A DNA stretch of 64,000 nt from Opitutus sp. (GTDB lineage: Bacteria; Verrucomicrobiota; Verrucomicrobiia; Opitutales; Opitutaceae), in NCBI GenBank assembly GCA_024998815.1, contig JACEUQ010000003.1, positions 385,900 to 449,899 of the forward strand, given 5' to 3'. Below, piece after piece: positions 1 through 64,000 of the stretch. The notes under the pieces were generated by a model that saw nothing but the letters and a program-made list of their open reading frames with translations, did no database searches and was not told the origin of the DNA. Each line of letters starts with the position of its first letter. Position 1 is the stretch's first letter. Both the position numbers and the translations under genes were made by a program.

Positions 1-276
1 CAAAAGCGCCAATGCTTCGACGCCGTTCTTGGCTTCCACCACCTCATGGCCGAGTTTGAGCAGCGCTTGGCGAAGCACGGCGCGGGCAACGGCATCATCT
101 TCTACGGTGAGGATTTTCAAGGGAATGGGGGCGGCTCGGGTGCGGGGAGCGGTCGGGGCAAAAGGGGGAACCCAATTGGCTTCAGTTAACTGGAAGGCCG
201 TGCCGCCGGGGGTGTCGAGCGAGAATCCGGTAAAAGTAGCGCAGACTTCCAGTCTGCTCCGAGTCGGCAGCCACAT
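1..276 (-). CDS. response regulator, receiver domain (partial, runs off the left edge)
   Basis: Reading the minus strand leftwards gives an open frame with a typical receiver N-terminus. From base 120 it reads LKILTVEDDAVARAVL and continues LGHEVVEAKNGVEALALL to the window edge. The VEDD acidic pair and the NGxEAL helix are hallmarks of CheY-like receivers; the phospho-acceptor Asp lies outside the window. The start is unclear. TTG at 120 sits right at the domain, while an ATG at 276 is also in frame but its first residues (SRLEVCATF) are translated from a dispersed repeat arm at 233-262. The intervening 40 residues are Pro/Ala-rich and could be an interdomain linker of a longer, rearranged hybrid protein. 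Family assignment is good; start and output domain are unknown. Confidence 0.7.
   Translation of the reverse strand, partial: MWLPTRSRLEVCATFTGFSLDTPGGTAFQLTEANWVPPFAPTAPRTRAAPIPLKILTVEDDAVARAVLRQALLKLGHEVVEAKNGVEALALL
233..262. repeat. single arm of the GTAGCGCAGACTTCCAGTCTGC dispersed repeat
   Basis: One arm of the commonest dispersed repeat in this window (core AAGTAGCGCAGACTTCCAG then TCTGCTCC). It overlaps the open frame upstream of the response regulator. Confidence 0.85.
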
Positions 277-302
277 GAATCATTTCGGATAAAACCAAGG
301 CA

Positions 303-389
303 GTTTAGCCGCAAAAGAACGCAAAGAGCGCAAAGAACAACCCCCGTATTTCTATGCGTTCTCTGCGATCTTTCGCGGCTAAAAGGTTC
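303..389. repeat. inverted repeat, AGCCGCAAAAGAACGCAAAG family
   Basis: The left arm (AGCCGCAAAAGAACGCAAAG) and right arm (GCGTTCTCTGCGATCTTT then CGCGGCTAAAA) are approximate reverse complements. Related copies lie at 17646-17729, 43031-43115 and, more diverged, 62786-62890. It is flanked by the conserved tail AAGGTTCGAAGTATT, also seen near 43115. The remainder of 277-476 holds no gene. Confidence 0.85.
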
Positions 390-476
390 GAAGTATTTCG
401 TTGGTTTTGCAGGCGCGGCAGATCCGGGACATTGAGAATGACGGCCGCCAAGTCTGCGCTACTTTCGGCGCGATGC

Positions 477-2996
477 TCAACCGAGCAGCGCTCGTAGCGC
501 CTCGGGGGTTTCCACGGGGGCCTGGCAGGTGAAGCGTTCGCACACGTAGGCCAAGGGCCGCCCGTCAGCCGCCGGTTTCATCGCCGCCAGCCACGGTGCG
601 CGCGCCAAAAGCCAGCGTCCCGCCGGATCATCCCCGGGCACGGCCAACACCACCCGGCGCGGACCGATTTTCTCAACGAGCACGTTGGCCAGCGCGCCGA
701 ATTCGCTGGTGCGCCGGTCGCCCGCCAGCACGACTTGGCGCGGCATCTCCAGTGCGCGTTCGATCGCGCAAAGCAGCTCGGGCAGCGCGTGCGGCGCCTC
801 GGACCATTGGGTACGCAGGGATTCGATCGTCGCCAACGCACGGGTACGCAGCGCGTCATCGTGAAACAGGGCCGACATGCGCAACAGGTTGGCCGCCGCC
901 ACCGAGTTGGGCGAGGGTTCGGCGCCGTCGTAGTCTTCCTTCAACCGCAGCACGATGCTGGTGTCGTCGGCTCGTGAGTTAAAATACCCGCCGTATTCGG
1001 GATCCCAGAACAGCGCGTCCATGACCTGCTGCAAGCCTTCGGCCCAGTGCAGCCAGCGCGGGTCAAAGGTCGCCTCGTAGAGGTCGAGCTGGCCGGCGAT
1101 CAGGTACGCGTAGTCCTCGGCGAACGCCTCGTTGGCGCCGCGTCCGTCGCGGTAGTTTCGATACAGGATCCCGCGCGTCGCGTCGTAGAGCTCGTGCTCG
1201 ATGAACTCCGCCGCGCGCACCGCCGCCATGCAGTAGGTTCCGCCCACTTCGCTCAGGCAGCCGGCAGCCGAAACCGAGGCTCGCGCCAGCGCCGAGATCA
1301 TCAGGCCGTTCCAGGAGGTGATGACTTTGTCGTCGAGCTGAGGACGCGGACGCTGGGCGCGGACCCGGCGCAGTTTAACAAATGCCGCCGCGAGCCGCTC
1401 GGCCGCTTCAGCCGGGGCGAGCTGGTGCAGTTGGGCGGTTTCGACCAGCGGGCGCTGCTGCTTGAGGATGTTTTTCCCGGTGAATTCGTTTTGCGGATCG
1501 AGCGAAAGCGGCACGTTGCCCGCCGCCTCGATTCCGTAATGGTCGCAGACCAGCGCGGCGTCCGCCGGGGGCAGGGCGGCTTCGATCTCGGCGCGGGTCC
1601 AAACGTAGAACGCGCCCTCGGTGATAGTGGCATGGGCGTCCCGCCCATGATTCGGTGTCGGCGAACCCACGGGCGGGACGCCCGTGCCACTCGGAGCCCC
1701 GAGCGCCTGAGTTTCCGGCGTGGCATGGGCGTCCCGCCCATGATTCGGTGTCGGTGAACCCACGGGCGGGACGCCCGTGCCACTCTGAGCCCCGAGCGCC
1801 TGAGTTTCCGGCGTGGCATGGGCGTCTCGCCCATGATTCGGTGTCGGCGAACCCACGGGCGGGACGCCCGTGCCACTCGGAGCCCCGAGCGCCTGAGTTT
1901 CCGGCGTGGCATGGGCGTCCCGCCCATGATTCGGTGTCGGTGAACCCACGGGCGGGACGCCCGTGCCACTCGGAGCCCCGAGCGCCTGCTCTGCCGCCAG
2001 CGAATCGGCATCCTCGGCGGAGAAAAACGCCCCGCCAGGCGCGGCGAGGTCGCGCAGCACGTAGCCAAAGATATTGCGTGCGATCCAGGCGAAGCGCTCG
2101 TCGCCAGTGGCCTGGTAAGTGTCGAGGGCGTTGACCGCGATCTGCGCCTGATCGTAGAGCATTTTTTCGAAATGCGGAACGAACCACGTCTCGTCCACCG
2201 AGTAGCGGTGAAACCCGCCGCCGACGTGATCGTGGATGCCACCACCGGCCATTTTTTGCAGGGTAACCGCCACCATGCGCACGGCCTCGCGGCCGGCGTC
2301 GGTATCCACGCCCTGGATGGCGGCGGCGCGCAGGAGGAAACTCAGGTTGGAGGCGCGGGGGAATTTGGGCGCGCCGCCGAAGCCGCCATGGGTGGCGTCG
2401 AAGGTTTCGGCGTAGTGATGGAAGGCCTTTTCAAAGGCTTCGCTGGCCGAATCGTGCAGGTCGGGCGCTGCGCCCGGCTCGCCTCGGCGGCTGTCGTGGT
2501 ACTCGGTGAGGGATGCGATCACGCGATTGGCTTCGGCGACGAGTTTTTCGGGGTTGTCGCTCCAGGCCGTGGCGATGGCGGTGAGGATCGAGGGAAAGCC
2601 GGTACGGCCGTGGCGATTCTCGGGGGCGAAGTAGGTGCCGCCGTAGAACGGCTTGAGGTCGGGGGTGAGCCAGGCTGAGAGCGGCCAGCCGCCGCGGCCG
2701 GTCATGGACTGCACGTAGGCCATGTACACCTTGTCGACGTCGGGGCGCTCCTCGCGGTCGACCTTGATGGCGACGAAGTGGGCGTTGAGCAGCGCGGCGA
2801 TGGCGGGGTTTTCGAACGACTCGTGGGCCATGACATGGCACCAGTGGCAGGTGGAGTAGCCGATGCTCAGGAAAATCGGTTTCTGCTCGGCGCGTGCGCG
2901 GGCGAAGGCGGCCTCACCCCACGGCAGCCAGTCCACGGGATTGTCGGCGTGTTGCAGCAGGTAGGGCGATTTCTCGGAAGCAAGGGCGTTGGACAT
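477..2996 (-). CDS. DUF255 / thioredoxin-domain protein (YyaL / spermatogenesis-associated protein 20 family) with in-frame repeat insert
   Basis: The N-terminus reads [20 protein letters not shown] followed by the thioredoxin-like active site STCHWCHVM, the signature of this family. A long alpha/alpha-toroid region follows ([37 protein letters not shown]). The start at 2996 ([11 protein letters not shown]) is chosen because the family begins a few residues before SPYLL. An upstream in-frame ATG at 3167 would add 57 residues translated from a terminator and repeats. Residues about 333-458 are four tandem copies of a roughly 31-residue unit (core [17 protein letters not shown]) placed between SAEDADS and EGAFYVWT, which are normally close together. 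The frame stays open, giving 839 aa. The cellular role of the family is poorly defined; a thiol-redox or sugar-epimerase-like activity has been suggested. The CxxC is intact. Confidence 0.9.
1622..1996. repeat. four tandem copies of a ~93-bp repeat inside a coding gene
   Basis: Four near-identical units of about 93 bp, each containing an internal inverted repeat (GCATGGGCGTCCCGCCCATG against CACGGGCGGGACGCCCGTGC). The length is a multiple of three, so the host gene stays in frame. Differences between units are few (for example GTCCC/GTCTC and CTCGG/CTCTG), indicating recent amplification. Confidence 0.93.
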
Positions 2997-3056
2997 GGGC
3001 GAAGGCGGCGACGCTCGCGGAAAACGAGCCTCAAGGCAAAGCCTGGAAACAAAAAA

Positions 3057-3083
3057 GCCGCACCGGTGAGGGTGCGGCTTTTT
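3057..3083 (-). terminator. rho-independent terminator downstream of the DHS-like gene
   Basis: Perfect 8-bp stem GCCGCACC/GGTGCGGC with a 6-nt loop, flanked by A6 on the left and T5 on the right, so it can act in either direction. It lies downstream of the minus-strand gene at 3274-4323 and upstream of the gene starting at 2996. Confidence 0.85.
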
Positions 3084-3087
3084 CGTG

Positions 3088-3240
3088 AAAAACACCCTGC
3101 GCTCACGCGCAAGGCCACGAGGAGTTGGGTCCGCTGTGGCCCTGAGCGTGAGCTCAGGGTTTGTCAAAACACCCTGCGCTCACGCGCAAGGCCACGGGGA
3201 GTTCCAAGGCCGGGGTGGCCCTGAGCGTGAGCTCAGGGTC
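3088..3240. repeat. two copies of the CCTGAGCTCACGCTCAGGGCC inverted-repeat family
   Basis: Two consecutive units, each with a left arm CACCCTGCGCTCACGCGCAA then GGCCACG and a right arm TGGCCCTGAGCGTGAGCTCA then GGGT. The family recurs at 28330, 30846, 36708-36900, 47393, 49927, 55095 and 60708. Confidence 0.88.
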
Positions 3241-3273
3241 GCCTGAAGCCGCATCGTGAATACGTCGTTCGGC

Positions 3274-4323
3274 TTACTTGCCCAACACCCAGCTGAAGAT
3301 CAGCGGGGCGACGATGGTGGCGTCGCTCTCGACGATAAACTTGGGGGTCTTCTGGCCGAGCTTGCCCCAGGTGATTTTCTCGTTCGGAACCGCGCCCGAG
3401 TAGCTGCCGTAGCTCGTGGTCGAGTCGCTGATTTGGGAGAAATAGCCCCAGAGCGGCACCTCGGTGCGGCCGAGATCTTGGTGCAGCATTGGCACCACGC
3501 AGATCGGGAAGTCGCCGGCGATACCGCCGCCGATTTGGAAAAAGCCGATCGAGCCTTCGCCGGTTTTGAGCAGCTTGGCGGTCTTGGTGTACCAATCGGC
3601 GAGCCAGGTCATGTACTCGATGCCGGTGCGCACGGTGTGCACGTTCTTGATCTCACCGGTCATGACGCGGCCGGCAAACATGTTGCCCAGCGTGGCGTCT
3701 TCCCAGCCGGGGACGATGATCGGCAGGTTCTTTTCGCAGGCGGCCAGCATCCAGGAGTTGGCGGGGTCGATCTGGTAGCTCTTCTTGAGCTTACCGGAGC
3801 GGATAATTTTATACATGAACTCGTGCGGGAAGAAGCGTTCACCGGCTTTGTCGGCAGCCAACCACTCCTCGGCGACAACCGCCTCGATGCGGCGCATGGC
3901 CTCGCCCTCGGGAATGCAGGTGTCGGTGACGCGGTTCATGTGGCGGTCGAGCAGCGCCTGCTCGTCGGCGGCGGTCAGGTCGCGGTAGCCGGGGACGCGC
4001 TCGTAGTAATCGTGGGCAACCAAATTAAAAATGTCTTCCTCGAGGTTGGCACCGGTGCAGACGATGGCGTGGACCTTGTCGGCGCGGATCATCTCGGCGA
4101 GCGTGAGGCCGAGCTCGGCGGTGGACATGGCACCGGCGAGGGTAACGAGCATCTTACCACCGGCCTTGAGGTGGTCCTCGTAGCCCTTGGCGGAATCGAG
4201 CAGCGCGGCGGCGTTAAAATGGCGGTAGTTATGCGCGATGAACTGGGAGATCGGGCCCTTCTTGGCGGCGAGCTTGGCGTTGATGTCCTCGGGGCGCTTG
4301 GTCTGGAGTTTGGATTTCTTCAT
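3274..4323 (-). CDS. deoxyhypusine synthase-like protein
   Basis: 349 aa, full length for the deoxyhypusine synthase (DHS) fold. Seen: MLVTLAGAMSTAELG, an NAD-contact loop FFQIGGGIAGDFPICVVPM, and EKITWGKLG near the C-terminus. In the latter, Lys321 matches the lysine that forms the enamine intermediate in eukaryotic DHS. Bacteria lack eIF5A, and characterised bacterial relatives include homospermidine-type synthases using NAD and polyamines, so a polyamine aminobutyl-transfer role is the likeliest inference. The gene is monocistronic, with a terminator hairpin 190 bp downstream. The start ATG at 4323 is preceded by a purine-rich GGAG-like stretch on the minus strand. Confidence 0.88.
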   Translation of the reverse strand: MKKSKLQTKRPEDINAKLAAKKGPISQFIAHNYRHFNAAALLDSAKGYEDHLKAGGKMLVTLAGAMSTAELGLTLAEMIRADKVHAIVCTGANLEEDIFNLVAHDYYERVPGYRDLTAADEQALLDRHMNRVTDTCIPEGEAMRRIEAVVAEEWLAADKAGERFFPHEFMYKIIRSGKLKKSYQIDPANSWMLAACEKNLPIIVPGWEDATLGNMFAGRVMTGEIKNVHTVRTGIEYMTWLADWYTKTAKLLKTGEGSIGFFQIGGGIAGDFPICVVPMLHQDLGRTEVPLWGYFSQISDSTTSYGSYSGAVPNEKITWGKLGQKTPKFIVESDATIVAPLIFSWVLGK

Positions 4324-4659
4324 GAAAATTGGAGGCGCAGACTTACAGCGCAGGCGAAACCCGACGCCACAAAAAACGCCCGTCCGCCTCGGTCACGTTC
4401 CTGTGACAACTAACACAACGGGGTAGTTGTTGCCTTGGACTCATACCATTTCGCCTTCAAAGAAATACAAACGAACCGGTTTACCGCTAATGAACGCTAA
4501 TGGCCGCTAATAAAAACCAAGGATTCATCACCTCTGGATTAGTGTATCTTAGTGTTCATTAGTGGTTAAAAATCCGGTTGTTTTAAGGTTGGATGATGGG
4601 GCGCTCTGACTTGATCACTGTAGTGGCCTGGTTTTAATGCGTTTGAATGCAAAATGGGA
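4324..4659. other. intergenic region with small inverted repeats and a CTAATGAAC-type repeat
   Basis: No gene seen. Upstream of the DHS-like gene lies GTCAC-N6-GTGAC (4392-4407), overlapping ACAACTA/TAGTTGT (4406-4430), possible operator or hairpin sequences. From about 4480 to 4566 is an imperfect inverted repeat (CTAATGAACGCTAATGGCC facing TAGTGTTCATTAGTGGTTAA). A one-arm relative occurs at 24549-24581. Confidence 0.6.
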
Positions 4660-5097
4660 TCAGCGGGCGGGGGTGGGGCGATCCCAGCGCAGTTTGCGCT
4701 CAGCCTCGGTGATCTTGAGGTCGTTGATGCTGGCGAAACGGCGGCGCATAAAACCGTGCTCGTCGAACTCCCAGTTTTCGTTGCCGTAGGCGCGCCACCA
4801 TTGGCCTTCGGCGTCGTGGAATTCGTATTCAAAACGCACAGCGATGCGGTTGCCCTGAAACGCCCAGAGTTCTTTGCGCAGGCGGTAGTCGAGCTCGCGC
4901 GCCCACTTGCGACGCAGGAATTCGACCACATCGGCGCGGCCGTTCACGAAGTCGGTGCGGTTGCGCCACTCGGTATCAACCGTGTAGGCGAGCGACACGC
5001 GCTCGGGATCGCGACTATTCCAAGCATCTTCGGCGGCCTTGATTTTTTTCAGGGCGGTTTCTTCGGTGAACGGCGGGAGTGGGGGGCGGGTGGTCAT
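4660..5097 (-). CDS. DUF1348 / NTF2-like small protein
   Basis: 145 aa matching the nuclear-transport-factor-2-like DUF1348 family: [20 protein letters not shown], then [36 protein letters not shown] and a C-terminal [11 protein letters not shown]. The fold is a cone-shaped alpha/beta barrel that binds small ligands; no catalytic role is established. It is the last gene of a minus-strand trio, starting 10 bp after the flavin-binding gene stops, and is probably co-transcribed with it. Confidence 0.88.
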
Positions 5098-5107
5098 GTG
5101 ATTGGTT

Positions 5108-5710
5108 TTAACTTGTTGGTTGGGATTTCAGTTGGGCTTCGAGTTCGGCGATGCGAGCGCGCAGCGGGGCGACGGCTTCGGCGACTTCTTCAGCGGTGTA
5201 ACGGGGCGTGATGTATTTCGGGCAGTTCCAATCGAAGGAAACAACGTCGATGAGGTAAACGCGTTCGACGAGGCGGCGGTCGGCGGGTTCGGCAAATGAC
5301 TCAACGAGCTCCGGTTGTTCGCGGGCGTCGACCACGCGGGCATGGCCAAGGATTTTCAGCCGTGTGCGCTGCGGGTAATCCATCAAAAAAAGCGACACGC
5401 GGTCGGTCTTGGAGAGGTTACCCGTCGAGAGCATCTGCCGGTTGCCCTTGTAGTCGGCGAAGGCGAGCGAGGTCGGGCTGACCACGCGCAAAAAGCCGCG
5501 CCGTCCTCCCCGATGCTGAATATAGGGCCAACCGTTCTCACTCACGGTGGCCATGTAAAAACTGTCGCGCGCCGCAATGAAGTTGCGCTCGTCTTCGCCC
5601 AAGGGATCGGTCGTCGGCACACCGTTGGTCGCCATCGCGCGGCCAAAGTAGTGCGCCTGGGCCTGAGCGACGGCGGGCGTGACGAGGGTATCGAGATAGC
5701 CTTGAGCCAT
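5108..5710 (-). CDS. pyridoxamine 5'-phosphate oxidase-like flavin-binding protein
   Basis: 200 aa. The split-barrel FMN-binding fold is indicated by [55 protein letters not shown] and [11 protein letters not shown]. The C-terminus ([21 protein letters not shown]) is a short predicted coiled coil. Members reduce small electrophiles or quinones, or bind F420/FMN. It lies between the DsrE-like and NTF2-like genes in a unit divergent from a TetR regulator, suggesting an inducible response to a small reactive compound. Confidence 0.88.
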
Positions 5711-5734
5711 GTGATAAGAGGAGGGCTTGTTTTT

Positions 5735-6109
5735 TTAGAAAATCAACGTCTGCCAACCCGCGGCCAGGTAGCCGTGGATATCAGAAAGCCCCGGCGTGCC
5801 GGGCAGCGCGTTGGACTTGAGCAGCGGCAGGCCGCACGCCTCGACGTCCTTGGTGGCACCAAAAACCGCGGCACAGCCGCACGAGGCGCCTTTGACGACT
5901 TCGCGCACGGCGTTGTAGACGCCATTGGCGGGATGCGAGACCTTGCTCAGCTCGGCGGGCCAACGGGTGCCGGCACCGTTAAAAACGACTTCGACTTCGT
6001 CGCCGGCTTGCAGCCCGGCGTGGGCTAGGGCGAGCGCGTTGAACACGCGGCCGAGGGCTTCTTCAGAACCGGACTTGGGATCGGACAGGATGATGATGGC
6101 GAGTTTCAT
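5735..6109 (-). CDS. DsrE/YchN-like sulfur-relay family protein
   Basis: 124 aa. The N-terminus MKLAIIILSDPKSGSEEALGR and the central DEVEVVFNGAGTRWPAEL resemble DsrE-like folds. Cysteines are present at GASCGCAAVFGA and VEACGLPLL. It is the first gene of the minus-strand unit and faces the TetR gene across a 154-bp divergent promoter. Membership in the DsrE superfamily is likely; sulfur transfer is not shown. Confidence 0.8.
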   Translation of the reverse strand: MKLAIIILSDPKSGSEEALGRVFNALALAHAGLQAGDEVEVVFNGAGTRWPAELSKVSHPANGVYNAVREVVKGASCGCAAVFGATKDVEACGLPLLKSNALPGTPGLSDIHGYLAAGWQTLIF

Positions 6110-6174
6110 GATGGATTTTTCAGGTTGGTTTTGGGCGGCGCGTTGACCGACGAGGTCGAGCGACAGTCACGACA

Positions 6175-6221
6175 AGACAGACCTGTCTATCCATGCGCAA
6201 GCACAAAATATACAGACCTGT
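6175..6221. promoter_or_regulatory. two operator-like inverted repeats in the divergent promoter
   Basis: The sequence CAGACCTGTCTAT occurs twice, both times inside an inverted repeat: AGACAG-AC-CTGTCT at 6175-6188 (perfect) and ACAG-AC-CTGT at 6212-6221. Their centres are 35 bp apart. They sit between the TetR gene (ATG 6264) and the divergent DsrE-like gene (ATG 6109), the expected location for autoregulatory TetR operators. Confidence 0.75.
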
Positions 6222-6263
6222 CTATTTTCTTGCGATTACCTCTGGATTCGTGAGGTTAACGCC

Positions 6264-6842
6264 ATGTCTGCCACCGCTCAAAGTTCCCCCAAACGCGATC
6301 ACCTCATGGCCACAGCGTGGCGGTTGTTTTACCGCGACGGACTGCGTGCGGTGGGTATCGACACGATTTTAGCCGAGGCCGGCGTGGCCAAGATGACGCT
6401 CTATAACCACTTCGCCTCCAAAGAGGAGCTGATCATCGCCATTTTGGAAAAACGCGATTTGGAGTTCCGCACGTCGCTCATGGACAAAGTTGAAGCCGCC
6501 GGCCCAGACGCTGAAGCGCGGCTGCTCGCGGTCTTTGAGTGGCTTGAAGGCTGGTTTGGCAGCGAAAGTTTCAAGGGCTGCGTGTTTATCCGCGCCGTGA
6601 GCGAATACCCTGAGCCCACGCACCCGATTCACCAAACCGCCTGGCGCCATAAAATCGCGGTAAAAGCCGCGCTCACCGAGCTCTGCGAGGCCGCCGGTGC
6701 CAAGGACGCCGCAGCGTTGGCCGAGACACTTAGTTTCCTCATCGACGGGGCGATCCTGACGGCACACGCCACGCAAACCACCACGCCAGCGCGTTCGGCG
6801 CGCGCCACGGCAGCGCAGTTACTCAAACTCTCGACGGGCTAG
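6264..6842 (+). CDS. TetR/AcrR family transcriptional regulator
   Basis: 192 aa. The helix-turn-helix is in residues about 12-55: LMATAWRLFYRDGLRAVGID, then TILAEAGVAKMTLYNHFASK. The C-terminal ligand domain contains WFGSESFKGCVFIRAVSEYP, a pattern common in TetR_C-type regulators, with one cysteine. It probably represses itself and the divergent three-gene unit through the paired CAGACCTGTCTAT sites upstream. An insertion sequence begins 17 bp after its stop. Confidence 0.92.
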   Translation: MSATAQSSPKRDHLMATAWRLFYRDGLRAVGIDTILAEAGVAKMTLYNHFASKEELIIAILEKRDLEFRTSLMDKVEAAGPDAEARLLAVFEWLEGWFGSESFKGCVFIRAVSEYPEPTHPIHQTAWRHKIAVKAALTELCEAAGAKDAAALAETLSFLIDGAILTAHATQTTTPARSARATAAQLLKLSTG

Positions 6843-6847
6843 AAATG

Positions 6848-6858
6848 GGCTGAATACC
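6848..6858. repeat. target-site duplication, left copy
   Basis: GGCTGAATACC, repeated directly at 8783-8793 on the other side of the insertion sequence. Confidence 0.88.
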
Positions 6859-8782
6859 ACCGCCGATTCATTGAACAGCTAAACACCTGAATACTAACAA
6901 AGGAGCGGAATAAGCGGGACAAGCCCTAGGAAATCATTTTGGCTGGGTGAATGATGCCGGCCGAAACGAACCCGTCGAACCCCCAAGGGGAGGTGATTTC
7001 GCTGCGCCACTTGCAGGTGCAGGTGCTAGACAGCCCCGAGTTAAACGCCCGAGCGCAGGGGCTGCTTGAGGAGCATCACTATCTGGGCGCGGTGAAACCG
7101 GTGGGCGAGCGGCTGCTGTACGCGGTGAGCGATGCGCAGGGCACCTGGGTGGCGGTGCTGGTGTTTGCGGCGGCGGCGCTGCACCTGCGCGGCCGGGAGG
7201 CGTGGATTGGCTGGAGTGGCGAACAGCGCCGACGCCGATTGGCGCTGGTGGTCAACAACGTGCGGTTCCTGCTGCTGCCCAAGCCGGCGGTGCCCAACTT
7301 GGGCTCGGCGGTTTTGAGCCGGGTGCTCGGCCGGCTCAGTGCCGACTGGCAGTCGCGTTACGAGCACCCCGTGCTCGTCGTGGAAACCTTCGTCGACCCC
7401 GAGCGTTTTACGGGAAGTGTATACAAGGCATCCGGGTGGACCGAGTTGGGCCTGACCAAGGGCAACACGCGTAAGTCGCGCGATTACTACGAGCACCACG
7501 CCAAGCCCAAGCGCTTGTTTGTGCGCGAGCTGGAGCCCCGGGCCCGGAGAGCTCTTCAGGCAGGGCAGATCAAACCCTCGCTGGCTGCGGTGGAGGCGAA
7601 AGTTCCGGTGCGAAGTACCCTGAAGGCCCCCGATTTAATCAGCCTGGCGGAGGCCTTCCGGCAAGTGCCTGAATACCGCGCCTACATCGGGGCCTATCCC
7701 TTGCACGCGCTGCTGGCGATCACGGCGGCGGCCTATCTGGCCGGAGCACCCCGCGGCCAACGTGACCTGGCCGCTTTCGCCCGCCGGCTCTCCCCGGTCC
7801 AACGCCAAGCCCTCGGGGTGATCCGCCGCCGCGGCAAATACGGCGCTCCCAGCCAGCCCACCTTTAGTCGGCTGTTCGCCCGCGTTCAGGCCTCGCGCAT
7901 CGAGGAGGTTTTACTCGCCCACCAACGTCAGGTGCGAGGCGAGCCCCCCGACAGCGAGATCGTGGTCATCGACGGCAAAGTCCCCAAGCACAGCGGCGGA
8001 CAAAACGTCGTGACCGCGGTTACCTCGCCGAGCTTGTTTTATCTCGGCAGCGAGGTCGTCGCCGAAAAAAGTAACGAGATTCCCGCCGCCCGCGCCCTGT
8101 GTGAGAGACTCGATTTGGTCGATAAACTCGTGAGCCTTGATGCCCTGCATACCCAGGCGGACACCGCGCGGGCGATCGTACTGGAGCATGGCGGCGACTA
8201 CCTGTTCACCGTCAAAGGCAATCAGCCCGGCTTGCAGAAAATCGTAGCAGCGCAAGTGCCCGATCCGGGCGCCCCTTTTTTGACCCGTTAAAAGATCCCG
8301 CTGCCGAGCAACGTACCACCCAGGAAAAGAAGCACCCCGTGACGCGCACCCTGGTGGCGCGCGAGTTGAGCGCGGAAAGCGCCTGCTTCCCCCTGGTGGC
8401 GCAAGCCGCGAGAATCTGCCGAAAACGCCACGGCAAGCCCACCGAGACCGTGGCGCTGATCACCAGTCGCCCCGCCGCCGAGTTGACTCCCGCCCAATGG
8501 CTGGAGGTCAATATTGCGCACTGGGGAATCGAAACCGGTTTGCATGCCCGCCTCGACGCCTCGCGCCAGGATGATCGCTGCCGATTACGCCGCCCGAACG
8601 CTGTGCGCATCCACGGCATGTTCAACCGCTGGGCCAACAGCCTGTTCATGCACTGGCGCGGTCAACGAACTAAAAAACGCCACCTTTATACCTCCGACTT
8701 TATCGCCCACATGTCCGAAAATCATGACCGTCGCGCGCTCCGCGCACTTACCTCGGTAAACTTCCCGCTATGAATCGGCGCT
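6859..8782 (+). mobile_element. insertion sequence with DruA-like plus ISAs1-type transposase
   Basis: The 1.92-kb element is bounded by inverted ends ACCGCCGATTCAT (left) and, read inward from the right, AGCGCCGATTCAT (12 of 13 match). An 11-bp direct repeat GGCTGAATACC flanks it (6848-6858 and 8783-8793). It sits in the gap between the TetR gene and the ABC-F gene. The intact target duplication shows a simple, fairly recent insertion. Confidence 0.88.
6951..8773 (+). CDS. ISAs1-type transposase with N-terminal DruA-like (DUF4338) domain, split by a -1 frameshift at a T6 run
   Basis: The first frame (6951-8291, 446 aa) begins with a DUF4338/DruA-like region: EEHHYLGAVKPVGERLLYAV, GREAWIGWSGEQRRRRLALV, VETFVDPERFTGSVYKASGW. 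It then enters an ISAs1-type DDE domain (IVVIDGKVPKHSGG, NEIPAARALCERLDLVDKLV, SLDALHTQADTARAI, GGDYLFTVKGNQ). It stops at PGAPFLTR. The rest of the transposase (TRTLVARELS, NIAHWGIETGLHARLD, NRWANSL) continues in the -1 frame to 8773 with no stop between. The switch lies at C-CCT-TTT-TTG (T run 8276-8281), where a -1 slip rejoins the frames to give about 607 aa. This may be programmed frameshifting, transcriptional slippage or a simple deletion. DruA is named from a Druantia defence protein, but here it is part of a transposase. Confidence 0.85.
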
Positions 8783-8793
8783 GGCTGAATACC
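8783..8793. repeat. target-site duplication, right copy
   Basis: GGCTGAATACC, the partner of 6848-6858. Confidence 0.88.
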
Positions 8794-8850
8794 CAGTATC
8801 AGGATGCGGCGTTGACTGATGGAGCGCCCGCGGTTTGGGTGTGCGGTTTT

Positions 8851-10716
8851 ATGCTTACGATCGCTGACGTCTCTAAGTCCTACGGTACCCGCGAACTCTT
8901 TTCTGACGTCTCGCTGTTCATTGCGCGCACTGACCGCCTCGGCCTGATCGGCCCCAACGGCGCGGGCAAATCCACCCTGTTCGGCCTGATCCTCGGTGAG
9001 GAAAAGCCCGACACCGGCACCATCGAATGGGAGCGCGGCGCCGACTTCGGCTACCTGCCGCAGGAAAGCGCACCTGCCGGCGACGAGACCATTCTGCACA
9101 TCGCCACCAGCGGTAAAAAGCTCGAACCCACCGATGACGACTACGACATCGATTACACCCTAGAGCCGCGCGCCCGTAAAATCCTCGACGGTCTCGGCTT
9201 CAAGACCGACGACGCCGACAAGTTGGCCAAAACTTTCTCCGGCGGCTGGGTCATGCGCGCCCACCTCGCCCGCCTTCTCGTAGCCGAGCCCGCGCTGTTG
9301 CTGCTCGACGAGCCGACGAACCATCTCGATTTGGAAGCCCTGCTCTGGTTCCAGGATTACCTGACGCGTTACCCGGGCGGCCTGGTGGTGATCTCGCACG
9401 ATCGCGCCTTCCTCAACGCCCTGTGCACCGGCATGCTCGAACTGCGCGCCGGCACGCTGCATTATTACCACGGTAACTACGATAATTTCCTCACCGAAAA
9501 AGAGGCCCGTAAGCACCAGCAAGCCGCCGCCTTTAAGAACCAGCAGCGCGAAATCGCCCACTTGCAGGTGTTCGTCGACCGCTTCGGTGCCAAGGCCTCG
9601 ATGGCCTCGCGCGCCAAGTCCAAGGAGAAACAAATCGAGCGCCTCAAGGAGGTCGCCGTCGAGGAGCCGACCGAGGAGCTGCGCAAGATGAACTTCAAAT
9701 TCCCGCAGCCGCCGCGCTCGGGCCTCAAGGTCGTCGATCTCAAGCACGTCCGCCAAGCCTACGGTGAAAACGTGATCTACAAGGACCTTAACTTCACGGC
9801 TGAGCGCGGTCAGGGCATCGTGCTCATCGGGCCTAACGGCGCCGGTAAATCCACGCTCCTCAAAATCCTCGCTGGTGTGATCCCGATTCAGGGCGGCGAG
9901 CGCGAGCTGGGCAGTAACGTGGTACCGGGTTACTTCGCTCAGAACCGTCTCGATAACTTGAATCCCGACGCGACGGTTTTCGAGAACGTGATGGAGCTGC
10001 GCACCAACGAAAACCAGCTCACCGAGCAGCAGGCCCGCGCGATCCTGGGCGCCTTCCTGTTCCGCAAGGACGACGTGCACAAGCCGGTTTCGGTACTCTC
10101 CGGCGGCGAGAAAACCCGTTTGGCGCTGGCCCGCATTTTGGTTAAACCGCCGAACTTGCTGCTCATGGACGAGCCGACGACGCACTTGGACATCCAGTCC
10201 ATCGACGCGCTGGTGCACGCGCTGAAGAGCTACGAAGGCACGCTGATCTTCATCTCGCACGACGTGCATTTCATCAAGGCCCTCGCCAAGAACGTGCTGC
10301 ATGTGCACAGCGGCCGTCTGACGAACTACGCCGGCGACTACGATTATTACCTGGAGAAATCCAAGTTGAGCGACGCCCGCGCCGCGATCACCGCCGGTTT
10401 CACTGACGGCCGCCCCAAGCAGGCCGAGGTCAAGAAAGCCGCCCCCGTCGCCGCTGTCCCGGCCAAGCCCAAAGCCAGCCCGAGCGAGATCCGTAAATTT
10501 AGGGAGAGTGTGGGAGTGTTGGAAAAGAAGGTCGTCGAATTGGAGTCCAAGCAGGCGGAGATCACCGCCGCGCTGGAGGCGCCCGAGACGTATGCCGACA
10601 AGGGCAAATTCCAGCACCTCAACCGCGAGTTAACCGCCATGACCGATCAGGTTACCGCCGCGACCGAGGCGTGGGAAAAAGCCGTCTCGCAGCTCACCGA
10701 GATGGAGAAGGCATAA
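8851..10716 (+). CDS. ABC-F family ATPase
   Basis: 621 aa with two ABC domains and no membrane segments, as in ribosome-associated ABC-F factors. Domain 1: Walker A GPNGAGKST, signature FSGGWVMRAHLARLL, Walker B LLLLDEPTNHLD. Then comes the inter-domain linker (YHGNYDNFLTEKEARKHQQA, RAKSKEKQIERLKEV). Domain 2: GPNGAGKST, LSGGEKTRLALARIL, LLLMDEPTTHLD. The C-terminal tail is coiled coil (SEIRKFRESVGVLEKKVVEL). The start at 8851 (MLTIADVSKSYG) is chosen by family alignment. An in-frame ATG at 8770 exists only because the right end of the adjacent insertion sequence supplies it. A role in resolving stalled ribosomes is inferred. Confidence 0.93.
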   Translation: MLTIADVSKSYGTRELFSDVSLFIARTDRLGLIGPNGAGKSTLFGLILGEEKPDTGTIEWERGADFGYLPQESAPAGDETILHIATSGKKLEPTDDDYDIDYTLEPRARKILDGLGFKTDDADKLAKTFSGGWVMRAHLARLLVAEPALLLLDEPTNHLDLEALLWFQDYLTRYPGGLVVISHDRAFLNALCTGMLELRAGTLHYYHGNYDNFLTEKEARKHQQAAAFKNQQREIAHLQVFVDRFGAKASMASRAKSKEKQIERLKEVAVEEPTEELRKMNFKFPQPPRSGLKVVDLKHVRQAYGENVIYKDLNFTAERGQGIVLIGPNGAGKSTLLKILAGVIPIQGGERELGSNVVPGYFAQNRLDNLNPDATVFENVMELRTNENQLTEQQARAILGAFLFRKDDVHKPVSVLSGGEKTRLALARILVKPPNLLLMDEPTTHLDIQSIDALVHALKSYEGTLIFISHDVHFIKALAKNVLHVHSGRLTNYAGDYDYYLEKSKLSDARAAITAGFTDGRPKQAEVKKAAPVAAVPAKPKASPSEIRKFRESVGVLEKKVVELESKQAEITAALEAPETYADKGKFQHLNRELTAMTDQVTAATEAWEKAVSQLTEMEKA

Positions 10717-10724
10717 GGCCGCGC

Positions 10725-10895
10725 GTGGCGGTACCGGAGGGACGACCTCCGTGTCGTCCGTGTCGAAAGTAGCGCAGACTTCCAGTCTGCTTCGGGTATT
10801 CGCAAAGTGGATTTAGTCCGCTGCGGCGGGAGCAGACTGGAAGTCTGCGCTACTTTTTCAGCACCGACCACACGGAGGTTGTCCCTCCCTCGGGC
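10725..10895. repeat. GGGACGACCTCCGTGTCGTCC and GTAGCGCAGACTTCCAGTC repeat pair
   Basis: Nested palindromic cassette. An outer pair (GGAGGGACGACCTCCGTGTC facing CACACGGAGGTTGTCCCTCC) encloses an inner pair of GTAGCGCAGACTTCCAG arms. The same nesting recurs near 44773-44975, 47512-47735 and 60399-61060. Confidence 0.85.
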
Positions 10896-10910
10896 CAAAA
10901 AGCTCACGAA

Positions 10911-10940
10911 AACGCCCGCCCTCAGTCTAGGGCGGGCGTT
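10911..10940. terminator. strong hairpin between convergent genes, probable bidirectional terminator
   Basis: 12-bp perfect stem AACGCCCGCCCT/AGGGCGGGCGTT with a 6-nt loop, between the ends of the convergent ABC-F and PhoH genes. The trailing T tracts are short, so efficiency is uncertain. Confidence 0.75.
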
Positions 10941-10993
10941 GGTGTTTTGGGGGTGATTAAACTGATCCGCCTTTGCCGCAGACCGGGTCTTCC

Positions 10994-12553
10994 TCAGAGC
11001 AAATCAGCGGCGAGCTCGGCCAACTTGGAGCGTTCGCCCTTGGTCAGTTTCACGTGGGCGGAGAGTGCGTGGCCCTTCATGCGGTTGTGGCAATAAACCA
11101 GGCCGTTGCTGCGCGAGTCGACGTACGGGTTGTCGATCTGCGCAGGGTCGCCGATCAAGACGATCTTCGAGCCCTCGGAGATGCGCGTGATCACCGTTTT
11201 CACCTCGTGCGGGGTGAGCTGCTGGGCTTCGTCCAAAATGAAGAAGCGGCGGGCGATGGAACGGCCGCGGATGAAGCACAGTGCCTCAACCTCAAGCAGG
11301 CCGCTCTTCATCAAACGCTCGTAGGGCTTCATCGGTGCGGCTGGCCCGTGATGCCCGCCACCACCGCCGCCGCCATTGGGATGGCTGTCGGCAACGGATT
11401 CCTGGCGCGATGCCTCGAGGGCGCTGGGCTGCTTCTTTTGCTGCTTTTTGGACACCTTCTTGGCGGCAAACTGCGGATCCTTGGCCGGCTTCGAGGGCAT
11501 GAGCACCTCAAGCGCGTCAAAGTAAGGCTGCAGCCACGGCTTCATCTTTTCCTCCAAGGTGCCGGGAAGGAAACCGATGTCCTTGCCCAACGCGATGACG
11601 GGCCGGGAGATGGACAAGCCGTCGTAAAGCGAGCGGTCGTCGTGGGTCTGGTGCAGGGCGCAACCGATGGAGAGCAGCGTTTTGCCCGTACCGGCCTTGC
11701 CGAAGCAGGTGATCAGCGCGATCGAGTCGTCGAGCAACGCGTCCATGAAGAACTGCTGCTCAAGATTGCGCGCGCGAATCGCGATGCCGCCGGGGGCCTT
11801 GATGCTGTCGGGAATGCGCAGGCGCTTGACCACGCCCTCGCCGTAATAGCGCGCCGGCATCGTCTTGCCCTCGTCGGAGCGGAGCAGCACGTACTCGTTA
11901 AGATAGAGCGCTTGGGCATCGGCCTCGGCCAAGGTGAATTCACCTTCGGAGCAGAAGCGCTGTATTTCGTAAATGGTGACAGGGATCTCGCGGTAGGCGT
12001 CCTCGTCGACGGCCTCGGGAACTTTATCGTTGAGGTAATCCTGGGATTCCAAGCCGACGGCGCGGGCCTTGAGTGCAACGTTAACGTCCTTGGTGACCAG
12101 GATGGTGGGCGGCGGGTAGCTCTCCTGAACGAAGAGGGCGGCGGCGATGATGCGGTTATCCTTTTTGGAGAAGTCGGCGAGGACGGCGCGCAGCTTTTGC
12201 ATGAGCGGGGCGTCGCGCAGGGCGGGGTCCGCCATGTAGGGATTGATGATGACGGAGAGCGTGCCGCCGGTGGCCAGTTTCACGCCCTCGTGCATGGAGC
12301 GCGAGTCGGGCAACAGCTCCGAGAGGATGCGGTGGACGCGGCGGGCGTTGCGGCCGCGCTCGGTGGACTGCTCGGTTTTGATGGCGTCGAGCTCTTCCAA
12401 AACCTCGACCGGAATGGCGAGGTTGTTGTCCTCGAATTTGAAAATCGACTGCGGGTCGTGGAGGAGGACGTTGGTGTCTAGGACAAAGGTCTTCGCTTTG
12501 GCGGAAACCTGAAGTTTAAGTTTAGGAGGGGTAATTCCACTTAGTTTTTCCAT
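10994..12553 (-). CDS. PhoH-like ATPase with N-terminal PIN domain
   Basis: 519 aa. The N-terminal PIN nuclease domain (residues about 20-160) shows TFVLDTNVLLHDPQSIFKF and IPVEVLEELDAIK. The C-terminal PhoH ATPase (about 250-519) shows Walker A FGKAGTGKTLLSIG, Walker B RRFFILDEAQQLTPHEVK, IVLIGDPAQIDNPYVD and the terminal GHALSAHVKLTKGERSKLAE. PIN-PhoH proteins are ATP-dependent RNA helicase/ribonucleases. An insert with a Gly/His run and basic KKVSKKQQKKQ lies between PIN and the central ATPase part. It is monocistronic and converges on the ABC-F gene. Confidence 0.92.
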   Translation of the reverse strand: MEKLSGITPPKLKLQVSAKAKTFVLDTNVLLHDPQSIFKFEDNNLAIPVEVLEELDAIKTEQSTERGRNARRVHRILSELLPDSRSMHEGVKLATGGTLSVIINPYMADPALRDAPLMQKLRAVLADFSKKDNRIIAAALFVQESYPPPTILVTKDVNVALKARAVGLESQDYLNDKVPEAVDEDAYREIPVTIYEIQRFCSEGEFTLAEADAQALYLNEYVLLRSDEGKTMPARYYGEGVVKRLRIPDSIKAPGGIAIRARNLEQQFFMDALLDDSIALITCFGKAGTGKTLLSIGCALHQTHDDRSLYDGLSISRPVIALGKDIGFLPGTLEEKMKPWLQPYFDALEVLMPSKPAKDPQFAAKKVSKKQQKKQPSALEASRQESVADSHPNGGGGGGGHHGPAAPMKPYERLMKSGLLEVEALCFIRGRSIARRFFILDEAQQLTPHEVKTVITRISEGSKIVLIGDPAQIDNPYVDSRSNGLVYCHNRMKGHALSAHVKLTKGERSKLAELAADLL

Positions 12554-12557
12554 TATG

Positions 12558-13151
12558 TTATGTGCATAACCTGCGATGCGGTTGATCGCAAGCTGTGGGA
12601 TTGGGCTGAGCAGGACCTGAGCCAGAGCATTTTTCAGTTAACGGCCGGTGTTTATAGGCCTGAAACCGCGCCGGTTTCCAGCCTGCATTTTGAGTTAAGT
12701 GGCGATGGCCACGCAGCCTGCATGGGCCGAAAAAGTAGCGCAGACTTCCAGTCTGCCCTGGGGCCGAAAAGTGGCGAAGGCTTCCAGTCTGCCGTTGTGA
12801 CCTGAGCAGACTGGAAGTCTGCGCTACTTTGAAGCCTACTAGGCGTAGGGGCGCCAAGGGGCCTCGTTGTCGGCCTTTAACCGGGGCCCACAACCGCAGC
12901 AGGTATTCGGCGAGGTTGCGCAGGCTGGTTCGGCGCAGTCCCTCGCGCTGGGCGGCCTCGCGAAACGGCGAAGCCACCGCCGAGCGTTCCTCAAAATACC
13001 GCCACAATTCGGCCTCCAACTCCAAGGCGGCGGCATGCGGATCGCGGGCGCGCGCCGACACCGCGCAGACCTTGTCGTGCCAGTGGCGTTTTTCGTCGGG
13101 CTGGGCTTGCAGGTAATCGAACACCATCTGCTCGGTGCGGTTCAGGCTCAT
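12558..13151 (-). CDS. small hypothetical protein with a repeat-derived C-terminal tail
   Basis: Start MSLNRTEQMVFDYLQAQPDEK at 13151. The first ~100 residues are helical and look genuine (DKVCAVSARARDPHAAALEL, FREAAQREGLRRTSLRNLAE, YLLRLWAP). No family is recognised. After LAPLRLVGFK the frame runs into a GTAGCGCAGACTTCCAG repeat pair and is translated as KVAQTSSLLRSQ and RQTGSLRHFSAPG, then continues to a stop at 12558. The original stop has probably been lost, so the last ~95 residues are unlikely to be functional. An upstream in-frame ATG at 13244 also lies in repeat sequence. Confidence 0.6.
   Translation of the reverse strand: MSLNRTEQMVFDYLQAQPDEKRHWHDKVCAVSARARDPHAAALELEAELWRYFEERSAVASPFREAAQREGLRRTSLRNLAEYLLRLWAPVKGRQRGPLAPLRLVGFKVAQTSSLLRSQRQTGSLRHFSAPGQTGSLRYFFGPCRLRGHRHLTQNAGWKPARFQAYKHRPLTEKCSGSGPAQPNPTACDQPHRRLCT
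12731..12835. repeat. GTAGCGCAGACTTCCAGTC repeat, three arms
   Basis: Two direct arms (12731 and 12768, the second changed to GTGGCGAAGGCTTCCAG) and one inverted arm (12804-12835) that overlaps the tail of the small hypothetical gene. Confidence 0.85.
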
Positions 13152-13195
13152 GGAGGCCAAAACCGTGCGCAGCCCCGGAGGAAAAACAACCGCAA

Positions 13196-13380
13196 AGGGC
13201 AAGGGCCGAGGGCCGAGGGCCAAGGACCAATGACCAATGACCAAGGACCAATGACCAATTCCTTGCAGGGCTCAACTTCTACGCGCCACCCAACGAGCCC
13301 CCCCCCGGGCTGGATCGTGGGTGCAAAGATTGAACATTGGTCCTTGGTCATTGAACATTGGTCATTGGTCATTGGTGCCT
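13196..13380. repeat. TTGGTCATTGGTCATTGG inverted repeat
   Basis: Left arm of CCAATGACCAATGACCAAGG type (13203-13260), right arm of TTGGTCATTGAACATTGG type (13330-13377), each made of tandem 7-mers. No gene seen between them. Confidence 0.8.
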
Positions 13381-13448
13381 GCCCCCCGCCGCCGCCATTG
13401 CTTTTAACCGCATCCGCGCTACCTTCCGCCACCCAACCCAATCCTCCC

Positions 13449-14261
13449 ATGTGGCCAAAACTTAAGGAACAACTCCCGTTACTCGCCCTCATCGCCCTGC
13501 TCATCCTCGGCGCCGCCTTCTACGCCAGCTCCCGCGTCGCCGCCCTCCAGACCGCCCAGCAGCAGGAAATCGCCAGCCTCCGCCTCCAGCACGCCACCGA
13601 GCTGCAGGCCTCCGCCGAACAGACCCGCCGCCAGATCGACGCCGTCAACACCCTGCTCAAGGACGCCATCGAGAAACGCTCCGCCGACGCCTTCATGAAC
13701 GACGCCGAGTTCGCCAAGGCCAATGAGGCCAAGGTCAACCAGCTCGCCGAGGCCATCGCCCAAAAAATCCAGCCGTTCAACGCCCTGCCGAAAACCCCCG
13801 AAGAGGCCGAACGCGCGCAAAACGAGCAGGTCGACAAGGTCTCCGCCCGCCTCTCCGACCGCATCCAGCCCATCCTCGCCGACATCGCCAAGGACCAGAA
13901 CCTCACCCGCGAATCGCTCTCCGGTTACAGCCAGAAAATCTCCGACCAGGTCGGCATCGTGCTCACCGCCGAGATGGCCAAAAACCAGGTGCTCAACAAC
14001 AACGTTGCCGAGACCCAGGCGATCGCCCGCGAGTCGCTCGCCCTTACCCACGAACTCACGGCGCTTTACCTGAGCTCGCTCAAGGACCAGGGCGTGATCG
14101 CCCGCCTCTTCGCCCTGCCCGCTAACATCATCCGCGACGCCTCCCAGTTCAGCATCCTCAGCAGCACTGAGCGCAAGAAAATGGAAGGCGACCTCGTTGC
14201 CAAAATGGCCGCTATCCAGAAGCGCCTCGACGACCAGCTCGCCGCCGCCCCGAAAAAATAA
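13449..14261 (+). CDS. membrane-anchored coiled-coil protein, function unknown
   Basis: 270 aa. The start MWPKLKEQLPLLALIALLIL at 13449 places one N-terminal transmembrane helix (residues 9-26). A long helical, coiled-coil-prone region follows: AALQTAQQQEIASLRLQHAT, AEQTRRQIDAVNTLLKDAI, a stretch with SARLSDRIQPILADIAK, and the C-terminal ERKKMEGDLVAKMAAIQKRL. No conserved enzyme motif. The architecture resembles RmuC-like or periplasmic scaffold proteins but lacks their catalytic regions. A clear terminator follows the stop. Confidence 0.8.
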   Translation: MWPKLKEQLPLLALIALLILGAAFYASSRVAALQTAQQQEIASLRLQHATELQASAEQTRRQIDAVNTLLKDAIEKRSADAFMNDAEFAKANEAKVNQLAEAIAQKIQPFNALPKTPEEAERAQNEQVDKVSARLSDRIQPILADIAKDQNLTRESLSGYSQKISDQVGIVLTAEMAKNQVLNNNVAETQAIARESLALTHELTALYLSSLKDQGVIARLFALPANIIRDASQFSILSSTERKKMEGDLVAKMAAIQKRLDDQLAAAPKK

Positions 14262-14289
14262 GCGACCCTTACGCCTCGCCCTGCGAATC

Positions 14290-14317
14290 GCCACGCCTCA
14301 CCCGCGTGGCTTTTTTT
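14290..14317 (+). terminator. rho-independent terminator
   Basis: Stem GCCACGC/GCGTGGC, 7-nt loop, followed by T7. It lies 29 bp after the stop of the coiled-coil gene. Confidence 0.92.
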
Positions 14318-14377
14318 CGTCCGCTTGCCACCCGCGCCGCCCTCCCGTTGCCTCCGCTTCATCGCCCCCTATTCAAC

Positions 14378-15988
14378 ATGAACCGCCGTCTGTTCACCCT
14401 CGCCGCCGCGCTCACCCTCCTCCTCGTCCCCGCCTGCAAACGCGCCGACAACCGCGTCACCACCGGCGACCGCACCCAAACCCTGCACCTCGGCAACCTC
14501 GCCGAGCCCTCCGACCTCGATCCGCAGCTCATCACCCAAATTACCGACGCCCAAATCGTGCTCGGGCTGATGGAAGGGTTAACCGCCATGGATCCGACCG
14601 ACGCCCATCCCGTCCCGGCGGTCGCGACTCACTGGGAAACCTCCGCCGACCAACTCACCTGGACCTTTCACCTGCGCGCCGACGCCCGCTGGTCGAACGC
14701 CGAGCCGGTCACCGCCCACGATTTCGCCTACGCCTACCAGCGCATTCTCTCGCCCGGTCTCGGCTCCGAATACGCCTCGCTCCTGCACTGCCTGCGCGGT
14801 GCCGCCGATTTCAACTCGGGTAAGCTCTCTGATTTCGCCCAAGTCGGTGTGCGCGTGATCAACGACCGCACACTTGCCCTCACGTTGCACACCCCGCTCG
14901 CCTACCTGCCCGCGCTGCTCATGCACCAGGCGTGGTACCCGGTGCACCGCGCCACCATCGAAAAATTCGGCCGCATCGACACCCGCGGCACCCGCTGGAC
15001 CCGCCCCGAAAACTACGTGGGCAACGGCCCCTTCACCCTCGCCGCCTGGGAGCCCAACCAGGTCGTGCGCCTGGCCAAAAGCGCCACCTACTGGGACCGC
15101 GCCGCCGTGCGCCTGAACGCGGTTAACTTTTACCCGATCGAGGACCGGGTGACCGAGGAGGCGTCCTTCCGCGCCGGCCAGCTCCACGTCACCGGCACGA
15201 TCCCGCCCGACAAAATCGACACGTATAAAAAAACGCACCCCGAGCTCCTGCGCCAGGATGCCACCTTCGCCACCAACTTCATTGCCTACAACACCACCCG
15301 TCCGCCGCTCCACGACGCCCGTGTGCGCCGCGCCCTCGCGCTGGTGATCGACCGTACCGCGCTCTGCGAAAAAGTCCTGCGCGGCGGCCGCACCCCCGCC
15401 TACAACCTCACTCCGCCGGGCATTGCCGGCTACGAGACGGTTCCCGGCTTTAAGGAAGACATTGCCGAAGCTCAGCGCCTGCTGGCCGAAGCCGGCTTCA
15501 AGGACGGCGCCGGTTTCCCGCGCCTCGAAATGCTCACCGCCAAGGGCAGCACCAGCCAGTTACCCGAAGCGATCCAGCAGATGTGGCGTACCCACCTCGG
15601 CGTGGACATCGCCATCGTTCTGCAGGAAAACCGCGTGCTCAACGACAGCGTGCGCACAAAAAGCTATGATCTCACGCCCTACGGCTGGGTGGGCGACTAC
15701 CTCGACCCGAGCACGTTTCTGGAGCTGTTTCAGCGCACCAACGGCAACAACCACACCGGCTGGGCCAGCCCCGCCTACGACCGCCTCATCGCCGACGCGC
15801 TCCAAGCCGGCGACGACGCCCGGCGTTACCCGCTCTATCGTCAAGCCGAGCGCCTGCTGATGGACGAGATGCCGATTGCGCCGCTGGTGTACGGACGGCG
15901 CAACTACCTGATTCGGCCGAGCGTCCACGGCTGGGTGCCCAACGTGCTCGACCTGCATCCGCTCAAAGGCGTGTCCCTCGCGCCTTGA
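14378..15988 (+). CDS. OppA-like peptide ABC transporter substrate-binding lipoprotein
   Basis: 536 aa. The start MNRRLFTLAAALTLLLVPAC gives a lipoprotein signal with lipobox LVPAC (lipidated Cys20). Extracellular solute-binding family 5 features: LAEPSDLDPQLITQITDAQI, GLMEGLTAMDP, ATHWETSADQLTWTFHLRAD and ARWSNAEPVTAHDFAYAYQR, then NYVGNGPFTLAAWEPNQVVR and DARVRRALALVIDRTALCEK. The YGWVGDYLDPSTFLELF and GWASPAYDRLIADA segments are typical of oligopeptide binders. No permease or ATPase lies alongside, so it is an orphan that must use a transporter encoded elsewhere. Confidence 0.92.
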   Translation: MNRRLFTLAAALTLLLVPACKRADNRVTTGDRTQTLHLGNLAEPSDLDPQLITQITDAQIVLGLMEGLTAMDPTDAHPVPAVATHWETSADQLTWTFHLRADARWSNAEPVTAHDFAYAYQRILSPGLGSEYASLLHCLRGAADFNSGKLSDFAQVGVRVINDRTLALTLHTPLAYLPALLMHQAWYPVHRATIEKFGRIDTRGTRWTRPENYVGNGPFTLAAWEPNQVVRLAKSATYWDRAAVRLNAVNFYPIEDRVTEEASFRAGQLHVTGTIPPDKIDTYKKTHPELLRQDATFATNFIAYNTTRPPLHDARVRRALALVIDRTALCEKVLRGGRTPAYNLTPPGIAGYETVPGFKEDIAEAQRLLAEAGFKDGAGFPRLEMLTAKGSTSQLPEAIQQMWRTHLGVDIAIVLQENRVLNDSVRTKSYDLTPYGWVGDYLDPSTFLELFQRTNGNNHTGWASPAYDRLIADALQAGDDARRYPLYRQAERLLMDEMPIAPLVYGRRNYLIRPSVHGWVPNVLDLHPLKGVSLAP

Positions 15989-16370
15989 GCGGGCGGCGGG
16001 GTGGTTAAAAAGTAGCGCAGACTTCCAGTCTGCTCCGATTGGAAAAGCAGGCTTGAAGCCTGCGCTACGCCGCTCAGGCAGACAGGAATGGCGCTTAGTT
16101 AAGGGGGGGCATATCGGTGTCGCTCGCTGAGGTCGCCCCTTCAGGGCTTTGTTTATTACTGATTGATTCCTAGGGCGTTGCCCTAGGCTGGGGTGGAACG
16201 CCCCTTTGGGGCTGCACTGCCTAACTAAGTGCCATTCGTGTCGGACCGGAAATTCTACGCAACTTTCCGCCATGCTACCTCAAGCGGAGGGACGACCTCC
16301 GTGTCGTCCGTGCCCGCATCACGGTTCAATGCCATGCACTGCCGGTATTTTAACTTAATGCGGATCCTTA
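15989..16370. repeat. gene-free region of stacked repeats
   Basis: No gene seen. It contains a GTAGCGCAGACTTCCAG pair (16011-16075) and a cassette around CCTAGGGCGTTGCCCTAGG and GCCCCTTTGGGGC ending in CTAACTAAGTGCCATTCG (about 16090-16240). A related cassette is at 39286-39426. A GGAGGGACGACCTCCGTGTC arm lies at 16285-16310. Confidence 0.75.
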
Positions 16371-16451
16371 AGTGTCACCTATTAGGTGACACTTTCCGCC
16401 TCCCAGCGCGCAGAACTGCGGCCGCCCCAGTGTCACCTAATGGGTGACACT
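16371..16451. promoter_or_regulatory. two palindromes AGTGTCACC-N5-GGTGACACT, possible activator/repressor sites
   Basis: A perfect 11+1+11 palindrome at 16371-16393 and a second with one mismatch at 16429-16451, centres 58 bp apart. They lie 130-210 bp upstream of a sigma-54-like promoter, where enhancer-binding activators usually bind. Further copies are at 20658, 27008 and, more diverged, 28550, all within this gene cluster. The spacer between the pair (CTCCCAGCGCG and ACTGCGGCCGCC) recurs after the 27008 copy, so a mobile repeat is the alternative. Confidence 0.6.
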
Positions 16452-16581
16452 GGCTGCCGGGCAGCGGTGGTCCGGCGAGCGGTGGACCGGAGAATGATCG
16501 AGCGCAGTGGCCCGCTTTTTAACGTGCGTTGCGGACGCGCGTAACGGGTGTGACTGGTTATTTTAGCTCAGTGCGGGTGTC

Positions 16582-16636
16582 GGCATGGCTCCTGCTAAAA
16601 GGAGGGCGGTAACACTTTTTACCTAAACCGTAACAC
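16582..16636 (+). promoter_or_regulatory. sigma-54-like promoter and twin GTAACAC repeat upstream of the guanidine-type importer
   Basis: CGGCATG-GCTC-CTGCT has GG (16582-16583) and GC (16594-16595) exactly 10 nt apart, fitting the -24/-12 pattern with two mismatches elsewhere. GTAACAC occurs at 16609-16615 and again at 16630-16636, starts 21 bp apart; the second ends 2 nt before the ATG. The same pair with identical spacing precedes the gene at 22973. Confidence 0.55.
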
Positions 16637-16638
16637 TC

Positions 16639-17622
16639 ATGACCACCATGCGCCTCCGCCACCTGCTCCTCACCGCCGCGGTCTGCACCGCTTCCGTTCT
16701 CTCCGCCGCCCCGCTTAAAATCGCTTACTCCGACTGGCCGGGTTGGACTGCCCTCGCCATCGCTGAACAAAAGGGCTGGTTCAAGGACGCTGGCGTCGAG
16801 GTCGAACTCCTCTGGTTCGAATACGGCCCGTCCATGGAGGCCTTCACCGCCGCCAAGGTGGACGCGGTCACCGTCACCAACGGCGACGCCCTCGTCACCG
16901 GTGCCGGCGGCGCCAAAAACATTGCGGTGATCATCACCGATTACTCCAACGGTAACGACATGATCGTCGCCAAGCCTGGCATCGCCTCACTCAAAGATTT
17001 TAAGGGCAAAAAGGTCGGCATCGAAGTCGGCTTTGTTGAACACCTCTTGCTGCTCAACGGACTCAAAAAGGCTGGCCTGACCGAGGCCGACGTCGAGCTC
17101 GTGCCCACGCCCACCAACCAGACTCCGCAGGTCCTCGCCTCCGGCCAGGTTGACGCGATCGGCGCCTGGCAGCCCAATTCCGGCGCAGCCCTTAAGGCCG
17201 TCCCCGGCGCCAAGGCTGTGTACACCAGCGCCGACGAGCCCGGCCTGATTTACGACGCCATCGTGGTCAGCCCGCAGAGCCTCGCCCAGCACCGCGCCGA
17301 GTGGGTGAAGGTCGCCAAGGTCTGGGACAAGATCGTCGCCTACCTCGCCGACCCGAAAACCGCCGAAGACGGCATCAAGATCATGGCTGCCCGCGCCGGT
17401 GTGGACGCCAAGGAATACGCCTCGTTCATGCCTGGAACCAAGTTCCTCTCGCTCGCCGAGGGCGCCAAGGTCCTCTCCGCTAAAACCGCCGGCTTCGATT
17501 CCGTGCTCGGCTCCTCAAAGATCGCCGACGAGTTCAACGTGAAGAACGGCGTGTACAAGGAGTCGCAAAACGCCGCTTCCTACCTCGACGCCTCGATCAC
17601 CCTCGACGCGCTCAAGAAGTAA
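16639..17622 (+). CDS. NMT1/taurine-type ABC transporter substrate-binding protein (urea-carboxylase-associated type)
   Basis: 327 aa. Signal peptide [24 protein letters not shown] followed by a mature start [20 protein letters not shown], as in nitrate/sulfonate/taurine-like binders. Later motifs are [53 protein letters not shown] and LASLKDF-like segments. It is the first gene of a binding protein-permease-ATPase set. With the downstream DUF1989 pair and urea/guanidine carboxylase, this matches the widespread 'urea carboxylase-related ABC transporter' arrangement, whose likely substrate is guanidine or a close analogue. The substrate is inferred from context only. Confidence 0.9.
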
Positions 17623-17645
17623 GCGGCGCCGCCTGCCTCGAGCCG

Positions 17646-17729
17646 ATTAGCCGCGAAAGAACGCAGAGAACGCATAGAAAAACACTGGGTTTGTTCTTTG
17701 CGCTCCTTGCGTTCTTTTGCGGCTAAAAT
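17646..17729. repeat. AGCCGCAAAAGAACGCAAAG inverted repeat between operon genes
   Basis: Arms of AGCCGCGAAAGAACGCAGAG and CTTGCGTTCTTTTGCGGCT type. It lies between the binding-protein and permease genes, so the mRNA hairpin could stabilise or attenuate the upstream message. Confidence 0.85.
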
Positions 17730-17775
17730 GCCGGGGATTGATTCGACACAACCGCCTCCTCTTCCCACCACCACC

Positions 17776-18816
17776 ATGTCACGCCCCCGCTGGTTTGCCG
17801 TCCGTCAGGAGCTCTCGCCGACGCGCCGGCGTTTGCTCGGGGGCGTGGCTTTTCTCCTCCCGCTCCTCCTGTGGAGCATCGTCAGCTACGTGCCCTTTAT
17901 CTGGCACCCCAACATCAAGGTAATCGAACCCGGCGAAGTCTCCTGGATGCGACCGGGCTTGCAGATTCCGCGCGCGGATTTCGCCAAGGAAGTCGCCACT
18001 GCCCAGGCCGCCGGAGTGCGTCCTCCCACCGGAGAACGCGCCAATCCCATCTACTTGCCGCCGCCGCACGCAGTGGGCCGCGCGCTCTACACCGCGTTCA
18101 CCACCGCACCTGTCCTCAAAGGCGACCTTTGGCTCCACGAGAGCCTCGCGATGAGCCTCAAGACCATCTTCTGGGGCTTCCTTATTTCGTCGGCCATCGG
18201 CGTGCCGCTCGGCATCCTCTGCGGCGCCTTTGTCTCTGCCTCCCGCCTGAGTGAACCGTTCATCGATTTTGTCCGCTACATGCCTGCTCCGGCCTTTGGT
18301 GCGCTCATGGTTGCGGTGCTCGGAATCCACCTGGAACCCAAGGTCGCCATCATCGTTATCGGCACCTTTTTCCAGCAGGTCCTGGTCGTCGCAAACACAG
18401 TGCGTAAAGTTGACGGCGGCCTAATCGAGGCCGCGCAAACCCTCGGCGCCAAACGCCGCCAGCTCGTCCTGCGCGTCATCCTACCCGCAAGCCTGCCCGA
18501 TCTTTACAACGACCTGCGCATCCTACTCGGCTGGGCCTGGACTTACCTGATCGTCGCCGAGGTGGTCGGCGTGAGCAGTGGCATCACCTTCTTTATCAAC
18601 CAGCAGGCCAAATACCGCAGCTTCGACAACGTCTACGCCGCCATCCTCATCATCGGCTTCATCGGCTTGGCCACCGACCAGGTTCTGGCCTTCGTCGGCG
18701 AGCGCCTCTTCACCTGGAAAAACCCCCGGTCAAGCCGCGTGCGCCGGTTCATCTCTTCCACCGTAGCCCGGTTTCTGCCCCGCGCCCCCATCGAAGAAAC
18801 CGCCCCCTCCGCATGA
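17776..18816 (+). CDS. ABC transporter permease (nitrate/taurine type)
   Basis: 346 aa. The start [20 protein letters not shown] at 17776 is preferred; an in-frame ATG at 17698 lies in the repeat. A first hydrophobic segment ([20 protein letters not shown]) precedes a periplasmic stretch. A BPD_transp_1 core with five to six helices follows, including the cytoplasmic EAA-type loop [20 protein letters not shown] and [15 protein letters not shown]. It overlaps the ATPase gene by 4 bp (ATGA), showing translational coupling. Confidence 0.92.
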
Positions 18817-19712
18817 GCACGCCTGATCCGCTTCCTGAATACCTGCGCCAGTCCCCTGCGGTCGCCGAGCGTTTTGCCAAACTCAAAGAGCGCCCCGTCG
18901 TCATGGAAATTGACCACCTTGGGCGCCAATTTCCTGGTGCTCAGGGGCCTGTCACCGCGTTGCGCGACATCTCTTTAAAAATTCACCGTCGCGAACTGGT
19001 CTGCGTGATCGGCCCGTCCGGCTGCGGCAAATCCACCCTCATCCGCATCATCGCCGGCCTCGATGAACCCACCTCCGGCCGCATGCTGGTCGATGGCAAG
19101 GAGACCAGCGGCCCGTCGCCTGAGCGCGGCATGGTTTTCCAGGGCTACACGTTGTTTCCCTGGCGCACGGTCAAACAGAACGTGATGTTCGGCCTCGAAA
19201 TGGCCGGCCGCCCCTCCAGCGAAGCCGAGGCCGATGCCCGCCAGTGGGTTGACCTGGTCGGCCTGCGTAACTTCGCCGACAACTACCCGCATCAGCTCTC
19301 CGGCGGCATGAAGCAGCGCGTGGCCATCGCCCGCGCCCTCGCCCCCAACCCGCGCGTGCTGCTGATGGACGAGCCGTTCGGCGCCCTCGACGCCCAGACC
19401 CGCGCCCAGATGCAGTCCCACCTGCTGGAAATCTGGCGCAACGTCGATGTGACGATCCTGTTCATCACCCACGATCTCGACGAAGCCATCCTGCTCGCCG
19501 ACCGCATCATCGTGCTCAAAGCCAACCCCGGAGAAATCCATGAGGTGATCGAGGTGCCCGTGCCGCGCCCCCGCAGCCTCGACCAGCTCCAGTCGCCTGA
19601 ATTCCAAGCCACCCGCCGCCGCCTCGACGAGTTAATCCACCCCAAGCACCACGCGCCCTCCGAGCACCTGCCAATCACTCGCCTCACTCAGATCGGCGAC
19701 GACGTCGAGTAA
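18813..19712 (+). CDS. ABC transporter ATP-binding protein (nitrate/taurine type)
   Basis: 299 aa. Walker [18 protein letters not shown]-loop [11 protein letters not shown], signature [15 protein letters not shown], Walker [16 protein letters not shown] and switch His [15 protein letters not shown] are all present. It energises the NMT1-type importer encoded just upstream. About 50 extra N-terminal residues precede the core and a short C-terminal extension follows; neither has a recognised domain. Confidence 0.94.
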
Positions 19713-19726
19713 CGCATAAAACCCGT

Positions 19727-19833
19727 TGTCTCGCGAAGGGGGGTGAAGGAAGCGAAGGCCCGAACTCATAAGCCCCGCAACCTACGCCCCCCTTCCTCCG
19801 AATCTTCGCTCCCTTCGCCCGCTTCGCGAGACA
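19727..19833. repeat. TGTCTCGCGAAG inverted repeat
   Basis: TGTCTCGCGAAG (19727-19738) faces CTTCGCGAGACA (19822-19833) with further GGAAGCGAAGG/CTTCGCTCCC pairing inside. It fills the gap between the ATPase and creatininase genes. Confidence 0.8.
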
Positions 19834-19868
19834 CCTTCCCCGTTCGCCCCCTTTTTCCAATCAGCTCC

Positions 19869-20669
19869 ATGCCCGCCAGCGCCAAAACGCCTGTCCGCTG
19901 GGACCACCTTACGTGGCCCGAGATCGGCGCGCTCATCGCGGGCGGCATGGACGCCGTTCTATTGCCCTGCGGCGCCACCGAACAACACGGCCCCCACCTG
20001 GGCACCGGCATGGACACCGCTCTCGCCAACGACGTCTGCCTCGCTGTCTCAGCCGCCACTGGCGTGCCGGTGCTCCCGCCGCTCGCCTACGGGTGCTCGC
20101 TCGGCCATTCCCACCACTGGCCCGGCACCCTCTCGCTCTCGCCGCAAACCCTGATCGCCCTCGTCACCGACCTGGGCGACTGGCTCTGGCACGCCGGCGT
20201 GCGCCGCCTGTTTTTGGTTAACAGCCATGTCACCAACGCCGCGCCCCTGCGCTGCGCCCTGGAAATCCTGCGCGCCCGCCACGACGTCTTTATGATCGCG
20301 GTGCTCAACACCGCCGAGGTCAGCTCCCGGGTGCGCGCCGCGTTTTTCGCCGACGCCGCCGACTGGCACGCCAACCAAGCCGAGACCGCGCTCATGCTCG
20401 CCCGCGCGCCCGCCCTCGCCCGCCCCGAGTTGTGCGCCACGGCCGACGACCCCGACCGCACCACCGGCCTCGTGTTCGCCCACCCGGTTAACCGCACCAG
20501 TTTGAACGGCGTCACCGGTACCCCGAGCCGCGCCACCGTTGCCCAAGGCGAACGCCTCTTCGGCTGGATCGTCACCGACCTGAGCAAAACCATCCGCCGC
20601 GCCCTGCGCGAAAACGCCCCGTTGACGACCCCGTATTTCACCAACGGCCCCAACCCTAGTGTCACCTAA
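19869..20669 (+). CDS. creatininase-family amidohydrolase
   Basis: 266 aa from [20 protein letters not shown]; the longer frame from 19743 starts in repeat sequence. Metal-site motifs: [47 protein letters not shown] and [13 protein letters not shown]. The family hydrolyses cyclic amides and formamides such as creatinine. A guanidino or urea-type substrate would fit the cluster, but the exact one cannot be read. The SHVTN loop differs from the GGHGGN-like form of classic creatininases, and HAN replaces HAG near the end. The stop codon lies inside the palindrome at 20658-20680, so the last residues (NPSVT) are palindrome-derived. Confidence 0.85.
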
Positions 20670-20680
20670 TAGGTGACAAA
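20658..20680. promoter_or_regulatory. palindrome AGTGTCACC-N5-GGTGAC, third copy
   Basis: Overlaps the stop codon of the creatininase gene and lies 163 bp before the glutamine-synthetase-family gene. The last two bases of the right arm are changed. Confidence 0.55.
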
Positions 20681-20750
20681 CCCGTCCCCGTTCCGCTCCG
20701 GCGACCACCGCCCCCAAGGCCACCGCCGTGCCCAACCGCATCTCTCCGTA

Positions 20751-20793
20751 CTCTCCGTGGCCTCTGTGCCACCTCTCGTGCCCTCTGTGTAAC
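20751..20793. repeat. CTCTGTGCCACCTCTCGTG leader repeat, copy 1
   Basis: One-armed 43-bp repeat, 50 bp upstream of the glutamine-synthetase-family start. Copies occur upstream of the next three cluster genes preceded by gaps: 22243-22284, 23777-23820 and 24597-24640. Confidence 0.85.
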
Positions 20794-20842
20794 CACTCCG
20801 CAACTCCGCATCTCCCAATCTCAACTCCACCTCCGCATCTTC

Positions 20843-22207
20843 ATGAAATCCGATTCCGAAATCCTCTCCATCCAAGCCGACCTCAAAGCCAAAGGCGTAA
20901 AATACGTCGTCGGCGCCTACGTGGACATCCACGGCGTGCCCAAGGGCAAGTTCGTGCCCATCGACCACTTTTTGCACTTCGCCCACGGCTCCGAACTCTA
21001 CACCGGCTACGCCCTCGACGGCCTCGGCCAGTCGCCCAACGACGACGAAATCGCCTCCCTGCCCGACCTCGACCGCGGCTGCGTTCTCCCCTGGAACAAG
21101 GAGGTCGCCTGGTTCCCCGCCGACAACACCTTCAAAGGCCAGCCCTACGAGATTAACACCCGTGTTGCCCTCAAAAAGGTCCTCGCTGACGCCGCCAGCC
21201 TCGGCTTCGGCATGAACCTCGGCATCGAGTGCGAAGTCTACGTCGTGAAACTCGGCCCCGACGGCAAAAGCCTCCTGATGCCCAACCCCGACGACCGCCT
21301 CAACAAAGCCTGTTACGACGTCAAAGGCTTCATGGACCGCTACCCGTGGCTCGACAAGGTTTCCACCGCGATCAACGACCTCGGCTGGGACCTGTACTCG
21401 CTCGACCACGAAGACGCCAACAGCCAGTTCGAGTTCGATTTCAACTACTCGGACGCGCTCACGATGTGCGACCGCTACGTGTTCTTCCGCATGATGGCGC
21501 GCCAGTTCGCCGCCGAGGAAGGGCTGCTGGCGACCTTTATGCCCAAACCCTTCGCCGACAAAACCGGCAACGGTGCGCACTTCAACATGTCGCTGTCCGA
21601 CCTCGCCACGGGCAAAAACGCCTTCAAGTGCGATCCAAAGGACGACCCGCGCGGCCTCGGTCTCACGCCTGTCGCCTACCACTTCATCGCCGGCATCCTC
21701 CGCCACGGCCCGGCGATCTGCGCCGCGATGGCACCGACGGTGAACAGCTACAAGCGCCTGGTTCGCCGCGGCCTGATGAGCTACTTTTCGTGGGCGCCGG
21801 TTTTTAATAGTTTCGGCACCAACAACCGCACCAATTCGGTGCGCGTGCCGATGGGCGGCGGCCGCTGCGAAAGCCGCAACGCCGACTCCGCCTGCAACCC
21901 CTACCTTGCCGCCACCCTCGCGCTCGCCGCCGGCCTGGAAGGCATACGCGAAAAACTCGATCCCGGCCTGCCGCAAGAGGACAACCTCTACGAACTCAGC
22001 CCGGAAGAGTTCGCCAAACGTGGTATCCAAGAACTCCCGCGCACCCTGGACGAAGCGGTCAAGGCCTTCGCCGCCGACCCGTTTGTGACCAAGGTCCTAG
22101 GCCAAGGCCTGCGCGACGAGTTCATCGCCTACAAATCCGAAGAATGGCGCCAGTATCACCAGCAGGTCAGCGCCTGGGAAATCGAGCGCTACGCCCGCAT
22201 GTTCTGA
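20843..22207 (+). CDS. glutamine synthetase family ligase (GlnT / type III glutamate-ammonia ligase-like)
   Basis: 454 aa. The beta-grasp N-domain ([20 protein letters not shown]) is followed by the catalytic barrel: [53 protein letters not shown], a PTVNSYKRL segment, and the [10 protein letters not shown] and [15 protein letters not shown] segments with the Arg and Glu ligands of the family. It would condense glutamate with ammonia or a small amine. Here it is best placed to assimilate nitrogen released by the neighbouring guanidine/biuret-type enzymes. It could instead make gamma-glutamyl amides, so its amine specificity is open. Confidence 0.88.
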
Positions 22208-22242
22208 GTCCAGAAGCCAAGCCAGAGGTCACCGGACGATTT

Positions 22243-22284
22243 GCTCCGTGACCTCTGTGCCGCCTCTCGTGTTCTCTGTGTAAC
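22243..22284. repeat. CTCTGTGCC leader repeat, copy 2
   Basis: Ends 12 bp before the NikR-like ATG. Confidence 0.85.
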
Positions 22285-22295
22285 TTTCCTTTCCC

Positions 22296-22739
22296 ATGAC
22301 CGCCGCCGCCGCAAAAAAAGACCGCCTTGCCCGCTTCAGTGTTTCGCTGCCCGAAAGCCTCCTGGACGAGCTCGACGGGCTGGTCAAAAACCGCGGCTAC
22401 GCCAGCCGTTCTCAAGCGGTGGCCGCGCTCGCCCGCGACGGGTTGGTGGATTATGCCGGGCAACTCGGCACCGAGTCGGTGGCCGGCACGATCAGCCTAG
22501 TTTACGACCACACCACCAAAGGCCTGCAAGCCAGGCTGGCGGCGATCCAGCACAAGTATTTTTTGATGATCGTCACCAGCATGCACGTGCACCTGGAGCA
22601 CCATAATTACATGGAAGTTCTCCTCGTGCAGGGCAAAGCCTCCGACCTACAAACCCTAGCCGACGAACTCACCACCTGCCGCGGCGTGCGCACCGGCAAG
22701 CTCAACCTCACCGCCACCACCCTGCCGCCGCTGCTGTGA
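22296..22739 (+). CDS. NikR-like ribbon-helix-helix metalloregulator with altered metal site
   Basis: 147 aa. Ribbon-helix-helix DNA-binding region at residues 11-48 (LARFSVSLPESLLDELDGLV, RSQAVAALAR), then an ACT-like metal domain. Aligned by spacing with NikR, the three histidine ligands are kept (His86, His97, His99 in HKYFLMIVTSMHVH), but the Cys that completes the square-planar nickel site is Tyr105 (LEHHNYMEV). It sits in the middle of the carboxylase cluster, so it probably controls it. The twin GTAACAC repeats at 16609 and 22941, spaced by two helical turns, are candidate sites. The effector may not be nickel. Confidence 0.88.
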   Translation: MTAAAAKKDRLARFSVSLPESLLDELDGLVKNRGYASRSQAVAALARDGLVDYAGQLGTESVAGTISLVYDHTTKGLQARLAAIQHKYFLMIVTSMHVHLEHHNYMEVLLVQGKASDLQTLADELTTCRGVRTGKLNLTATTLPPLL

Positions 22740-22740
22740 T

Positions 22741-22865
22741 TAAAGTAGCGCAGACTTCCAGTCTGCTTCGAGCCACTCCAGACAAACGCCCGATGCAGAC
22801 AGGGATGTCTGCGCTACTTCTCAGCACCGAGCCAGACCACACGGAGGTGGTCCCTCCCTCGGCCC
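22741..22865. repeat. GTAGCGCAGACTTCCAGTC pair plus CACGGAGGTGGTCCCTCCC arm
   Basis: The left arm begins 3 bp after the NikR-like stop; the right arm is GATGTCTGCGCTACTT. No gene seen here. Confidence 0.85.
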
Positions 22866-22925
22866 AAGCGTCCCCTCCGCGCTCTGCCTCTTTCATCCTG
22901 CTATTTTCGGCCGCCAGCCCCCGCT

Positions 22926-22968
22926 GGCATCGTTCTTGCAGTAACACGTTTTAATAAAATCGTAACAC
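22926..22968 (+). promoter_or_regulatory. sigma-54 promoter and twin GTAACAC repeat upstream of the DUF1989/carboxylase unit
   Basis: TGGCATC-GTTC-TTGCA matches the sigma-54 consensus at nearly every position, with GG (22926-22927) and GC (22938-22939) 10 nt apart. GTAACAC follows at 22941-22947 and 22962-22968 (starts 21 bp apart), covering the predicted transcription start near 22951 and ending 4 nt before the ATG. Confidence 0.68.
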
Positions 22969-22972
22969 CGCC

Positions 22973-23773
22973 ATGCCGCTCCTCGTCCCGCCCGCCGCCA
23001 CCGGCACCACTTTCACCACCGCCCGCCCCACCGGCCCCGTGCCGCAGCCCGGCGCCATTCCTGCCGACCGCCTGCTCACTGAGGAAACCCTCCCCGGCGG
23101 CACCGCCGTCTCATTCACGCTCCGCCGCCACCACACGCTGCGCCTGACCGCCCTCGAAGCCGGCGCCAATGTTTCCTTCCTCTGCTTCAACCGCCACGAG
23201 CTGCTCGACCGCTACAACATGGCCGACACGCTCAAGGGCCAGCATACCGCCCGCCTCACCACCGGCTTCATCCTCGTCTCCGACATGGGCCGGGCGATGG
23301 CGTCGATCACCGGCGACACACTTGGTTGGCACGACCCGCTCGGCGGCCACGACACCGCCGCCCACGTTGAGCAAAAATGGGGCGCCAAAACCTACCAGAC
23401 CGCCCGCAACGCCTGGCACCGCAACTCCCGCGACCACTTCCTGATCGAGCTGGGCAAACACGGCCTCAACGCCCGCGACCTCGTCCCCAACGTTAACTTC
23501 TTCAGCAAGCTCTCCACCGACGACGCGGGCCGCCTTTCCTTCGTCCCCGACCACGCCCAGGCCGGCGACTTCATCGACCTGCGCGCCGAGATGGACCTGC
23601 TCATCGTACTCACGACCTGTCACCACCCGCTGGACACGTCGTCCGCCTACGGCCCCAAGCCGGTAAAACTCCAGCGCTACCGCAGTGATCCGCCCCCGGC
23701 CGACGATTACTGCCGCACCTACCGCCCCGAAAACGAGCGCGCCTTCCACAACGCTGAACTCGCCGCCTTTTAA
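22973..23773 (+). CDS. DUF1989 protein, urea-carboxylase-associated protein 2 type (carboxyguanidine deiminase subunit candidate)
   Basis: 266 aa. Characteristic DUF1989 text: [60 protein letters not shown] and [15 protein letters not shown], with [17 protein letters not shown] at the end. Proteins long called urea amidolyase-associated proteins have been shown in guanidine-degrading bacteria to act as a two-subunit carboxyguanidine deiminase. This converts the product of guanidine carboxylase to allophanate and ammonia. The partner is encoded 68 bp downstream. Assignment to type 2 is by similarity of the MADTLK and SDMGR segments. Confidence 0.88.
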
Positions 23774-23776
23774 TTC

Positions 23777-23820
23777 CGTCTCCGCGACCTCCGTGCCACC
23801 TCTCGAGCCCTCTGTGTAAC
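23777..23820. repeat. CTCTGTGCC leader repeat, copy 3
   Basis: Lies between the two DUF1989 genes, ending 21 bp before the second start. Confidence 0.85.
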
Positions 23821-23841
23821 CCTTCTGTCTCCGTTTCCTCC

Positions 23842-24501
23842 ATGTCCGTCCTCATCTACACCGAATCCCCCCACGCACCCGCCGCCGCGATTTACCGCCG
23901 CACGATCCCCGCCGGCGATTTCTGGATGCACGAAATCAAGGCCGGACAAACCCTCCGCATCCTCGATTTGGAAGGCAACCAAGCCGCCGACACCCTGTTT
24001 TACAACGCGACCGACTTCCGCGAACGCTACAGCGCCCAGGACACCATCCGCGAAAACGGCGGCATCTACCTGACGACCGGCACCCGCCTGTATTCCAACG
24101 AACTCAACGTGCTCGTCGAGATCACCGCCGACACCTGCGGTCGCCACGACACGCTCGGCGGCGCATGTGCCTGCGAAAGCAACACCGTCCGCTACGGCCA
24201 CGGCACCCGCCACATGCACTCCTGCCGCCAGAGCTTTTTGCTCGGCCTGATGACCTGGCCCGGCGCGACGAGCTTCGAGCTCAACAAACGCGACATCCCG
24301 GCGAACATTAACTTTTTCATGAACGTCCCGGTCACGCCCACCGGCGGCCTGCAATTCGAAGACGGCGTTTCCGCGCCCGGTAAATACGTGGAAATGGTCG
24401 CCCGCATGGACGTCGTTTGCCTGATCAGCAACTGCCCCCAGCTCAACAACCCCTGCAACGCCTACAACCCCACCCCCGTCGAAGTCCTCATCTGGCCCTA
24501 A
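23842..24501 (+). CDS. DUF1989 protein, urea-carboxylase-associated protein 1 type (carboxyguanidine deiminase subunit candidate)
   Basis: 219 aa. Motifs: [94 protein letters not shown], and [20 protein letters not shown]. The conserved Cys/His residues in the ACACES and HMHSC segments suggest a metal centre. With the preceding DUF1989 gene it would form the heteromeric carboxyguanidine deiminase. Co-location with the biotin carboxylase, whose start follows after 180 bp, supports this. Confidence 0.9.
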
Positions 24502-24681
24502 TCTTTCTCTTTCCTCTTTATCTTAATCTTTCTCCTCCGATTCCGACATCAGTGTTCATCAGTGCCCATTAGTGGTTAAAACCTCCGAATCCGCCTCCGT
24601 CTCCGTGATCTCCGTGCCACCTCTCGTGCCCTCTGTGTAACCCTTCCGAATCCTCCGACTTCTTCCGACTTCCCCGTCCCC
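24502..24681. repeat. CTAATGAAC-type arm and CTCTGTGCC leader repeat, copy 4
   Basis: 24549-24581 is one arm of the CAGTGTTCATCAGTGCCC family. 24597-24640 is the fourth CTCTGTG leader repeat, 41 bp before the carboxylase GTG start. Confidence 0.8.
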
Positions 24682-27600
24682 GTGTTCACCAAAGTCCTCA
24701 TCGCCAACCGCGGCGCCATCGCCTGTCGCGTCATCCGCACCCTTAAAAAAATGGGCATCGCCAGCGTCGCCGTCTACTCCGACGCCGACCGCCATTCGCT
24801 CCACGTCGCCCAAGCCGACGAAGCGGTCCACCTCGGCGCCTCTCCCGCCGCCCAGAGCTACCTCGACGCCGAGAAAATCCTCGCCGCCGCCAAGGCCACC
24901 GGTGCCCAGGCCATCCACCCCGGCTACGGCTTCCTCTCTGAAAACGCCGACTTCGTCGAAGCCTGCGAAGCCGCCGGCATCGCCTTCATCGGCCCCCGCG
25001 CCGCGCAGATGCGCCAGCTCGGCCCCAAGCACTCCGCCCGCGCCCTCGCTCGCGCCCACGGCGTGCCGCTGCTCCCCGGCACCGACCTCCTTCCCGACCT
25101 CGCCACCGCCCAGCGCGAGGCCGCCCGTATCGGTTATCCGGTGATGCTCAAAAGCACCGGCGGCGGCGGCGGCATCGGCATGTCCCTCATCCGCAAACCC
25201 GCCGAACTCGCCACCGCCTTCGACTCCGTCGTCCGCCTCGCCCAAAACAACTTTAAAGACGGCGGCGTCTTCCTCGAAAAGTTCGTCGAGCACGCACGCC
25301 ACATCGAAGTCCAGATTTTGGGCGATTCCCACGGTCACGTGGTCGCCCTCGGCGAACGCGACTGCTCGGTCCAGCGCCGCAACCAAAAGGTGGTCGAGGA
25401 AACCCCCGCGCCCGGCCTCACCGCCGCCCAGCGCAGCGAATTGCTCGCCTGCGCCGCTCGCCTCGGCACCGCCGCCGGTTACACCAACGCCGGTACCGTC
25501 GAGTTCGTTTACGACAACGCCACCGGCCAATTCTACTTCCTCGAAGTTAACACCCGCCTCCAGGTGGAACACGGCGTCACCGAGGAAGTCACCGGCGTTG
25601 ACCTGGTCGAATGGATGATCCGCGCCGCCGCCGGTGAGCTCGACCTGCGCACCTACACGCCGTCCGCCTGCGGCGCCTCCATCCAGGTGCGCCTTTACGC
25701 CGAGGACGCCGGGAAAAACTTCCAGCCCGCCGCCGGCACCCTCACCGACGTCTTTTTCCCCAAAACCGCGCGCATCGAAACCTGGGTTGAAACCGGCAGC
25801 GAAGTCTCGGCGTTTTACGACCCGCTGATCGCCAAAATCATCGTGCGCGGCAGCGACCGGGCCGACGCCCTCACTCGCCTTGACGCCGCCCTCGCCGACA
25901 CCCGCGTTTACGGCCTGGAAAACAACCTGCCGTACCTGCGCCAGATCATCGCCAGCGAAGGTTTTCGCGCCGGTGCCGTCACCACCAAGTACCTCGCCAC
26001 GCTGCCTTACACGCCCGCGACGGTCGAAGTCCTCGAAGGCGGCACCCAGACCACCGTGCAGGACTACCCGGGCCGCATCGGTTACTGGGACGTCGGCGTG
26101 CCGCCCTCCGGCCCGATGGACAATTTGTCCTTCCGCCTGGCCAACCGCCTGGTTGGCAACCCCGACACCGCCGCTGGCCTGGAGTTAACCGTCAACGGCC
26201 CGTCACTGCGCTTCAACACCGCCGCGGTCGTCGCGCTCACCGGCGCGAATATGCCCGCCACTCTCGACGGCAAACCGGTCGCCGCCCAGCGCGCCTTCCG
26301 TATCCGCGCCGGCCAGACGCTGCGCATCGGTTCGATTGCCGGCCCCGGCCTGCGCACCTACCTCGCGATCCGCCACGGCCTCGATGTGCCCGACTACCTC
26401 GGCAGCAAATCCACCTTCACCCTCGGCCTGTTCGGCGGACACGCCGGCCGCGCCCTGCGCACCGGCGACGTCTTGCGCGTCCACCGCTCCACGCCCGCCG
26501 GCGTGACCGACTCTGCCCCGCTCCTACGCGCCCCCGCCACCATCCAGCCCCCGCTCACCCGCGAATGGCAGATCGGCGTGCTTTACGGCCCGCACGGTGC
26601 GCCTGATTTCTTCACCGAGGCCGACATCAAAGTCCTGCTCACGACCGCCTACGAAGTTCACTACAACTCCGCCCGTACCGGCGTGCGCCTGATCGGCCCG
26701 AAGCCCGAGTGGGCGCGACGCGACGGCGGCGAGGCCGGGCTGCACCCCTCGAACATCCACGACAACGCCTACGCGATTGGCGCGGTGGATTTCACCGGCG
26801 ACATGCCGATCATCCTCGGCCCCGACGGCCCCAGCTGCGGAGGTTTCGTGTGCCCGTTCACGATCGTGCAAGCGGAACTTTGGAAAATGGGCCAGCTCAA
26901 GCCCGGCGACCAAGTCCGCTTCGTCGCCCTCACCGCCGAGCACGCCCGCATCCTCGCCCTCGCCCAGGACTCCGAAGTCGAGTCCCTCAAGCGCGCGCCC
27001 AAGCCAAAGTGTCACCCATTAGGTGACACTCCCTCCGAGCCCGCAGTTATTCATCACCTCCCAGCGCGGCCGACTGCGCCCGCCGTGGTTTATCGCCGGG
27101 CCGGTGATTCGTACATCCTGGTTGAATACGGCCCGCTCCAGCTCGACATCGCCCTGCGCATGCGCGCCCACGCGCTGCTCACCTTGCTCAAACGGCACCC
27201 TATCCCCGGCTTGATCGACCTCACCCCCGGCATCCGCTCGTTGCAGATCCACTTCGATTACCGCATCCTGCCCATGGAGCGGCTCATGGAAATTCTCCTG
27301 CGCGCCGAGGGCGAACTGCCGCCAGTCGACGACATGGAAGTGCCCTCGCGCATCGTCCACCTACCGCTGTCCTGGGAGGACGAATCCACCCTACTCGCCA
27401 TCCGCAAGTACATGCAAATCGTGCGCAAGGACGCCCCCTGGTGCCCGAGCAACCTGGAGTTTATCCGCCGCATCAACGACCTGCCGAACCTGCAGGAGGT
27501 TTACCGGATCTGTTTCGACGCGAGCTACCTGGTGCTCGCCCTCGGCGACGTTTACCTCGGCGCGCCCGTGGCCACGCCGATCGATCCGCGCCACCGCCTC

Positions 27601-28293
27601 GTCACCACCAAATACAACCCCGCCCGCACCTGGACTCCGGAGAACGCGGTCGGCATCGGCGGCGCCTACCTGTGCATCTACGGCATGGAAGGCCCCGGCG
27701 GTTACCAGTTCATTGGCCGCACCTGCCAGATGTGGAACCGCTACAAGCAGACCGCCGACTTCGTGGACGGCAAACCGTGGCTCTTGCGCTTCTTTGACCA
27801 GATCCGTTTTTACCCGGTGTCCAACGCCGAGCTGACGAAATTCCGCGAGGATTTCCCGCAGGGCAAAGTGAAGCTGAAGATCGAGGAAACCACCTTCCGC
27901 CTGCGCGATTACCAACAGTTTCTCGCCGACAACGCCGGAGAAATCACCGCGTTCAAAACCAAGCAGCAGGCCGCCTTCGAAGCCGAGCGGCAGCGCTGGG
28001 TGGAGAGCGGCCAGCTCAACTTCTCCGCGAGCGACGAGTCGGCCGCCGTGGTGGACGAGCAGGCGATCCCCGCTGGTTGCGTGGCCACCCCATCGCACAT
28101 CCCGGGCAACATCTGGAAAATCCTCGTCGAAGCCGGTGCTACGGTGAGCGAAGGCCAGCCGCTGGTGATTCTCGAATCGATGAAGATGGAGGTAACCGTG
28201 GTGGCCTCCCGAACCGGCAAGGTGCGCGAAGTGCGATGCGTGGAAGGCCGCCCGGTCGCCGCCGGCGAAACCCTGATCGTCATCGAAGGCTGA
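24682..28293 (+). CDS. biotin-dependent urea/guanidine carboxylase
   Basis: 1203 aa, GTG start ([20 protein letters not shown]). Biotin carboxylase residues 1-440: [44 protein letters not shown]. KipA-like carboxyltransferase half about 443-772: [59 protein letters not shown]. KipI-like half about 793-1010: [34 protein letters not shown]. The biotinyl domain ends the protein with ESMKMEV, biotinyl Lys1168. Asp703 in GAVDFTGD is, to my knowledge, the guanidine-carboxylase form of a site that is Asn in true urea carboxylases. With the DUF1989 pair this favours guanidine. The interdomain linker (~775-793) contains an in-frame copy of the cluster palindrome. Confidence 0.9.
27008..27030. repeat. 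palindrome AGTGTCACC-N5-GGTGACACT inside the carboxylase gene
   Basis: Translated in frame as CHPLGDT in the linker between the two carboxyltransferase halves. Sequence after it (CTCCCAGCGCGGCCGACTGC) resembles that between the two copies at 16371-16451, suggesting a larger inserted unit. Confidence 0.85.
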
Positions 28294-28329
28294 GGGCTAA
28301 TTTGCGCTCGAGGGGAGGATTACGCTGAA

Positions 28330-28434
28330 CCTTGAGCTCACGCTCAAGGCCACCAGGAGGGGCTACATGCCGAAGGACCAAGCGCCGGATAATCCGACTC
28401 CTCGTGGCCTTGAGCGTGAGCTCAAGGTGTTTTC
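28330..28434. repeat. CCTTGAGCTCACGCTCAAGG inverted repeat
   Basis: Left arm 28330-28353, right arm about 28405-28432. It lies in the 478-bp gene-free interval between the carboxylase and the Tsx-like gene. Confidence 0.88.
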
Positions 28435-28526
28435 AGCTCCGGGTCGCCCCTGCGCAGCCGAACCACCTGCGCGTTTTTAATCAGCTGGTTGTACGCCAAA
28501 GCCGCGAAATCACCGCTTCCGGGCCA

Positions 28527-28570
28527 GGCACGTTTTTGGCCCAAATTCGAGTGTCGCATTTGGCGACACT
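28527..28570 (+). promoter_or_regulatory. possible sigma-54 promoter with overlapping palindrome, upstream of the Tsx-like gene
   Basis: AGGCACG-TTTT-TGGC keeps GG (28527-28528) and GC (28539-28540) 10 nt apart and the full GGCACG element, with mismatches in the -12 box. A diverged palindrome AGTGTCGC-N5-GCGACACT (28550-28570) covers the predicted start site. The ATG is 232 bp away. Hairpins GAAAGC/GCTTTC near 28616 and GTCAGGC/GCCTGAC near 28720 lie in the leader. Confidence 0.4.
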
Positions 28571-28771
28571 CAGGCCCGCAGCAAGGCTAGTGCGGCGTTG
28601 CATTTTTCGGCACAAGAAAGCTGTAACCGGCTTTCAGTGACCGCAACCCGTTAACGGTAAGTATTTTAAATGAAGCCTGAACGGCTGGCATACGGGTGGC
28701 TAAAGCAGGGTGCAGAACGTCAGGCCGATCGCCTGACCCAATCCACCCTCGCTTCCACACCACGTCAGCCC

Positions 28772-29614
28772 ATGAAACGTATCCTCAGTCCCGTTGCCAG
28801 CGCCGCCCTCGTCGCCGCGCTTTCTTTTACCGCCGCCGCCAGCGCTTTCGAATGGAGTGACAACTTCATCGGCTATCGCACCGGCACCACGTACCGCGAG
28901 CCCGTGAACTCGAAGGACATCTCCAAAGACATTCTCCAGTTCCAGCACGTCGACGGCTATAAGTACGGCAGCAACTTCTTGAACATCGATTACCTGAAGT
29001 CCGACGGTAACGACAAAGAAGACGGCGGGCCCGATGGTGCCGAGGAAGTCTATGTGGTTTACCGGCATACGCTCAGCCTGAGCAAGGTGACCGGGAAGTC
29101 CTTTAAGAGTGGAATCATTCGCGATTACGGCTTCGTCACCGGCTTCGACGTTAACTACAAAAACGACACCTTCAGCCCCGCTGTGCGCGAGCTCTGGGTC
29201 GGTCCCTCCGTTGATTTCGAAGTCCCCGGCTTCTTCTCTTTGGGGCTGATGTTGGACAAGGAGTACAATAACAACTCCATCGTTAATAAACACGTCGAGT
29301 TCGACGCCACCTGGGCACTTTGCGCCGCGTGGGGCATCAACTTTAAACTCGGTCTGCCCGTGGTTTTTAAGGGCTTCTCCAGCTACATCGGGCCGAAGGG
29401 CAAGGACGGCTTCGGCGTCAACACCGAGGCGGAGTGGCTGACGGAGGCCGCCCTCATGTTCGATGTCGGCTCCACCTTCGGCAAAAAGGGCACCTTCTAC
29501 GTCGGGCCCGGCTACCAGTATTGGAAAAACAAATTCGGCAATGATTCCTCCGCCGACAGCACCGGTGGCTGCACCGCCTCGGTCTTCCAGCTCCAGGCCG
29601 AAGTCCACTTCTGA
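28772..29614 (+). CDS. Tsx/OmpK-like outer-membrane channel protein
   Basis: 280 aa from MKRILSPVASAALVAALSFT, a clear signal peptide cleaved near ASA-FEW. The mature protein starts FEWSDNFIGYRTGTTYREP and continues with beta-strand-rich motifs of the nucleoside-specific channel family: LQFQHVDGYKYGSNFLNIDY, VYVVYRHTLSLSKVTG, DYGFVTGFDVNYKND, FEVPGFFSLGLMLDKE. It ends in the aromatic C-terminus QAEVHF typical of barrel proteins. It leads the BMP-type importer genes, suggesting outer-membrane entry for the same solute. The 34 residues upstream in the longer frame are not needed. Confidence 0.87.
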   Translation: MKRILSPVASAALVAALSFTAAASAFEWSDNFIGYRTGTTYREPVNSKDISKDILQFQHVDGYKYGSNFLNIDYLKSDGNDKEDGGPDGAEEVYVVYRHTLSLSKVTGKSFKSGIIRDYGFVTGFDVNYKNDTFSPAVRELWVGPSVDFEVPGFFSLGLMLDKEYNNNSIVNKHVEFDATWALCAAWGINFKLGLPVVFKGFSSYIGPKGKDGFGVNTEAEWLTEAALMFDVGSTFGKKGTFYVGPGYQYWKNKFGNDSSADSTGGCTASVFQLQAEVHF

Positions 29615-29676
29615 TCCCGCGCCCTTTGGCCGGTTAACTGCTCAGCGATCGTCCGTCCCACCGTCTTTTTAATTCC

Positions 29677-30780
29677 ATGAAACACACCCGTTCACTGCTC
29701 CTGTTCGCAACCGTCCTTTCGATGGCGGTTGCCGCCTTCGCCGCGGAAATGTCCGTCGGCTTCATCTACGTCGGCCCCAAGGACGACTACGGCTACAACC
29801 AATCCCAGGCCGAGGGTTGCGCCGGTATCCAGAAACTCCCGTGGCTGAAGGCTACCGAGGAGGCCAGCGTGCCCGAGACCACCGCCGCCCAGGAGACCAT
29901 GCGCAACATGATCGAGCTCGAGGGCGCCACCCTGATTTTCCCGACCTCGTTCGGTTACTTCGACCCGCACATCCTGAAGGTCGCCAAACAATACCCCAAG
30001 GTGCAGTTCCTCCACTGCGGCGGTCTCTATGACGCCGCCAAACATCCGGCCAACGTCGGCAGCTACTTTGGTTACATCGACGAGGCGGTTTATGTCGCCG
30101 GTATTGTGGCCGGCCATACGACCAAGTCAGGCAAACTCGGCTTCATCGCCGCCAAGCCCATCCCGCAGGTGCTGCGCAACATCAACGCCTACCTGCTCGG
30201 CGCGCGTTCGGTTAACCCTACTGCCACCGTGCAGGTCGTCTTCACCGGCGACTGGTCGGTGCCGGTCAAGGAGGCCGAGTCCGCCACCAGCTTGATTAAC
30301 CAGGGTGTCGATGTGCTGACCTGCCACGTGGACAGCCCCAAGGTCATTCTGGAAACCGCTGAGCGCCGCGGGGTCTATGTCACCGGTTACCATGTGAACG
30401 GTGCCAAGCTTGCGCCCAAGGGCTATCTGACCGGTGCCGAGTGGAATTGGACGAAGGTCTACACCGACTACGCCGAGGCGGTCAAAGCGGGTAAAACCCT
30501 CGCCGCCGGCACCATTCCGCACCTCGTGCGGGGCGGCCTGAAAGAGGGCTTCGTGAGCGTCTCCGCCTACGGCCCGGCCGTGAGCGCCGCCGCCAAGAAG
30601 GACGCCGACGCCGCCAAGGCCGGCCTCATCGCCGGCTCGCTGGTGATCTTCAAAGGTCCACTCAAGGATAACACCGGCAAGGAGATCCTTCCCGCTGGCA
30701 AATCCTACCTCCAGCAGGACCTGGCGCTCGAATCCATGGGCTGGCTGGTCGACGGGGTGATCGGCGGCACCAAGGGCTGA
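29677..30780 (+). CDS. BMP-family ABC transporter substrate-binding protein
   Basis: 367 aa. Signal peptide MKHTRSLLLFATVLSMAVAA-FAAE, mature MSVGFIYVGPKDDYGYNQSQ. The family usually binds purine nucleosides or similar heterocycles: AKQYPKVQFLHCGG, GSYFGYIDEAVYVAGIVAGH, GKLGFIAAKPIPQVLRNINA, FTGDWSVPVKEAESATSLIN, GVDVLTCHVDSP. The mature start has no lipobox Cys, so it is soluble periplasmic rather than a lipoprotein. The importer's permeases and ATPase follow after a 435-bp repeat-rich gap. With the isochorismatase-like hydrolases nearby, biuret-like ureides are plausible ligands. Confidence 0.9.
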   Translation: MKHTRSLLLFATVLSMAVAAFAAEMSVGFIYVGPKDDYGYNQSQAEGCAGIQKLPWLKATEEASVPETTAAQETMRNMIELEGATLIFPTSFGYFDPHILKVAKQYPKVQFLHCGGLYDAAKHPANVGSYFGYIDEAVYVAGIVAGHTTKSGKLGFIAAKPIPQVLRNINAYLLGARSVNPTATVQVVFTGDWSVPVKEAESATSLINQGVDVLTCHVDSPKVILETAERRGVYVTGYHVNGAKLAPKGYLTGAEWNWTKVYTDYAEAVKAGKTLAAGTIPHLVRGGLKEGFVSVSAYGPAVSAAAKKDADAAKAGLIAGSLVIFKGPLKDNTGKEILPAGKSYLQQDLALESMGWLVDGVIGGTKG

Positions 30781-31215
30781 GCGCTCGCCAGTCCGCGCTC
30801 AAGCTGAGCTTAAAACACTCCAGTCGAGGTGGCGTTAATTCTGTTGGAGAAAAACACCCTGCGCTCACGCGCAAGGCCACGAGGAGAGTCTCCCCTAGTG
30901 TGATCAACCGAGTGTGGCCCTGAGCGTGAGCTCAGGGTGGCAGTAAACCTTAGTCTAAACGCAAATTCGTAAACACCGCCTCGTGTAACCGTGTTCGTGT
31001 TACGCAAACACGTCCGGGTTAATTATCCTCATTCGTTTCCCCGTAGCGCAGGCTTCCAGCCTGCTTTGCCTCACCGAGGCAGACTGGAAGTCTGCGCTAC
31101 TTTTTCGGACGGTTTTCATCGGGTCCTGAGTCCCCACGCACGCTCGGCCCGGTAACTGCTCATTCGCCCCGTCTTCCCTGTCCGCACCCGTTAATCGCCG
31201 CTCTCTCCCGCCTAG
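30781..31215. repeat. repeat-filled gap inside the importer operon
   Basis: Contains a CACCCTGCGCTCACGCGCAA inverted repeat (30846-30942) and a GTAGCGCAGGCTTCCAG / CTGGAAGTCTGCGCTAC pair (31042-31103). GTGTAAC and GTGTTAC occur near 30984-31005. No gene seen. Confidence 0.8.
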
Positions 31216-32289
31216 ATGAGTAACCCACCGCTCCCGCCCACCTCTCGCCGCTGGCGGCCCGCCCTTGAGGCCGTGGCTTTGCCGGTCGGAGCCGTGCTCG
31301 TGGCGCTTCTCCTTTTCGGCGTCTTCTGCGCAGTCCAGGGTGCCAATCCACTCAGCGTATTCAAATCGATCCAACGCGCCTCCTTTGGCAGTTGGTACTC
31401 GTTTCAAAATACCCTCATCCGGGCCGCCCCGCTCATTCTCACCGCGTTGTGCACCGCGTTGCCAGCCCGGCTCGGTTTGATCGTGATCGGCAATGAGGGC
31501 GCGCTCGTCGTGGGTGGATTGGCAGCAACCGCTGCCGGACTAGCCGCCGCCTCGGCTCCACCCTTTGTTGCGCTAACGATTATGGTGCTCGCCGGTATGG
31601 CGGGCGGCGGCGCCTGGATCGGCCTGGTCGGCCTGCTTCACTACCAGCGCGGGGTGAACGAAACCATCAGCGGGCTTCTCCTCAATTACGTGGCGATCGC
31701 CGTCTTGAGCCACTTGGTCAACGGCCCGATGCGCGACCCTGCGAGCCTGAATAAGCCGTCGAGTTACTCCTTCGCCGAAACCCATCAACTGGGCGGAATC
31801 GCCGGCAGTAACGTCCACTACGGGCTGGTGTTCGGCGTGGTGTTCGCGGTCTTCGCCTGGGTGCTGATGGAGCACACCAGCTTCGGTTTCAAAGCACGCA
31901 TGATCGGCGGCAACATTCGTGCCGCGCGCATGGCCGGCTTGCCGGTGGCGCGCCTCGGAATCACCACCTGCCTACTGGGTGGCGCGGCGGCCGGTCTCGC
32001 CGGCATGGTCGAGGTGGCCGCCATCCACGGCCGCGCCAACGAGTCGCTTGCCGCCGGTTATGGCTACGCGGGCATCCTGGTCGCTTTTGTCGCCCGCTTT
32101 CGCGGCTTGCCCATCATTCTGGTGGCCGTGCTGCTGGGCGGAATCCTCGCCAGCGGCGGCATTTTGCAGCGCCAGTTTAAACTGCCCGACGCCACCATCC
32201 TCGTGTTCCAGGGCATCGTCTTCCTGTGTATCCTGTTTAGCGATTCGCTCTACGGACGCTTCGCCTGCTTTAAGGAGAAAACCGCATGA
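31216..32289 (+). CDS. ABC transporter permease, BMP/RbsC-like (first subunit)
   Basis: 357 aa, about nine hydrophobic segments: VALPVGAVLVALLLFGVFCA, LIRAAPLILTALCTALPARL, FVALTIMVLAGMAGGGAWIG, and HTSFGFKARMIGGNIRAARM before a conserved loop. GLVGLLHYQRGVNETISGLL LNY and the GYGYAGILVAFVARF segments are typical of nucleoside-type permeases. It overlaps the second permease by 4 bp, so the two are coupled. Confidence 0.92.
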   Translation: MSNPPLPPTSRRWRPALEAVALPVGAVLVALLLFGVFCAVQGANPLSVFKSIQRASFGSWYSFQNTLIRAAPLILTALCTALPARLGLIVIGNEGALVVGGLAATAAGLAAASAPPFVALTIMVLAGMAGGGAWIGLVGLLHYQRGVNETISGLLLNYVAIAVLSHLVNGPMRDPASLNKPSSYSFAETHQLGGIAGSNVHYGLVFGVVFAVFAWVLMEHTSFGFKARMIGGNIRAARMAGLPVARLGITTCLLGGAAAGLAGMVEVAAIHGRANESLAAGYGYAGILVAFVARFRGLPIILVAVLLGGILASGGILQRQFKLPDATILVFQGIVFLCILFSDSLYGRFACFKEKTA

Positions 32290-33215
32290 ACGCCTCTGAA
32301 TCCATTGGCTGGTGGGGCGTCGTGCTGGGGATCTTCGCGGGGGCTTTGCGCGGCGGAACCCCGTTTTTGTTGGTCAGCCTCGGCGAATGCCTCACCGAAA
32401 AAAGCGGCAAGATTAACCTCGGGCTTGAAGGCACGCTGCTGATGGGTGCGATGAGCGCCTACGCGGTTTCTTACCATACCGGCAACCCGTGGCTGGGCGT
32501 CATGGCTGCCTTCGGGACCGGCGCTGGCCTGGGGGCGATCCACGCGCTTTTGGTTTCGCGGCCCAAGGTCAACGATGTCGCCGCCGGTATCGCCATGCTC
32601 ATCTTCGGCAGCGGCTTGGCCTTCTACCTAGGCAAACCCTACATTCGGCCCAGTGCGCCCCAGTTGCCCGCCCTCTCGCTCGGGGGTTGGAGCGAGCTGC
32701 CGCAGCTTGAGGCGGCGCTCAAACTCAGCCCGTTGTTTGTCCTCGGGGCCGGGCTGGCCTTACTCCTCAGCTGGGCGTTCAACTGCACCCGTTGGGGTCT
32801 GCGGGTGCGCGCGGTTGGCGACGCCCCGGTCGCCGCCCTCGCCCTGGGCATGTCGGTTAAAAAAGTTCGCTTTGTCGCCATCGTGTTGGGCAGCGCGATC
32901 GCGGGACTGGGCGGCGCGCACCTGTCGCTGTTTTATCCAGGTGCGTGGACCGAGGCCATTTCCAGCGGGCAGGGCCTGATGGCGGTGGCGCTCGTTATTT
33001 TCGCCCGCTGGCGGCCGGTACACTGCCTGTACGCGTCGATGATTTTCGGTGGCACCCAGGCCATCGCTCCGGCCCTGCAAGCCATCGGCATCACCTCGGG
33101 TTACTACCTGTGGAATGCCGCGCCGTATGTCCTGACCTTGGTTGTCATGGTCATCACCTGTTCGCCCAAACGCACCCTGGCCGGTTCACCCGGCGCACTC
33201 GGCACCGCGTCTTAA
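32286..33215 (+). CDS. ABC transporter permease, BMP/RbsC-like (second subunit)
   Basis: 309 aa. [20 protein letters not shown], then [20 protein letters not shown] (typical NLG.EG motif), [40 protein letters not shown] and [20 protein letters not shown]. Around eight membrane helices. It pairs with the upstream permease to form the channel. A biuret-hydrolase-like gene starts 13 bp downstream. Confidence 0.92.
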
Positions 33216-33228
33216 TTTTTTAAAAATC

Positions 33229-33912
33229 ATGAGCACCCGCTACGTTAAATCCGAACCCTATGCCTGGCCCTACGACGGCGATCTGCGCCCCGAAAACACG
33301 GCCATTTTGGTCATCGATATGCAGACCGATTTTTGCGGTCCGGGCGGTTACGTGGATAAGATGGGTTACGACCTAGCGCTGACGCGCGCGCCGATCGAAC
33401 CGATCAAACGGGTGCTCGCGGCGTTTCGCGCCCAGGGCTACCACGTTATGCACACCCGCGAAGGCCACCGGCCGGACCTCTCCGACCTGCCCGCCAACAA
33501 ACGTTGGCGCAGCCGGCAGATCGGCGCCGGTATTGGCGACGTGGGGCCGTGCGGGCGCATTCTCGTTCGCGGCGAACCCGGCTGGGAACTCATCGAGGAG
33601 TTGCGCCCCGAGCCGGGCGAGGCGGTGATCGACAAACCGGGCAAGGGCTCGTTTTACGCCACCGACCTCGACATGCTTCTGCGCGGCAAGGGGGTGCGCA
33701 ACCTCGTGCTCGCCGGCATCACCACCGACGTGTGCGTGCACACCACGATGCGCGACGCCAACGACCGCGGCTACGAGTGCCTGATCTTGTCCGATTGCAC
33801 CGGGGCCACCGACCCCGGCAACCACCTGGCGGCGCTCCACATGGTGACGATGCAGGGCGGGGTGTTTGGCGCCGTCGCCGATTCCGCCGCGCTCATCGCC
33901 GCGATCAGTTGA
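33229..33912 (+). CDS. isochorismatase-like cysteine hydrolase, biuret hydrolase type
   Basis: 227 aa from [20 protein letters not shown]. The catalytic set of this family is present: Asp30 ([10 protein letters not shown]), Lys136 ([10 protein letters not shown]) and Cys169 ([19 protein letters not shown]), plus Gln209 (MVTMQGG). From memory, the rhizobial biuret hydrolase has the same residues at the same spacing (D36, K142, C175, Q215) and near-identical stretches such as [26 protein letters not shown] and LPANKRWRS. Biuret to allophanate plus ammonia is therefore a strong guess; triuret hydrolases and ureidoacrylate amidohydrolases are close relatives. It lies inside the BMP importer gene run, 42 bp before the ATPase gene. 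Confidence 0.85.
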
Positions 33913-33953
33913 GTCCAGCCCGCCCTTTTTTGTTTAAAAAAAACCGCCCACTT

Positions 33954-35498
33954 ATGTCGGTCACGATTCCCCCGCACGTTCGCCCCAAGCACCCACCGGA
34001 CTTGGAGCTTGTTGGAGTGACCAAGCGCTTCGGTGCCTTTACCGCCAACGAGGCCGTTTCGCTCAAGGTCAAAGCGGGTACGTTTCACGCGCTCATCGGC
34101 GAAAACGGCGCGGGCAAAAGCACGCTGGTTAAATGCATCATGGGCTACCACCTCGCCGACGAGGGCGACATCCTCGTCGGCGGGCACTCCCGCGAGATCC
34201 GCAACCCGCAGGACGCCTACGAGTACGGGATCGGCATGGTTTACCAGCACTTCACCCTGGTGCCCGCGATGACCGTGGCCGAAAACCTGGTGCTCAGCCG
34301 CCCCGATTTGCCCGCGATCATCAACTGGCGAACTGAGTTTGACCGCTTGTACGCGTTCATGCGCACCGCGCCTTTTCAGATCGATCTGGATACGCCGGCA
34401 TCCCAGCTGGCCGCCGGCGAAAAACAGAAGGTGGAGATCCTCAAGCAGCTCTACCTCGACAGTAAGTTTCTCATCCTCGACGAGCCCACCTCGGTGCTCA
34501 CGCCGGCCGAGGCTGACGAAGTCCTCGGACTGCTGCGCGGCAAAGTTGTGGCGGGCGAACTGAGCGTGTTGCTCATCACTCACAAATTCAGCCAGGTTAT
34601 AAACTTCTGTGACGACGTGACCGTGCTGCGGCGCGGTCGCCAGACGGGCTCGGGGCGGGTCAAAGACCTCACGGCCGACCAGATGGCCGCCATGATGATG
34701 GGCGGCCAGCGCGAGCCCAAGATCGTGCCCAAGGCCGCAACGGCCCCCGGTGCGGTCTCGCTCGCCCTGCGCGGGCTGGGCGCCAACCGCGACAACGGCG
34801 TTCCGGCCCTCGTCGGCGTGGATCTTGAGGTCCGCGCCGGCGAGGTGGTCGGCATTGCCGGGATCTCTGGCAACGGCCAGCGCGAGCTCGTCGAGGTGAT
34901 CGCCGGCCAGCGCGAGGCCACCGGCGGCGAACTCCGCGTGCAGGGCGAAGTCTACAAATCCACCCGCGCCGAGGCGTGCCGGCACCAGGTTTTTCTGCTG
35001 CCCGAAGAGCCGCTGCGCAACGCCTGCGTGCCCCACATGGGCGTGGCCGAAAACCTCGCCCTGCGCACCTTCGACCAGCCCCCGCTGGCGCGCGCCGGAT
35101 TTTTTGTGAGCCAGGCGCGCATCCGCGCCAAAGGGCGCGAGCTGATCGCCCGCTACGGGATCAAGACGCGTTCGCCCGACACACCCATCGGCGACCTGTC
35201 CGGCGGCAACGTGCAACGCGCCGTGCTCGCCCGCGAACTCGGCAGTGGCACCGCCCGCGTGCTGGTGGCCGCCAACCCCTGTTTCGGCCTGGATTTCGCA
35301 GCTGTCGAAACCATCCACGGCCAGATCACCGAGGCGCGCAACCGGGGCGTCGGCGTGCTGCTCGTCAGCGAGGATTTGGATGAGCTGCTCGCCCTGGCCG
35401 ACCGCATTGTCGTGATCGCCCACGGCCGGTTTGTCTATGAAACCACCCCGGCCACCGCGGACATCACCACCATCGGCCACCACATGGCCGGACATTAA
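33954..35498 (+). CDS. BMP-type ABC importer double ATPase (RbsA-like)
   Basis: 514 aa with tandem ABC domains. Domain 1: Walker A GENGAGKSTLVKCIMGY, QHFTLVPAMTVAENLVLS, signature region LAAGEKQKVEILKQL and Walker B FLILDEPTSVLTP. Domain 2: degenerate Walker A GISGNGQRELVEVIAG, signature LSGGNVQRAVLAREL and VLVAANPCFGLDFAAVE. The P-loop lysine is lost in domain 2, which is normal for this subfamily. The start MSVTIPPHVRPKHPPDLELV at 33954 is chosen over an upstream frame that overlaps the hydrolase gene. Confidence 0.92.
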   Translation: MSVTIPPHVRPKHPPDLELVGVTKRFGAFTANEAVSLKVKAGTFHALIGENGAGKSTLVKCIMGYHLADEGDILVGGHSREIRNPQDAYEYGIGMVYQHFTLVPAMTVAENLVLSRPDLPAIINWRTEFDRLYAFMRTAPFQIDLDTPASQLAAGEKQKVEILKQLYLDSKFLILDEPTSVLTPAEADEVLGLLRGKVVAGELSVLLITHKFSQVINFCDDVTVLRRGRQTGSGRVKDLTADQMAAMMMGGQREPKIVPKAATAPGAVSLALRGLGANRDNGVPALVGVDLEVRAGEVVGIAGISGNGQRELVEVIAGQREATGGELRVQGEVYKSTRAEACRHQVFLLPEEPLRNACVPHMGVAENLALRTFDQPPLARAGFFVSQARIRAKGRELIARYGIKTRSPDTPIGDLSGGNVQRAVLARELGSGTARVLVAANPCFGLDFAAVETIHGQITEARNRGVGVLLVSEDLDELLALADRIVVIAHGRFVYETTPATADITTIGHHMAGH

Positions 35499-35534
35499 CC
35501 CGCACCGTTTTGCCTGCACGTATCCACCTCGACC

Positions 35535-36197
35535 ATGACCGTCATTGCCGCGCTGCCCTATCCGTTTGAAGTGCCCGAGCTCCGCCGACTCGCTCTGGTG
35601 GTGATCGACATGCAGCGCGATTTTGTCGAACCCGGCGGCTTCGGCGAAGCGCTCGGCAACGACGTTTCCCTGCTGCGCTCGGCGATCGGGCCCATCGCCG
35701 AACTGCTGGCCGCGTTTCGTGCGCGCGGGCTGCCGATTGTCCACACGATCGAAGGCCACCGGCCGGGCCTCTACGACTGCCCGCCCTCCAAGCTCCAGCG
35801 CGGCCGCGGTTCCGTGAAGATCGGCGATCCCGGCCCGATGGGGCGGATCCTCATTCTCGGTGAGCCAGGCAACGGCATTATTGCCGAGCTAGCCCCGCGC
35901 GACGGCGAGTTGGTCCTGACCAAGCCGGGTAAGGGTGCCTTTTGCCGCACGGATCTCGAAGCCTGGCTCCTCCGCCAAGGCATCACCCACCTGCTCATCA
36001 CCGGGGTTACCACCGAGGTTTGCGTGCAGACAACCATGCGCGAGGCCAACGACCGCGGCTTTGAGTGCCTGTTGGTCGAGGACGCCACCGAGAGTTATTT
36101 CCCTGAATTCAAACAGGCCACGCTCGCCATGGTGCGGGCGCAGGGCGGAATCGTCGGCTGGACCGCCTCCAGCGGCACGGTTCTTGCCGCCCTTTAA
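35535..36197 (+). CDS. second isochorismatase-like cysteine hydrolase
   Basis: 220 aa. The triad is kept: Asp25 (VVIDMQRDF), Lys130 ([10 protein letters not shown]), Cys163 ([19 protein letters not shown]), with Gln203 (VRAQGG). It is a clear paralogue of the hydrolase at 33229 but diverged in the substrate region ([17 protein letters not shown]) and C-terminus ([27 protein letters not shown]). Neighbouring pairs of such enzymes handle successive ureides in some triuret/biuret degraders, so a triuret- or other ureide-hydrolase role is plausible but unproven. It lies 36 bp after the ATPase gene and 19 bp before the cupin gene. Confidence 0.82.
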
Positions 36198-36216
36198 CCC
36201 CATTTAGTTCTCACCG

Positions 36217-36639
36217 ATGTCCGTCCCCCTGACGCCCCCGCCCACCGGCACTCCCGCACGCTACCAACCGATTGTCCTGCAGGATTTGTTCACCATCGCC
36301 GACTGGCAGGAGCGCATCGACTGGCAGCCCTTCAAGCCGGGGGTGGAAATCCACCGCCTCTACGGCGACGGCATCACCGGGCCGGCCGCCGCGCTGCTGC
36401 GTTACCGGGAGGCGGCCTCGGTCGCGCTGCATCGGCACACCGGTTACGAGCACATCCTGGTGTTGGCGGGCTCACAACGGGATCAAAACCTCACGGCCTG
36501 CTGCGGCACGTTGGTGGTTAACCCGCCCGGTACTGTGCACCGAGTGGCCAGTGACGCCGGCTGCATTGTGTTGGCGATCTACGCCAGTCCGGTCGAATTC
36601 CTCGGTGAAACCGGAGTTTCTGCGACGGCGGAGGCTTAA
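36217..36639 (+). CDS. cupin-domain protein (ChrR-like)
   Basis: 140 aa. Single cupin: GVEIHRLYGDGITGPAAALL, REAASVALHRHTGYEHILVL with the HxH...E metal ligands, and GTLVVNPPGTVHRVASDAGC. It is the last gene of the importer/hydrolase unit. Small cupins at the ends of ureide operons may be sensors or isomerases; no specific function can be assigned. Confidence 0.82.
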   Translation: MSVPLTPPPTGTPARYQPIVLQDLFTIADWQERIDWQPFKPGVEIHRLYGDGITGPAAALLRYREAASVALHRHTGYEHILVLAGSQRDQNLTACCGTLVVNPPGTVHRVASDAGCIVLAIYASPVEFLGETGVSATAEA

Positions 36640-36707
36640 CGCATTTGCGTTCAAGATGGGCAAAACGAAGTCGATTCGTGGGAGTGCGGTAACCTTTAGC
36701 CAAATAC

Positions 36708-36910
36708 CTTGAGCTCACGCTCAAGGCCACGGGGAGTGTGTTCGCGAGGAGAGTGCCAAACACCTTGAGCTCACGCTCAAGGCCTGGAGTTTGGCCCCTG
36801 ACTAGTCGAACGAAGATCAGCCGAATCCTTGAGCTCACGCTCAAGGCCACATGATTCGCGAACACACCCCTTGTGGCCTTGAGCGTGAGCTCAAGGTCTG
36901 GAGTTTGGCC
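36708..36910. repeat. stacked CCTTGAGCTCACGCTCAAGG repeats with GGAGTTTGGCC junctions
   Basis: Three left arms and one right arm of the family. The junction GGAGTTTGGCC occurs at about 36785 and 36899; the interval GGCCCCTGACTAGTCGAACG onward is repeated in inverse at 47460-47505 and 60915-60950. No gene seen in 36640-37091. Confidence 0.82.
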
Positions 36911-36916
36911 GTTTAA

Positions 36917-37093
36917 CCTGAATTCCGAAGTTCAAACCAACCACAGATTACACAGATTGCACAGATACAATCCCTTAGGAGGTAAACGGACTCAGCTCGA
37001 TCCCCTTTTTTTTCATCCTGTCTTCAAATTCAGTAACACTCTGTTATCTGTGCTCATCTGTGAATTCCGTGGTTAAAACTTCGGCGTTCGGGT
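36917..37093. repeat. long imperfect palindrome (ACAGATTACACAGAT module), copy 1
   Basis: About 177 bp whose ends pair: ACCTGAATTCCGAAGTTC and CCAACCACAGATTACACAG face ATCTGTGAATTCCGTGG and TTAAAACTTCGGCGTTCGGG. The group II intron begins at its right end. It is the reverse complement of 45204-45382. Confidence 0.85.
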
Positions 37094-39084
37094 GTGCGAC
37101 CATGAAACTAACAACCATAACAGTGAAAGTCTGTTCGACCGAATTTAACGATTCGCGGTCGAAGGGCCCGGTCACGGATGCAGGCCGCGAGGCCTCGCCG
37201 GAAAGCACGACCGTGTGCCCGAACCAGTCAGCCGCAACGAAGGTGAACCCCATTCAATGAGCTCCGTTACCGAAACAACCGACGAGTCCAGCCGCTACCT
37301 GAACGGTGAAGACTGCAAGGATCGGAAAAGGCAGTCTCGCAAAGACGTAGGACCTAAATCGTTGATTTCCGATCAACACGTCGGCGGAGTCAGCGGGGGC
37401 GGCGGGGTGGGAAAGGTCGTTAGGTTAAGTGGTGAGACCTGCGGCGGTGGGGCGTCTTGCGATGCCTCAACCACCGGCACAAGCGCGGCAAAACCTCGTA
37501 AGGCCGGACGGGCCGTGGCAGGAGTCGGAGACCTCCATAGTAGTGATGATCTAGCGGACATTAAAACCGCCGGGGAGCGAAGGGAGGGCACTTGTTCCCA
37601 CGCATCACAGAGCGGCAAAGGACCCGACGATGGCTGGGGTGATGAACTCTGGATAAAAACGTCACCGAAGGTTCGGAAGCTGCAACGTGTGCTATATCGG
37701 AAAGCAAAAGCGGAGCCGCATTGGCGGTTCTATAGTTTGTATGGAGAGCTGTATCGGCAGGACATTCTGTCGGATGCGCTCGATCAGGTGATCGCCAATG
37801 ACGGCGTGCCGGGAGTGGACGGGTTCGAGGTGGAAACGCTCGTAAAGAACGAAGCCTATCGGGCGGCATGGCTGCTTGCGCTGGCGGAGGAAATGCGAAC
37901 GAAAACCTACCGACCCAGTCCGGTCCTGCGCGTCTATATATGGAAGGATCAGGCCAGGACCAAACGTCGTGCGCTGGGCATCCCTACGGTGAAAGACCGG
38001 GTGGTGCAAAGCGCGGCGGTGATCGTGTTGCAGCCAATCCTAGAGGCGGACTTCCATGACCATTCCTACGCCTACCGGCCGAAACGTCGGACCCATCAGG
38101 CGATGGATAAGGTCAAGGAAGCCATGCTGAGCGGAAAGGTGGAGGTGGTGGACGCGGATTTATCGAGCTACTTCGATATGATCCCGCACCGCGAACTCCT
38201 GCAATTGGTGGCCAAACGGGTGAGCGATGGGAGCGTGTTGCGTTTAATAAAAACGTGGCTGCGCGCACCCATCGTGGAAGAGGACCGGGACACGGGGTGC
38301 CGCAAGGTGAGCGCGAACCGGTGTGGCACGCCACAAGGCGGAGTTATATCGCCTCTGCTGGCGAACCTCTACCTCAACGACCTCGATCATGCGGTGAATG
38401 AGAAGTGCGAACAAAAGCCGACGATGGTGCGTTACGCCGACGACCTCCTGATCCTGTGCAAACCGGGTCAAGGGGCGGGGCTGCAAACGCGACTGAAACG
38501 GTGGCTGGAGGCACGTAAGTTAAAGCTCAACGAAGAGAAAACCCGACTGGTGGATACACGAAAGGAAGGCTTTGAGTTCCTCGGTTTTTCCGTCGCATGG
38601 CGGCAAGGCATGAAGAGCAAACGAAGGTATCCGCACGTGGACCCCAGTGCGAAAAGTCTGGCCAAGTTACGCGACAAAGTGCGGATGGAGCTAGATGTGC
38701 GAACGCGCAACCAACCGGCGGTGGCGGTGGTCCGCAAGGTCAACCAAATCACTCGCGGTTGGGCGACGGCGTTTCATTACGGCAACAGCACGCACGTGTT
38801 TAGTAACCAGCAGGCTTTTGTGCGCAACCGGTTGCGGCGGTGGCTGTGGCGAAAGTATAGCCGCACCCACGGACTCTTCGAGTTCTTCACCGACGACCGT
38901 TTGCATGGTCAATACAAACTATGGCACTGGCCGCTTACGGCGGCTTGGAAGCAATGAACTCCGCTGAAACCAAACCGAAAGAATGGGGACTCGGTAAGCC
39001 GTGTGCGGGAAAACCGCTTGCACGGTTTGACGAGGGGGAGGGTCGCGCTGACGGGTTACCGACGCGCGGCTCTCTCTACTCTAC
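37092..39084 (+). mobile_element. group II intron, copy 1
   Basis: 1993 bp. The 5' end GTGTGCGACC fits the GUGYG rule. An internal reverse transcriptase is encoded. The 3' part holds domain V (AAGCCGTGTGCGGGAAAACC then GCTTGCACGGTTTGACGAGG, 39000-39045), then a domain VI-like hairpin, and ends CTCTCTACTCTAC. It inserts directly 3' of a long hairpin-forming palindrome, the habit of group IIC introns. The 3' flank TTAACTCGTGCC is the reverse complement of the target seen intact near 60680. Confidence 0.88.
37257..38957 (+). CDS. group II intron reverse transcriptase/maturase, copy 1
   Basis: Up to 566 aa from ATG 37257, but the first ~115 residues overlap intron RNA domains and are low complexity (GGVSGGGGVGK), so the true protein may start further in. 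RT blocks: DALDQVIANDGVPGVDGFE, RRALGIPTVKDRVVQSAA, HSYAYRPKRRTHQAM, VDADLSSYFDMIPHRELL, GTPQGGVISPLLANLYLNDL, catalytic MVRYADDLLI, EKTRLVDTRKEGFEFLGFSV. The maturase domain ends with NQITRGWATAFHYGNSTHVF and RLRRWLWRKYSRTHG. No HNH endonuclease is seen. YADD is intact, so the protein is likely active. Confidence 0.9.
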   Translation: MSSVTETTDESSRYLNGEDCKDRKRQSRKDVGPKSLISDQHVGGVSGGGGVGKVVRLSGETCGGGASCDASTTGTSAAKPRKAGRAVAGVGDLHSSDDLADIKTAGERREGTCSHASQSGKGPDDGWGDELWIKTSPKVRKLQRVLYRKAKAEPHWRFYSLYGELYRQDILSDALDQVIANDGVPGVDGFEVETLVKNEAYRAAWLLALAEEMRTKTYRPSPVLRVYIWKDQARTKRRALGIPTVKDRVVQSAAVIVLQPILEADFHDHSYAYRPKRRTHQAMDKVKEAMLSGKVEVVDADLSSYFDMIPHRELLQLVAKRVSDGSVLRLIKTWLRAPIVEEDRDTGCRKVSANRCGTPQGGVISPLLANLYLNDLDHAVNEKCEQKPTMVRYADDLLILCKPGQGAGLQTRLKRWLEARKLKLNEEKTRLVDTRKEGFEFLGFSVAWRQGMKSKRRYPHVDPSAKSLAKLRDKVRMELDVRTRNQPAVAVVRKVNQITRGWATAFHYGNSTHVFSNQQAFVRNRLRRWLWRKYSRTHGLFEFFTDDRLHGQYKLWHWPLTAAWKQ

Positions 39085-39285
39085 TTAACTCGTGCCAAGA
39101 ACTATACAGGTGCTGCGCATCATGTATGGCGATCTGAGCTGATCACTCCGGAGAGTTTCGCAGACTTCGCAAAAGCCACCCGCACGTCAACGAACGCATC
39201 GAAACCCATGCCGTTGCTACCTGCGGTACGCTTCTACCTTAGCTGGGGGGACGGATCTCAACTCGTTTTGGGGCCAAACTCCAGT
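39085..39285 (-). repeat. 212-bp GGAGTTTGGCC-bounded element interrupted by intron, copy 1
   Basis: The reverse complement of 45008-45204 and 60495-60691. Contains CTCCGGAGAGTTTCGCAGAC and CATGCCGTTGCTACCTGCGG. No coding potential is obvious. Confidence 0.85.
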
Positions 39286-39426
39286 CCTAGGGCGTTGCCC
39301 TAGGCTGTGGTAGAGAGCCCCTTTGGGGCGGTTGTGCCTAACGACGCATGGCTGGCCAACTGCGGCAGCGTGAAATACGTGGTAGAAAGCCCCTTTGGGG
39401 CGGTCGGGCCTAACTAAGTGCCATTC
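39286..39426. repeat. CCTAGGGCGTTGCCCTAGG / CCCCTTTGGGGC cassette
   Basis: Two units of GTAGAGAGCCCCTTTGGGG type, related to 16160-16240, ending CTAACTAAGTGCCATTCG. Confidence 0.82.
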
Positions 39427-39485
39427 GGCGCTGGGTTTTATTTCAGGAGGGTTGGGGCAGGTGCAGGTCATGCAGGGATGCCCCT

Positions 39486-40532
39486 TTAGCGACCTCGCCC
39501 GCGCCGCCGCTGGTGCGGCGTGGAGGCGGGCGCTTCCCACGCGGCGATGGTCTCGTTGAGGTAGGCGAGGTGGCGCTTCAGTTGTTCAAAGTCGCCGCGC
39601 AGAGAGGCTCCGATGTTGCGTAACAGCTGCGGGCGTTTGTTTTCCGCTAGGCTGAAGCGCCAGGCGGGCATTTTGCGGTAATCGCGCAGCTTGCGCTCGG
39701 TGTCACGGCGCGCCGCATCCAGTTCGGCAATCGCCCGCCGCAGCCGCCCGATGGAGGAATCGGGGCTGACCGTGTCGTTGGCCGTTTCCCATTCGATTTC
39801 CAGGCGGGCCAGCCAGTCGGCATCGCGGGCCGCCCAGGCTTGCTGGACTTCGTGCCAAAGCCGTTCGCGCGCCGGGGTCCACTCGCCGCCGCGGTCGGGG
39901 TGGAGGTGTTGCACTAGGCGCCGATAGAGCTCTTTGGCGTTACCGTGGTCGGCTGGTGAGCGGTCCGAGCGGCGTCCTCCGCCGAAAGGCGAATCACCGT
40001 CGTCACCCTCATCGCCAAAAAGGTCTTTGAAAAAATCCTCGAATTCGTCGTCCGAATCGTCGGGTTGGGTGGGGTCGCCGTGCGGTCGCCGGGAGTCGTC
40101 GGCGGCGGCTGGTTCGGGCTGCGGGTGGGCGCGTTCGTAGGCCTCGGGGTCGGCCTCGTAGTCGCGGTGCTCGCGCCAGACTTTTTTAACCGAGCGGCCG
40201 GTCATCGAAGCGGTGAACTGGGCTTGCTCGACGTCGCGGCCTTTGCGCTCCACTTCGGCGCTGAGTTCACGCAGTGCGGTGACGAGCTGGGGGAACGTTC
40301 CGTGCAGCCACGAGTTGAAGGCGGGGGTGTCGGTTTGTTCGTGGCGATGCAGGTCGCGGGCGGCCTTTTCGACGCGTTTACGTGCGGCATGAAAATCGGC
40401 CCAGACCGCATTTTGGATCGGGCGGTCGTCGATGACGATCAGCAGCCGACAACGCGAAAGGCGCACCGGGGCCGGGCTAGGCGGCGGGTAAAAGGCGGCG
40501 GTCTGACGGGCGGTGTGGCGCGGGCGTTTCAT
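39486..40532 (-). CDS. J-domain-like protein
   Basis: 348 aa. A J-like segment lies in the middle-C-terminal half (NAKELYRRLVQHLHPDRGGE, then RLWHEVQQAWAARDADWLAR), with the HPD motif that stimulates Hsp70. It is preceded by an acidic run (DDSDDEFEDFFKDLFGDEGD) and followed by a helical tail (LRRAIAELDAARRDTERKLR). The N-terminus (LIVIDDRPIQNAVWADFHAA) has helical, coiled-coil-like content and no other domain. The J motif is not N-terminal as in DnaJ, so this is a specialised co-chaperone candidate. No neighbours suggest a partner. Confidence 0.75.
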   Translation of the reverse strand: MKRPRHTARQTAAFYPPPSPAPVRLSRCRLLIVIDDRPIQNAVWADFHAARKRVEKAARDLHRHEQTDTPAFNSWLHGTFPQLVTALRELSAEVERKGRDVEQAQFTASMTGRSVKKVWREHRDYEADPEAYERAHPQPEPAAADDSRRPHGDPTQPDDSDDEFEDFFKDLFGDEGDDGDSPFGGGRRSDRSPADHGNAKELYRRLVQHLHPDRGGEWTPARERLWHEVQQAWAARDADWLARLEIEWETANDTVSPDSSIGRLRRAIAELDAARRDTERKLRDYRKMPAWRFSLAENKRPQLLRNIGASLRGDFEQLKRHLAYLNETIAAWEAPASTPHQRRRGRGR

Positions 40533-40610
40533 TTTTTAGGGAAAATAGGAGGCTCTGCGTAACCAAACGAAGCGGTGGATGTGGAGCGTTTTAAGTAGCC
40601 AGATACGCCA

Positions 40611-40680
40611 AAAAGTAGCGCAGACTTCCAGTCTGCTTTGAGCGTAAAGCAGATGCAGGCAGGGAAGCCTGCGCTACTTG
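40611..40680. repeat. GTAGCGCAGACTTCCAGTC pair
   Basis: Left arm 40614-40641, right arm (GGGAAGCCTGCGCTACTTG) 40660-40680, between the J-domain and recD2 genes. Confidence 0.88.
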
Positions 40681-40689
40681 TCGGAGTCA

Positions 40690-42963
40690 TCAGGGTTTGC
40701 CGGTGAGTGCGGCGATTTTTTCACGCAGGTGGGTGGACCGGTCGCGCGCCTCGTTGTTGCGCACCGCCATGCCGTAAGCGGCCGGTTCGCCGACGATAAA
40801 CACCTTTTTTTTGCCGCGCGTGATCGCGGTGTAGAGCAGGTTGCGCTGAAGCATCATGAAGTGGCCCTTGAGCAGCGGCACGATCACCACCGGGTATTCA
40901 CTGCCCTGCGACTTGTGGATGCTGATCGCGTAGGCGGGCGCGAGATTGGCGAACTCGCCGCGGTCAAACACGTGCTCGTCACCGTCGAACTTCGCCGTGA
41001 GCGTGCCGGCCTCGGTGTCGACGGAGAGGATCGCGCCGATGTCGCCGTTAAACAGGCTCTTGTCGTAGTTGTTTTTGAGCTGGATGACCTTGTCGCCGGG
41101 GCGGTATTCGCCGTGCGGGCCGCGCAGGCCTTTGGCGTGGGGATTGAGCGCGGCCTGGAGCTGCACGTTGAGGTTGCTGACCCCGGCGACGCCCTTGTGC
41201 ATGGGCGCAAGGATCTGCACGTCGCCAATGGGTTTGAACCACGGGTAGTGCGCGGGGATGAACTCGGTGCACAGCTGGATGGTTTTGCGCACGCAGTCCT
41301 CGGCCGATTCGGCGACAATGAACGTGAGGTCGCTCCAGGCCTGGGCGGCTGCCACCTCGTTGACGGAGGGAGGCAGGCCGGGTTCGCCGGCGTTGATGGC
41401 GTGGGCGGTGGTGACGATCTGGCTCTGGCCATTTTGGCGATAGATGACGTTGAGGCGGGTCACGGGCACCTGTTGCGTGGCGATCAGATCCTTGAGGACG
41501 TTGCCCGCGCCGACGGAGGGAAGTTGGTCGATGTCGCCGACCAGCAGCAGGTGGGCGCGCGAGGGCACGGCCTGGAGCAGCGCGGAGGCGAGGCGGGTGT
41601 CGAGCATCGAGGCCTCGTCAACGATGAGGAAGTCGGTGGCAAGGGGCTGGTGTTCGTTGGCGACAAAGCCGCCTTTGGAGGGATCGAACTTGAGTAGGCG
41701 GTGGATGGTGGAGGCGAAGCCGCCGGTGGTTTCGGACAGGCGCTGGGCGGCACGGCCGGTGGGTGCGGCGAGGTGCACGCGCACCTTCTTGGCTTTGAGG
41801 ATTTCGACCAAGGCGCGCAGTATACTAGTTTTGCCCGTACCGGGCCCGCCGGTGAGAATTGAGAACTTGGATACGAGCGCGTTTTTCAGGCCGACGCGCT
41901 GCTGGTCGGCGAAGGCGAAACCGGCTTTTTTTTCGGCCCACTCGACTGCGGCGTCTGCCTTGATCGGCGGCAGTCCGCTGCCGACTTTGCCCAGGCGGAC
42001 GACGGTGGCGGAGATCTTTTGCTCGGCGCGGTCGTTGACGGGTAGTTGCAACAGCGCCGAACCGGGCAGCGGGTTGTCCACGCCGGCGGGGGCGTGACTC
42101 ACCAACTGGCGGGCGTCGACCAGGGCCACAAGGCGGGCTTCAAGGAAACGCGCTTCGGTTTCGAGCAGCGGGGTCGCGTAGTCGATCAGATCGGCCTCGC
42201 GTAGCGCGGTGTGGCCCTCCTCCTGGAGCGTTTCCATGGCGAAGAGCAGGCCGGCGTCGAGGCGCGGCGGGGCGTCGTTGGCGTAGCCCAGGTTGATGGC
42301 GATGCGGTCGGCGGTTTTGAAGCCGATGCCGTCGATCTCGCGGGCGACGCGGTACGGCTCGGTGGTGAGCACGCGTTTGGCCTCGCTGCCGTATTTGTTA
42401 ATCAACTTCACGCACTGGCCGGTGGTGACGCCGTAGGTTTGCAGGAAGATGTAGAGCTCGCGGAAGGCGCGCTGGTCGTCCCAGGCCTTCTTGATGGCGG
42501 TGGCGCGTTTTTTGCCGATGCCGGGCACGTCGCGCAGTTTGCCTGATTCCTGACTGAGAACGTGAAAAGTGGCCGTGCCAAAGGCGTCGACGATCTTGTT
42601 GGCGTAGGCCCGACCGATGCCCTCGACCAGGCCGCTGCCGAGGTACTTACGGATGCCGTAGACGCTGGAGGGCAGCTCAGAGCGGAAGGCGTCGATTTTA
42701 AACTGGTCGCCGTGCTGGGCGTGTTTGGTCCAGGTGCCGCGCAGGTGGAGGGTTTCGCCGCATTGCACGCCGGGCAGCGCGCCGGTGATGGTGACCTTGG
42801 CGTCCTTGCCCTCGGCGGAGTCGGGGCGGAAGTCCGCGATCGTGTAGTGGTTCTCCTCGTTGAAGAAGATAATGCGTTCAAGAACGCCGGTCAGGGTGTC
42901 GGAATTGGCGGGAGCGGAGGCCACGTGGGGCGAAGAAGAACACCGCTTCCGCCGAAAAATCAA
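40690..42963 (-). CDS. recD2: RecD2-type ATP-dependent 5'-3' DNA helicase
   Basis: 757 aa. The N-terminal extension typical of RecD2 (absent from RecBCD RecD) has a YGIRKYLGSGLVEGIGRAYA helix-hairpin-helix and VPGIGKKRATAIKKAW. The helicase core shows Walker A FSILTGGPGTGKTSILRAL, LAAPTGRAAQRLSE, Walker B FLIVDEASMLDTRLA, LVGDIDQLPSVGAGNVLKDL, and the C-terminal AYAISIHKSQGSEYPVVIVP and LYTAITRGKKKVFIVGE. No recB or recC is near, as expected for RecD2. It acts in DNA repair/replication stress. Confidence 0.94.
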   Translation of the reverse strand: MIFRRKRCSSSPHVASAPANSDTLTGVLERIIFFNEENHYTIADFRPDSAEGKDAKVTITGALPGVQCGETLHLRGTWTKHAQHGDQFKIDAFRSELPSSVYGIRKYLGSGLVEGIGRAYANKIVDAFGTATFHVLSQESGKLRDVPGIGKKRATAIKKAWDDQRAFRELYIFLQTYGVTTGQCVKLINKYGSEAKRVLTTEPYRVAREIDGIGFKTADRIAINLGYANDAPPRLDAGLLFAMETLQEEGHTALREADLIDYATPLLETEARFLEARLVALVDARQLVSHAPAGVDNPLPGSALLQLPVNDRAEQKISATVVRLGKVGSGLPPIKADAAVEWAEKKAGFAFADQQRVGLKNALVSKFSILTGGPGTGKTSILRALVEILKAKKVRVHLAAPTGRAAQRLSETTGGFASTIHRLLKFDPSKGGFVANEHQPLATDFLIVDEASMLDTRLASALLQAVPSRAHLLLVGDIDQLPSVGAGNVLKDLIATQQVPVTRLNVIYRQNGQSQIVTTAHAINAGEPGLPPSVNEVAAAQAWSDLTFIVAESAEDCVRKTIQLCTEFIPAHYPWFKPIGDVQILAPMHKGVAGVSNLNVQLQAALNPHAKGLRGPHGEYRPGDKVIQLKNNYDKSLFNGDIGAILSVDTEAGTLTAKFDGDEHVFDRGEFANLAPAYAISIHKSQGSEYPVVIVPLLKGHFMMLQRNLLYTAITRGKKKVFIVGEPAAYGMAVRNNEARDRSTHLREKIAALTGKP

Positions 42964-43030
42964 ACGCTGGCGTTAAGGGGCCGCACGACTTCGCTGCGGT
43001 CACATGGGCCTTACGGATTAAACCAAGGCA

Positions 43031-43115
43031 GTTTGGCCGCGAAGGATCGCAAAGAACGCATAGAAATGCAGACGGATCGACCTTTGCGTTCTCTGCGATC
43101 TTTTGCGGCTAAAAG
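43031..43115. repeat. AGCCGCAAAAGAACGCAAAG inverted repeat
   Basis: GGCCGCGAAGGATCGCAAAG faces TCTGCGATCTTTTGCGGCT; followed by AAGGCTCGAAGTATTCCG as at 389-410. Confidence 0.85.
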
Positions 43116-43211
43116 GCTCGAAGTATTCCGTTGATTCCGCAGGGCCGATGGAGGCGGAAACTTAACTGTTACTAATTACTTGTGAGCTGTTTGTAATGCT
43201 CCGGTTTCCGC

Positions 43212-44624
43212 TCACACCGCGCGCGAATGGTAGGCGGCGGTGCCGGTCTTTAGGTAGGCGTCGAAGCGCGCCGCCACCACGCGCACAAACGGCTGGCCCG
43301 CGTCCGTCACCGTCAGGCCGTCCGCTGTGCGCACGACGATGCCGTCGGCCTCCAGATCGGCCAGCGAGGCCAGCTCGTTTGCATACTCCTGCTCCACCTC
43401 GACGCCGAGTTTGGCGGACAGCGCGGGGAAATCCAGCCGGCGCTCGCACATGATAGCCATGACAATGGTCTTCCGGCGGTGGTCTTCTTCGGTGAGGCGC
43501 CAGCCGCGGGTGACCGGTAGTTCGCCTTTGGCCAGCCGGGTGCGGTACGTCGCCAGGTTCTTGTCGTTTTGGCGGTAGCCGTCGGGCGTGGTCGAAATAG
43601 CCGAGATGCCAAAACCGTAAAGCGATGCGCCTGCCCGCGTGCTGTAACCTTGGAAATTGCGGTGCAGCGCCTGTTCGCGCAGCGCCACCGCCAGCTCGTC
43701 GTCGGGCCGAGCATAATGGTCCATGCCGACTTCGACGTAGCCGGCGGCCAGAAGGCGCTCCTTGGCGAGCACCTGCATGCGCAGCTTTTCATCCGCACTG
43801 GGCAGCGTTCCTTGTTGGTCGAAAATGCGCTGCGAGGGCTTGAGTCCCGGCACATGGGCGTAGCTGAAAACCGACAGGCGGTTGGGCGCGAGCGCGAGCA
43901 CGTCGTCGATCGTGCGGGCAAAGGTAGAAACGGTCTGTTTGGGCAGCCCGGTGATCAGGTCGATGTTGATCGAGGTAAAGCCGGCATTGCGCAACAAATT
44001 GACTGCACGTTCGTTGAGCGCGGGCGGCTGGACCCGGTGGATGGCCAGTTGCACGGCTGGATCGGTGTCCTGGACGCCCAGCGAGGCGCGGCGCGCACCG
44101 AGGTCGTAGAGCGCGGCGACTTGGTCCGGTTCGAGGTGGCGAGGGTCGATTTCTACCGAGATCTCGGCGTCGGTGGTGAACCGGAAGGCGTCGTGGAAAA
44201 TCTGCCCGAGGCGGCGCAACTGGCTCGCGGTTAAAAAAGTCGGTGTGCCGCCGCCGAGGTGGAGCTGGGTGACGGTGCGCGCCGGGTCGATGTAGGGCGT
44301 GGTCAGGGCGACTTCCTTGGTGAGGTCGTCAAGGTAGGTGTCGGCCGAATCCTGGCGGCTGGTGACCAGGTTGGTGCAGCCGCAGAACCAGCAGCGGCTC
44401 TGGCAAAACGGAAGGTGGATGTAGAGCGACAGGGGGCCGGCGCCCGGCTGGTTATCCAGCTTGAGCAGGGAGACCGGATTGAAGGCGGCGAGGTCTTCGG
44501 TGAAATGGTTGGCCGTGGGGTACGAGGTGTAGCGAGGCACCGGCCCGGAGTATTTCCGTAAAAGTTCGATTCCGCTGGAGGGCGTCGGCACGTAACACGG
44601 AGAGGGGGACATTGATTTGGCCAT
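43212..44624 (-). CDS. hemN: oxygen-independent coproporphyrinogen III dehydrogenase
   Basis: 470 aa. The radical-SAM cluster is Cys74-Cys78-Cys81 with Cys83 (YIHLPFCQSRCWFCGC), the HemN pattern. RYTSYPTANHF precedes it, and LHLGGGTPTFLTASQLRR, EISVEIDPRHLEPDQV and SLGVQDTDPAVQLAIHRVQP follow. The C-terminal HemN domain includes HYARPDDELAVALREQALHR, NFQGYSTRAG, a stretch with GFGISAIS and MCERRLDF. It decarboxylates coproporphyrinogen III in haem synthesis without O2. The gene is alone; no FNR box is evident upstream. Confidence 0.94.
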   Translation of the reverse strand: MAKSMSPSPCYVPTPSSGIELLRKYSGPVPRYTSYPTANHFTEDLAAFNPVSLLKLDNQPGAGPLSLYIHLPFCQSRCWFCGCTNLVTSRQDSADTYLDDLTKEVALTTPYIDPARTVTQLHLGGGTPTFLTASQLRRLGQIFHDAFRFTTDAEISVEIDPRHLEPDQVAALYDLGARRASLGVQDTDPAVQLAIHRVQPPALNERAVNLLRNAGFTSINIDLITGLPKQTVSTFARTIDDVLALAPNRLSVFSYAHVPGLKPSQRIFDQQGTLPSADEKLRMQVLAKERLLAAGYVEVGMDHYARPDDELAVALREQALHRNFQGYSTRAGASLYGFGISAISTTPDGYRQNDKNLATYRTRLAKGELPVTRGWRLTEEDHRRKTIVMAIMCERRLDFPALSAKLGVEVEQEYANELASLADLEADGIVVRTADGLTVTDAGQPFVRVVAARFDAYLKTGTAAYHSRAV

Positions 44625-45007
44625 GATAGAAGGCGCTCACTGTGCCTGAATCCCGCTGCCGCCGCTCGGCGGGGGTTGCCAACGCCTGCGCAGTTCTTGG
44701 CGTCGAAGGGGGCGCTCGGATCGTTTTTCTGAATGGAAGACCGCGTTTAGGGGCGATTCCGGGTCCGGAAAAAAGTAGCGCAGACTTCCAGTCTGCATCG
44801 ATACAGCCCGGCCAGCGCCCCGGATGCAGACTGGAAGTCTGCGCTACTTTTTTCGAACCCCCACGGAGGTGGGCCCTCCCGCGGCGGAAAAGGCGGAGTT
44901 GCGAGAGAACGAGTAGGAGTAAGAGAACGAGAACGATTGCGGAGGGACGACCTCCGTGTCGTCCCGGTTCGACTGATCAAGTAGCGCAGACTTCCAGTCT
45001 GCTCCCT
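44625..45007. repeat. repeat cassette
   Basis: No gene seen. GTAGCGCAGACTTCCAG pair (44773-44852), CACGGAGGTGGGCCCTCCC, then a purine-rich AGAACGAGTAGGAGTAAGAG block (44900-44938), a GGAGGGACGACCTCCGTGTC arm and a further GTAGCGCAGACTTCCAG arm (44981-45005). The same order recurs at 47512-47735. Confidence 0.85.
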
Positions 45008-45203
45008 GGAGTTTGGCCCCAAAACGAGTTGAGATCCCCCCCCAGCTAAGGTAGAATCGTACCGCAGGTAGCAACGGCATGGGTTTCGATGAGTTCGTTG
45101 ACGTGAGGGTGGCTGTTGCGAAGTCTGCGAAACTCTCCGGAGTGATCAGCTCAGATCGCCATACATGATGCGCAGCACCTGTATGGTTCTTGGCACGAGT
45201 TAA
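45008..45203 (+). repeat. GGAGTTTGGCC-bounded element, copy 2 (interrupted)
   Basis: Matches 60495-60691 with few changes up to GGCACGAGTTAAA, where it is interrupted by the palindrome and intron; it resumes after the intron with AAACGGCCAAACTCC (47374-47388). Confidence 0.87.
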
Positions 45204-45382
45204 ACCCGAACGCCGAAGTTTTAACCACGGAATTCACAGATGAGCACAGATAACAGAGTGTTACTGAATTTGAAGACAGGATGAAAAAAAAGGGAATCAA
45301 GCTGAGTCCGTTTACCTCCTAAGGGATTGTATCTGTGTAATCTGTGTAATCTGTGGTTGGTTTGAACTTCGGAATTCAGGTG
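45204..45382. repeat. ACAGATTACACAGAT module, copy 2 (inverted relative to copy 1)
   Basis: Begins ACCCGAACGCCGAAGTTTTA and ends GAACTTCGGAATTCAGGT; it is the reverse complement of 36917-37093 with a few substitutions. Confidence 0.87.
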
Positions 45383-47372
45383 TGCGACCATGAAACTAAC
45401 AACCATAACAGTGAAAGTCTGTTCGGCCGAATTTAACGATTCGCGGTCGAAGGGCCCGGTCACGGATGCAGGCCGCGAGGCCTCGCCGGAAAGCACGACC
45501 GTGTGCCCGAACCAGTCAGCCGCAACGAAGGTGAACCCCATCCAATGAGCTCCGTTACCGAAACAACCGACGAGTCCAGCCGCTACCTGAACGGTGAAGC
45601 CTGCAAGGATCGGAAAAGGCAGTCTCGCAAAGACGTAGGACCTAAATCGTTGATTTCCGATCAACACGTCGGCGGAGTCAGCGGGGGCGGCGGGGTGGGA
45701 AAGGTCGTTAGGTTAAGTGGTGAGACCTGCGGCGGTGGGGCGTCTTGCGATGCCTCAACCACCGGCACAAGCGCGGCAAAACCTCGTAAGGCCGGACGGG
45801 CCGTGGCAGGAGTCGGAGACCTCCATAGTAGTGATGATCTAGCGGACATTAAAACCGCCGGGGAGCGAAGGGAGGGCACTTGTTCCCACGCATCACAGAG
45901 CGGCAAAGGACCCGACGATGGCTGGGGTGATGAACTCTGGATAAAAACGTCACCGAAGGTTCGGAAGCTGCAACGTGTGCTATATCGGAAAGCAAAAGCG
46001 GAGCCGCATTGGCGGTTCTATAGTTTGTATGGAGAGCTGTATCGGCAGGACATTCTGTCGGATGCGCTCGATCAGGTGATCGCCAATGACGGCGTGCCGG
46101 GAGTGGACGGGTTCGAGGTGGAAACGCTCGCAAAGAACGAAGCCTATCGGGCGGCATGGCTGCTTGCGCTGGCGGAGGAAATGCGAACGAAAACCTACCG
46201 ACCCAGTCCGGTCCTGCGCGTCTATATATGGAAGGATCAGGCCAGGACCAAACGTCGTGCGCTGGGCATCCCCACGGTAAAAGACCGTGTGGTGCAAAGT
46301 GCGGCGGCGATCGTGTTGCAACCCATCTGGGAGGCGGACTTCCATGACCACTCCTACGCCTACCGGCCGAAACGCCGGACCCATCAGGCGATGGACAAAG
46401 TTAAAGAGGCCCTGCTGAGCGGAAAGGTGGAGGTGGTGGACGCGGATTTATCGAGCTACTTCGATATGATCCCGCACCGCGAACTCCTGCAATTGGTGGC
46501 CAAACGGGTGAGCGATGGGAGTGTGTTGCGTTTAATAAAAACGTGGCTGCGCGCACCCATCGTGGAAGAGGACCGGGACACGGGGTGCCGCAAGGTGAGC
46601 GCGAACCGGTGTGGCACGCCACAAGGCGGAGTTATATCGCCTCTGCTGGCGAACCTCTACCTCAACGACCTCGATCATGCGGTGAATGAGAAGTGCGAAC
46701 AAAAGCCGACGATGGTGCGTTACGCCGACGACCTCCTGATCCTGTGCAAACCGGGTCAAGGGGCGGGGCTGCAAACGCGACTGAAACGGTGGCTGGAGGC
46801 ACGTAAGTTAAAGCTCAACGAAGAGAAAACCCGACTGGTGGATACACGAAAGGAAGGCTTTGAGTTCCTCGGTTTTTCCGTCGCATGGCGGCAAGGCATG
46901 AAGAGCAAACGAAGGTATCCGCACGTGGAACCCAGTGCGAAAAGTCTGGCCAAGTTACGCGACAAAGTGCGGATGGAGCTAGATGTGCGAACGCGCAACC
47001 AACCGGCGGTGGCGGTGGTCCGCAAGGTCAACCAAATCACTCGCGGTTGGGCGACGGCGTTTCATTACGGCAACAGCACGCACGTGTTTAGTAACCAGCA
47101 GGCTTTTGTGCGCAACCGGTTGCGGCGGTGGCTGTGGCGAAAGTATAGCCGCACCCACGGACTCTTCGAGTTCTTCACCGACGACCGTTTGCATGGTCAA
47201 TACAAACTATGGCACTGGCCGCTTACGGCGGCTTGGAAGCAATGAACTCCGCTGAAACCAAACCGAAAGAATGGGGACTCGGTAAGCCGTGTGCGGGAAA
47301 ACCGCTTGCACGGTTTGACGAGGGGGAGGGTCGCGCTGACGGGTTACCGACGCGCGGCTCTCTCTACTCTAC
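45380..47372 (+). mobile_element. group II intron, copy 2
   Basis: 1993 bp, the same length as copy 1, with GTGTGCGACC start, intact domain V and CTCTCTACTCTAC end. The 3' flank is TAAACGGCCAAACTCC. Relative to the target it lies in the opposite orientation to copy 1. Confidence 0.88.
45545..47245 (+). CDS. group II intron reverse transcriptase/maturase, copy 2
   Basis: Same length and frame as copy 1, with intact MVRYADDLLI. Amino-acid changes are few: Val/Ala in the ETL(V/A)KNEA segment, VIVLQPILEADF against AIVLQPIWEADF, EAMLSG against EALLSG, HVDPS against HVEPS, one in the N-terminal region. As in copy 1, the first ~115 residues overlap intron RNA structure and may not be translated. 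Confidence 0.9.
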   Translation: MSSVTETTDESSRYLNGEACKDRKRQSRKDVGPKSLISDQHVGGVSGGGGVGKVVRLSGETCGGGASCDASTTGTSAAKPRKAGRAVAGVGDLHSSDDLADIKTAGERREGTCSHASQSGKGPDDGWGDELWIKTSPKVRKLQRVLYRKAKAEPHWRFYSLYGELYRQDILSDALDQVIANDGVPGVDGFEVETLAKNEAYRAAWLLALAEEMRTKTYRPSPVLRVYIWKDQARTKRRALGIPTVKDRVVQSAAAIVLQPIWEADFHDHSYAYRPKRRTHQAMDKVKEALLSGKVEVVDADLSSYFDMIPHRELLQLVAKRVSDGSVLRLIKTWLRAPIVEEDRDTGCRKVSANRCGTPQGGVISPLLANLYLNDLDHAVNEKCEQKPTMVRYADDLLILCKPGQGAGLQTRLKRWLEARKLKLNEEKTRLVDTRKEGFEFLGFSVAWRQGMKSKRRYPHVEPSAKSLAKLRDKVRMELDVRTRNQPAVAVVRKVNQITRGWATAFHYGNSTHVFSNQQAFVRNRLRRWLWRKYSRTHGLFEFFTDDRLHGQYKLWHWPLTAAWKQ

Positions 47373-47784
47373 TAAACGGCCAAACTCCAGACCTTGAGCT
47401 CACGCTCAAGGCCACAAGGAGTGTGTTCGCGAATCATGTGGCCTGGAGCGTGAGCTCAAGGATTCGGCTGATCTGCGTTCGACTAGTCAGGGGCCAAACT
47501 CCAGAGCGCAGACTTCTAGTCTGCTCCGATACAGCCCGGCCAGCGCCCCGGATGCAGACTGGAAGTCTGCGCTACTTTTTTCGAACCCCCACGGAGGTGG
47601 GCCCTCCCGCGGAGGAAAAGGCGGAGTTGCGAGAGAACGAGTAGGAGTAAGAGAACGAGAACGATTGCGGAGGGACGACCTCCGTGTCGTCCGGGTTCGA
47701 CTGATCAAGTAGCGCAGACTTCCAGTCTGCATCGATACAGCCCGGCCAGCTCCCCGGATGCAGACTGGGAAGTCTGCGCTACTC
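47373..47784. repeat. gene-free repeat region after intron copy 2
   Basis: CCTTGAGCTCACGCTCAAGG pair (47393-47462), GACTAGTCAGGGGCCAAACT junction, then GTAGCGCAGACTTCCAG arms (47512-47580 and 47707-47784), CACGGAGGTGGGCCCTCCC, and an AGAACGAGTAGGAGTAAGAG block. The last repeat arm ends 1 bp from the pckG stop. Confidence 0.85.
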
Positions 47785-49611
47785 TCAAAGCCGGCAAATC
47801 AGCAGCTCGCGCTCGAAGATCATCTCTTTGGGTAAATGCGCATGCAGGTCGATGAACAGCTCCTCGTGCCCGATCACTTCGGCGCGCCACGCGGCGCGGT
47901 CGATCACTTGTAGGGCGTCGAACTTCTCCGCGGTGAACTCGCTGCCGGTCCAATCGATGTCCTCAAAGCGCGGTTGCCAGCCCACCGGCGTCTCGCGGGC
48001 ACAGGCGCGACCGCGCGACCGCTCCACGATCCATTTAAGAATGCGCATGTTATCGCTGAACCCGGGCCACAGGAACGCGCCGTCGGCTCCCTTGCGGAAC
48101 CAGTTCACGCTGAAAATACGCGGCGTCTCGCTGAGGTTTTTCTGCATCGAGATCCAGTGGCGGAAGTAGTCGCCCATGTGGTAACCGCAGAACGGCAGCA
48201 TGGCGAACGGGTCGCGGCGCACTTTGCCAATCGTGCCGGCTGCCGCCGCAGTCATCTCCGATCCCATGGTGGCGCCCGCGTAAACCCCGGCACTCCAGTT
48301 AAACGCCTGATAAACCAGCGGGATGGTGCTCGCGCGGCGGCCGCCAAAGATAAGCGCGCTGATCGGCACGCCCTCGGGCGATTCCCACGCCGGATCGATG
48401 GTCGGGCATTGCGCGGCGGGCGCGGTGAAACGCGCGTTGGGGTGCGCGGCCTTGGCGCCGGTTTCCTTGGCGAGGGCGGGCGTCCACGGTTTGCCCTGCC
48501 AATCCGTGAGTGCGGCGGGCGAGGTGTCCGTCATGCCTTCCCACCACACGCCGCCTTCGGGCGTGAGGGCGATGTTGGTGAAAATCGTGTTTTTGGCCAG
48601 CGCCGCCATGGCGTTGGGGTTGGTTTTCAGCGAGGTGCCGGGAGCGACGCCGAAAAAGCCGGCTTCCGGATTGATGGCGTGGAGGCGGCCGTTGGCGTCG
48701 GGTTTGAGCCACGCGATATCGTCGCCCACGGTCCAGATCTTCCAGCCCTTGGCCAAAAACGGCGCGGGCGGGATGAGCATGGCGAAGTTGGTCTTGCCGC
48801 AGGCACTGGGGAAGGCGGCGGCGACGTAGGTTTTTTCACCCTGCGGGTTTTCGAGGCCGAGGATGAGCATGTGCTCGGCCATCCAGCCCTCGTCACGGGC
48901 CATGTTAGAGGCGATGCGCAGGGCGAAACACTTTTTGCCCAGCAGCGCGTTGCCGCCGTAGCCGGAGCCGTAGGACCAGATTTCGCGCGTTTCGGGGAAA
49001 TGGACGATGTACTTGTCCGGGTTGCACGGCCAAGGCACGTCGGTTTGGCCCGGGGCGAGCGGCGCGCCCACCGAATGCATGCACGGCACCACGCGTTTAC
49101 CGTCGTTGTCGATCTGCTGGAAAACCGGCAGGCCGATGCGCGCCATGATGCGCATGTTGACCACCACGTAGGGAGAGTCGGTTAACTGCACGCCGATCTG
49201 CGCCAGGGGCGAGCCGACCGGGCCCATGCTGAAGGGTAACACGTACATCGTGCGCCCCGCCATGCAGCCCTGGAAACGGGCTTTGAGGGTTTTGCGCATC
49301 ACAAACGGGTCGACCCAGTTGTTGGTCGGGCCGGCGTTGTCCTTGGACAGCGAGCAGATAAAAGTGCGGTCCTCGACGCGGGCCACGTCGCTGGGGTCGG
49401 AGCGCGCGTAGTGGCAACCCGGCCAGAGCTCCTCGTTGAGTTTGATCAACGTGCCGGCGGCCACCATTTGGGCGCACAGCTCGGTGTTTTCCTCCTCGGA
49501 ACCGTCTACCCAGTGGATGGCGGCGGGCTGGGTGAGGGCGGCCATTTTGGCGACCCACTTGAGCAAGTTGGGGTTTTTACTGAGCGGTTTGTCGGTGGAC
49601 CGGGCGAACAT
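47785..49611 (-). CDS. pckG: phosphoenolpyruvate carboxykinase (GTP)
   Basis: 608 aa, the normal length for the GTP-dependent enzyme. Motifs: [43 protein letters not shown], the P-loop [46 protein letters not shown], and [20 protein letters not shown]. Converts oxaloacetate plus GTP to PEP, CO2 and GDP at the entry to gluconeogenesis. It is alone, with no shared operon; a repeat arm abuts its stop. Confidence 0.95.
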
Positions 49612-50028
49612 GGGTGCAACCTAAGCCTGCCCCGTGCCAACGAGCAAACGGCAAAACGGGTTGGTGGGGCTGAGGGGGGAGGCCTGGGAGCGCTGAGCTC
49701 CAGCTCGGCAGCCGAATTCGAGCGAAAGCGAAAGAGAACGAGTAGGATTAAGAGAACGAGAACGATTGCGGAGGGGGAGGCGGAGAACGTTCAACATCCA
49801 ACATTGAACATCCAACGTTCAAATCGGAGTGCAGAGGGGTTGGGGCGGGCGGTTGAATGTTGGATGTTGAACGTTGGATGTTGGATGTTGAACGTTGGAT
49901 GTTGAATGTTGTTCGGTCGGAGGTCCTCGTGGCCTTGAGCGTGAGCTCAAGGTGTTTGCCCAAAGGCATCCGCTTCCTCGTGACCCGTTTTCCTAGGCCC
50001 ATCTTAAGCGCGAAAGGGTATTCACCGC
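49612..50028. repeat. gene-free repeat region (AACATTCAACATCCAACG and AGAACGAGTAGG families)
   Basis: AGAACGAGTAGGATTAAGAG block (49736-49772), an inverted array of ACATCCAACATTGAAC/GTTGGATGTTGAACGTTGG units (49786-49910), and a GTGGCCTTGAGCGTGAGCTC arm (49927-49955). Confidence 0.83.
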
Positions 50029-50952
50029 CTACCCGCGCCGGTCCACGCCCTCGGCTGGCTCGATGTGCACCGATACATCGGTGATGTGCAGCGCCGAGTG
50101 CAGCAGCGCATCCGAAACGGCGTGGGCGATCACGTGGCCCTGGCGCACCGTTAACATCGGATCGACCACCACGTGGATGTCGACGAGGTGGCTGAGCCCG
50201 CTCTTGCGCACCCGGCATTTGTCCAGCGCGTAAACCCCGTCCACAGCCCGCGCGATGCAGCGGACCGCCGTCTCCAGCTCCACCGGCACGGCCGTGTCCA
50301 TCACGTCGGCTAAGGCACGCTGGGACATCGCCACGCCGTTGAATAAAATCACGACGCAGGCGACCAGCGCCGCCCAGTCGTCGGCCGCCTCATAGCCGGG
50401 TCCGCAGGTCACCGCGACCGCGATGCCCACGAAGGCCGCCGCCGAGGTCAGCGCGTCGGCGTAATGGTGCCACGCCTCCACGCCCAGCCCGGTACTGCCC
50501 TCTTGTTCGCCGACTTTGGCCACGCGTCGCGAAAACCAGGTTTTAACAACCACAATACCGGCGAGTAACGGCAGGGTTGCCCAATGCGGCGCGGGGTGCG
50601 GATTCAGAATCTCCCGCACTGCATGCACGCCGATCCAGATGGCGGCCCCGAACACGACCAGGCCCACCGCCATGGCGGCCAAAGGCTCGGCTTTGCCATG
50701 ACCGTAGGGGTGGTTTTCGTCCGGCGGACGCGCCGCCACGCGGAACCCGGCCCAGACCAGTGCCGAGGAAAACACGTCGAGCAGCGACTCGACGCCGTCG
50801 GCGATTAGGGCGTACGTATTACCGAGGATGCCTCCGGCGAACTTGACGACGGCGAGCCCGAGATTGAGCGCCATGCCACGCACCACCAGGCGCGCACTGG
50901 CTTCGGCGCGGCGCTGGTTGGCGGCATGGTGGTGGGCGGTTTTCGACTGCAT
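50029..50952 (-). CDS. cation diffusion facilitator (CDF) family transporter
   Basis: 307 aa, six predicted membrane helices and a cytoplasmic C-terminal domain. Metal-site motifs: ALIADGVESLLDVFSSALVW in helix 2 and EAWHHYADALTSAAAFVGIA in helix 5 (HxxxD). ENHPYGHGKAEPLAAMAVGL is the typical loop. The C-terminal domain is KSGLSHLVDIHVVVDPMLTV then GHVIAHAVSDALL. It exports divalent metals such as Zn, Fe or Mn. The residue pattern does not settle the metal. The upstream 258 bp (50953-51210) has no recognised operator. Confidence 0.93.
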   Translation of the reverse strand: MQSKTAHHHAANQRRAEASARLVVRGMALNLGLAVVKFAGGILGNTYALIADGVESLLDVFSSALVWAGFRVAARPPDENHPYGHGKAEPLAAMAVGLVVFGAAIWIGVHAVREILNPHPAPHWATLPLLAGIVVVKTWFSRRVAKVGEQEGSTGLGVEAWHHYADALTSAAAFVGIAVAVTCGPGYEAADDWAALVACVVILFNGVAMSQRALADVMDTAVPVELETAVRCIARAVDGVYALDKCRVRKSGLSHLVDIHVVVDPMLTVRQGHVIAHAVSDALLHSALHITDVSVHIEPAEGVDRRG

Positions 50953-51210
50953 CGGTTGCTCGCAAGTCAGGTAACTGCCACGTCCGAAGCAAGTTGTTTA
51001 GCCTAGTCTAAGATTGCTCGCGGCTCCTTTCGGGCCGGGGGAGTGCCGAACGGAACGGCGAGCTACTGATACTGGATTTTAGCGACCATAGCGGCTGACG
51101 TGGGTTTACCGCGCGAATGGCAGCGCGTTTGCACTCGCCCGCGTTACGGATAGGAAAAAAGTAATGATGATCCCATCTGCTCTATAGGAGCGAGAATCTC
51201 AGCGGCACTT

Positions 51211-51834
51211 TCAATAAGTAGCCGCTGCAAAATAGAAAGCACCCTGCGCGATCGCCTGAACTAAGTGATAGAGGTCGTTGTGATTGAAATGACGGCTTGG
51301 CCCCAACCGAAAGAATTGAACTCCGGCCGCGAGTGCGGAGGTGGCAACTGCTGCGGCCAACCACGGGAGTCGGGGCGGCGGTTGGGCTTCGCGTGTGAGG
51401 ACGGCGGACATCAGCACCAAGAGTTGACCGAAGCCGTAGGCGAAGATCGCCACCGAAAATTTTTCGGTACGTCGTGCGATAGCGGCTAGGATCGCGGTCA
51501 CGATGGTCGCTGCAAATTGTGCCAGGCTAAGCGCTGTTCCTTGGAATATGTTCAGTGCAGCGATTTGTGTGAGGCAAAACCCGGTGCCGATGAGGGAAAG
51601 CAAGGTGAGTTGCCATGTGGACCGGTTGATTGCGGGCGAAAGCCCGTGACCAAGGCCGTGATGAACTGCGCCCGCGGTTGCTGCTAGAAAACAGGTGACA
51701 AACGCGGCGACCCACCATGTAAGCCCTGATGAAAGTGGACCGGTTGATCGCATGACCAATAATGCAGCCAGACACGCGCTCCAGGCAGCGAGGCCGCAGT
51801 CGGTCCAGAATGTAGCGGGCTCGCGCAGCTTCAC
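51211..51834 (-). CDS. integral membrane protein of unknown function (possibly ceramidase-like)
   Basis: 207 aa, about six or seven hydrophobic helices (GLAAWSACLAALLVMRSTG, WWVAAFVTCFLAATAGAVHH, LTLLSLIGTGFCLTQIAALN, and so on). Histidines and an Asp in AVHHGLGHGL and HFNHNDLYHLVQAI resemble the metal ligands of ceramidase/alkaline-phytoceramidase-like (CREST) membrane hydrolases, so a hydrolase is possible but not proven. The start codon overlaps the stop of the FAD oxidoreductase gene by 4 bp, showing translational coupling. Confidence 0.78.
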   Translation of the reverse strand: MKLREPATFWTDCGLAAWSACLAALLVMRSTGPLSSGLTWWVAAFVTCFLAATAGAVHHGLGHGLSPAINRSTWQLTLLSLIGTGFCLTQIAALNIFQGTALSLAQFAATIVTAILAAIARRTEKFSVAIFAYGFGQLLVLMSAVLTREAQPPPRLPWLAAAVATSALAAGVQFFRLGPSRHFNHNDLYHLVQAIAQGAFYFAAATY

Positions 51835-53243
51835 GGTGCCGAGGCGAAAAGATCACGGTGGTGCCGATACCAGTCGCTGGTAAAGACCTCTCCAGGGTCG
51901 CGGGATTGTTTCTCGGCCAGAAACTCGCGAAAATGCGGGTGGGCCGCCTCGACTTGGGCTCGGGTGGCCCAGCGATGGTAGGTGAGGTAGTAGCTGCCTC
52001 CGAGAGAAAGTGCGATGTCGATGAGGGCGCGAAAGGCGTCGGCAGCGCGGGCTAGGCCGGCGGGTGTGTGCTCGCAGTGAAGATTGAAGATGATGCAGGC
52101 CCACGGCTCGCGCGCCCACGCGAGCAGCGTCTCGGTGTCGCGTTCGATCAGGCGGATGGTGCCATAGATCACGGGCGTCGTGCCGGAGCGGAGCAATTCG
52201 GCGGCGCGGCCCATGAATTCGCGCAGTGCGGCGCGGGGCACATAGAGTTCAGAGATCATCTCGCTGCACTTGCACGGCGAGCCAAGTCGGCGGTCAAGGG
52301 CGACGTGGTAGTTGTCGGGATAAACGCTGAGCTGGTGGGTGTCGCTCCAGTAGCGCTGACCTTGAGTTGAGAGATAGAAACCGGAGTAAACGTCCCAAAT
52401 TTTCGCCCGGTCGGTGTGGGCGAGCCAGAGGAGTTCCTCCCAGTCGGATTCGCGCAACTGGCGCTGGGTGAGGTCGGGCGGCGGAGGCGGCTCTGCGCAG
52501 CGACGATAGGCGGAGAAGACGCCGCGATGAAGGAAGTCGGGCGAGCGCTCGTCGATGGAGTATTGGAAGTCGCCGAAGAGCCAATCAGTGGTGTCGCGTT
52601 CCTCGGGCACGCGGACGAGTTCGTCCAAGGTGAGGATTTCGACGCGACGCTCAACGGGCACGCGTGGCATGAGCCGAAGCGTGACGTCGGCAATGACGCC
52701 GAATATCCCGTAGCCGCCGATCGCGAGGCGGAAGAGGTCGGGATTCTTGGTGCGTGAGCAATGGAGCGGGATGGCATCGGGGCCGATGAGGGTAAAAGCC
52801 TCGACGTCGCCGACGATGGGCGGAAGACGAAGGCCGCGGCCGTGGATGTTGGCGGAGAGGGCGCCCCCGAGGGTGAGGCGGTCGGCCCCCGTTTGTTTTT
52901 GGCGGATCCCCCATTTCTGGGCGGCGGCCGGAGCTTGGAGTGCGGCGCAGCCGGCGATGAGGGCAGGCCAATCGATGCCGGCGTCGGTGGTGACGAGGCC
53001 TCGCGCTGCGTCGAAGTGGCGAATGGCGGCATGGCTGCGGAGGTCGAGAAGCCAAGTGTCGGTGCCGAACTGTTGTCCACCCATGGCGTGGCGACTGCCG
53101 CTGACCGAGAGCTGGGCACCGGCTGCTTGGGCCGCGAGGATGGCGGCGGAAATCTCGGCTACGCCGCAAGGCATGAGCACACGGGCGACGCGGGTGGCGT
53201 TTAGCCCGGAGTGGAGATCGTTGACGAGGAGCGGGTAGTTCAC
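51831..53243 (-). CDS. FAD-linked oxidoreductase (FAD_binding_4, DprE1/aldonolactone-oxidase-like)
   Basis: 470 aa. FAD domain: VARVLMPCGVAEISAAILAA, LSVSGSRHAMGGQQFGTDTW, VTTDAGIDWPALIAGC, TLGGALSANIHGRGLRLPPI and FTLIGPDAIPLHCSRTKNPD, followed by GYGIFGVIADVTLRLMPRVP. No vanillyl-oxidase-type histidyl-FAD anchor is certain. The C-terminal half contains YLTYHRWATRAQVEAAHPHF and GEVFTSDWYRHH. It overlaps the methyltransferase gene by 4 bp upstream. Substrate unknown; alcohol/polyol oxidation is typical. Confidence 0.88.
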   Translation of the reverse strand: MNYPLLVNDLHSGLNATRVARVLMPCGVAEISAAILAAQAAGAQLSVSGSRHAMGGQQFGTDTWLLDLRSHAAIRHFDAARGLVTTDAGIDWPALIAGCAALQAPAAAQKWGIRQKQTGADRLTLGGALSANIHGRGLRLPPIVGDVEAFTLIGPDAIPLHCSRTKNPDLFRLAIGGYGIFGVIADVTLRLMPRVPVERRVEILTLDELVRVPEERDTTDWLFGDFQYSIDERSPDFLHRGVFSAYRRCAEPPPPPDLTQRQLRESDWEELLWLAHTDRAKIWDVYSGFYLSTQGQRYWSDTHQLSVYPDNYHVALDRRLGSPCKCSEMISELYVPRAALREFMGRAAELLRSGTTPVIYGTIRLIERDTETLLAWAREPWACIIFNLHCEHTPAGLARAADAFRALIDIALSLGGSYYLTYHRWATRAQVEAAHPHFREFLAEKQSRDPGEVFTSDWYRHHRDLFASAP

Positions 53244-54136
53244 GGCGCGGTGGAAGCGAGGCAGAGGTGTTCACCCTCAGCGAGAGCAATGGTGGCTAGG
53301 CCGGCAGGTGCGAGCACCTCGGCGCGAAGTTCGGCCGCTGCGGCGGTGGCGAGCGGGTGAAGGCCGAGCGGGATCAGGAACGCGGTGAGACGCGTGGGTT
53401 CAAGGGCCCAAGCGAAAGGCTCGCGGCGGAAACGGAGCCATGCGCCGATGGCGGGGCTGCCGCCGCGGAATGCGGCGCGGCCATCTGCACCCGGGGCCAT
53501 GAAAGTAAAGGCGACCTGAGCGGCGGGCAGCCGGGTGAGGTCGGAGAGGATTTCCCGCACGCGAGTCTCGGCGAAATACATCAAGAGACCCTCGGCCACG
53601 ATGAAGGTGCGGCGGCGCGAATCAAAGCGGGGGGCGGCGAGCAAAATGGAAGACGGCAAGACGCGGGCGAGATCGGCGGGAAGAAATACGAGGTTGGATG
53701 CGACCTTGAGCGCGTCGGCTTTTGGTTGCTGCGTGGCGGGATGATCGAGTTCAAAGAAACGGACCGTTGGATGAGCTGAGTGAAGGCGGCAGGCGAGGGT
53801 ATCAAAACCGGCGCCGAGGACGACTACTTGCTCGAAACCGGCGGATAAAGCGGCGGACGCGCGGGCTTCGAGCCAACTTTTACGAGCGAGGTAGTGGGCG
53901 ATGATGCCGGGTAGGACGAGGAGTTCGCCCGCGAGGAGAAGCGCTCGGGTCAAAGTGTGGCGTCGGGCAAATCCGAACCACGAGTCATCTCCAATCCTGG
54001 TGAGCAATGTTTCGATTGGGGCGATCGCACCGGCGGGCACAAGCGGCCGCAGCCTCTCATCGGACGCGGCGAGCAAGGTGCAGCGGGCGATGAGTCTGGC
54101 GGTCGAGCTAGGGCGATCCTGTTGCACGCGGGTCAT
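53240..54136 (-). CDS. leucine-carboxyl-methyltransferase-like SAM methyltransferase
   Basis: 298 aa, LCM-type (PF04072). LARKSWLEARASAALSAGFE precedes the SAM loop QVVVLGAGFDTLACRLH, then FFELDHPATQQPKADAL and RTFIVAEGLLMYFAETRVRE, the family fingerprint. Small-molecule carboxyl or hydroxyl groups are usual substrates. It is the first gene of a tightly overlapping trio with the FAD oxidoreductase and the membrane protein, so the three probably act in one pathway. The start ATG at 54136 has an upstream small frame ending at 54182. Confidence 0.87.
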   Translation of the reverse strand: MTRVQQDRPSSTARLIARCTLLAASDERLRPLVPAGAIAPIETLLTRIGDDSWFGFARRHTLTRALLLAGELLVLPGIIAHYLARKSWLEARASAALSAGFEQVVVLGAGFDTLACRLHSAHPTVRFFELDHPATQQPKADALKVASNLVFLPADLARVLPSSILLAAPRFDSRRRTFIVAEGLLMYFAETRVREILSDLTRLPAAQVAFTFMAPGADGRAAFRGGSPAIGAWLRFRREPFAWALEPTRLTAFLIPLGLHPLATAAAAELRAEVLAPAGLATIALAEGEHLCLASTAP

Positions 54137-54181
54137 GCTTCAAGCGGGGGAAGCTGGCGCAAGATTAACCTATCCATTATT

Positions 54182-54418
54182 TTACCGCTCCGGTAAAAAC
54201 GGAAATCCGCTTACCACCTTGGAGGTAAATCCAGGGCCGGTGAGGTCGAAGGCTTTGATCATGGCCTCCATCTCAGACGGATAGGCCTTGAGAATGGCGA
54301 TTAACGGAGCATTGGGCACGCAGGTTGGCTGCGCGTTTATACCAAGCGGCAGAATCAGAAACGTGAAGAGAGTAAGTAGAAAGATGGAGCGTCGCTGTCG
54401 GGTGCATCCGGCTGGCAG
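54182..54418 (-). CDS. possible small exported peptide upstream of the methyltransferase operon (no standard start codon)
   Basis: An open minus-strand frame encodes TRQRRSIFLLTLFTFLILPL then GINAQPTCVPNAPLIAILKA, YPSEMEAMIKAFDLTGPGFT and a stop after VSGFPFLPER. The charged-hydrophobic start and INA-QPTC look exactly like a signal peptide and cleavage site. The only start in the frame after the preceding stop is CTG at 54418; no ATG, GTG or TTG is present. It ends 45 bp before the methyltransferase ATG. It may be a real gene with a rare start, or a broken remnant. Confidence 0.4.
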   Translation of the reverse strand: MPAGCTRQRRSIFLLTLFTFLILPLGINAQPTCVPNAPLIAILKAYPSEMEAMIKAFDLTGPGFTSKVVSGFPFLPER

Positions 54419-54529
54419 TTGTCTTCACCAAAGATCTCGCCTTGTGCTGCTTTCCTGTCGGTCACGGCCTACTCAGCAGCGCCATTGACCCGCACTATTA
54501 ATTACGCACGTTTCTGCGCACCGCTCAAC

Positions 54530-54985
54530 ATGGCTTCCACGAATATTTCCATCGCCGCCGATCCGGTTAAGCAGTTTTCCGTTTTTGCCGAAAATCGCGT
54601 CGGCCGTCTCTACGACCTGACCGCGCTGCTTAAAAACAACAACGTCCACGTGATGGCGCTGACCGTGCTCGACACGACGGACAGCTCGATTCTGCGGGTC
54701 ATCGTCGATGACCCCGACCGCGCCCGTGAATTAATGATCAACAACGATTTCCCTTATACCGAGGTCGATGTTCTCGCGGTTGAAATCAATGATGAAGGTG
54801 ATCTCAAAGGGGTGCTCTCCGCGTTGCTCGAGGCGGAGATCAACATCCACTACGTTTACAGTTTTATTAAGCGCCCCGAGGGCAAGTCGGCGCTGGCACT
54901 CAACATTGAGGATGCCGACGTGGCCGCGCAGTCGCTCAACCACCATGGCTTCAAGGTGCTTACTCAGCGCGATATCTCGCGCTGA
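54530..54985 (+). CDS. ACT-domain protein
   Basis: 151 aa from MASTNISIAADPVKQFSVFA. Two ACT repeats: VFAENRVGRLYDLTALLKNN then NVHVMALTVLDTTDSSILRV, and VEINDEGDLKGVLSALLEAE then INIHYVYSFI. ACT domains bind amino acids and regulate enzymes or transcription; stand-alone double-ACT proteins resemble acetolactate synthase small subunits without being them. It diverges from the methyltransferase operon, and no enzyme gene is adjacent. Confidence 0.88.
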   Translation: MASTNISIAADPVKQFSVFAENRVGRLYDLTALLKNNNVHVMALTVLDTTDSSILRVIVDDPDRARELMINNDFPYTEVDVLAVEINDEGDLKGVLSALLEAEINIHYVYSFIKRPEGKSALALNIEDADVAAQSLNHHGFKVLTQRDISR

Positions 54986-55000
54986 GTCCGCTTCGGGAAC

Positions 55001-55262
55001 GTAGCGCAGGTTTCCAGCCTGCATCGGTTGAGCTTCGGCCGTTCAGGCGAGGCTTCCGACTTATACCCATTAGCGTTCAAGTGAGGCTTACGGCATCCTT
55101 GAGCTCACGCTTAAGGCCACGCGCTTCGTGTATACACTCTCTTCGCGTACATACTCTTCGTGTACACACTCTTCGCGTACATACTCTTCGCGTACATACT
55201 CTTCGTGTACACACTCTTCGCGTAGATACTCCTCGTGGCCTTGAGCGTGAGCTCAGGGTGTT
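55001..55262. repeat. GTAGCGCAGGTTTCCAG arm and CCTTGAGCTCACGC repeat with a 15-bp tandem array in its loop
   Basis: Outer arms CCTTGAGCTCACGCTTAAGG (55097) and GGCCTTGAGCGTGAGCTCAG (55236). Between them, about seven copies of a 15-bp unit (CGTACATACTCTTCG / TGTACACACTCTTCG) run from 55122 to 55222. Copies alternate between two forms. Confidence 0.88.
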
Positions 55263-55309
55263 TTCCCACTAGTATTCGCTCCCCCATGAACCCGGTTAAT
55301 TAAGCCCAC

Positions 55310-56979
55310 CTAGGAGCCTGTCGGACTTGGAAAAATAAACGCATTAAATATTTTTATTATATTGACTACCAATTAAAAGCGTAACTAAGTAGTTCCATGG
55401 CAACCAAGTTCGTTATAATTGATCGGCGCACTCCGTTACTGCTGCCGCCCGACCTGCGGGATTGGGTGAAGCCGGATCACTTGGTGCATTTTGTCATCGA
55501 TGCGGTTGACTTGATCGACGTCAGTTCGGTGTCCGTAAATCAGCGTGGGAGCGGCAGTGCGCAATACCCGCCGTCGATGCTCCTGAGTTTACTGACTTAC
55601 AGTTACGCGACGGGAGTTTTTTCCAGCCGCCAAATTGAGCGCACGACCTATGAAAACGTGGCAGTGCGCCTGCTCTGTGCCGACACGCACCCCGACCACG
55701 ATACGATTTGCACGTTCCGCCGGGAGAACCGGAAATTGGTGCAAAAAGCTTTTGCTCAATTACTTCAGATGTCTGCGGCGTGCGGAGTGTTAAAGATCGG
55801 CAACGTCACGGTGGCCGTCGATGGCACCAAAATACTTGCCAACGCCAGCAAGCACTCGGCGGTGAGTTATGCCCATGCGGTTAAGACGATGGAAGTCCTT
55901 GATCTGGAAATCGCTGAACTGTTGCGCAAAGCCGACGCTGCGGACGCGATCCCGCTGCAAGACGGGTTGACGATCCCCGCAGAGATCCAGCGGCGCGAGG
56001 AGCGCAAGGCGACGTTGGCCAAGGCCAAGGCGGAAATCGAGGCCCGGGCGCATCTGCGGTTTCAGGCGGAACAAGCTGAGTATGAAGCTAAAATGGCAAA
56101 ACGCTCCGCGTCCGAAGCCGACACGGGTAAAAAACCGCGTGGCCCAGTTCCCGTTCAGCCCGACCCCACTCCGGGCACGAAAGACCAGGTCAACCTGACC
56201 GATGAAGTCAGCCGGATTATGAAAACGGGCAACGGCTTCCAGCAGTGTTATAATGCACAAGCCGGGGCCGACACCGACTCGCGCCTGATCGTCGGTGCGC
56301 GGGTCTGTAATGCGCCCAATGATAAACAGCAGCTTGAGCCAAACCTGGCGGCCATCGCGCAACATATTGAGGTGGCGAACGTACTGATTGACAGTGGTTT
56401 TGTGAGTGAAGCGGCGGTGACAAAGGCCGAGTCCGCACCGGACGCAACCACAACGGGCGTAACTGTATATGCAGCGATGAAACGGGAGCCGCATGGCCGC
56501 ACGATCGCCCAACTCGAACAGCACGAAGACCCGCCGCAACCGGGCCCCGAGGCGAGCTTCGCCGAACGCATGATCCACCGCACCGCTACGGCCGCCGGAC
56601 GAGCGTTATATAAACTACGGCAAGAAACCATTGAACCGATTTTTGGTATTATAAAAGAGGCGCTCGGCTTCCGACGTTTTTTAATGCGCGGACTGGAAAA
56701 AGTATCCCTCGAATGGGAGCTGGTGTGCCTGGCCTACAACTTTAAGCGTCTTCATCGCCTCAACGCCAAACTGCGGCCGGCCTAACCTCGCCAACGCAGG
56801 AAAACCAACCCTCAAACACCAAAAAAATCCGGACGCGCCATTGATTAACCGCCCTAATCCAACGGGCCACAGCCCGAAGGAGTATTTTAGGCCCCAAAAT
56901 CTATCCGCCACACTCAAAGTTGGCGCGCGGGCCGGGGACTTGGCCCGAACCCGCTTTTTTCAGTCCGACGGGCTGCTAG
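55310..56979 (+). mobile_element. IS1182-family insertion sequence with CTAG target duplication
   Basis: 1662 bp (55314-56975) between CTAG direct repeats at 55310-55313 and 56976-56979. Inverted ends: GAGCCTGTCGGACTTGGAAA (left) and CAGCCCGTCGGACTGAAAAA (right end read inward). Contains one intact transposase gene. The right end lies 14 bp from the stop of the neighbouring 703-aa gene. Confidence 0.9.
55397..56785 (+). CDS. IS1182-family transposase
   Basis: 462 aa. The N-terminal DUF772-type domain (RTPLLLPPDLRDWVKPDHLV, YPPSMLLSLLTYSYATGVFS, RQIERTTYENVAVRLLCADT) is followed by the DDE catalytic core: TVAVDGTKILANASKHSAVS, GFQQCYNAQAGADTDSRLIV, ANVLIDSGFVSEAAV. The C-terminus shows ETIEPIFGIIKEALGFRRFL then RGLEKVSLEWELVCLAYNFK, with the catalytic Glu. 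A helical insert separates the first and second halves. The frame is intact. Confidence 0.93.
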   Translation: MATKFVIIDRRTPLLLPPDLRDWVKPDHLVHFVIDAVDLIDVSSVSVNQRGSGSAQYPPSMLLSLLTYSYATGVFSSRQIERTTYENVAVRLLCADTHPDHDTICTFRRENRKLVQKAFAQLLQMSAACGVLKIGNVTVAVDGTKILANASKHSAVSYAHAVKTMEVLDLEIAELLRKADAADAIPLQDGLTIPAEIQRREERKATLAKAKAEIEARAHLRFQAEQAEYEAKMAKRSASEADTGKKPRGPVPVQPDPTPGTKDQVNLTDEVSRIMKTGNGFQQCYNAQAGADTDSRLIVGARVCNAPNDKQQLEPNLAAIAQHIEVANVLIDSGFVSEAAVTKAESAPDATTTGVTVYAAMKREPHGRTIAQLEQHEDPPQPGPEASFAERMIHRTATAAGRALYKLRQETIEPIFGIIKEALGFRRFLMRGLEKVSLEWELVCLAYNFKRLHRLNAKLRPA

Positions 56980-56993
56980 AACACGAAGTGGTA

Positions 56994-59105
56994 TTACTCC
57001 TCAGCCACCGGTTTCTTAATGCGCGGTTTGGCGGTGCCGCCGGTTTTTTTGACCGCGCTTTTGGCGGCCTTGGCGTTGAGCCAAACCGATCCGTCCTTCG
57101 GGTTTTTGTTGAGCCAATAAATCTCATCGGCCTGCACCACGAACGAGGGCTTGTGCTCCTCGGTGGCGGGCAACGCCAACCCCAGCTCGGTGAGCGTGAC
57201 CAGCAAAACTTGCAGGTCCTGGCCCACGCTTTTCGCCAGATAGCCGGTTTCGGCGGATACGCCGCTGCCGCGCTTGTTCGGCTTGAGCAACAGGCGTAGC
57301 GCCGTAAGCGCTGCCGTCCCGGCCGACTGCCGCGAGGCTTTGCGCACCGGTGCCTTCGTTTCAGGTTCCACGGGTGACTCCGGCGTCGGCACCGTGTCGG
57401 TTGGTCCGCCTGCCTCGTTCGGTGCAGACGGCATCTGATCGGCTGCGGCGTCGAGGGGCGCAGATTCGGTTTCACTCGCCGAAACGGTTTCAACGTCGAC
57501 TGCGGCTGATTGCGCAGCGGGCGTGCCTTGCGAATCGGGCGAGGCGGATTCGGGCGCGGCAGCGGCGGTCTCGGGTGTCACGGCGGGGGAAGGCACAGCG
57601 ACTTCGGCCGAGGCCGGGGTTGCGCCTGTAGCCTCGGCAGGGCTCGCCTCGGAGTTGGCAGTCACCTCGGCGCTGGTGTTGGCGGAAGTTTCGCCTGCCG
57701 GTTGGTCTGAATTCGGGGTGCGAGCCTCGTCGCCGTTGATCCAGATGGCGCCACGGGGGTCCTTGTTTAACCAGTAAACGTAGGCGCCTAGGGTGGTCTT
57801 GATTGTCTTGTCGGTGGCGTTTTCTGGCACCGGAAGACCCGTGGCAGCGAGGGCGGCGACGAGTTCGGCCTCGGTGTGTTTGAGGGCGCGGGCGAGGAAC
57901 ACAGTGCTCCCCGAATAGCCGGGGCCGCGACGGTTGCGGCGCATGAGCGGGCGGATCGCAGCCAGCAACTCTTCGCCTTGCGGCAACGGGGTCGCGGCGG
58001 GATCTGCGAGCTGTGCCGTTTCGCTGGCGGCAGGTGCAGCGCCCTCGCTCGCGTTGGCGACAGGGGCTTCGGCGACGTTGAGCTGGGAGGGGGCGGTGCC
58101 GTTGGGGGCAATCGGGGCTGCCTCGGTTTGAGCGGCCTTGGCCTGCGCGGCAGCGGCGCGGGCGGCGGCTTGCGCAGCCTGGGCGGCTTCACGCGCGGCT
58201 TGGGCGGCGACGCGACGGGCTTCGTGCTCGGCTTGTTGGGCGAGACGCCGCGCTTCGTGTTCGGCGCGGCGGGCCGCCTGTTCGGCTTCGCGGGCGATGC
58301 GCTCGGCCTCGCGTTTGGCCTTCTCGGCCTGCTCGGCGGCGGCTTCCTCGACGAGTAACGCGGCAGCCGGATCGCTCGGGTCGAGTTTTTTGGCGGCCAC
58401 GACGCGGTAGACCGGACGCGGTTTTTCGCGGGTGTTGATGAACAGCTCGTGGCGGTTGTTCAGGTTGAGCCAGTAAAGGTCGCCCTCGAATTCCAGGTAT
58501 TCGGGTTCTGAGTCCTCTTTATCCGGAATGGCAAAACCGCATTCCTTAAGCGCACCGATCATGTCGCCCTCGGCCTGTTCCCAGCGCTTGGCAAGGAAGG
58601 TCACGCCGACGGACTGGCCGTTGCCGCGCTGGTTTTTGCGCAGGTGCGGTTTGATCGCCTCGAAGAAATTGGGCAGGTCGTCGTCGTAGTTATCCCATTC
58701 GTCGAGATCCTCGCCGGCGTGGGCGTCGGGGTCGCTGTCGCGCTCGGTGTCGCGGAGTTTGCGGTGAGTCTCCTCGGTGGCCGCGCGTTCGGAGATGAGC
58801 GTCGAGGGCTGCTCGGCAGCGGCGTCGGCGGCAGCGGTGTTGCCCTGGAACTTGGCGGCAAATTCGGCGCGCAGTTTGTCTGCCTCGAGTTTGGCGGCTG
58901 CGGCGGCGGCGCTTTCCAGAGTCCAGTCGCGCAAGGTGGTGCGGCGGGCGACCCCGTTGAAGGCCAAAGCGTTATTAGGTAAATTCTGGTAGCTGATGAT
59001 CTCCCACTCGTCCTTGCCGAGCTGGTTGAGGTAGGACTCCAGGAGGGCGGAGGTCGCAAAGCCATGCGGGCCGCTGGTGATGTGCTTATATTCCCAAAGT
59101 GACAT
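56994..59105 (-). CDS. DUF4177-like N-terminus plus three copies of an unrecognised repeat domain
   Basis: 703 aa from MSLWEYKHITSGPHGFATSA; the 16 residues before it in the longer frame are not needed. Residues 1-50 (LNQLGKDEWEIISYQNL) resemble DUF4177. Three related segments follow: PHLRKNQRGNGQSVGVTFLA to DLYWLNLNNRHELFIN; PLMRRNRRGPGYSGSTVFLA to YVYWLNKDPRGAIWIN; and LLKPNKRGSGVSAETGYLAK to EIYWLNKNPKDGSVWLN. Each is ~75 residues: a basic (K/R)N(K/Q/R)RG start, a helix-rich middle and a YWLN hairpin end, like a small winged-helix fold. Between copies 1 and 2 is an Ala/Glu/Arg coiled coil (AEQAARRAEHEARRLAQQAE). An Ala/Pro/Ser/Thr linker precedes copy 3. Function unknown; nucleic-acid binding is a guess. 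Confidence 0.8.
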   Translation of the reverse strand: MSLWEYKHITSGPHGFATSALLESYLNQLGKDEWEIISYQNLPNNALAFNGVARRTTLRDWTLESAAAAAAKLEADKLRAEFAAKFQGNTAAADAAAEQPSTLISERAATEETHRKLRDTERDSDPDAHAGEDLDEWDNYDDDLPNFFEAIKPHLRKNQRGNGQSVGVTFLAKRWEQAEGDMIGALKECGFAIPDKEDSEPEYLEFEGDLYWLNLNNRHELFINTREKPRPVYRVVAAKKLDPSDPAAALLVEEAAAEQAEKAKREAERIAREAEQAARRAEHEARRLAQQAEHEARRVAAQAAREAAQAAQAAARAAAAQAKAAQTEAAPIAPNGTAPSQLNVAEAPVANASEGAAPAASETAQLADPAATPLPQGEELLAAIRPLMRRNRRGPGYSGSTVFLARALKHTEAELVAALAATGLPVPENATDKTIKTTLGAYVYWLNKDPRGAIWINGDEARTPNSDQPAGETSANTSAEVTANSEASPAEATGATPASAEVAVPSPAVTPETAAAAPESASPDSQGTPAAQSAAVDVETVSASETESAPLDAAADQMPSAPNEAGGPTDTVPTPESPVEPETKAPVRKASRQSAGTAALTALRLLLKPNKRGSGVSAETGYLAKSVGQDLQVLLVTLTELGLALPATEEHKPSFVVQADEIYWLNKNPKDGSVWLNAKAAKSAVKKTGGTAKPRIKKPVAEE

Positions 59106-59181
59106 AAAAAATGGTGTGCGGGGTAGCGCGGGTAACGCATCCCAAATGCCCAACCCGTTGCCGAGCCTATAATGTGCGCAG

Positions 59182-60306
59182 CTACTTGGTGACTGCGGCC
59201 AAAAACCACTCCAGCGCGTACCACGACAACTGGCCTGATGGACCGCGCGGATTGAAGTCGCAGGCGTGGGTGGCCCACGGCAGCGACACGAGGGCGTTGG
59301 GCACCCCGAGGGTGTCGAGTTTGGTGTGCAAGCGCGCGCTCAGTTGGTACCACACCAGCGAATCTTGATGGCCGTGGACGAGCAGGGTGGGCACCGCGTT
59401 TTCGCGGTTTACGATGAGGTAACCCGAGGAGGTGCGATACGCCTCGGGGGCGCTCTCCGGCGGGCCGCCGAGGAATTGGCGCAGGATCTTGATCGCGTTG
59501 AGCCAATCGTCTTCGCGCGAAATCCCCCACTCGAAGACCTGGTCGTTGGGGCCGTAAAAGGAGACCGCCCCGCGCACCGGAAACTCCTTGTGTCCGTAGG
59601 CCAGGGCGGTGGCCAGTTGCCCGCCCGCCGAACGCCCCATCAGCACCAGGCGCGTCGGGTCGATCGCCAACGACGAGGCGTGGGTGCGCAAGTGGTTTAT
59701 CGCCGACATGATGTCGTCGGCCTGCCCCGGCCACACGGTTGCCGGGGCCAGCCGATAACTCACCGCTGCCACCGCATAGCCGCGGTGGGCGAGGTGGTGA
59801 TTCAAGTCGGGTAACTGGTGCCGGTCGCCCGCCTCCCAGCTGCCGCCGTGGATCATCACCACACACGGTGCCGGCCCTGCGCGCCCTTCGGCACGGTAAA
59901 AATCCAGCTCCAGCCCGCCTGTGATCGTGTAGGTTTCCACCACCACGGGCGGATAACTCGGCGCAATCAAGCGGCTGAGCGAAAACGGCGAGTGGTTCAT
60001 TTTTACCGGACCAAACGCGGCTGTCAGTTTTGCTGGCAGGCTGCGGCTAATCCATGCCGCCTGGACTACCGGTCGTAGCAAGGCCAGCACGCCGACCCCA
60101 CTCAGCAGTAGAATACCTTTACTCCACGGGCCGCCATCCCACCAGGCTGCCGCTCCAGTTAGCAACGGCACCACGGCGAGAAAATGGCCGAATTCACCCG
60201 TGATGACCGCGGTTTTCCACAACGCCAACGTGGGCACTCGCCACCACGTGAGCGAGGCGACCCCCGCCCAGATCATGGCCAAAATAAAGAGGAGCCCGTA
60301 CCACAC
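59182..60306 (-). CDS. membrane-anchored alpha/beta hydrolase (BD-FAE/esterase-like)
   Basis: 374 aa. The first ~100 residues hold three hydrophobic helices (MWYGLLFILAMIWAGVASLT, GHFLAVVPLLTGAAAWW, GILLLSGVGVLALLRPVVQ). The catalytic domain then shows oxyanion motif VVMIHGGSWEAGDRHQL, the nucleophile VLMGRSAGGQLATAL (Ser), and VPTLLVHGHQDSLVWYQLSA plus HACDF with the acid and His. It would hydrolyse esters near the membrane. The neighbouring 703-aa gene ends 77 bp away. Confidence 0.87.
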   Translation of the reverse strand: MWYGLLFILAMIWAGVASLTWWRVPTLALWKTAVITGEFGHFLAVVPLLTGAAAWWDGGPWSKGILLLSGVGVLALLRPVVQAAWISRSLPAKLTAAFGPVKMNHSPFSLSRLIAPSYPPVVVETYTITGGLELDFYRAEGRAGPAPCVVMIHGGSWEAGDRHQLPDLNHHLAHRGYAVAAVSYRLAPATVWPGQADDIMSAINHLRTHASSLAIDPTRLVLMGRSAGGQLATALAYGHKEFPVRGAVSFYGPNDQVFEWGISREDDWLNAIKILRQFLGGPPESAPEAYRTSSGYLIVNRENAVPTLLVHGHQDSLVWYQLSARLHTKLDTLGVPNALVSLPWATHACDFNPRGPSGQLSWYALEWFLAAVTK

Positions 60307-60398
60307 GGGACAGCGTACGCCCCTGCGGCGACCCTCGCAAATGACGGCGACGGTTTAAGGCCAGATTTAAGGCATGCTTTACCACGGGTAACCGCCAG

Positions 60399-61076
60399 CG
60401 GAACGAGAACGAGTAAGAGTAAGAGAACGATTGCGGAGGGACGACCTCCGTGTCGTCCGGAATCTAGAAGTAGCGCAGACTTCCAGTCTGCTCTGGAGTT
60501 TGGCCCCAAAACGAGTTGAGATCCGTCCCCCCAGCTAAGGTAGAAGCGTACCGCAGGTAGCAACGGCATGGGTTTCGATGCGTTCGTGGACGTGCGGGTG
60601 GCTGTTGCGAAGTCTGCGAAACTCTCCGGAGTGATCAGCTCAGATCGCCATACATGATGCGCAGCACCTGTATGGTTCTTGGCACGAGTTAAACGGCCAA
60701 ACTCCAGACCTTGAGCTCACGCTCAAGGCCACGTTCGGGCGGGTGCGGCCTGGAGTGTGCCTTTGCCTGGGTGGCTTTGGCTCGGTGTGGCTTCGTGCGT
60801 GAGCACGAGGTGTTTTTTCTGGCTGCGGTGCGCCGAATCCTTGAGCTCACGCTCAAGGCCACAAGGAGTGTGTTCGCGAAGAGTGTGGCCTTGAGCGTGA
60901 GCTCAAGGATTCGGCTGATCTTCGTTCGACTAGTCAGAGGCCAAACTCCAGCGCAGACTTCCAGTCTGCTTAGAAGACGGTTCGGGGCCTGCGACCGGAG
61001 GCAGACTGGAAGTCTGCGCTACTTTTTTCATCGCCAGCCCACACGGAGGTGGGCCCTCTCGCTGGCGGACCTGGGC
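60399..61076. repeat. gene-free repeat region including an uninterrupted copy of the intron target element
   Basis: AGAACGAGTAAGAGTAAGAG block (60403-60432), GGAGGGACGACCTCCGTGTC arm, GTAGCGCAGACTTCCAG arm (60470-60492), then the 212-bp GGAGTTTGGCC...GGCCAAACTCC element (60495-60706). After that come CCTTGAGCTCACGCTCAAGG repeats (60708-60915), the GACTAGTCAGAGGCCAAACT junction, and a GTAGCGCAGACTTCCAG pair (60953-61028). No gene seen in 60307-61076. Confidence 0.85.
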
Positions 61077-62660
61077 TCAGGCGCTTTGCGGTTCGGTTTC
61101 GGCCAGCAGGGCGTCGAAACTGAGCCGCGCATCGGCCAGCTCATTGAATTGGCGGTAGGTTGCATCGAAGCGCGCCAGCCCTGCGTCGGTGTGCAGTTTG
61201 GGGTCGATGGCGACGTTGCCGTTAAAGGATTCAAGGTGGTGCTTGATGTCGGCCACGGTGCGGGAGTGGAGCGGGAAATTGGGGCGGTAGCAGTCGTTGT
61301 CGGGATTGGTGTCGCCGTCGTCGATGGCCACCACCAGGCGCAGCGCCATGAGGCGGGCGAGGCATTGGTCGGTGAGGCTGCGCGGCACGCACAACATGTC
61401 GGCCATCTCCTGGGAATCGGGGGCGTTTTCGTTGGCGCGGAAGCGCCGTCCGATGAGGATAAGGCAGCCGAAACACAGTGTTTGTTTGGTGCGCGCGGAG
61501 AGGCTTTCCCAGGTGCTGTAGGCGGCCAGCGAGCGGGCGTTTTGCAGGGCGTAGGTGAACTGCCCGCCGATGAGCAAGAACAGCCACGACAGGTACATAC
61601 CGAACATCAAAACGAGGATGATGCTCAACGAGCCGTAGAACTTGTTGAAATTGGCCACATTGCCCGCGTAAAGCGCGCCCAGCTTTTGGTTGGTCACCAG
61701 AATGACAGCCACCAACAGCCCGCCACCGAGCGCCGGCCACCAGCGCACCTTGGCGTTGGGCATGAATTTGTTGAACAGCGCCACCAGCAGCGTCATCAAT
61801 CCGATGGAGATGAGCGTCGGGCCGGCACCGCTGAGGAAGCGCACGAGCCCGGGCAGGTTACGCAGCCATTCGGGGAGGTCGTCGACTTGTTTGGCAAACG
61901 ACGCGCCGGAGAGCATGGTCAGCGAGGCGGCGCCGAGCACGCAGCTCACGGCCATGAAGAGGAAGTAGTTAATGAAGCGGCTTTTCCAGGGGCGGCCTTT
62001 GCTCACGTTCCAAATCGTGTTAAAGGCGTTTTCAACCCGGGACAGCATCATCACCGCGAGGAAAACGAGGATGAGTAGGCCGCCTGCCGAGGCTCCGCCG
62101 CTGGCGGCCTGGGTGAGCAGGTTGTCGACCATGCTGTCCAGATCCAGGCCGGCGGGAGCCGGAGGGGCTGCGGAGGTTGCCGGGGTGTTAGCCCCAGGGG
62201 TGTTTGCGGCGAGCGTCATCGCCGCGGGCGATCCAGAAGCGGGGCTTTCGCCGACGGCGGCTGCGCCTTCGGCGGCTCCAGCGGCCGTGGCGTTTGCGGC
62301 ATGCAAGCCGGTTTGCGGCGCCAGCCCGTGAAGGGCCGAAGAGATCGCCTCCTTTAGTTTTTGGTGGCCGTTCTCCTGTTTGCTCAAAATGAAGCCGCCC
62401 AGGGTGAGCGCCAAGACGAGCATCGGCCCGATCGACATCAGCGTGTAGTAAGTGAGCGCCGCCGACTGCACGGGGATCTTGTTATAGATAACCCCCTTGA
62501 CGGTGGTCGCACTCACGCGGAGCAGTGCTTTGAGTCGTCCGCTTGGCGAAGTGTCGTTCATGGCCTCGGACGTCCAGATGCCCTCGCGCAAACGCAAGAG
62601 CCCGGCGATCGGCGATTTTTTGGCGGTTGGGGGGCGGGTGGTGGTGGCGGTGTCGCTCAT
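61077..62660 (-). CDS. YihY/BrkB-family inner-membrane protein
   Basis: 527 aa. BrkB core: IYNKIPVQSAALTYYTLMSI, GPMLVLALTLGGFILSKQEN, FLAVMMLSRVENAFNTIWNV, FNKFMPNAKVRWWPALGGGL, and FNKFYGSLSIILVLMFGMYL, with six membrane helices. An Ala/Pro/Ser-rich low-complexity stretch (about residues 125-168) interrupts the region between helices 1 and 2, longer than usual. The C-terminal ~130 residues form a winged-helix-like cytoplasmic domain (LCVPRSLTDQCLARLMALRL). The family was once misnamed ribonuclease BN. Substrate unknown. Confidence 0.9.
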   Translation of the reverse strand: MSDTATTTRPPTAKKSPIAGLLRLREGIWTSEAMNDTSPSGRLKALLRVSATTVKGVIYNKIPVQSAALTYYTLMSIGPMLVLALTLGGFILSKQENGHQKLKEAISSALHGLAPQTGLHAANATAAGAAEGAAAVGESPASGSPAAMTLAANTPGANTPATSAAPPAPAGLDLDSMVDNLLTQAASGGASAGGLLILVFLAVMMLSRVENAFNTIWNVSKGRPWKSRFINYFLFMAVSCVLGAASLTMLSGASFAKQVDDLPEWLRNLPGLVRFLSGAGPTLISIGLMTLLVALFNKFMPNAKVRWWPALGGGLLVAVILVTNQKLGALYAGNVANFNKFYGSLSIILVLMFGMYLSWLFLLIGGQFTYALQNARSLAAYSTWESLSARTKQTLCFGCLILIGRRFRANENAPDSQEMADMLCVPRSLTDQCLARLMALRLVVAIDDGDTNPDNDCYRPNFPLHSRTVADIKHHLESFNGNVAIDPKLHTDAGLARFDATYRQFNELADARLSFDALLAETEPQSA

Positions 62661-62785
62661 GGCTTAAAATGGATTGGCGGTGAAAACGGTGGGAACGGTA
62701 AAATGGAAACCGGAGCGCTTCATCAACCGGAGCGACTCAAAAGAGTAAAGGACAAGGACGGCGGCGGCGGGAATGGGGTCGAACG

Positions 62786-62890
62786 CGGAGTTTTAACGCA
62801 AAGGCGCAAAGGGACGCAAAGATCGCCAAGCCATGCGCTGCATTACTCGGCGTACTTCGGATCGACCTTCGCGTCTTTGCGTTAAAATCC
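62786..62890. repeat. AACGCAAAGGCGCAAAGGGA inverted repeat
   Basis: GTTTTAACGCAAAGGCGCAA faces TTCGCGTCTTTGCGTTAAAA, related to the AGCCGCAAAAGAACGCAAAG family but diverged. It lies in the gap between the divergent YihY-like and RlmM-like genes; nothing else is seen in 62661-62981. Confidence 0.85.
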
Positions 62891-62981
62891 GCTGCAGAAT
62901 CCACCCCGTGGCACCGCACTGGCCAACGCTCCCGTTAAAATTCTCGCCGCCTCCCTGCACGGGCGGCACGCTGCGCCACAA

Positions 62982-63992
62982 ATGATTTTTACCTGCCAAC
63001 CCGGATTCGTGGATTTGCTCGCCGGCGAGCTGCGCGCTCGCGGCTACGCCCCCGTCGAGCAGGGCCCGGGCTGGGTCCGCACCGAAGCCAATCCGGCCTC
63101 GCCCGACGTGCCCGATCTGTGTTTTCCGCAGATGATCCTGCTCGACCCCGTCGAGATCGCGGCCGACTCGGTCAACGCCCTGGCCGCCAAGGTCACCGAG
63201 CAGTTTTTAACCACCGCCAAAACCGACCGCTTCGATGCGGAGTGGCCGTGTTTGTTTGAAGAGGCCGCCGAACTCGACGGCCTAGGGCGCCGCGTCAAAG
63301 GCGTCGAAAAGATGGTCTACGAAAACCTCAAAAAGCGCATGGCGCGCGTGGCCAAACTCGCGGTGGTCACCAAGCCGCGTGGCGTTGCCCGGTTGCGTGG
63401 GCTCTATGTGTTTTTCGTCGATTTCAAGCGCGCCTACGTGTCGCGCGAGGCGATCTTCGGCGGGCAGCGCCGCATGGCCGACGACGAGCAGGCGCCGTCG
63501 CGCTCCTACCTCAAAATCGAGGAGGCCTACATCGTGCTTGGCCGTGAACCCCAGTTTGAGGAAACCGTCGCCGACCTCGGTGCCGCGCCCGGCGGCTGGA
63601 GTTACAGTGCGTCCAAGCGCGGCGCCAAGATCGTGGCCGTCGACAACGGCCCGCTCAAAGGCGGCGCGTATAACAATTACAAGATCGAGCACCGCATGGA
63701 GGACGCCTTTCAGTTCCGGCCGGCGTCCGGGCAGGTGTTTGACTGGATGTTCTGCGACCTGGTCGAGGAGCCGCATCACGTGGTCGAGAACCTGATCACG
63801 CCGTGGTTGGCCAACAAATGGTGTCGCCGCTTTGTGGTTATCCTCAAGTTCGGCCGCGTCGATCCGCTCGCGTTGCTAGCCGAGATGCGCGCGCCCGAGT
63901 CGGTGTTTTCGCGCTGCGGAGTCAACGTGCGCATCCGCCACCTTTATCACGACCGCGAGGAGTTCACCCTGGTCGGCGAGGTGAAGGAATAA
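62982..63992 (+). CDS. RlmM-like 23S rRNA 2'-O-ribose methyltransferase
   Basis: 336 aa. The N-terminal THUMP-like region (MIFTCQPGFVDLLAGELRAR) leads to an FtsJ/RrmJ-type domain: SRSYLKIEEAYIVLG, SAM loop VADLGAAPGGWSYSASKRGA, DWMFCDLVEEPHHVVENLIT, and RRFVVILKFGRVD. The spaced Lys (Lys in YLKIEEA), Asp (FCDLVEEP), Lys (ILKFGR) and terminal Glu (HDREEFTLVG) fit the K-D-K-E tetrad of 2'-O-ribose methyltransferases. RlmM modifies the C2498 ribose of E. coli 23S rRNA; the exact site here is inferred. The stop is 8 bp from the right edge. Confidence 0.88.
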   Translation: MIFTCQPGFVDLLAGELRARGYAPVEQGPGWVRTEANPASPDVPDLCFPQMILLDPVEIAADSVNALAAKVTEQFLTTAKTDRFDAEWPCLFEEAAELDGLGRRVKGVEKMVYENLKKRMARVAKLAVVTKPRGVARLRGLYVFFVDFKRAYVSREAIFGGQRRMADDEQAPSRSYLKIEEAYIVLGREPQFEETVADLGAAPGGWSYSASKRGAKIVAVDNGPLKGGAYNNYKIEHRMEDAFQFRPASGQVFDWMFCDLVEEPHHVVENLITPWLANKWCRRFVVILKFGRVDPLALLAEMRAPESVFSRCGVNVRIRHLYHDREEFTLVGEVKE

Positions 63993-64000
63993 ACGGAGGC

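Follow-up and report, generated by a model that had tools for sequence, protein, structure and literature searches.

Triuret and biuret, both rich in nitrogen, arise when uric acid and fertiliser break down. The TrtA-BiuH-AtzF pathway has been described from Herbaspirillum sp. BH-1 and Rhizobium leguminosarum (PMC7948467). Contigs with biuH-trtA(-trtB)-atzF and bmpA-nupABC from ammonia-oxidising bacteria and comammox were also read as a triuret/biuret pathway (PMC12625717); the unit of biuH, trtA and a BMP importer is thus mostly known already, for nitrifiers. The AtzSTUVW importer genes of Pseudomonas sp. ADP adjoin the operon of another allophanate-bound pathway, that of cyanuric acid, and the AtzT binding protein holds guanine (PMC6834077). 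Allophanate also belongs to the guanidine carboxylase-CgdAB-AtzF pathway, in which an Asp/Asn rule separates guanidine from urea carboxylases (PMC12186494).

The window analysed here is a stretch of 64,000 nucleotides from Opitutus sp. (contig JACEUQ010000003.1), and its relevant genes are listed in Table 1. The operon at 28772-36639 lies entirely on the + strand, with a Tsx-like gene first and a cupin gene last. It is highly probable, judging from sequence comparisons, that this operon serves to import triuret and biuret, to strip their nitrogen stepwise and to release ammonia.

Table 1. Genes of the ureide operon and of the cluster upstream, with the supporting matches
Feature	Position	Strand	Basis
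NitT/TauT-type ABC importer (binding protein, permease, ATPase), probable guanidine importer	16639-19712	+	TIGR03427 and position
Creatininase-family amidohydrolase	19863-20669	+	PF02633 217 bits; creatininase equivalog 121 bits, under cut-off 235
Type III glutamate-ammonia ligase, predicted ammonia assimilation	20843-22207	+	TIGR03105 611 bits, cut-off 469.6
UAAP1, putative half of carboxyguanidine deiminase (CgdAB)	22973-23773	+	TIGR03425 316 bits, cut-off 206
UAAP2, putative other half of carboxyguanidine deiminase	23842-24501	+	TIGR03424 331 bits, cut-off 285
Guanidine-type carboxylase (annotated urea carboxylase)	24682-28293	+	TIGR02712 1875.5 bits, cut-off 1303.85
Tsx-like gene	28772-29614	+	Internal ATG of ORF 28670-29614; signal-peptide-like stretch after that ATG
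BMP-family periplasmic binding protein	29677-30780	+	Pfam Bmp 146 bits, cut-off 24.1
ABC permease 1	31216-32289	+	BPD_transp_2 109 bits
ABC permease 2	32286-33215	+	BPD_transp_2 120 bits
Hydrolase 1, predicted biuret hydrolase BiuH	33229-33912	+	Isochorismatase 153 bits; NCBIfam BiuH equivalog
ABC ATPase, sugar/nucleoside importer type	33954-35498	+	ABC_tran 149 bits, two ATPase stretches
Hydrolase 2, predicted triuret hydrolase TrtA	35535-36197	+	Isochorismatase 138 bits; best PDB match 6XIX
Small single-domain cupin	36217-36639	+	Cupin_7 60 bits; conserved metal-ligand positions

The operon and its two hydrolases

The original prediction placed a hydrolase gene inside the importer gene run, between permease 2 and the ATPase, and the coordinates agree. 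Of the two gaps it gave around this gene, the 13 bp from permease 2 was as stated; the gap to the ATPase is 41 bp, not 42 bp. The two permease genes overlap by 4 bp, and gaps of 36 bp and 19 bp separate the ATPase from hydrolase 2 and hydrolase 2 from the cupin, respectively; a wider gap (435 bp) lies between the binding protein and permease 1. With its Bmp binding protein, two BPD_transp_2 permeases and double ATPase, the importer is of the BMP/PnrA type.

Hydrolase 1 scored 420.3 bits against the NCBIfam BiuH equivalog (cut-off 370) and 130 bits against the RutB model (cut-off 378). It is 72.5% identical to 6AZO over 222 columns, and all 15 compared positions are as in that structure, including the catalytic Asp-Lys-Cys and the second-shell residues. 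Since it passes the equivalog cut-off and the residues match, hydrolase 1 is assigned as a biuret hydrolase, predicted to convert biuret to allophanate and ammonia. Hydrolase 2 stayed under the BiuH cut-off (257 bits), and scored 81 bits with the RutB model. Its best structural match is the crystallised triuret hydrolase TrtA (272 bits), with 62.1% identity over 206 columns, compared with 49.8% identity to BiuH. The original prediction of a triuret-hydrolase-like enzyme, which keeps the triad and differs from the first hydrolase, was borne out: 15 of 15 positions are as in 6XIX, including all seven that distinguish TrtA from BiuH in the list of PMC7948467. These are F35, N41, A134, E160, Y187, I205 and Q202, the first six of which are Y, Y, S, D, T and V in BiuH. 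The best structure match, the identity and the residues therefore assign hydrolase 2 as a triuret hydrolase, predicted to yield carboxybiuret and ammonia.

One or both hydrolases might act on another ureide or amide, such as guanylurea, ureidoacrylate or formylurea, in which case the pathway would not be that of triuret and biuret. GuuH and RutB belong to the same superfamily, and the adjacent guanidine pathway would suit a guanylurea hydrolase. However, of the two models compared (BiuH and RutB), both enzymes scored far higher with BiuH, and the residue comparisons were complete for each; such a substrate is highly improbable.

The gene order recurs elsewhere. Of the 80 TrtA loci, 54 carry biuH, and in 43 of these permease 2, biuH and the ATPase follow one another on one strand when only the genes covered by the search are considered; both gaps are below 300 bp in 24 loci. 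The six-gene order of binding protein, permease 1, permease 2, biuH, ATPase and trtA, a cupin being tolerated between the last two, was found in 39/80 fetched TrtA loci, from Pseudomonadota, Cyanobacteriota, Nitrospirota, Verrucomicrobiota and one unranked SAR324 record. These recurrences exceed chance. In some loci (L109, L110 and L112) TrtA and BiuH are accompanied by another membrane protein, and the BMP importer is absent. Because the order recurs at this frequency and in at least four phyla, ureide uptake and hydrolysis is very likely the right reading of the operon; the unit proposed originally is upheld by the hydrolase identities and by the linkage of the importer to both enzymes in several phyla.

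The importer and its predicted substrate

The nearest solved relatives of the binding protein are AtzT (6PI5, 206 bits) and BmpA (3S99, 180 bits), the latter presumably with adenine as its ligand. The pocket in the window protein reads Y-S-F-Q-N-W-H-D. Tyr45, Ser97, Phe98, Asn169 and Trp194 of AtzT are kept, and the aromatic sandwich is intact; whereas the purine-contacting Glu165 is replaced by Gln164, and at this position the window protein departs from the purine-binding AtzT/BmpA subgroup. In the alignment of 56 further proteins with the window protein and the two solved ones, Gln was found at this position in 46 of the 56, which came from the fetched loci and include that of L079. Four trtA loci with a BMP-type importer have other residues there: Ser (L071), Ile (L056) and Pro (L009 and L020). 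Positions 218 and 220 of AtzT are His and Asp in the window protein. Since BmpA, which binds purines, has His/Asp there as well, the ureide-locus group is set apart by the Glu-to-Gln change alone.

The importer might carry purine bases or nucleosides, with the hydrolases serving ureides of intracellular origin, such as products of urate oxidation. This would be consistent with the ligands of AtzT and BmpA, with the retained sandwich, Ser97/Phe98 and the His/Asp pair, and with an upstream channel of the nucleoside-channel family. It is very unlikely, given the Gln in the window protein and most relatives, the position of biuH inside the importer run, with trtA after it, in several phyla, and the absence of purine or nucleoside catabolic genes among the genes identified at 16.6-36.6 kb. 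The importer may instead bring triuret and biuret into the cell. A shift of the binding protein to ureides, as originally proposed, gains support from the changed residue and the linkage to both hydrolases; the nearest characterised relatives hold nucleobases, not the nucleosides from which the original prediction set out.

The Tsx-like channel is probably the route across the outer membrane. The window protein matches Pfam Channel_Tsx (PF03502) with 20 bits, under the cut-off of 27.2. Only three of 91 related loci have such a gene: the proteins of L049 (64 bits) and L040 (40.8 bits) pass the cut-off, and that of L074, which has no match, is 47% identical to the window protein and stands in the same place. 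The search for a solved relative gave only a chance-level, RuBisCO-like match (E 0.45).

The cupin and its possible place in the carboxybiuret step

The cupin belongs to the operon. Cupin_7 was the sole Pfam family found in the 140-aa protein, and His72, His74, Glu78 and His108 are invariant in 25 of 25 aligned sequences. In the window's phylum, of which 387 genomes were searched, the close form of the cupin was confined to genomes with trtA (7/7). No AtzH-like gene (PF11533, DUF3225) was detected in the window's genome. In L139, which is closely related to the TrtA type strain, an AtzH-like gene lies directly after trtA, in the slot of the window cupin; from this locus we infer that the known carboxybiuret decarboxylase TrtB may be the AtzH-like gene. 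The most likely substrate of the cupin is a carboxylated ureide from the triuret/biuret pathway. Our preferred guess, which stands outside the confidence given to the main explanation, is that it might speed carboxybiuret decarboxylation in place of TrtB; this is held tentatively, at rather less than an even chance.

The cupin and the AtzH-like gene share a locus in none of 89 trtA loci; both are present genome-wide in 5/72 genomes, and the exclusion is therefore imperfect. The phylogenetic test gave 4 label changes, versus 16.2 for shuffled labels. Since starred branches force only 2 changes, and only 3 independent pairs, too few for significance, lie on well-supported branches (median p of the sign test, 0.5), the exclusion loses significance once relatedness is corrected for; the Fisher p of 1.5e-8 ignores relatedness. 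When the cupin model (pLDDT 89.6) was compared with known folds, generic cupins were retrieved, with no decarboxylase among the 50 matches listed.

The cupin could also sense a ligand or a metal, or assist allophanate hydrolase, with carboxybiuret decarboxylating unaided; we place this only just below an even chance. Carboxybiuret has a spontaneous half-life of about 20 min (PMC7948467), the closest sequence profiles of the cupin are ChrR anti-sigma cupins, and in L006 one cupin is fused, in a true open frame, to the C-terminal domain of allophanate hydrolase (AH_C). Moreover, in 19 genomes the trtA locus has neither gene, and for 7 of them AtzH is missing from the whole genome too, as is the close cupin; of 8 cyanobacterial cupins, 1 has biuH but no trtA beside it within the fetched 15 kb. 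However, no anti-sigma or DNA-binding part was recognised by Pfam in the 140 residues, and the position directly after trtA, the absence from AtzH-bearing trtA loci and the confinement to trtA genomes speak against this reading.

The AH_C domain decarboxylates N-carboxycarbamate in the yeast-type allophanate hydrolase. A free-standing AH_C domain, not the cupin, might be the missing decarboxylase in many loci, which we consider unlikely. AH_C-like frames below 300 aa occur in 17/80 TrtA loci, a count that includes frames cut at the locus edge (L056) or contig end (L038) and the L006 fusion; Pfam confirmed AH_C in 3/3 frames tested. Both the cupin and AtzH are missing from ten of the 17 loci, and these ten include each of the three Nitrospirota loci in the set of 80. 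However, no such gene was identified in the window operon, the allophanate hydrolase of the genome is of full length (597 aa), and AH_C stands alongside the cupin in 7/17 loci, so that the two are not simple alternatives.

Two other candidates were rejected. The cupin as a replacement of allophanate hydrolase is disfavoured by AtzF-like genes (>150 bits) in 9 of 30 cupin loci (L046, L065, L070, L072, L073, L074, L076, L077 and L083) and by the full-length gene in the own genome. Plasmid labels of a cupin fused to allophanate hydrolase (CP049031, AP027374) each belong to a solitary gene of some 115 codons and were read as misannotations.

It is possible, though doubtful, that the cupin is an unrecognised carboxybiuret decarboxylase replacing AtzH/TrtB in Verrucomicrobiota, Cyanobacteriota and many Alphaproteobacteria, and free-standing AH_C likewise in Nitrospira. 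If true, the carboxybiuret step would have been solved by three unrelated folds, beside an importer family whose specificity had shifted from purines to ureides.

Proposed pathway and comparison with known systems

Small flat ureides would cross the outer membrane through the Tsx-like channel, and the BMP binding protein with its two permeases and one ATPase would bring them into the cell. TrtA would convert triuret to carboxybiuret and ammonia, carboxybiuret would lose CO2 to give biuret, spontaneously or assisted, and BiuH would form allophanate and ammonia. The allophanate hydrolase (734.7 bits, cut-off 511), encoded on the same contig 92 kb beyond the window's end, would complete the breakdown. 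The guanidine-carboxylase cluster directly upstream would supply the same allophanate pool, both routes being predicted to end in allophanate. Its carboxylase has Asp703 where the K. lactis urea amidolyase has Asn1330, which we take to be the residue meant by the Asp/Asn rule, and is of the guanidine type. UAAP1 and UAAP2 presumably correspond to CgdAB; the NitT/TauT-type binding protein scored 138 bits against the urea-carboxylase-associated TIGR03427, under the cut-off of 333.9. The cupin gene, the upstream cluster and the distant allophanate hydrolase were all absent from the original prediction. Three intron copies span about 115 kb. A mir-1304 match in 10000-42000, under the gathering score and on an inverted repeat, was rejected as a microRNA.

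Triuret/biuret scavenging, described for plant-associated bacteria and nitrifiers, is on this evidence a portable unit with its own importer in further phyla, including Cyanobacteriota and probably Verrucomicrobiota. Where a BMP importer next to biuH is annotated as a nucleoside transporter, ureide import is suggested as its actual role. The gene set is largely known, but one of its steps may belong to the small cupin as a hitherto unrecognised enzyme.

Compared with the guanidine carboxylase-CgdAB-AtzF pathway (PMC12186494), the upstream cluster shares the Asp-type carboxylase and both deiminase halves; whereas its allophanate hydrolase is distant and the nine Rfam matches in 10000-42000, with E values of up to 1, include no guanidine riboswitch. 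The AtzSTUVW importer (PMC6834077) contains the nearest solved binding protein, in which the guanine-holding Glu165, Asn218 and Asn220 correspond to Gln, His and Asp in the window protein. The AtzH-like protein would share slot and step with the cupin; the folds differ, that of AtzH being of the NTF2 superfamily (PMC6219798). The nitrifier contigs also have a BMP importer beside biuH and trtA, which PMC12625717 names a nucleoside transporter; its main text does not contain the words cupin, Tsx or Verrucomicrob. With the TrtA-BiuH-AtzF pathway (PMC7948467), the window shares the same hydrolases by sequence and residues, the same step order and an allophanate hydrolase in the genome; whereas this hydrolase lies outside the operon, a Tsx-like gene leads and a guanidine cluster is adjacent. 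In L139, where TrtA and the BH-1 enzyme share 93% identity, the run from the BMP binding protein to trtA is the same, with the AtzH-like gene where the window has the cupin.

Gene organization and identity of the two hydrolases

The window corresponds to G000:C3:385900-449899 of its own genome (G000; C3, contig), which is 4.24 Mb in three contigs. Hydrolase 1 is followed by a gap of 41 bp, and not 42 bp; the original description of the operon holds in other respects.

Features of the window and its genome
Feature	Position	Strand	Content
Guanidine-type cluster	16639-28293	+	NitT-like importer, creatininase-family enzyme, type III glutamate-ammonia ligase, UAAP1/UAAP2, Asp-type carboxylase
Operon	28772-36639	+	Tsx-like outer-membrane protein, BMP binding protein, two ABC permeases, hydrolase 1, ABC ATPase, hydrolase 2, small cupin, in that order
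Palindrome CTTGAGC-N4-GCTCAAGG sites	28331-28427, 36708-36896, 47393, 49934, 60710-60908		
Group II intron maturase genes	37215-39084, 45503-47245; 5599-7341 of fetched locus L004		
Group II intron match	38994-39084		
Allophanate hydrolase	G000:C3:541802-543493		

Hydrolase 1 scored 420.3 bits against the curated BiuH equivalog model, above the 370-bit cut-off, and hydrolase 2 scored 257 bits, below it. Among solved structures, hydrolase 1 matches BiuH 6AZO best (395 bits) and hydrolase 2 matches 6XIX best (272 bits). The structure 6XIX is that of the triuret hydrolase TrtA (PMC7948467), and the triuret pathway and its enzymes are already known from that paper. Hydrolase 1 is 72.5% identical to 6AZO and 49.8% to TrtA; hydrolase 2 is 62.1% identical to TrtA and 49.8% to 6AZO. 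Fifteen positions were mapped, comprising those catalytic, substrate-binding or discriminating according to PMC7948467 plus the cis-peptide residues. Hydrolase 1 has the BiuH letter and hydrolase 2 the TrtA letter at 15/15 of them, and the two references have different letters at seven. By the cut-off, the residues and the identities, the sequence-only guess of a triuret hydrolase paired with a biuret hydrolase came close to the result.

The palindrome is a REP-like element with 11 occurrences across the window (22 hits for both strands together; 0.00 expected). Two copies precede the operon and four follow it, and a similar sequence sits between the binding protein and permease 1 genes. The three maturase genes are near-identical by eye and lie within about 115 kb; the intron match follows the first of them, and the group II intron near the operon was probably recently active.

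Conservation of the gene run

Among the best 80 of 567 TrtA loci, a sample biased towards close relatives, 54 carry a true biuH, a count that drops three matches (L042, L048 and L053) which are 34-35% identical and on the opposite strand. Permease 2, biuH and ATPase genes are consecutive in 43 of these 54 loci. The six-gene order (BMP binding protein, permease 1, permease 2, biuH, ATPase and trtA, with a cupin allowed before trtA) occurs in 39 of the 80, namely 26 from Pseudomonadota, 8 from Cyanobacteriota, 3 from Nitrospirota, 1 from Verrucomicrobiota and 1 unranked SAR324 record. Plasmids of Rhizobium leguminosarum, Ideonella and Agrobacterium also carry the importer-biuH-ATPase-trtA run; in R. 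leguminosarum a formamidase precedes biuH. A formamidase gene lies directly 5' of biuH in loci L137, L161 and L162, and a gene read as a similar amidase of the nitrilase family recurs in 11 of the best 80 of 567 loci.

The closest named relative of the window TrtA among the matches listed (74% identity) is from a Verrucomicrobiales MAG (L006). A quick TrtA tree with 95 rows places these two inside a well-supported set of 33 rows, 30 of which are cyanobacterial by their titles, and the TrtAs of nine other Verrucomicrobiota genomes elsewhere. This placement suggests transfer of trtA. Another layout was observed in L107, L109, L110 and L112 of Verrucomicrobiota: an outer-membrane-like protein, trtA, a long membrane-protein-like gene, biuH (L109, L110 and L112) and the cupin. 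No BMP importer was found in these four stretches, and the L110 copy of the long gene had no Pfam or NCBIfam match.

Matches to hydrolase 1 with E up to 1e-40 occur in 78 Escherichia plasmid records, of which one, L143 (E. coli plasmid pEND_Eco 18055, 117196-127819), was examined for its neighbourhood. The hydrolase of L143 is 50% identical to hydrolase 1 and neighbours fdrA, DUF1116, DUF2877 and carbamate kinase genes, which form the oxalurate set in the naming of PMC12625717.

The cupin and the carboxybiuret step

The chemistry calls for a decarboxylase between TrtA and BiuH, although carboxybiuret also decays on its own in about 20 min (PMC7948467). In a literature search mostly without subscription papers, the term 'carboxybiuret decarboxylase' was found in PMC12625717 only, and no paper tied a cupin to triuret or carboxybiuret, which is weak evidence of absence. 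The window cupin (36217-36639) and all other members of the aligned family (25/25) kept His72, His74, Glu78 and His108. These four residues are the metal-binding ones of the cupin motif.

The locus survey by iterated searches covered 91 loci, which are the best 80 of 567 TrtA loci and 11 more (L114 and L115 are without trtA). The cupin family was found in 36, an AtzH-like protein (PF11533) in 17, and both in none. In 26 of the 36 cupin loci, less than 150 bp separates the aligned portions of cupin and trtA. A Tsx-like gene occurs at 3/91 loci, ahead of the importer in L049 and L074 and before trtA in L040. Locus L139, the single match in 399 genomes at that threshold, has a TrtA sharing 93% identity with the Herbaspirillum BH-1 enzyme, and the gene directly 3' of its trtA is AtzH-like. 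We take this gene to be TrtB. The slot after trtA in R. leguminosarum and Agrobacterium is occupied by the cupin instead of an AtzH-like gene.

At the genome level, a close cupin (at least 153 bits; next match 64) was found in 7 of 387 Verrucomicrobiota genomes; all seven have TrtA at no less than 61% identity, and AtzH was not found in any of them. Three others of the 387 (G088, G271 and G292) have TrtA at this identity and AtzH with no close cupin. Among the named loci, AtzH was present anywhere in the genome for 4/29 cupin-locus genomes (L013, L023, L061 and L066; L010 left out) and 12/19 neither-locus genomes (L026 left out). A close cupin (> 140 bits) was present in 0/14 AtzH-locus genomes (best 101 bits, L071) and 1/19 neither-locus genomes (L012); 16 more of the latter, searched for the cupin only, gave three positives (L025, L029 and L043). 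For the 72 genomes with both answers, 5 have both, 32 cupin only, 28 AtzH only and 7 neither. Eight of 386 Cyanobacteriota genomes have a close cupin, one of which (G391) is a source of the profile; six of these cupins lie directly between ATPase and trtA, one has ATPase and biuH as neighbours but no trtA within the 15 kb fetched, and one is at a contig end. Relatedness explains much of the cupin/AtzH pattern: the labels on the tree gave 4 changes and 3 independent pairs on supported branches, and the sign test was not significant.

A simple story is weakened by a small frame of the allophanate hydrolase C-terminal domain (AH_C), found in 17 of the best 80 of 567 loci (7 with the cupin, 10 with neither cupin nor AtzH), and by the fusion of cupin and AH_C in L006. 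The small AH_C protein is a candidate decarboxylase where trtB is missing. Small AH_C frames recur at L006, L010, L011, L012, L013, L015, L019, L022, L028, L031, L032, L033, L041, L047 and L084; the matches in L038 and L056 are cut by an end. In L041 and L047, both from Nitrospirota, the frame directly follows trtA.

In the Verrucomicrobiota relatives, the cupin stands together with biuH in L108-L112, and biuH is on another contig in the genome of L107; whereas L105, L106 and L113 carry AtzH beside an AtzE-like amidase and lack biuH in the vicinity (the AtzE search covered 12 loci). The latter three probably represent the dicarboxyurea route, and this distribution is what two alternative ways of converting carboxybiuret to allophanate would give. 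These three loci also hold trtA and the membrane-protein-like gene of the L107-type layout, with an AtzG-like part in L106.

Remaining pathway genes and the binding-protein pocket

The allophanate hydrolase gene (734.7 bits; cut-off 511) is located some 92 kb past the end of the window. The genome also has a urease alpha gene; AtzH-like (PF11533) was not found in a genome-wide search. The region upstream of the operon encodes, on the operon's strand, the carboxyguanidine deiminase proteins UAAP1 and UAAP2 together with a carboxylase above the TIGR02712 cut-off. The carboxylase has Asp703 at the position of Kluyveromyces Asn1330, which we take to be the residue that separates the two carboxylase types. 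Asp is the mark of guanidine carboxylases and Asn of urea carboxylases (PMC12186494). The guanidine and triuret/biuret routes meet at allophanate. No guanidine riboswitch was recognisable among Rfam matches in window 10000-42000.

A BMP importer beside biuH and trtA has been described in nitrifiers and named a nucleoside transporter (PMC12625717). The best solved relatives of the window binding protein are AtzT (206 bits) and BmpA 3S99 (180 bits). AtzT sandwiches guanine between Tyr45 and Trp194, with contacts from Ser97, Phe98, Glu165, Asn218 and Asn220 (PMC6834077). The window protein retains the Tyr, Ser, Phe, Asn169 and Trp at AtzT positions; however, Gln replaces Glu165, His replaces Asn218 and Asp replaces Asn220. 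An alignment of 56 more binding proteins from the fetched loci (open frames < 250 aa excluded) shows Gln165 in 46, and 45 of these also share Ser97, Phe98, Asn169, Trp194, His218 and Asp220; the remaining one, from L079, is otherwise unlike the others. The ten proteins with no Gln165 are those of L009 and L020 (Pro), L056 (Ile), L071 (Ser) and L084 (Phe), the second proteins of L013 (Ala) and L040 (Glu), and those of L042, L048 and L053 (Ala), which are distant. His218 and Asp220 are not specific to the window-type proteins, because BmpA has both; at position 165, both AtzT and BmpA have Glu.
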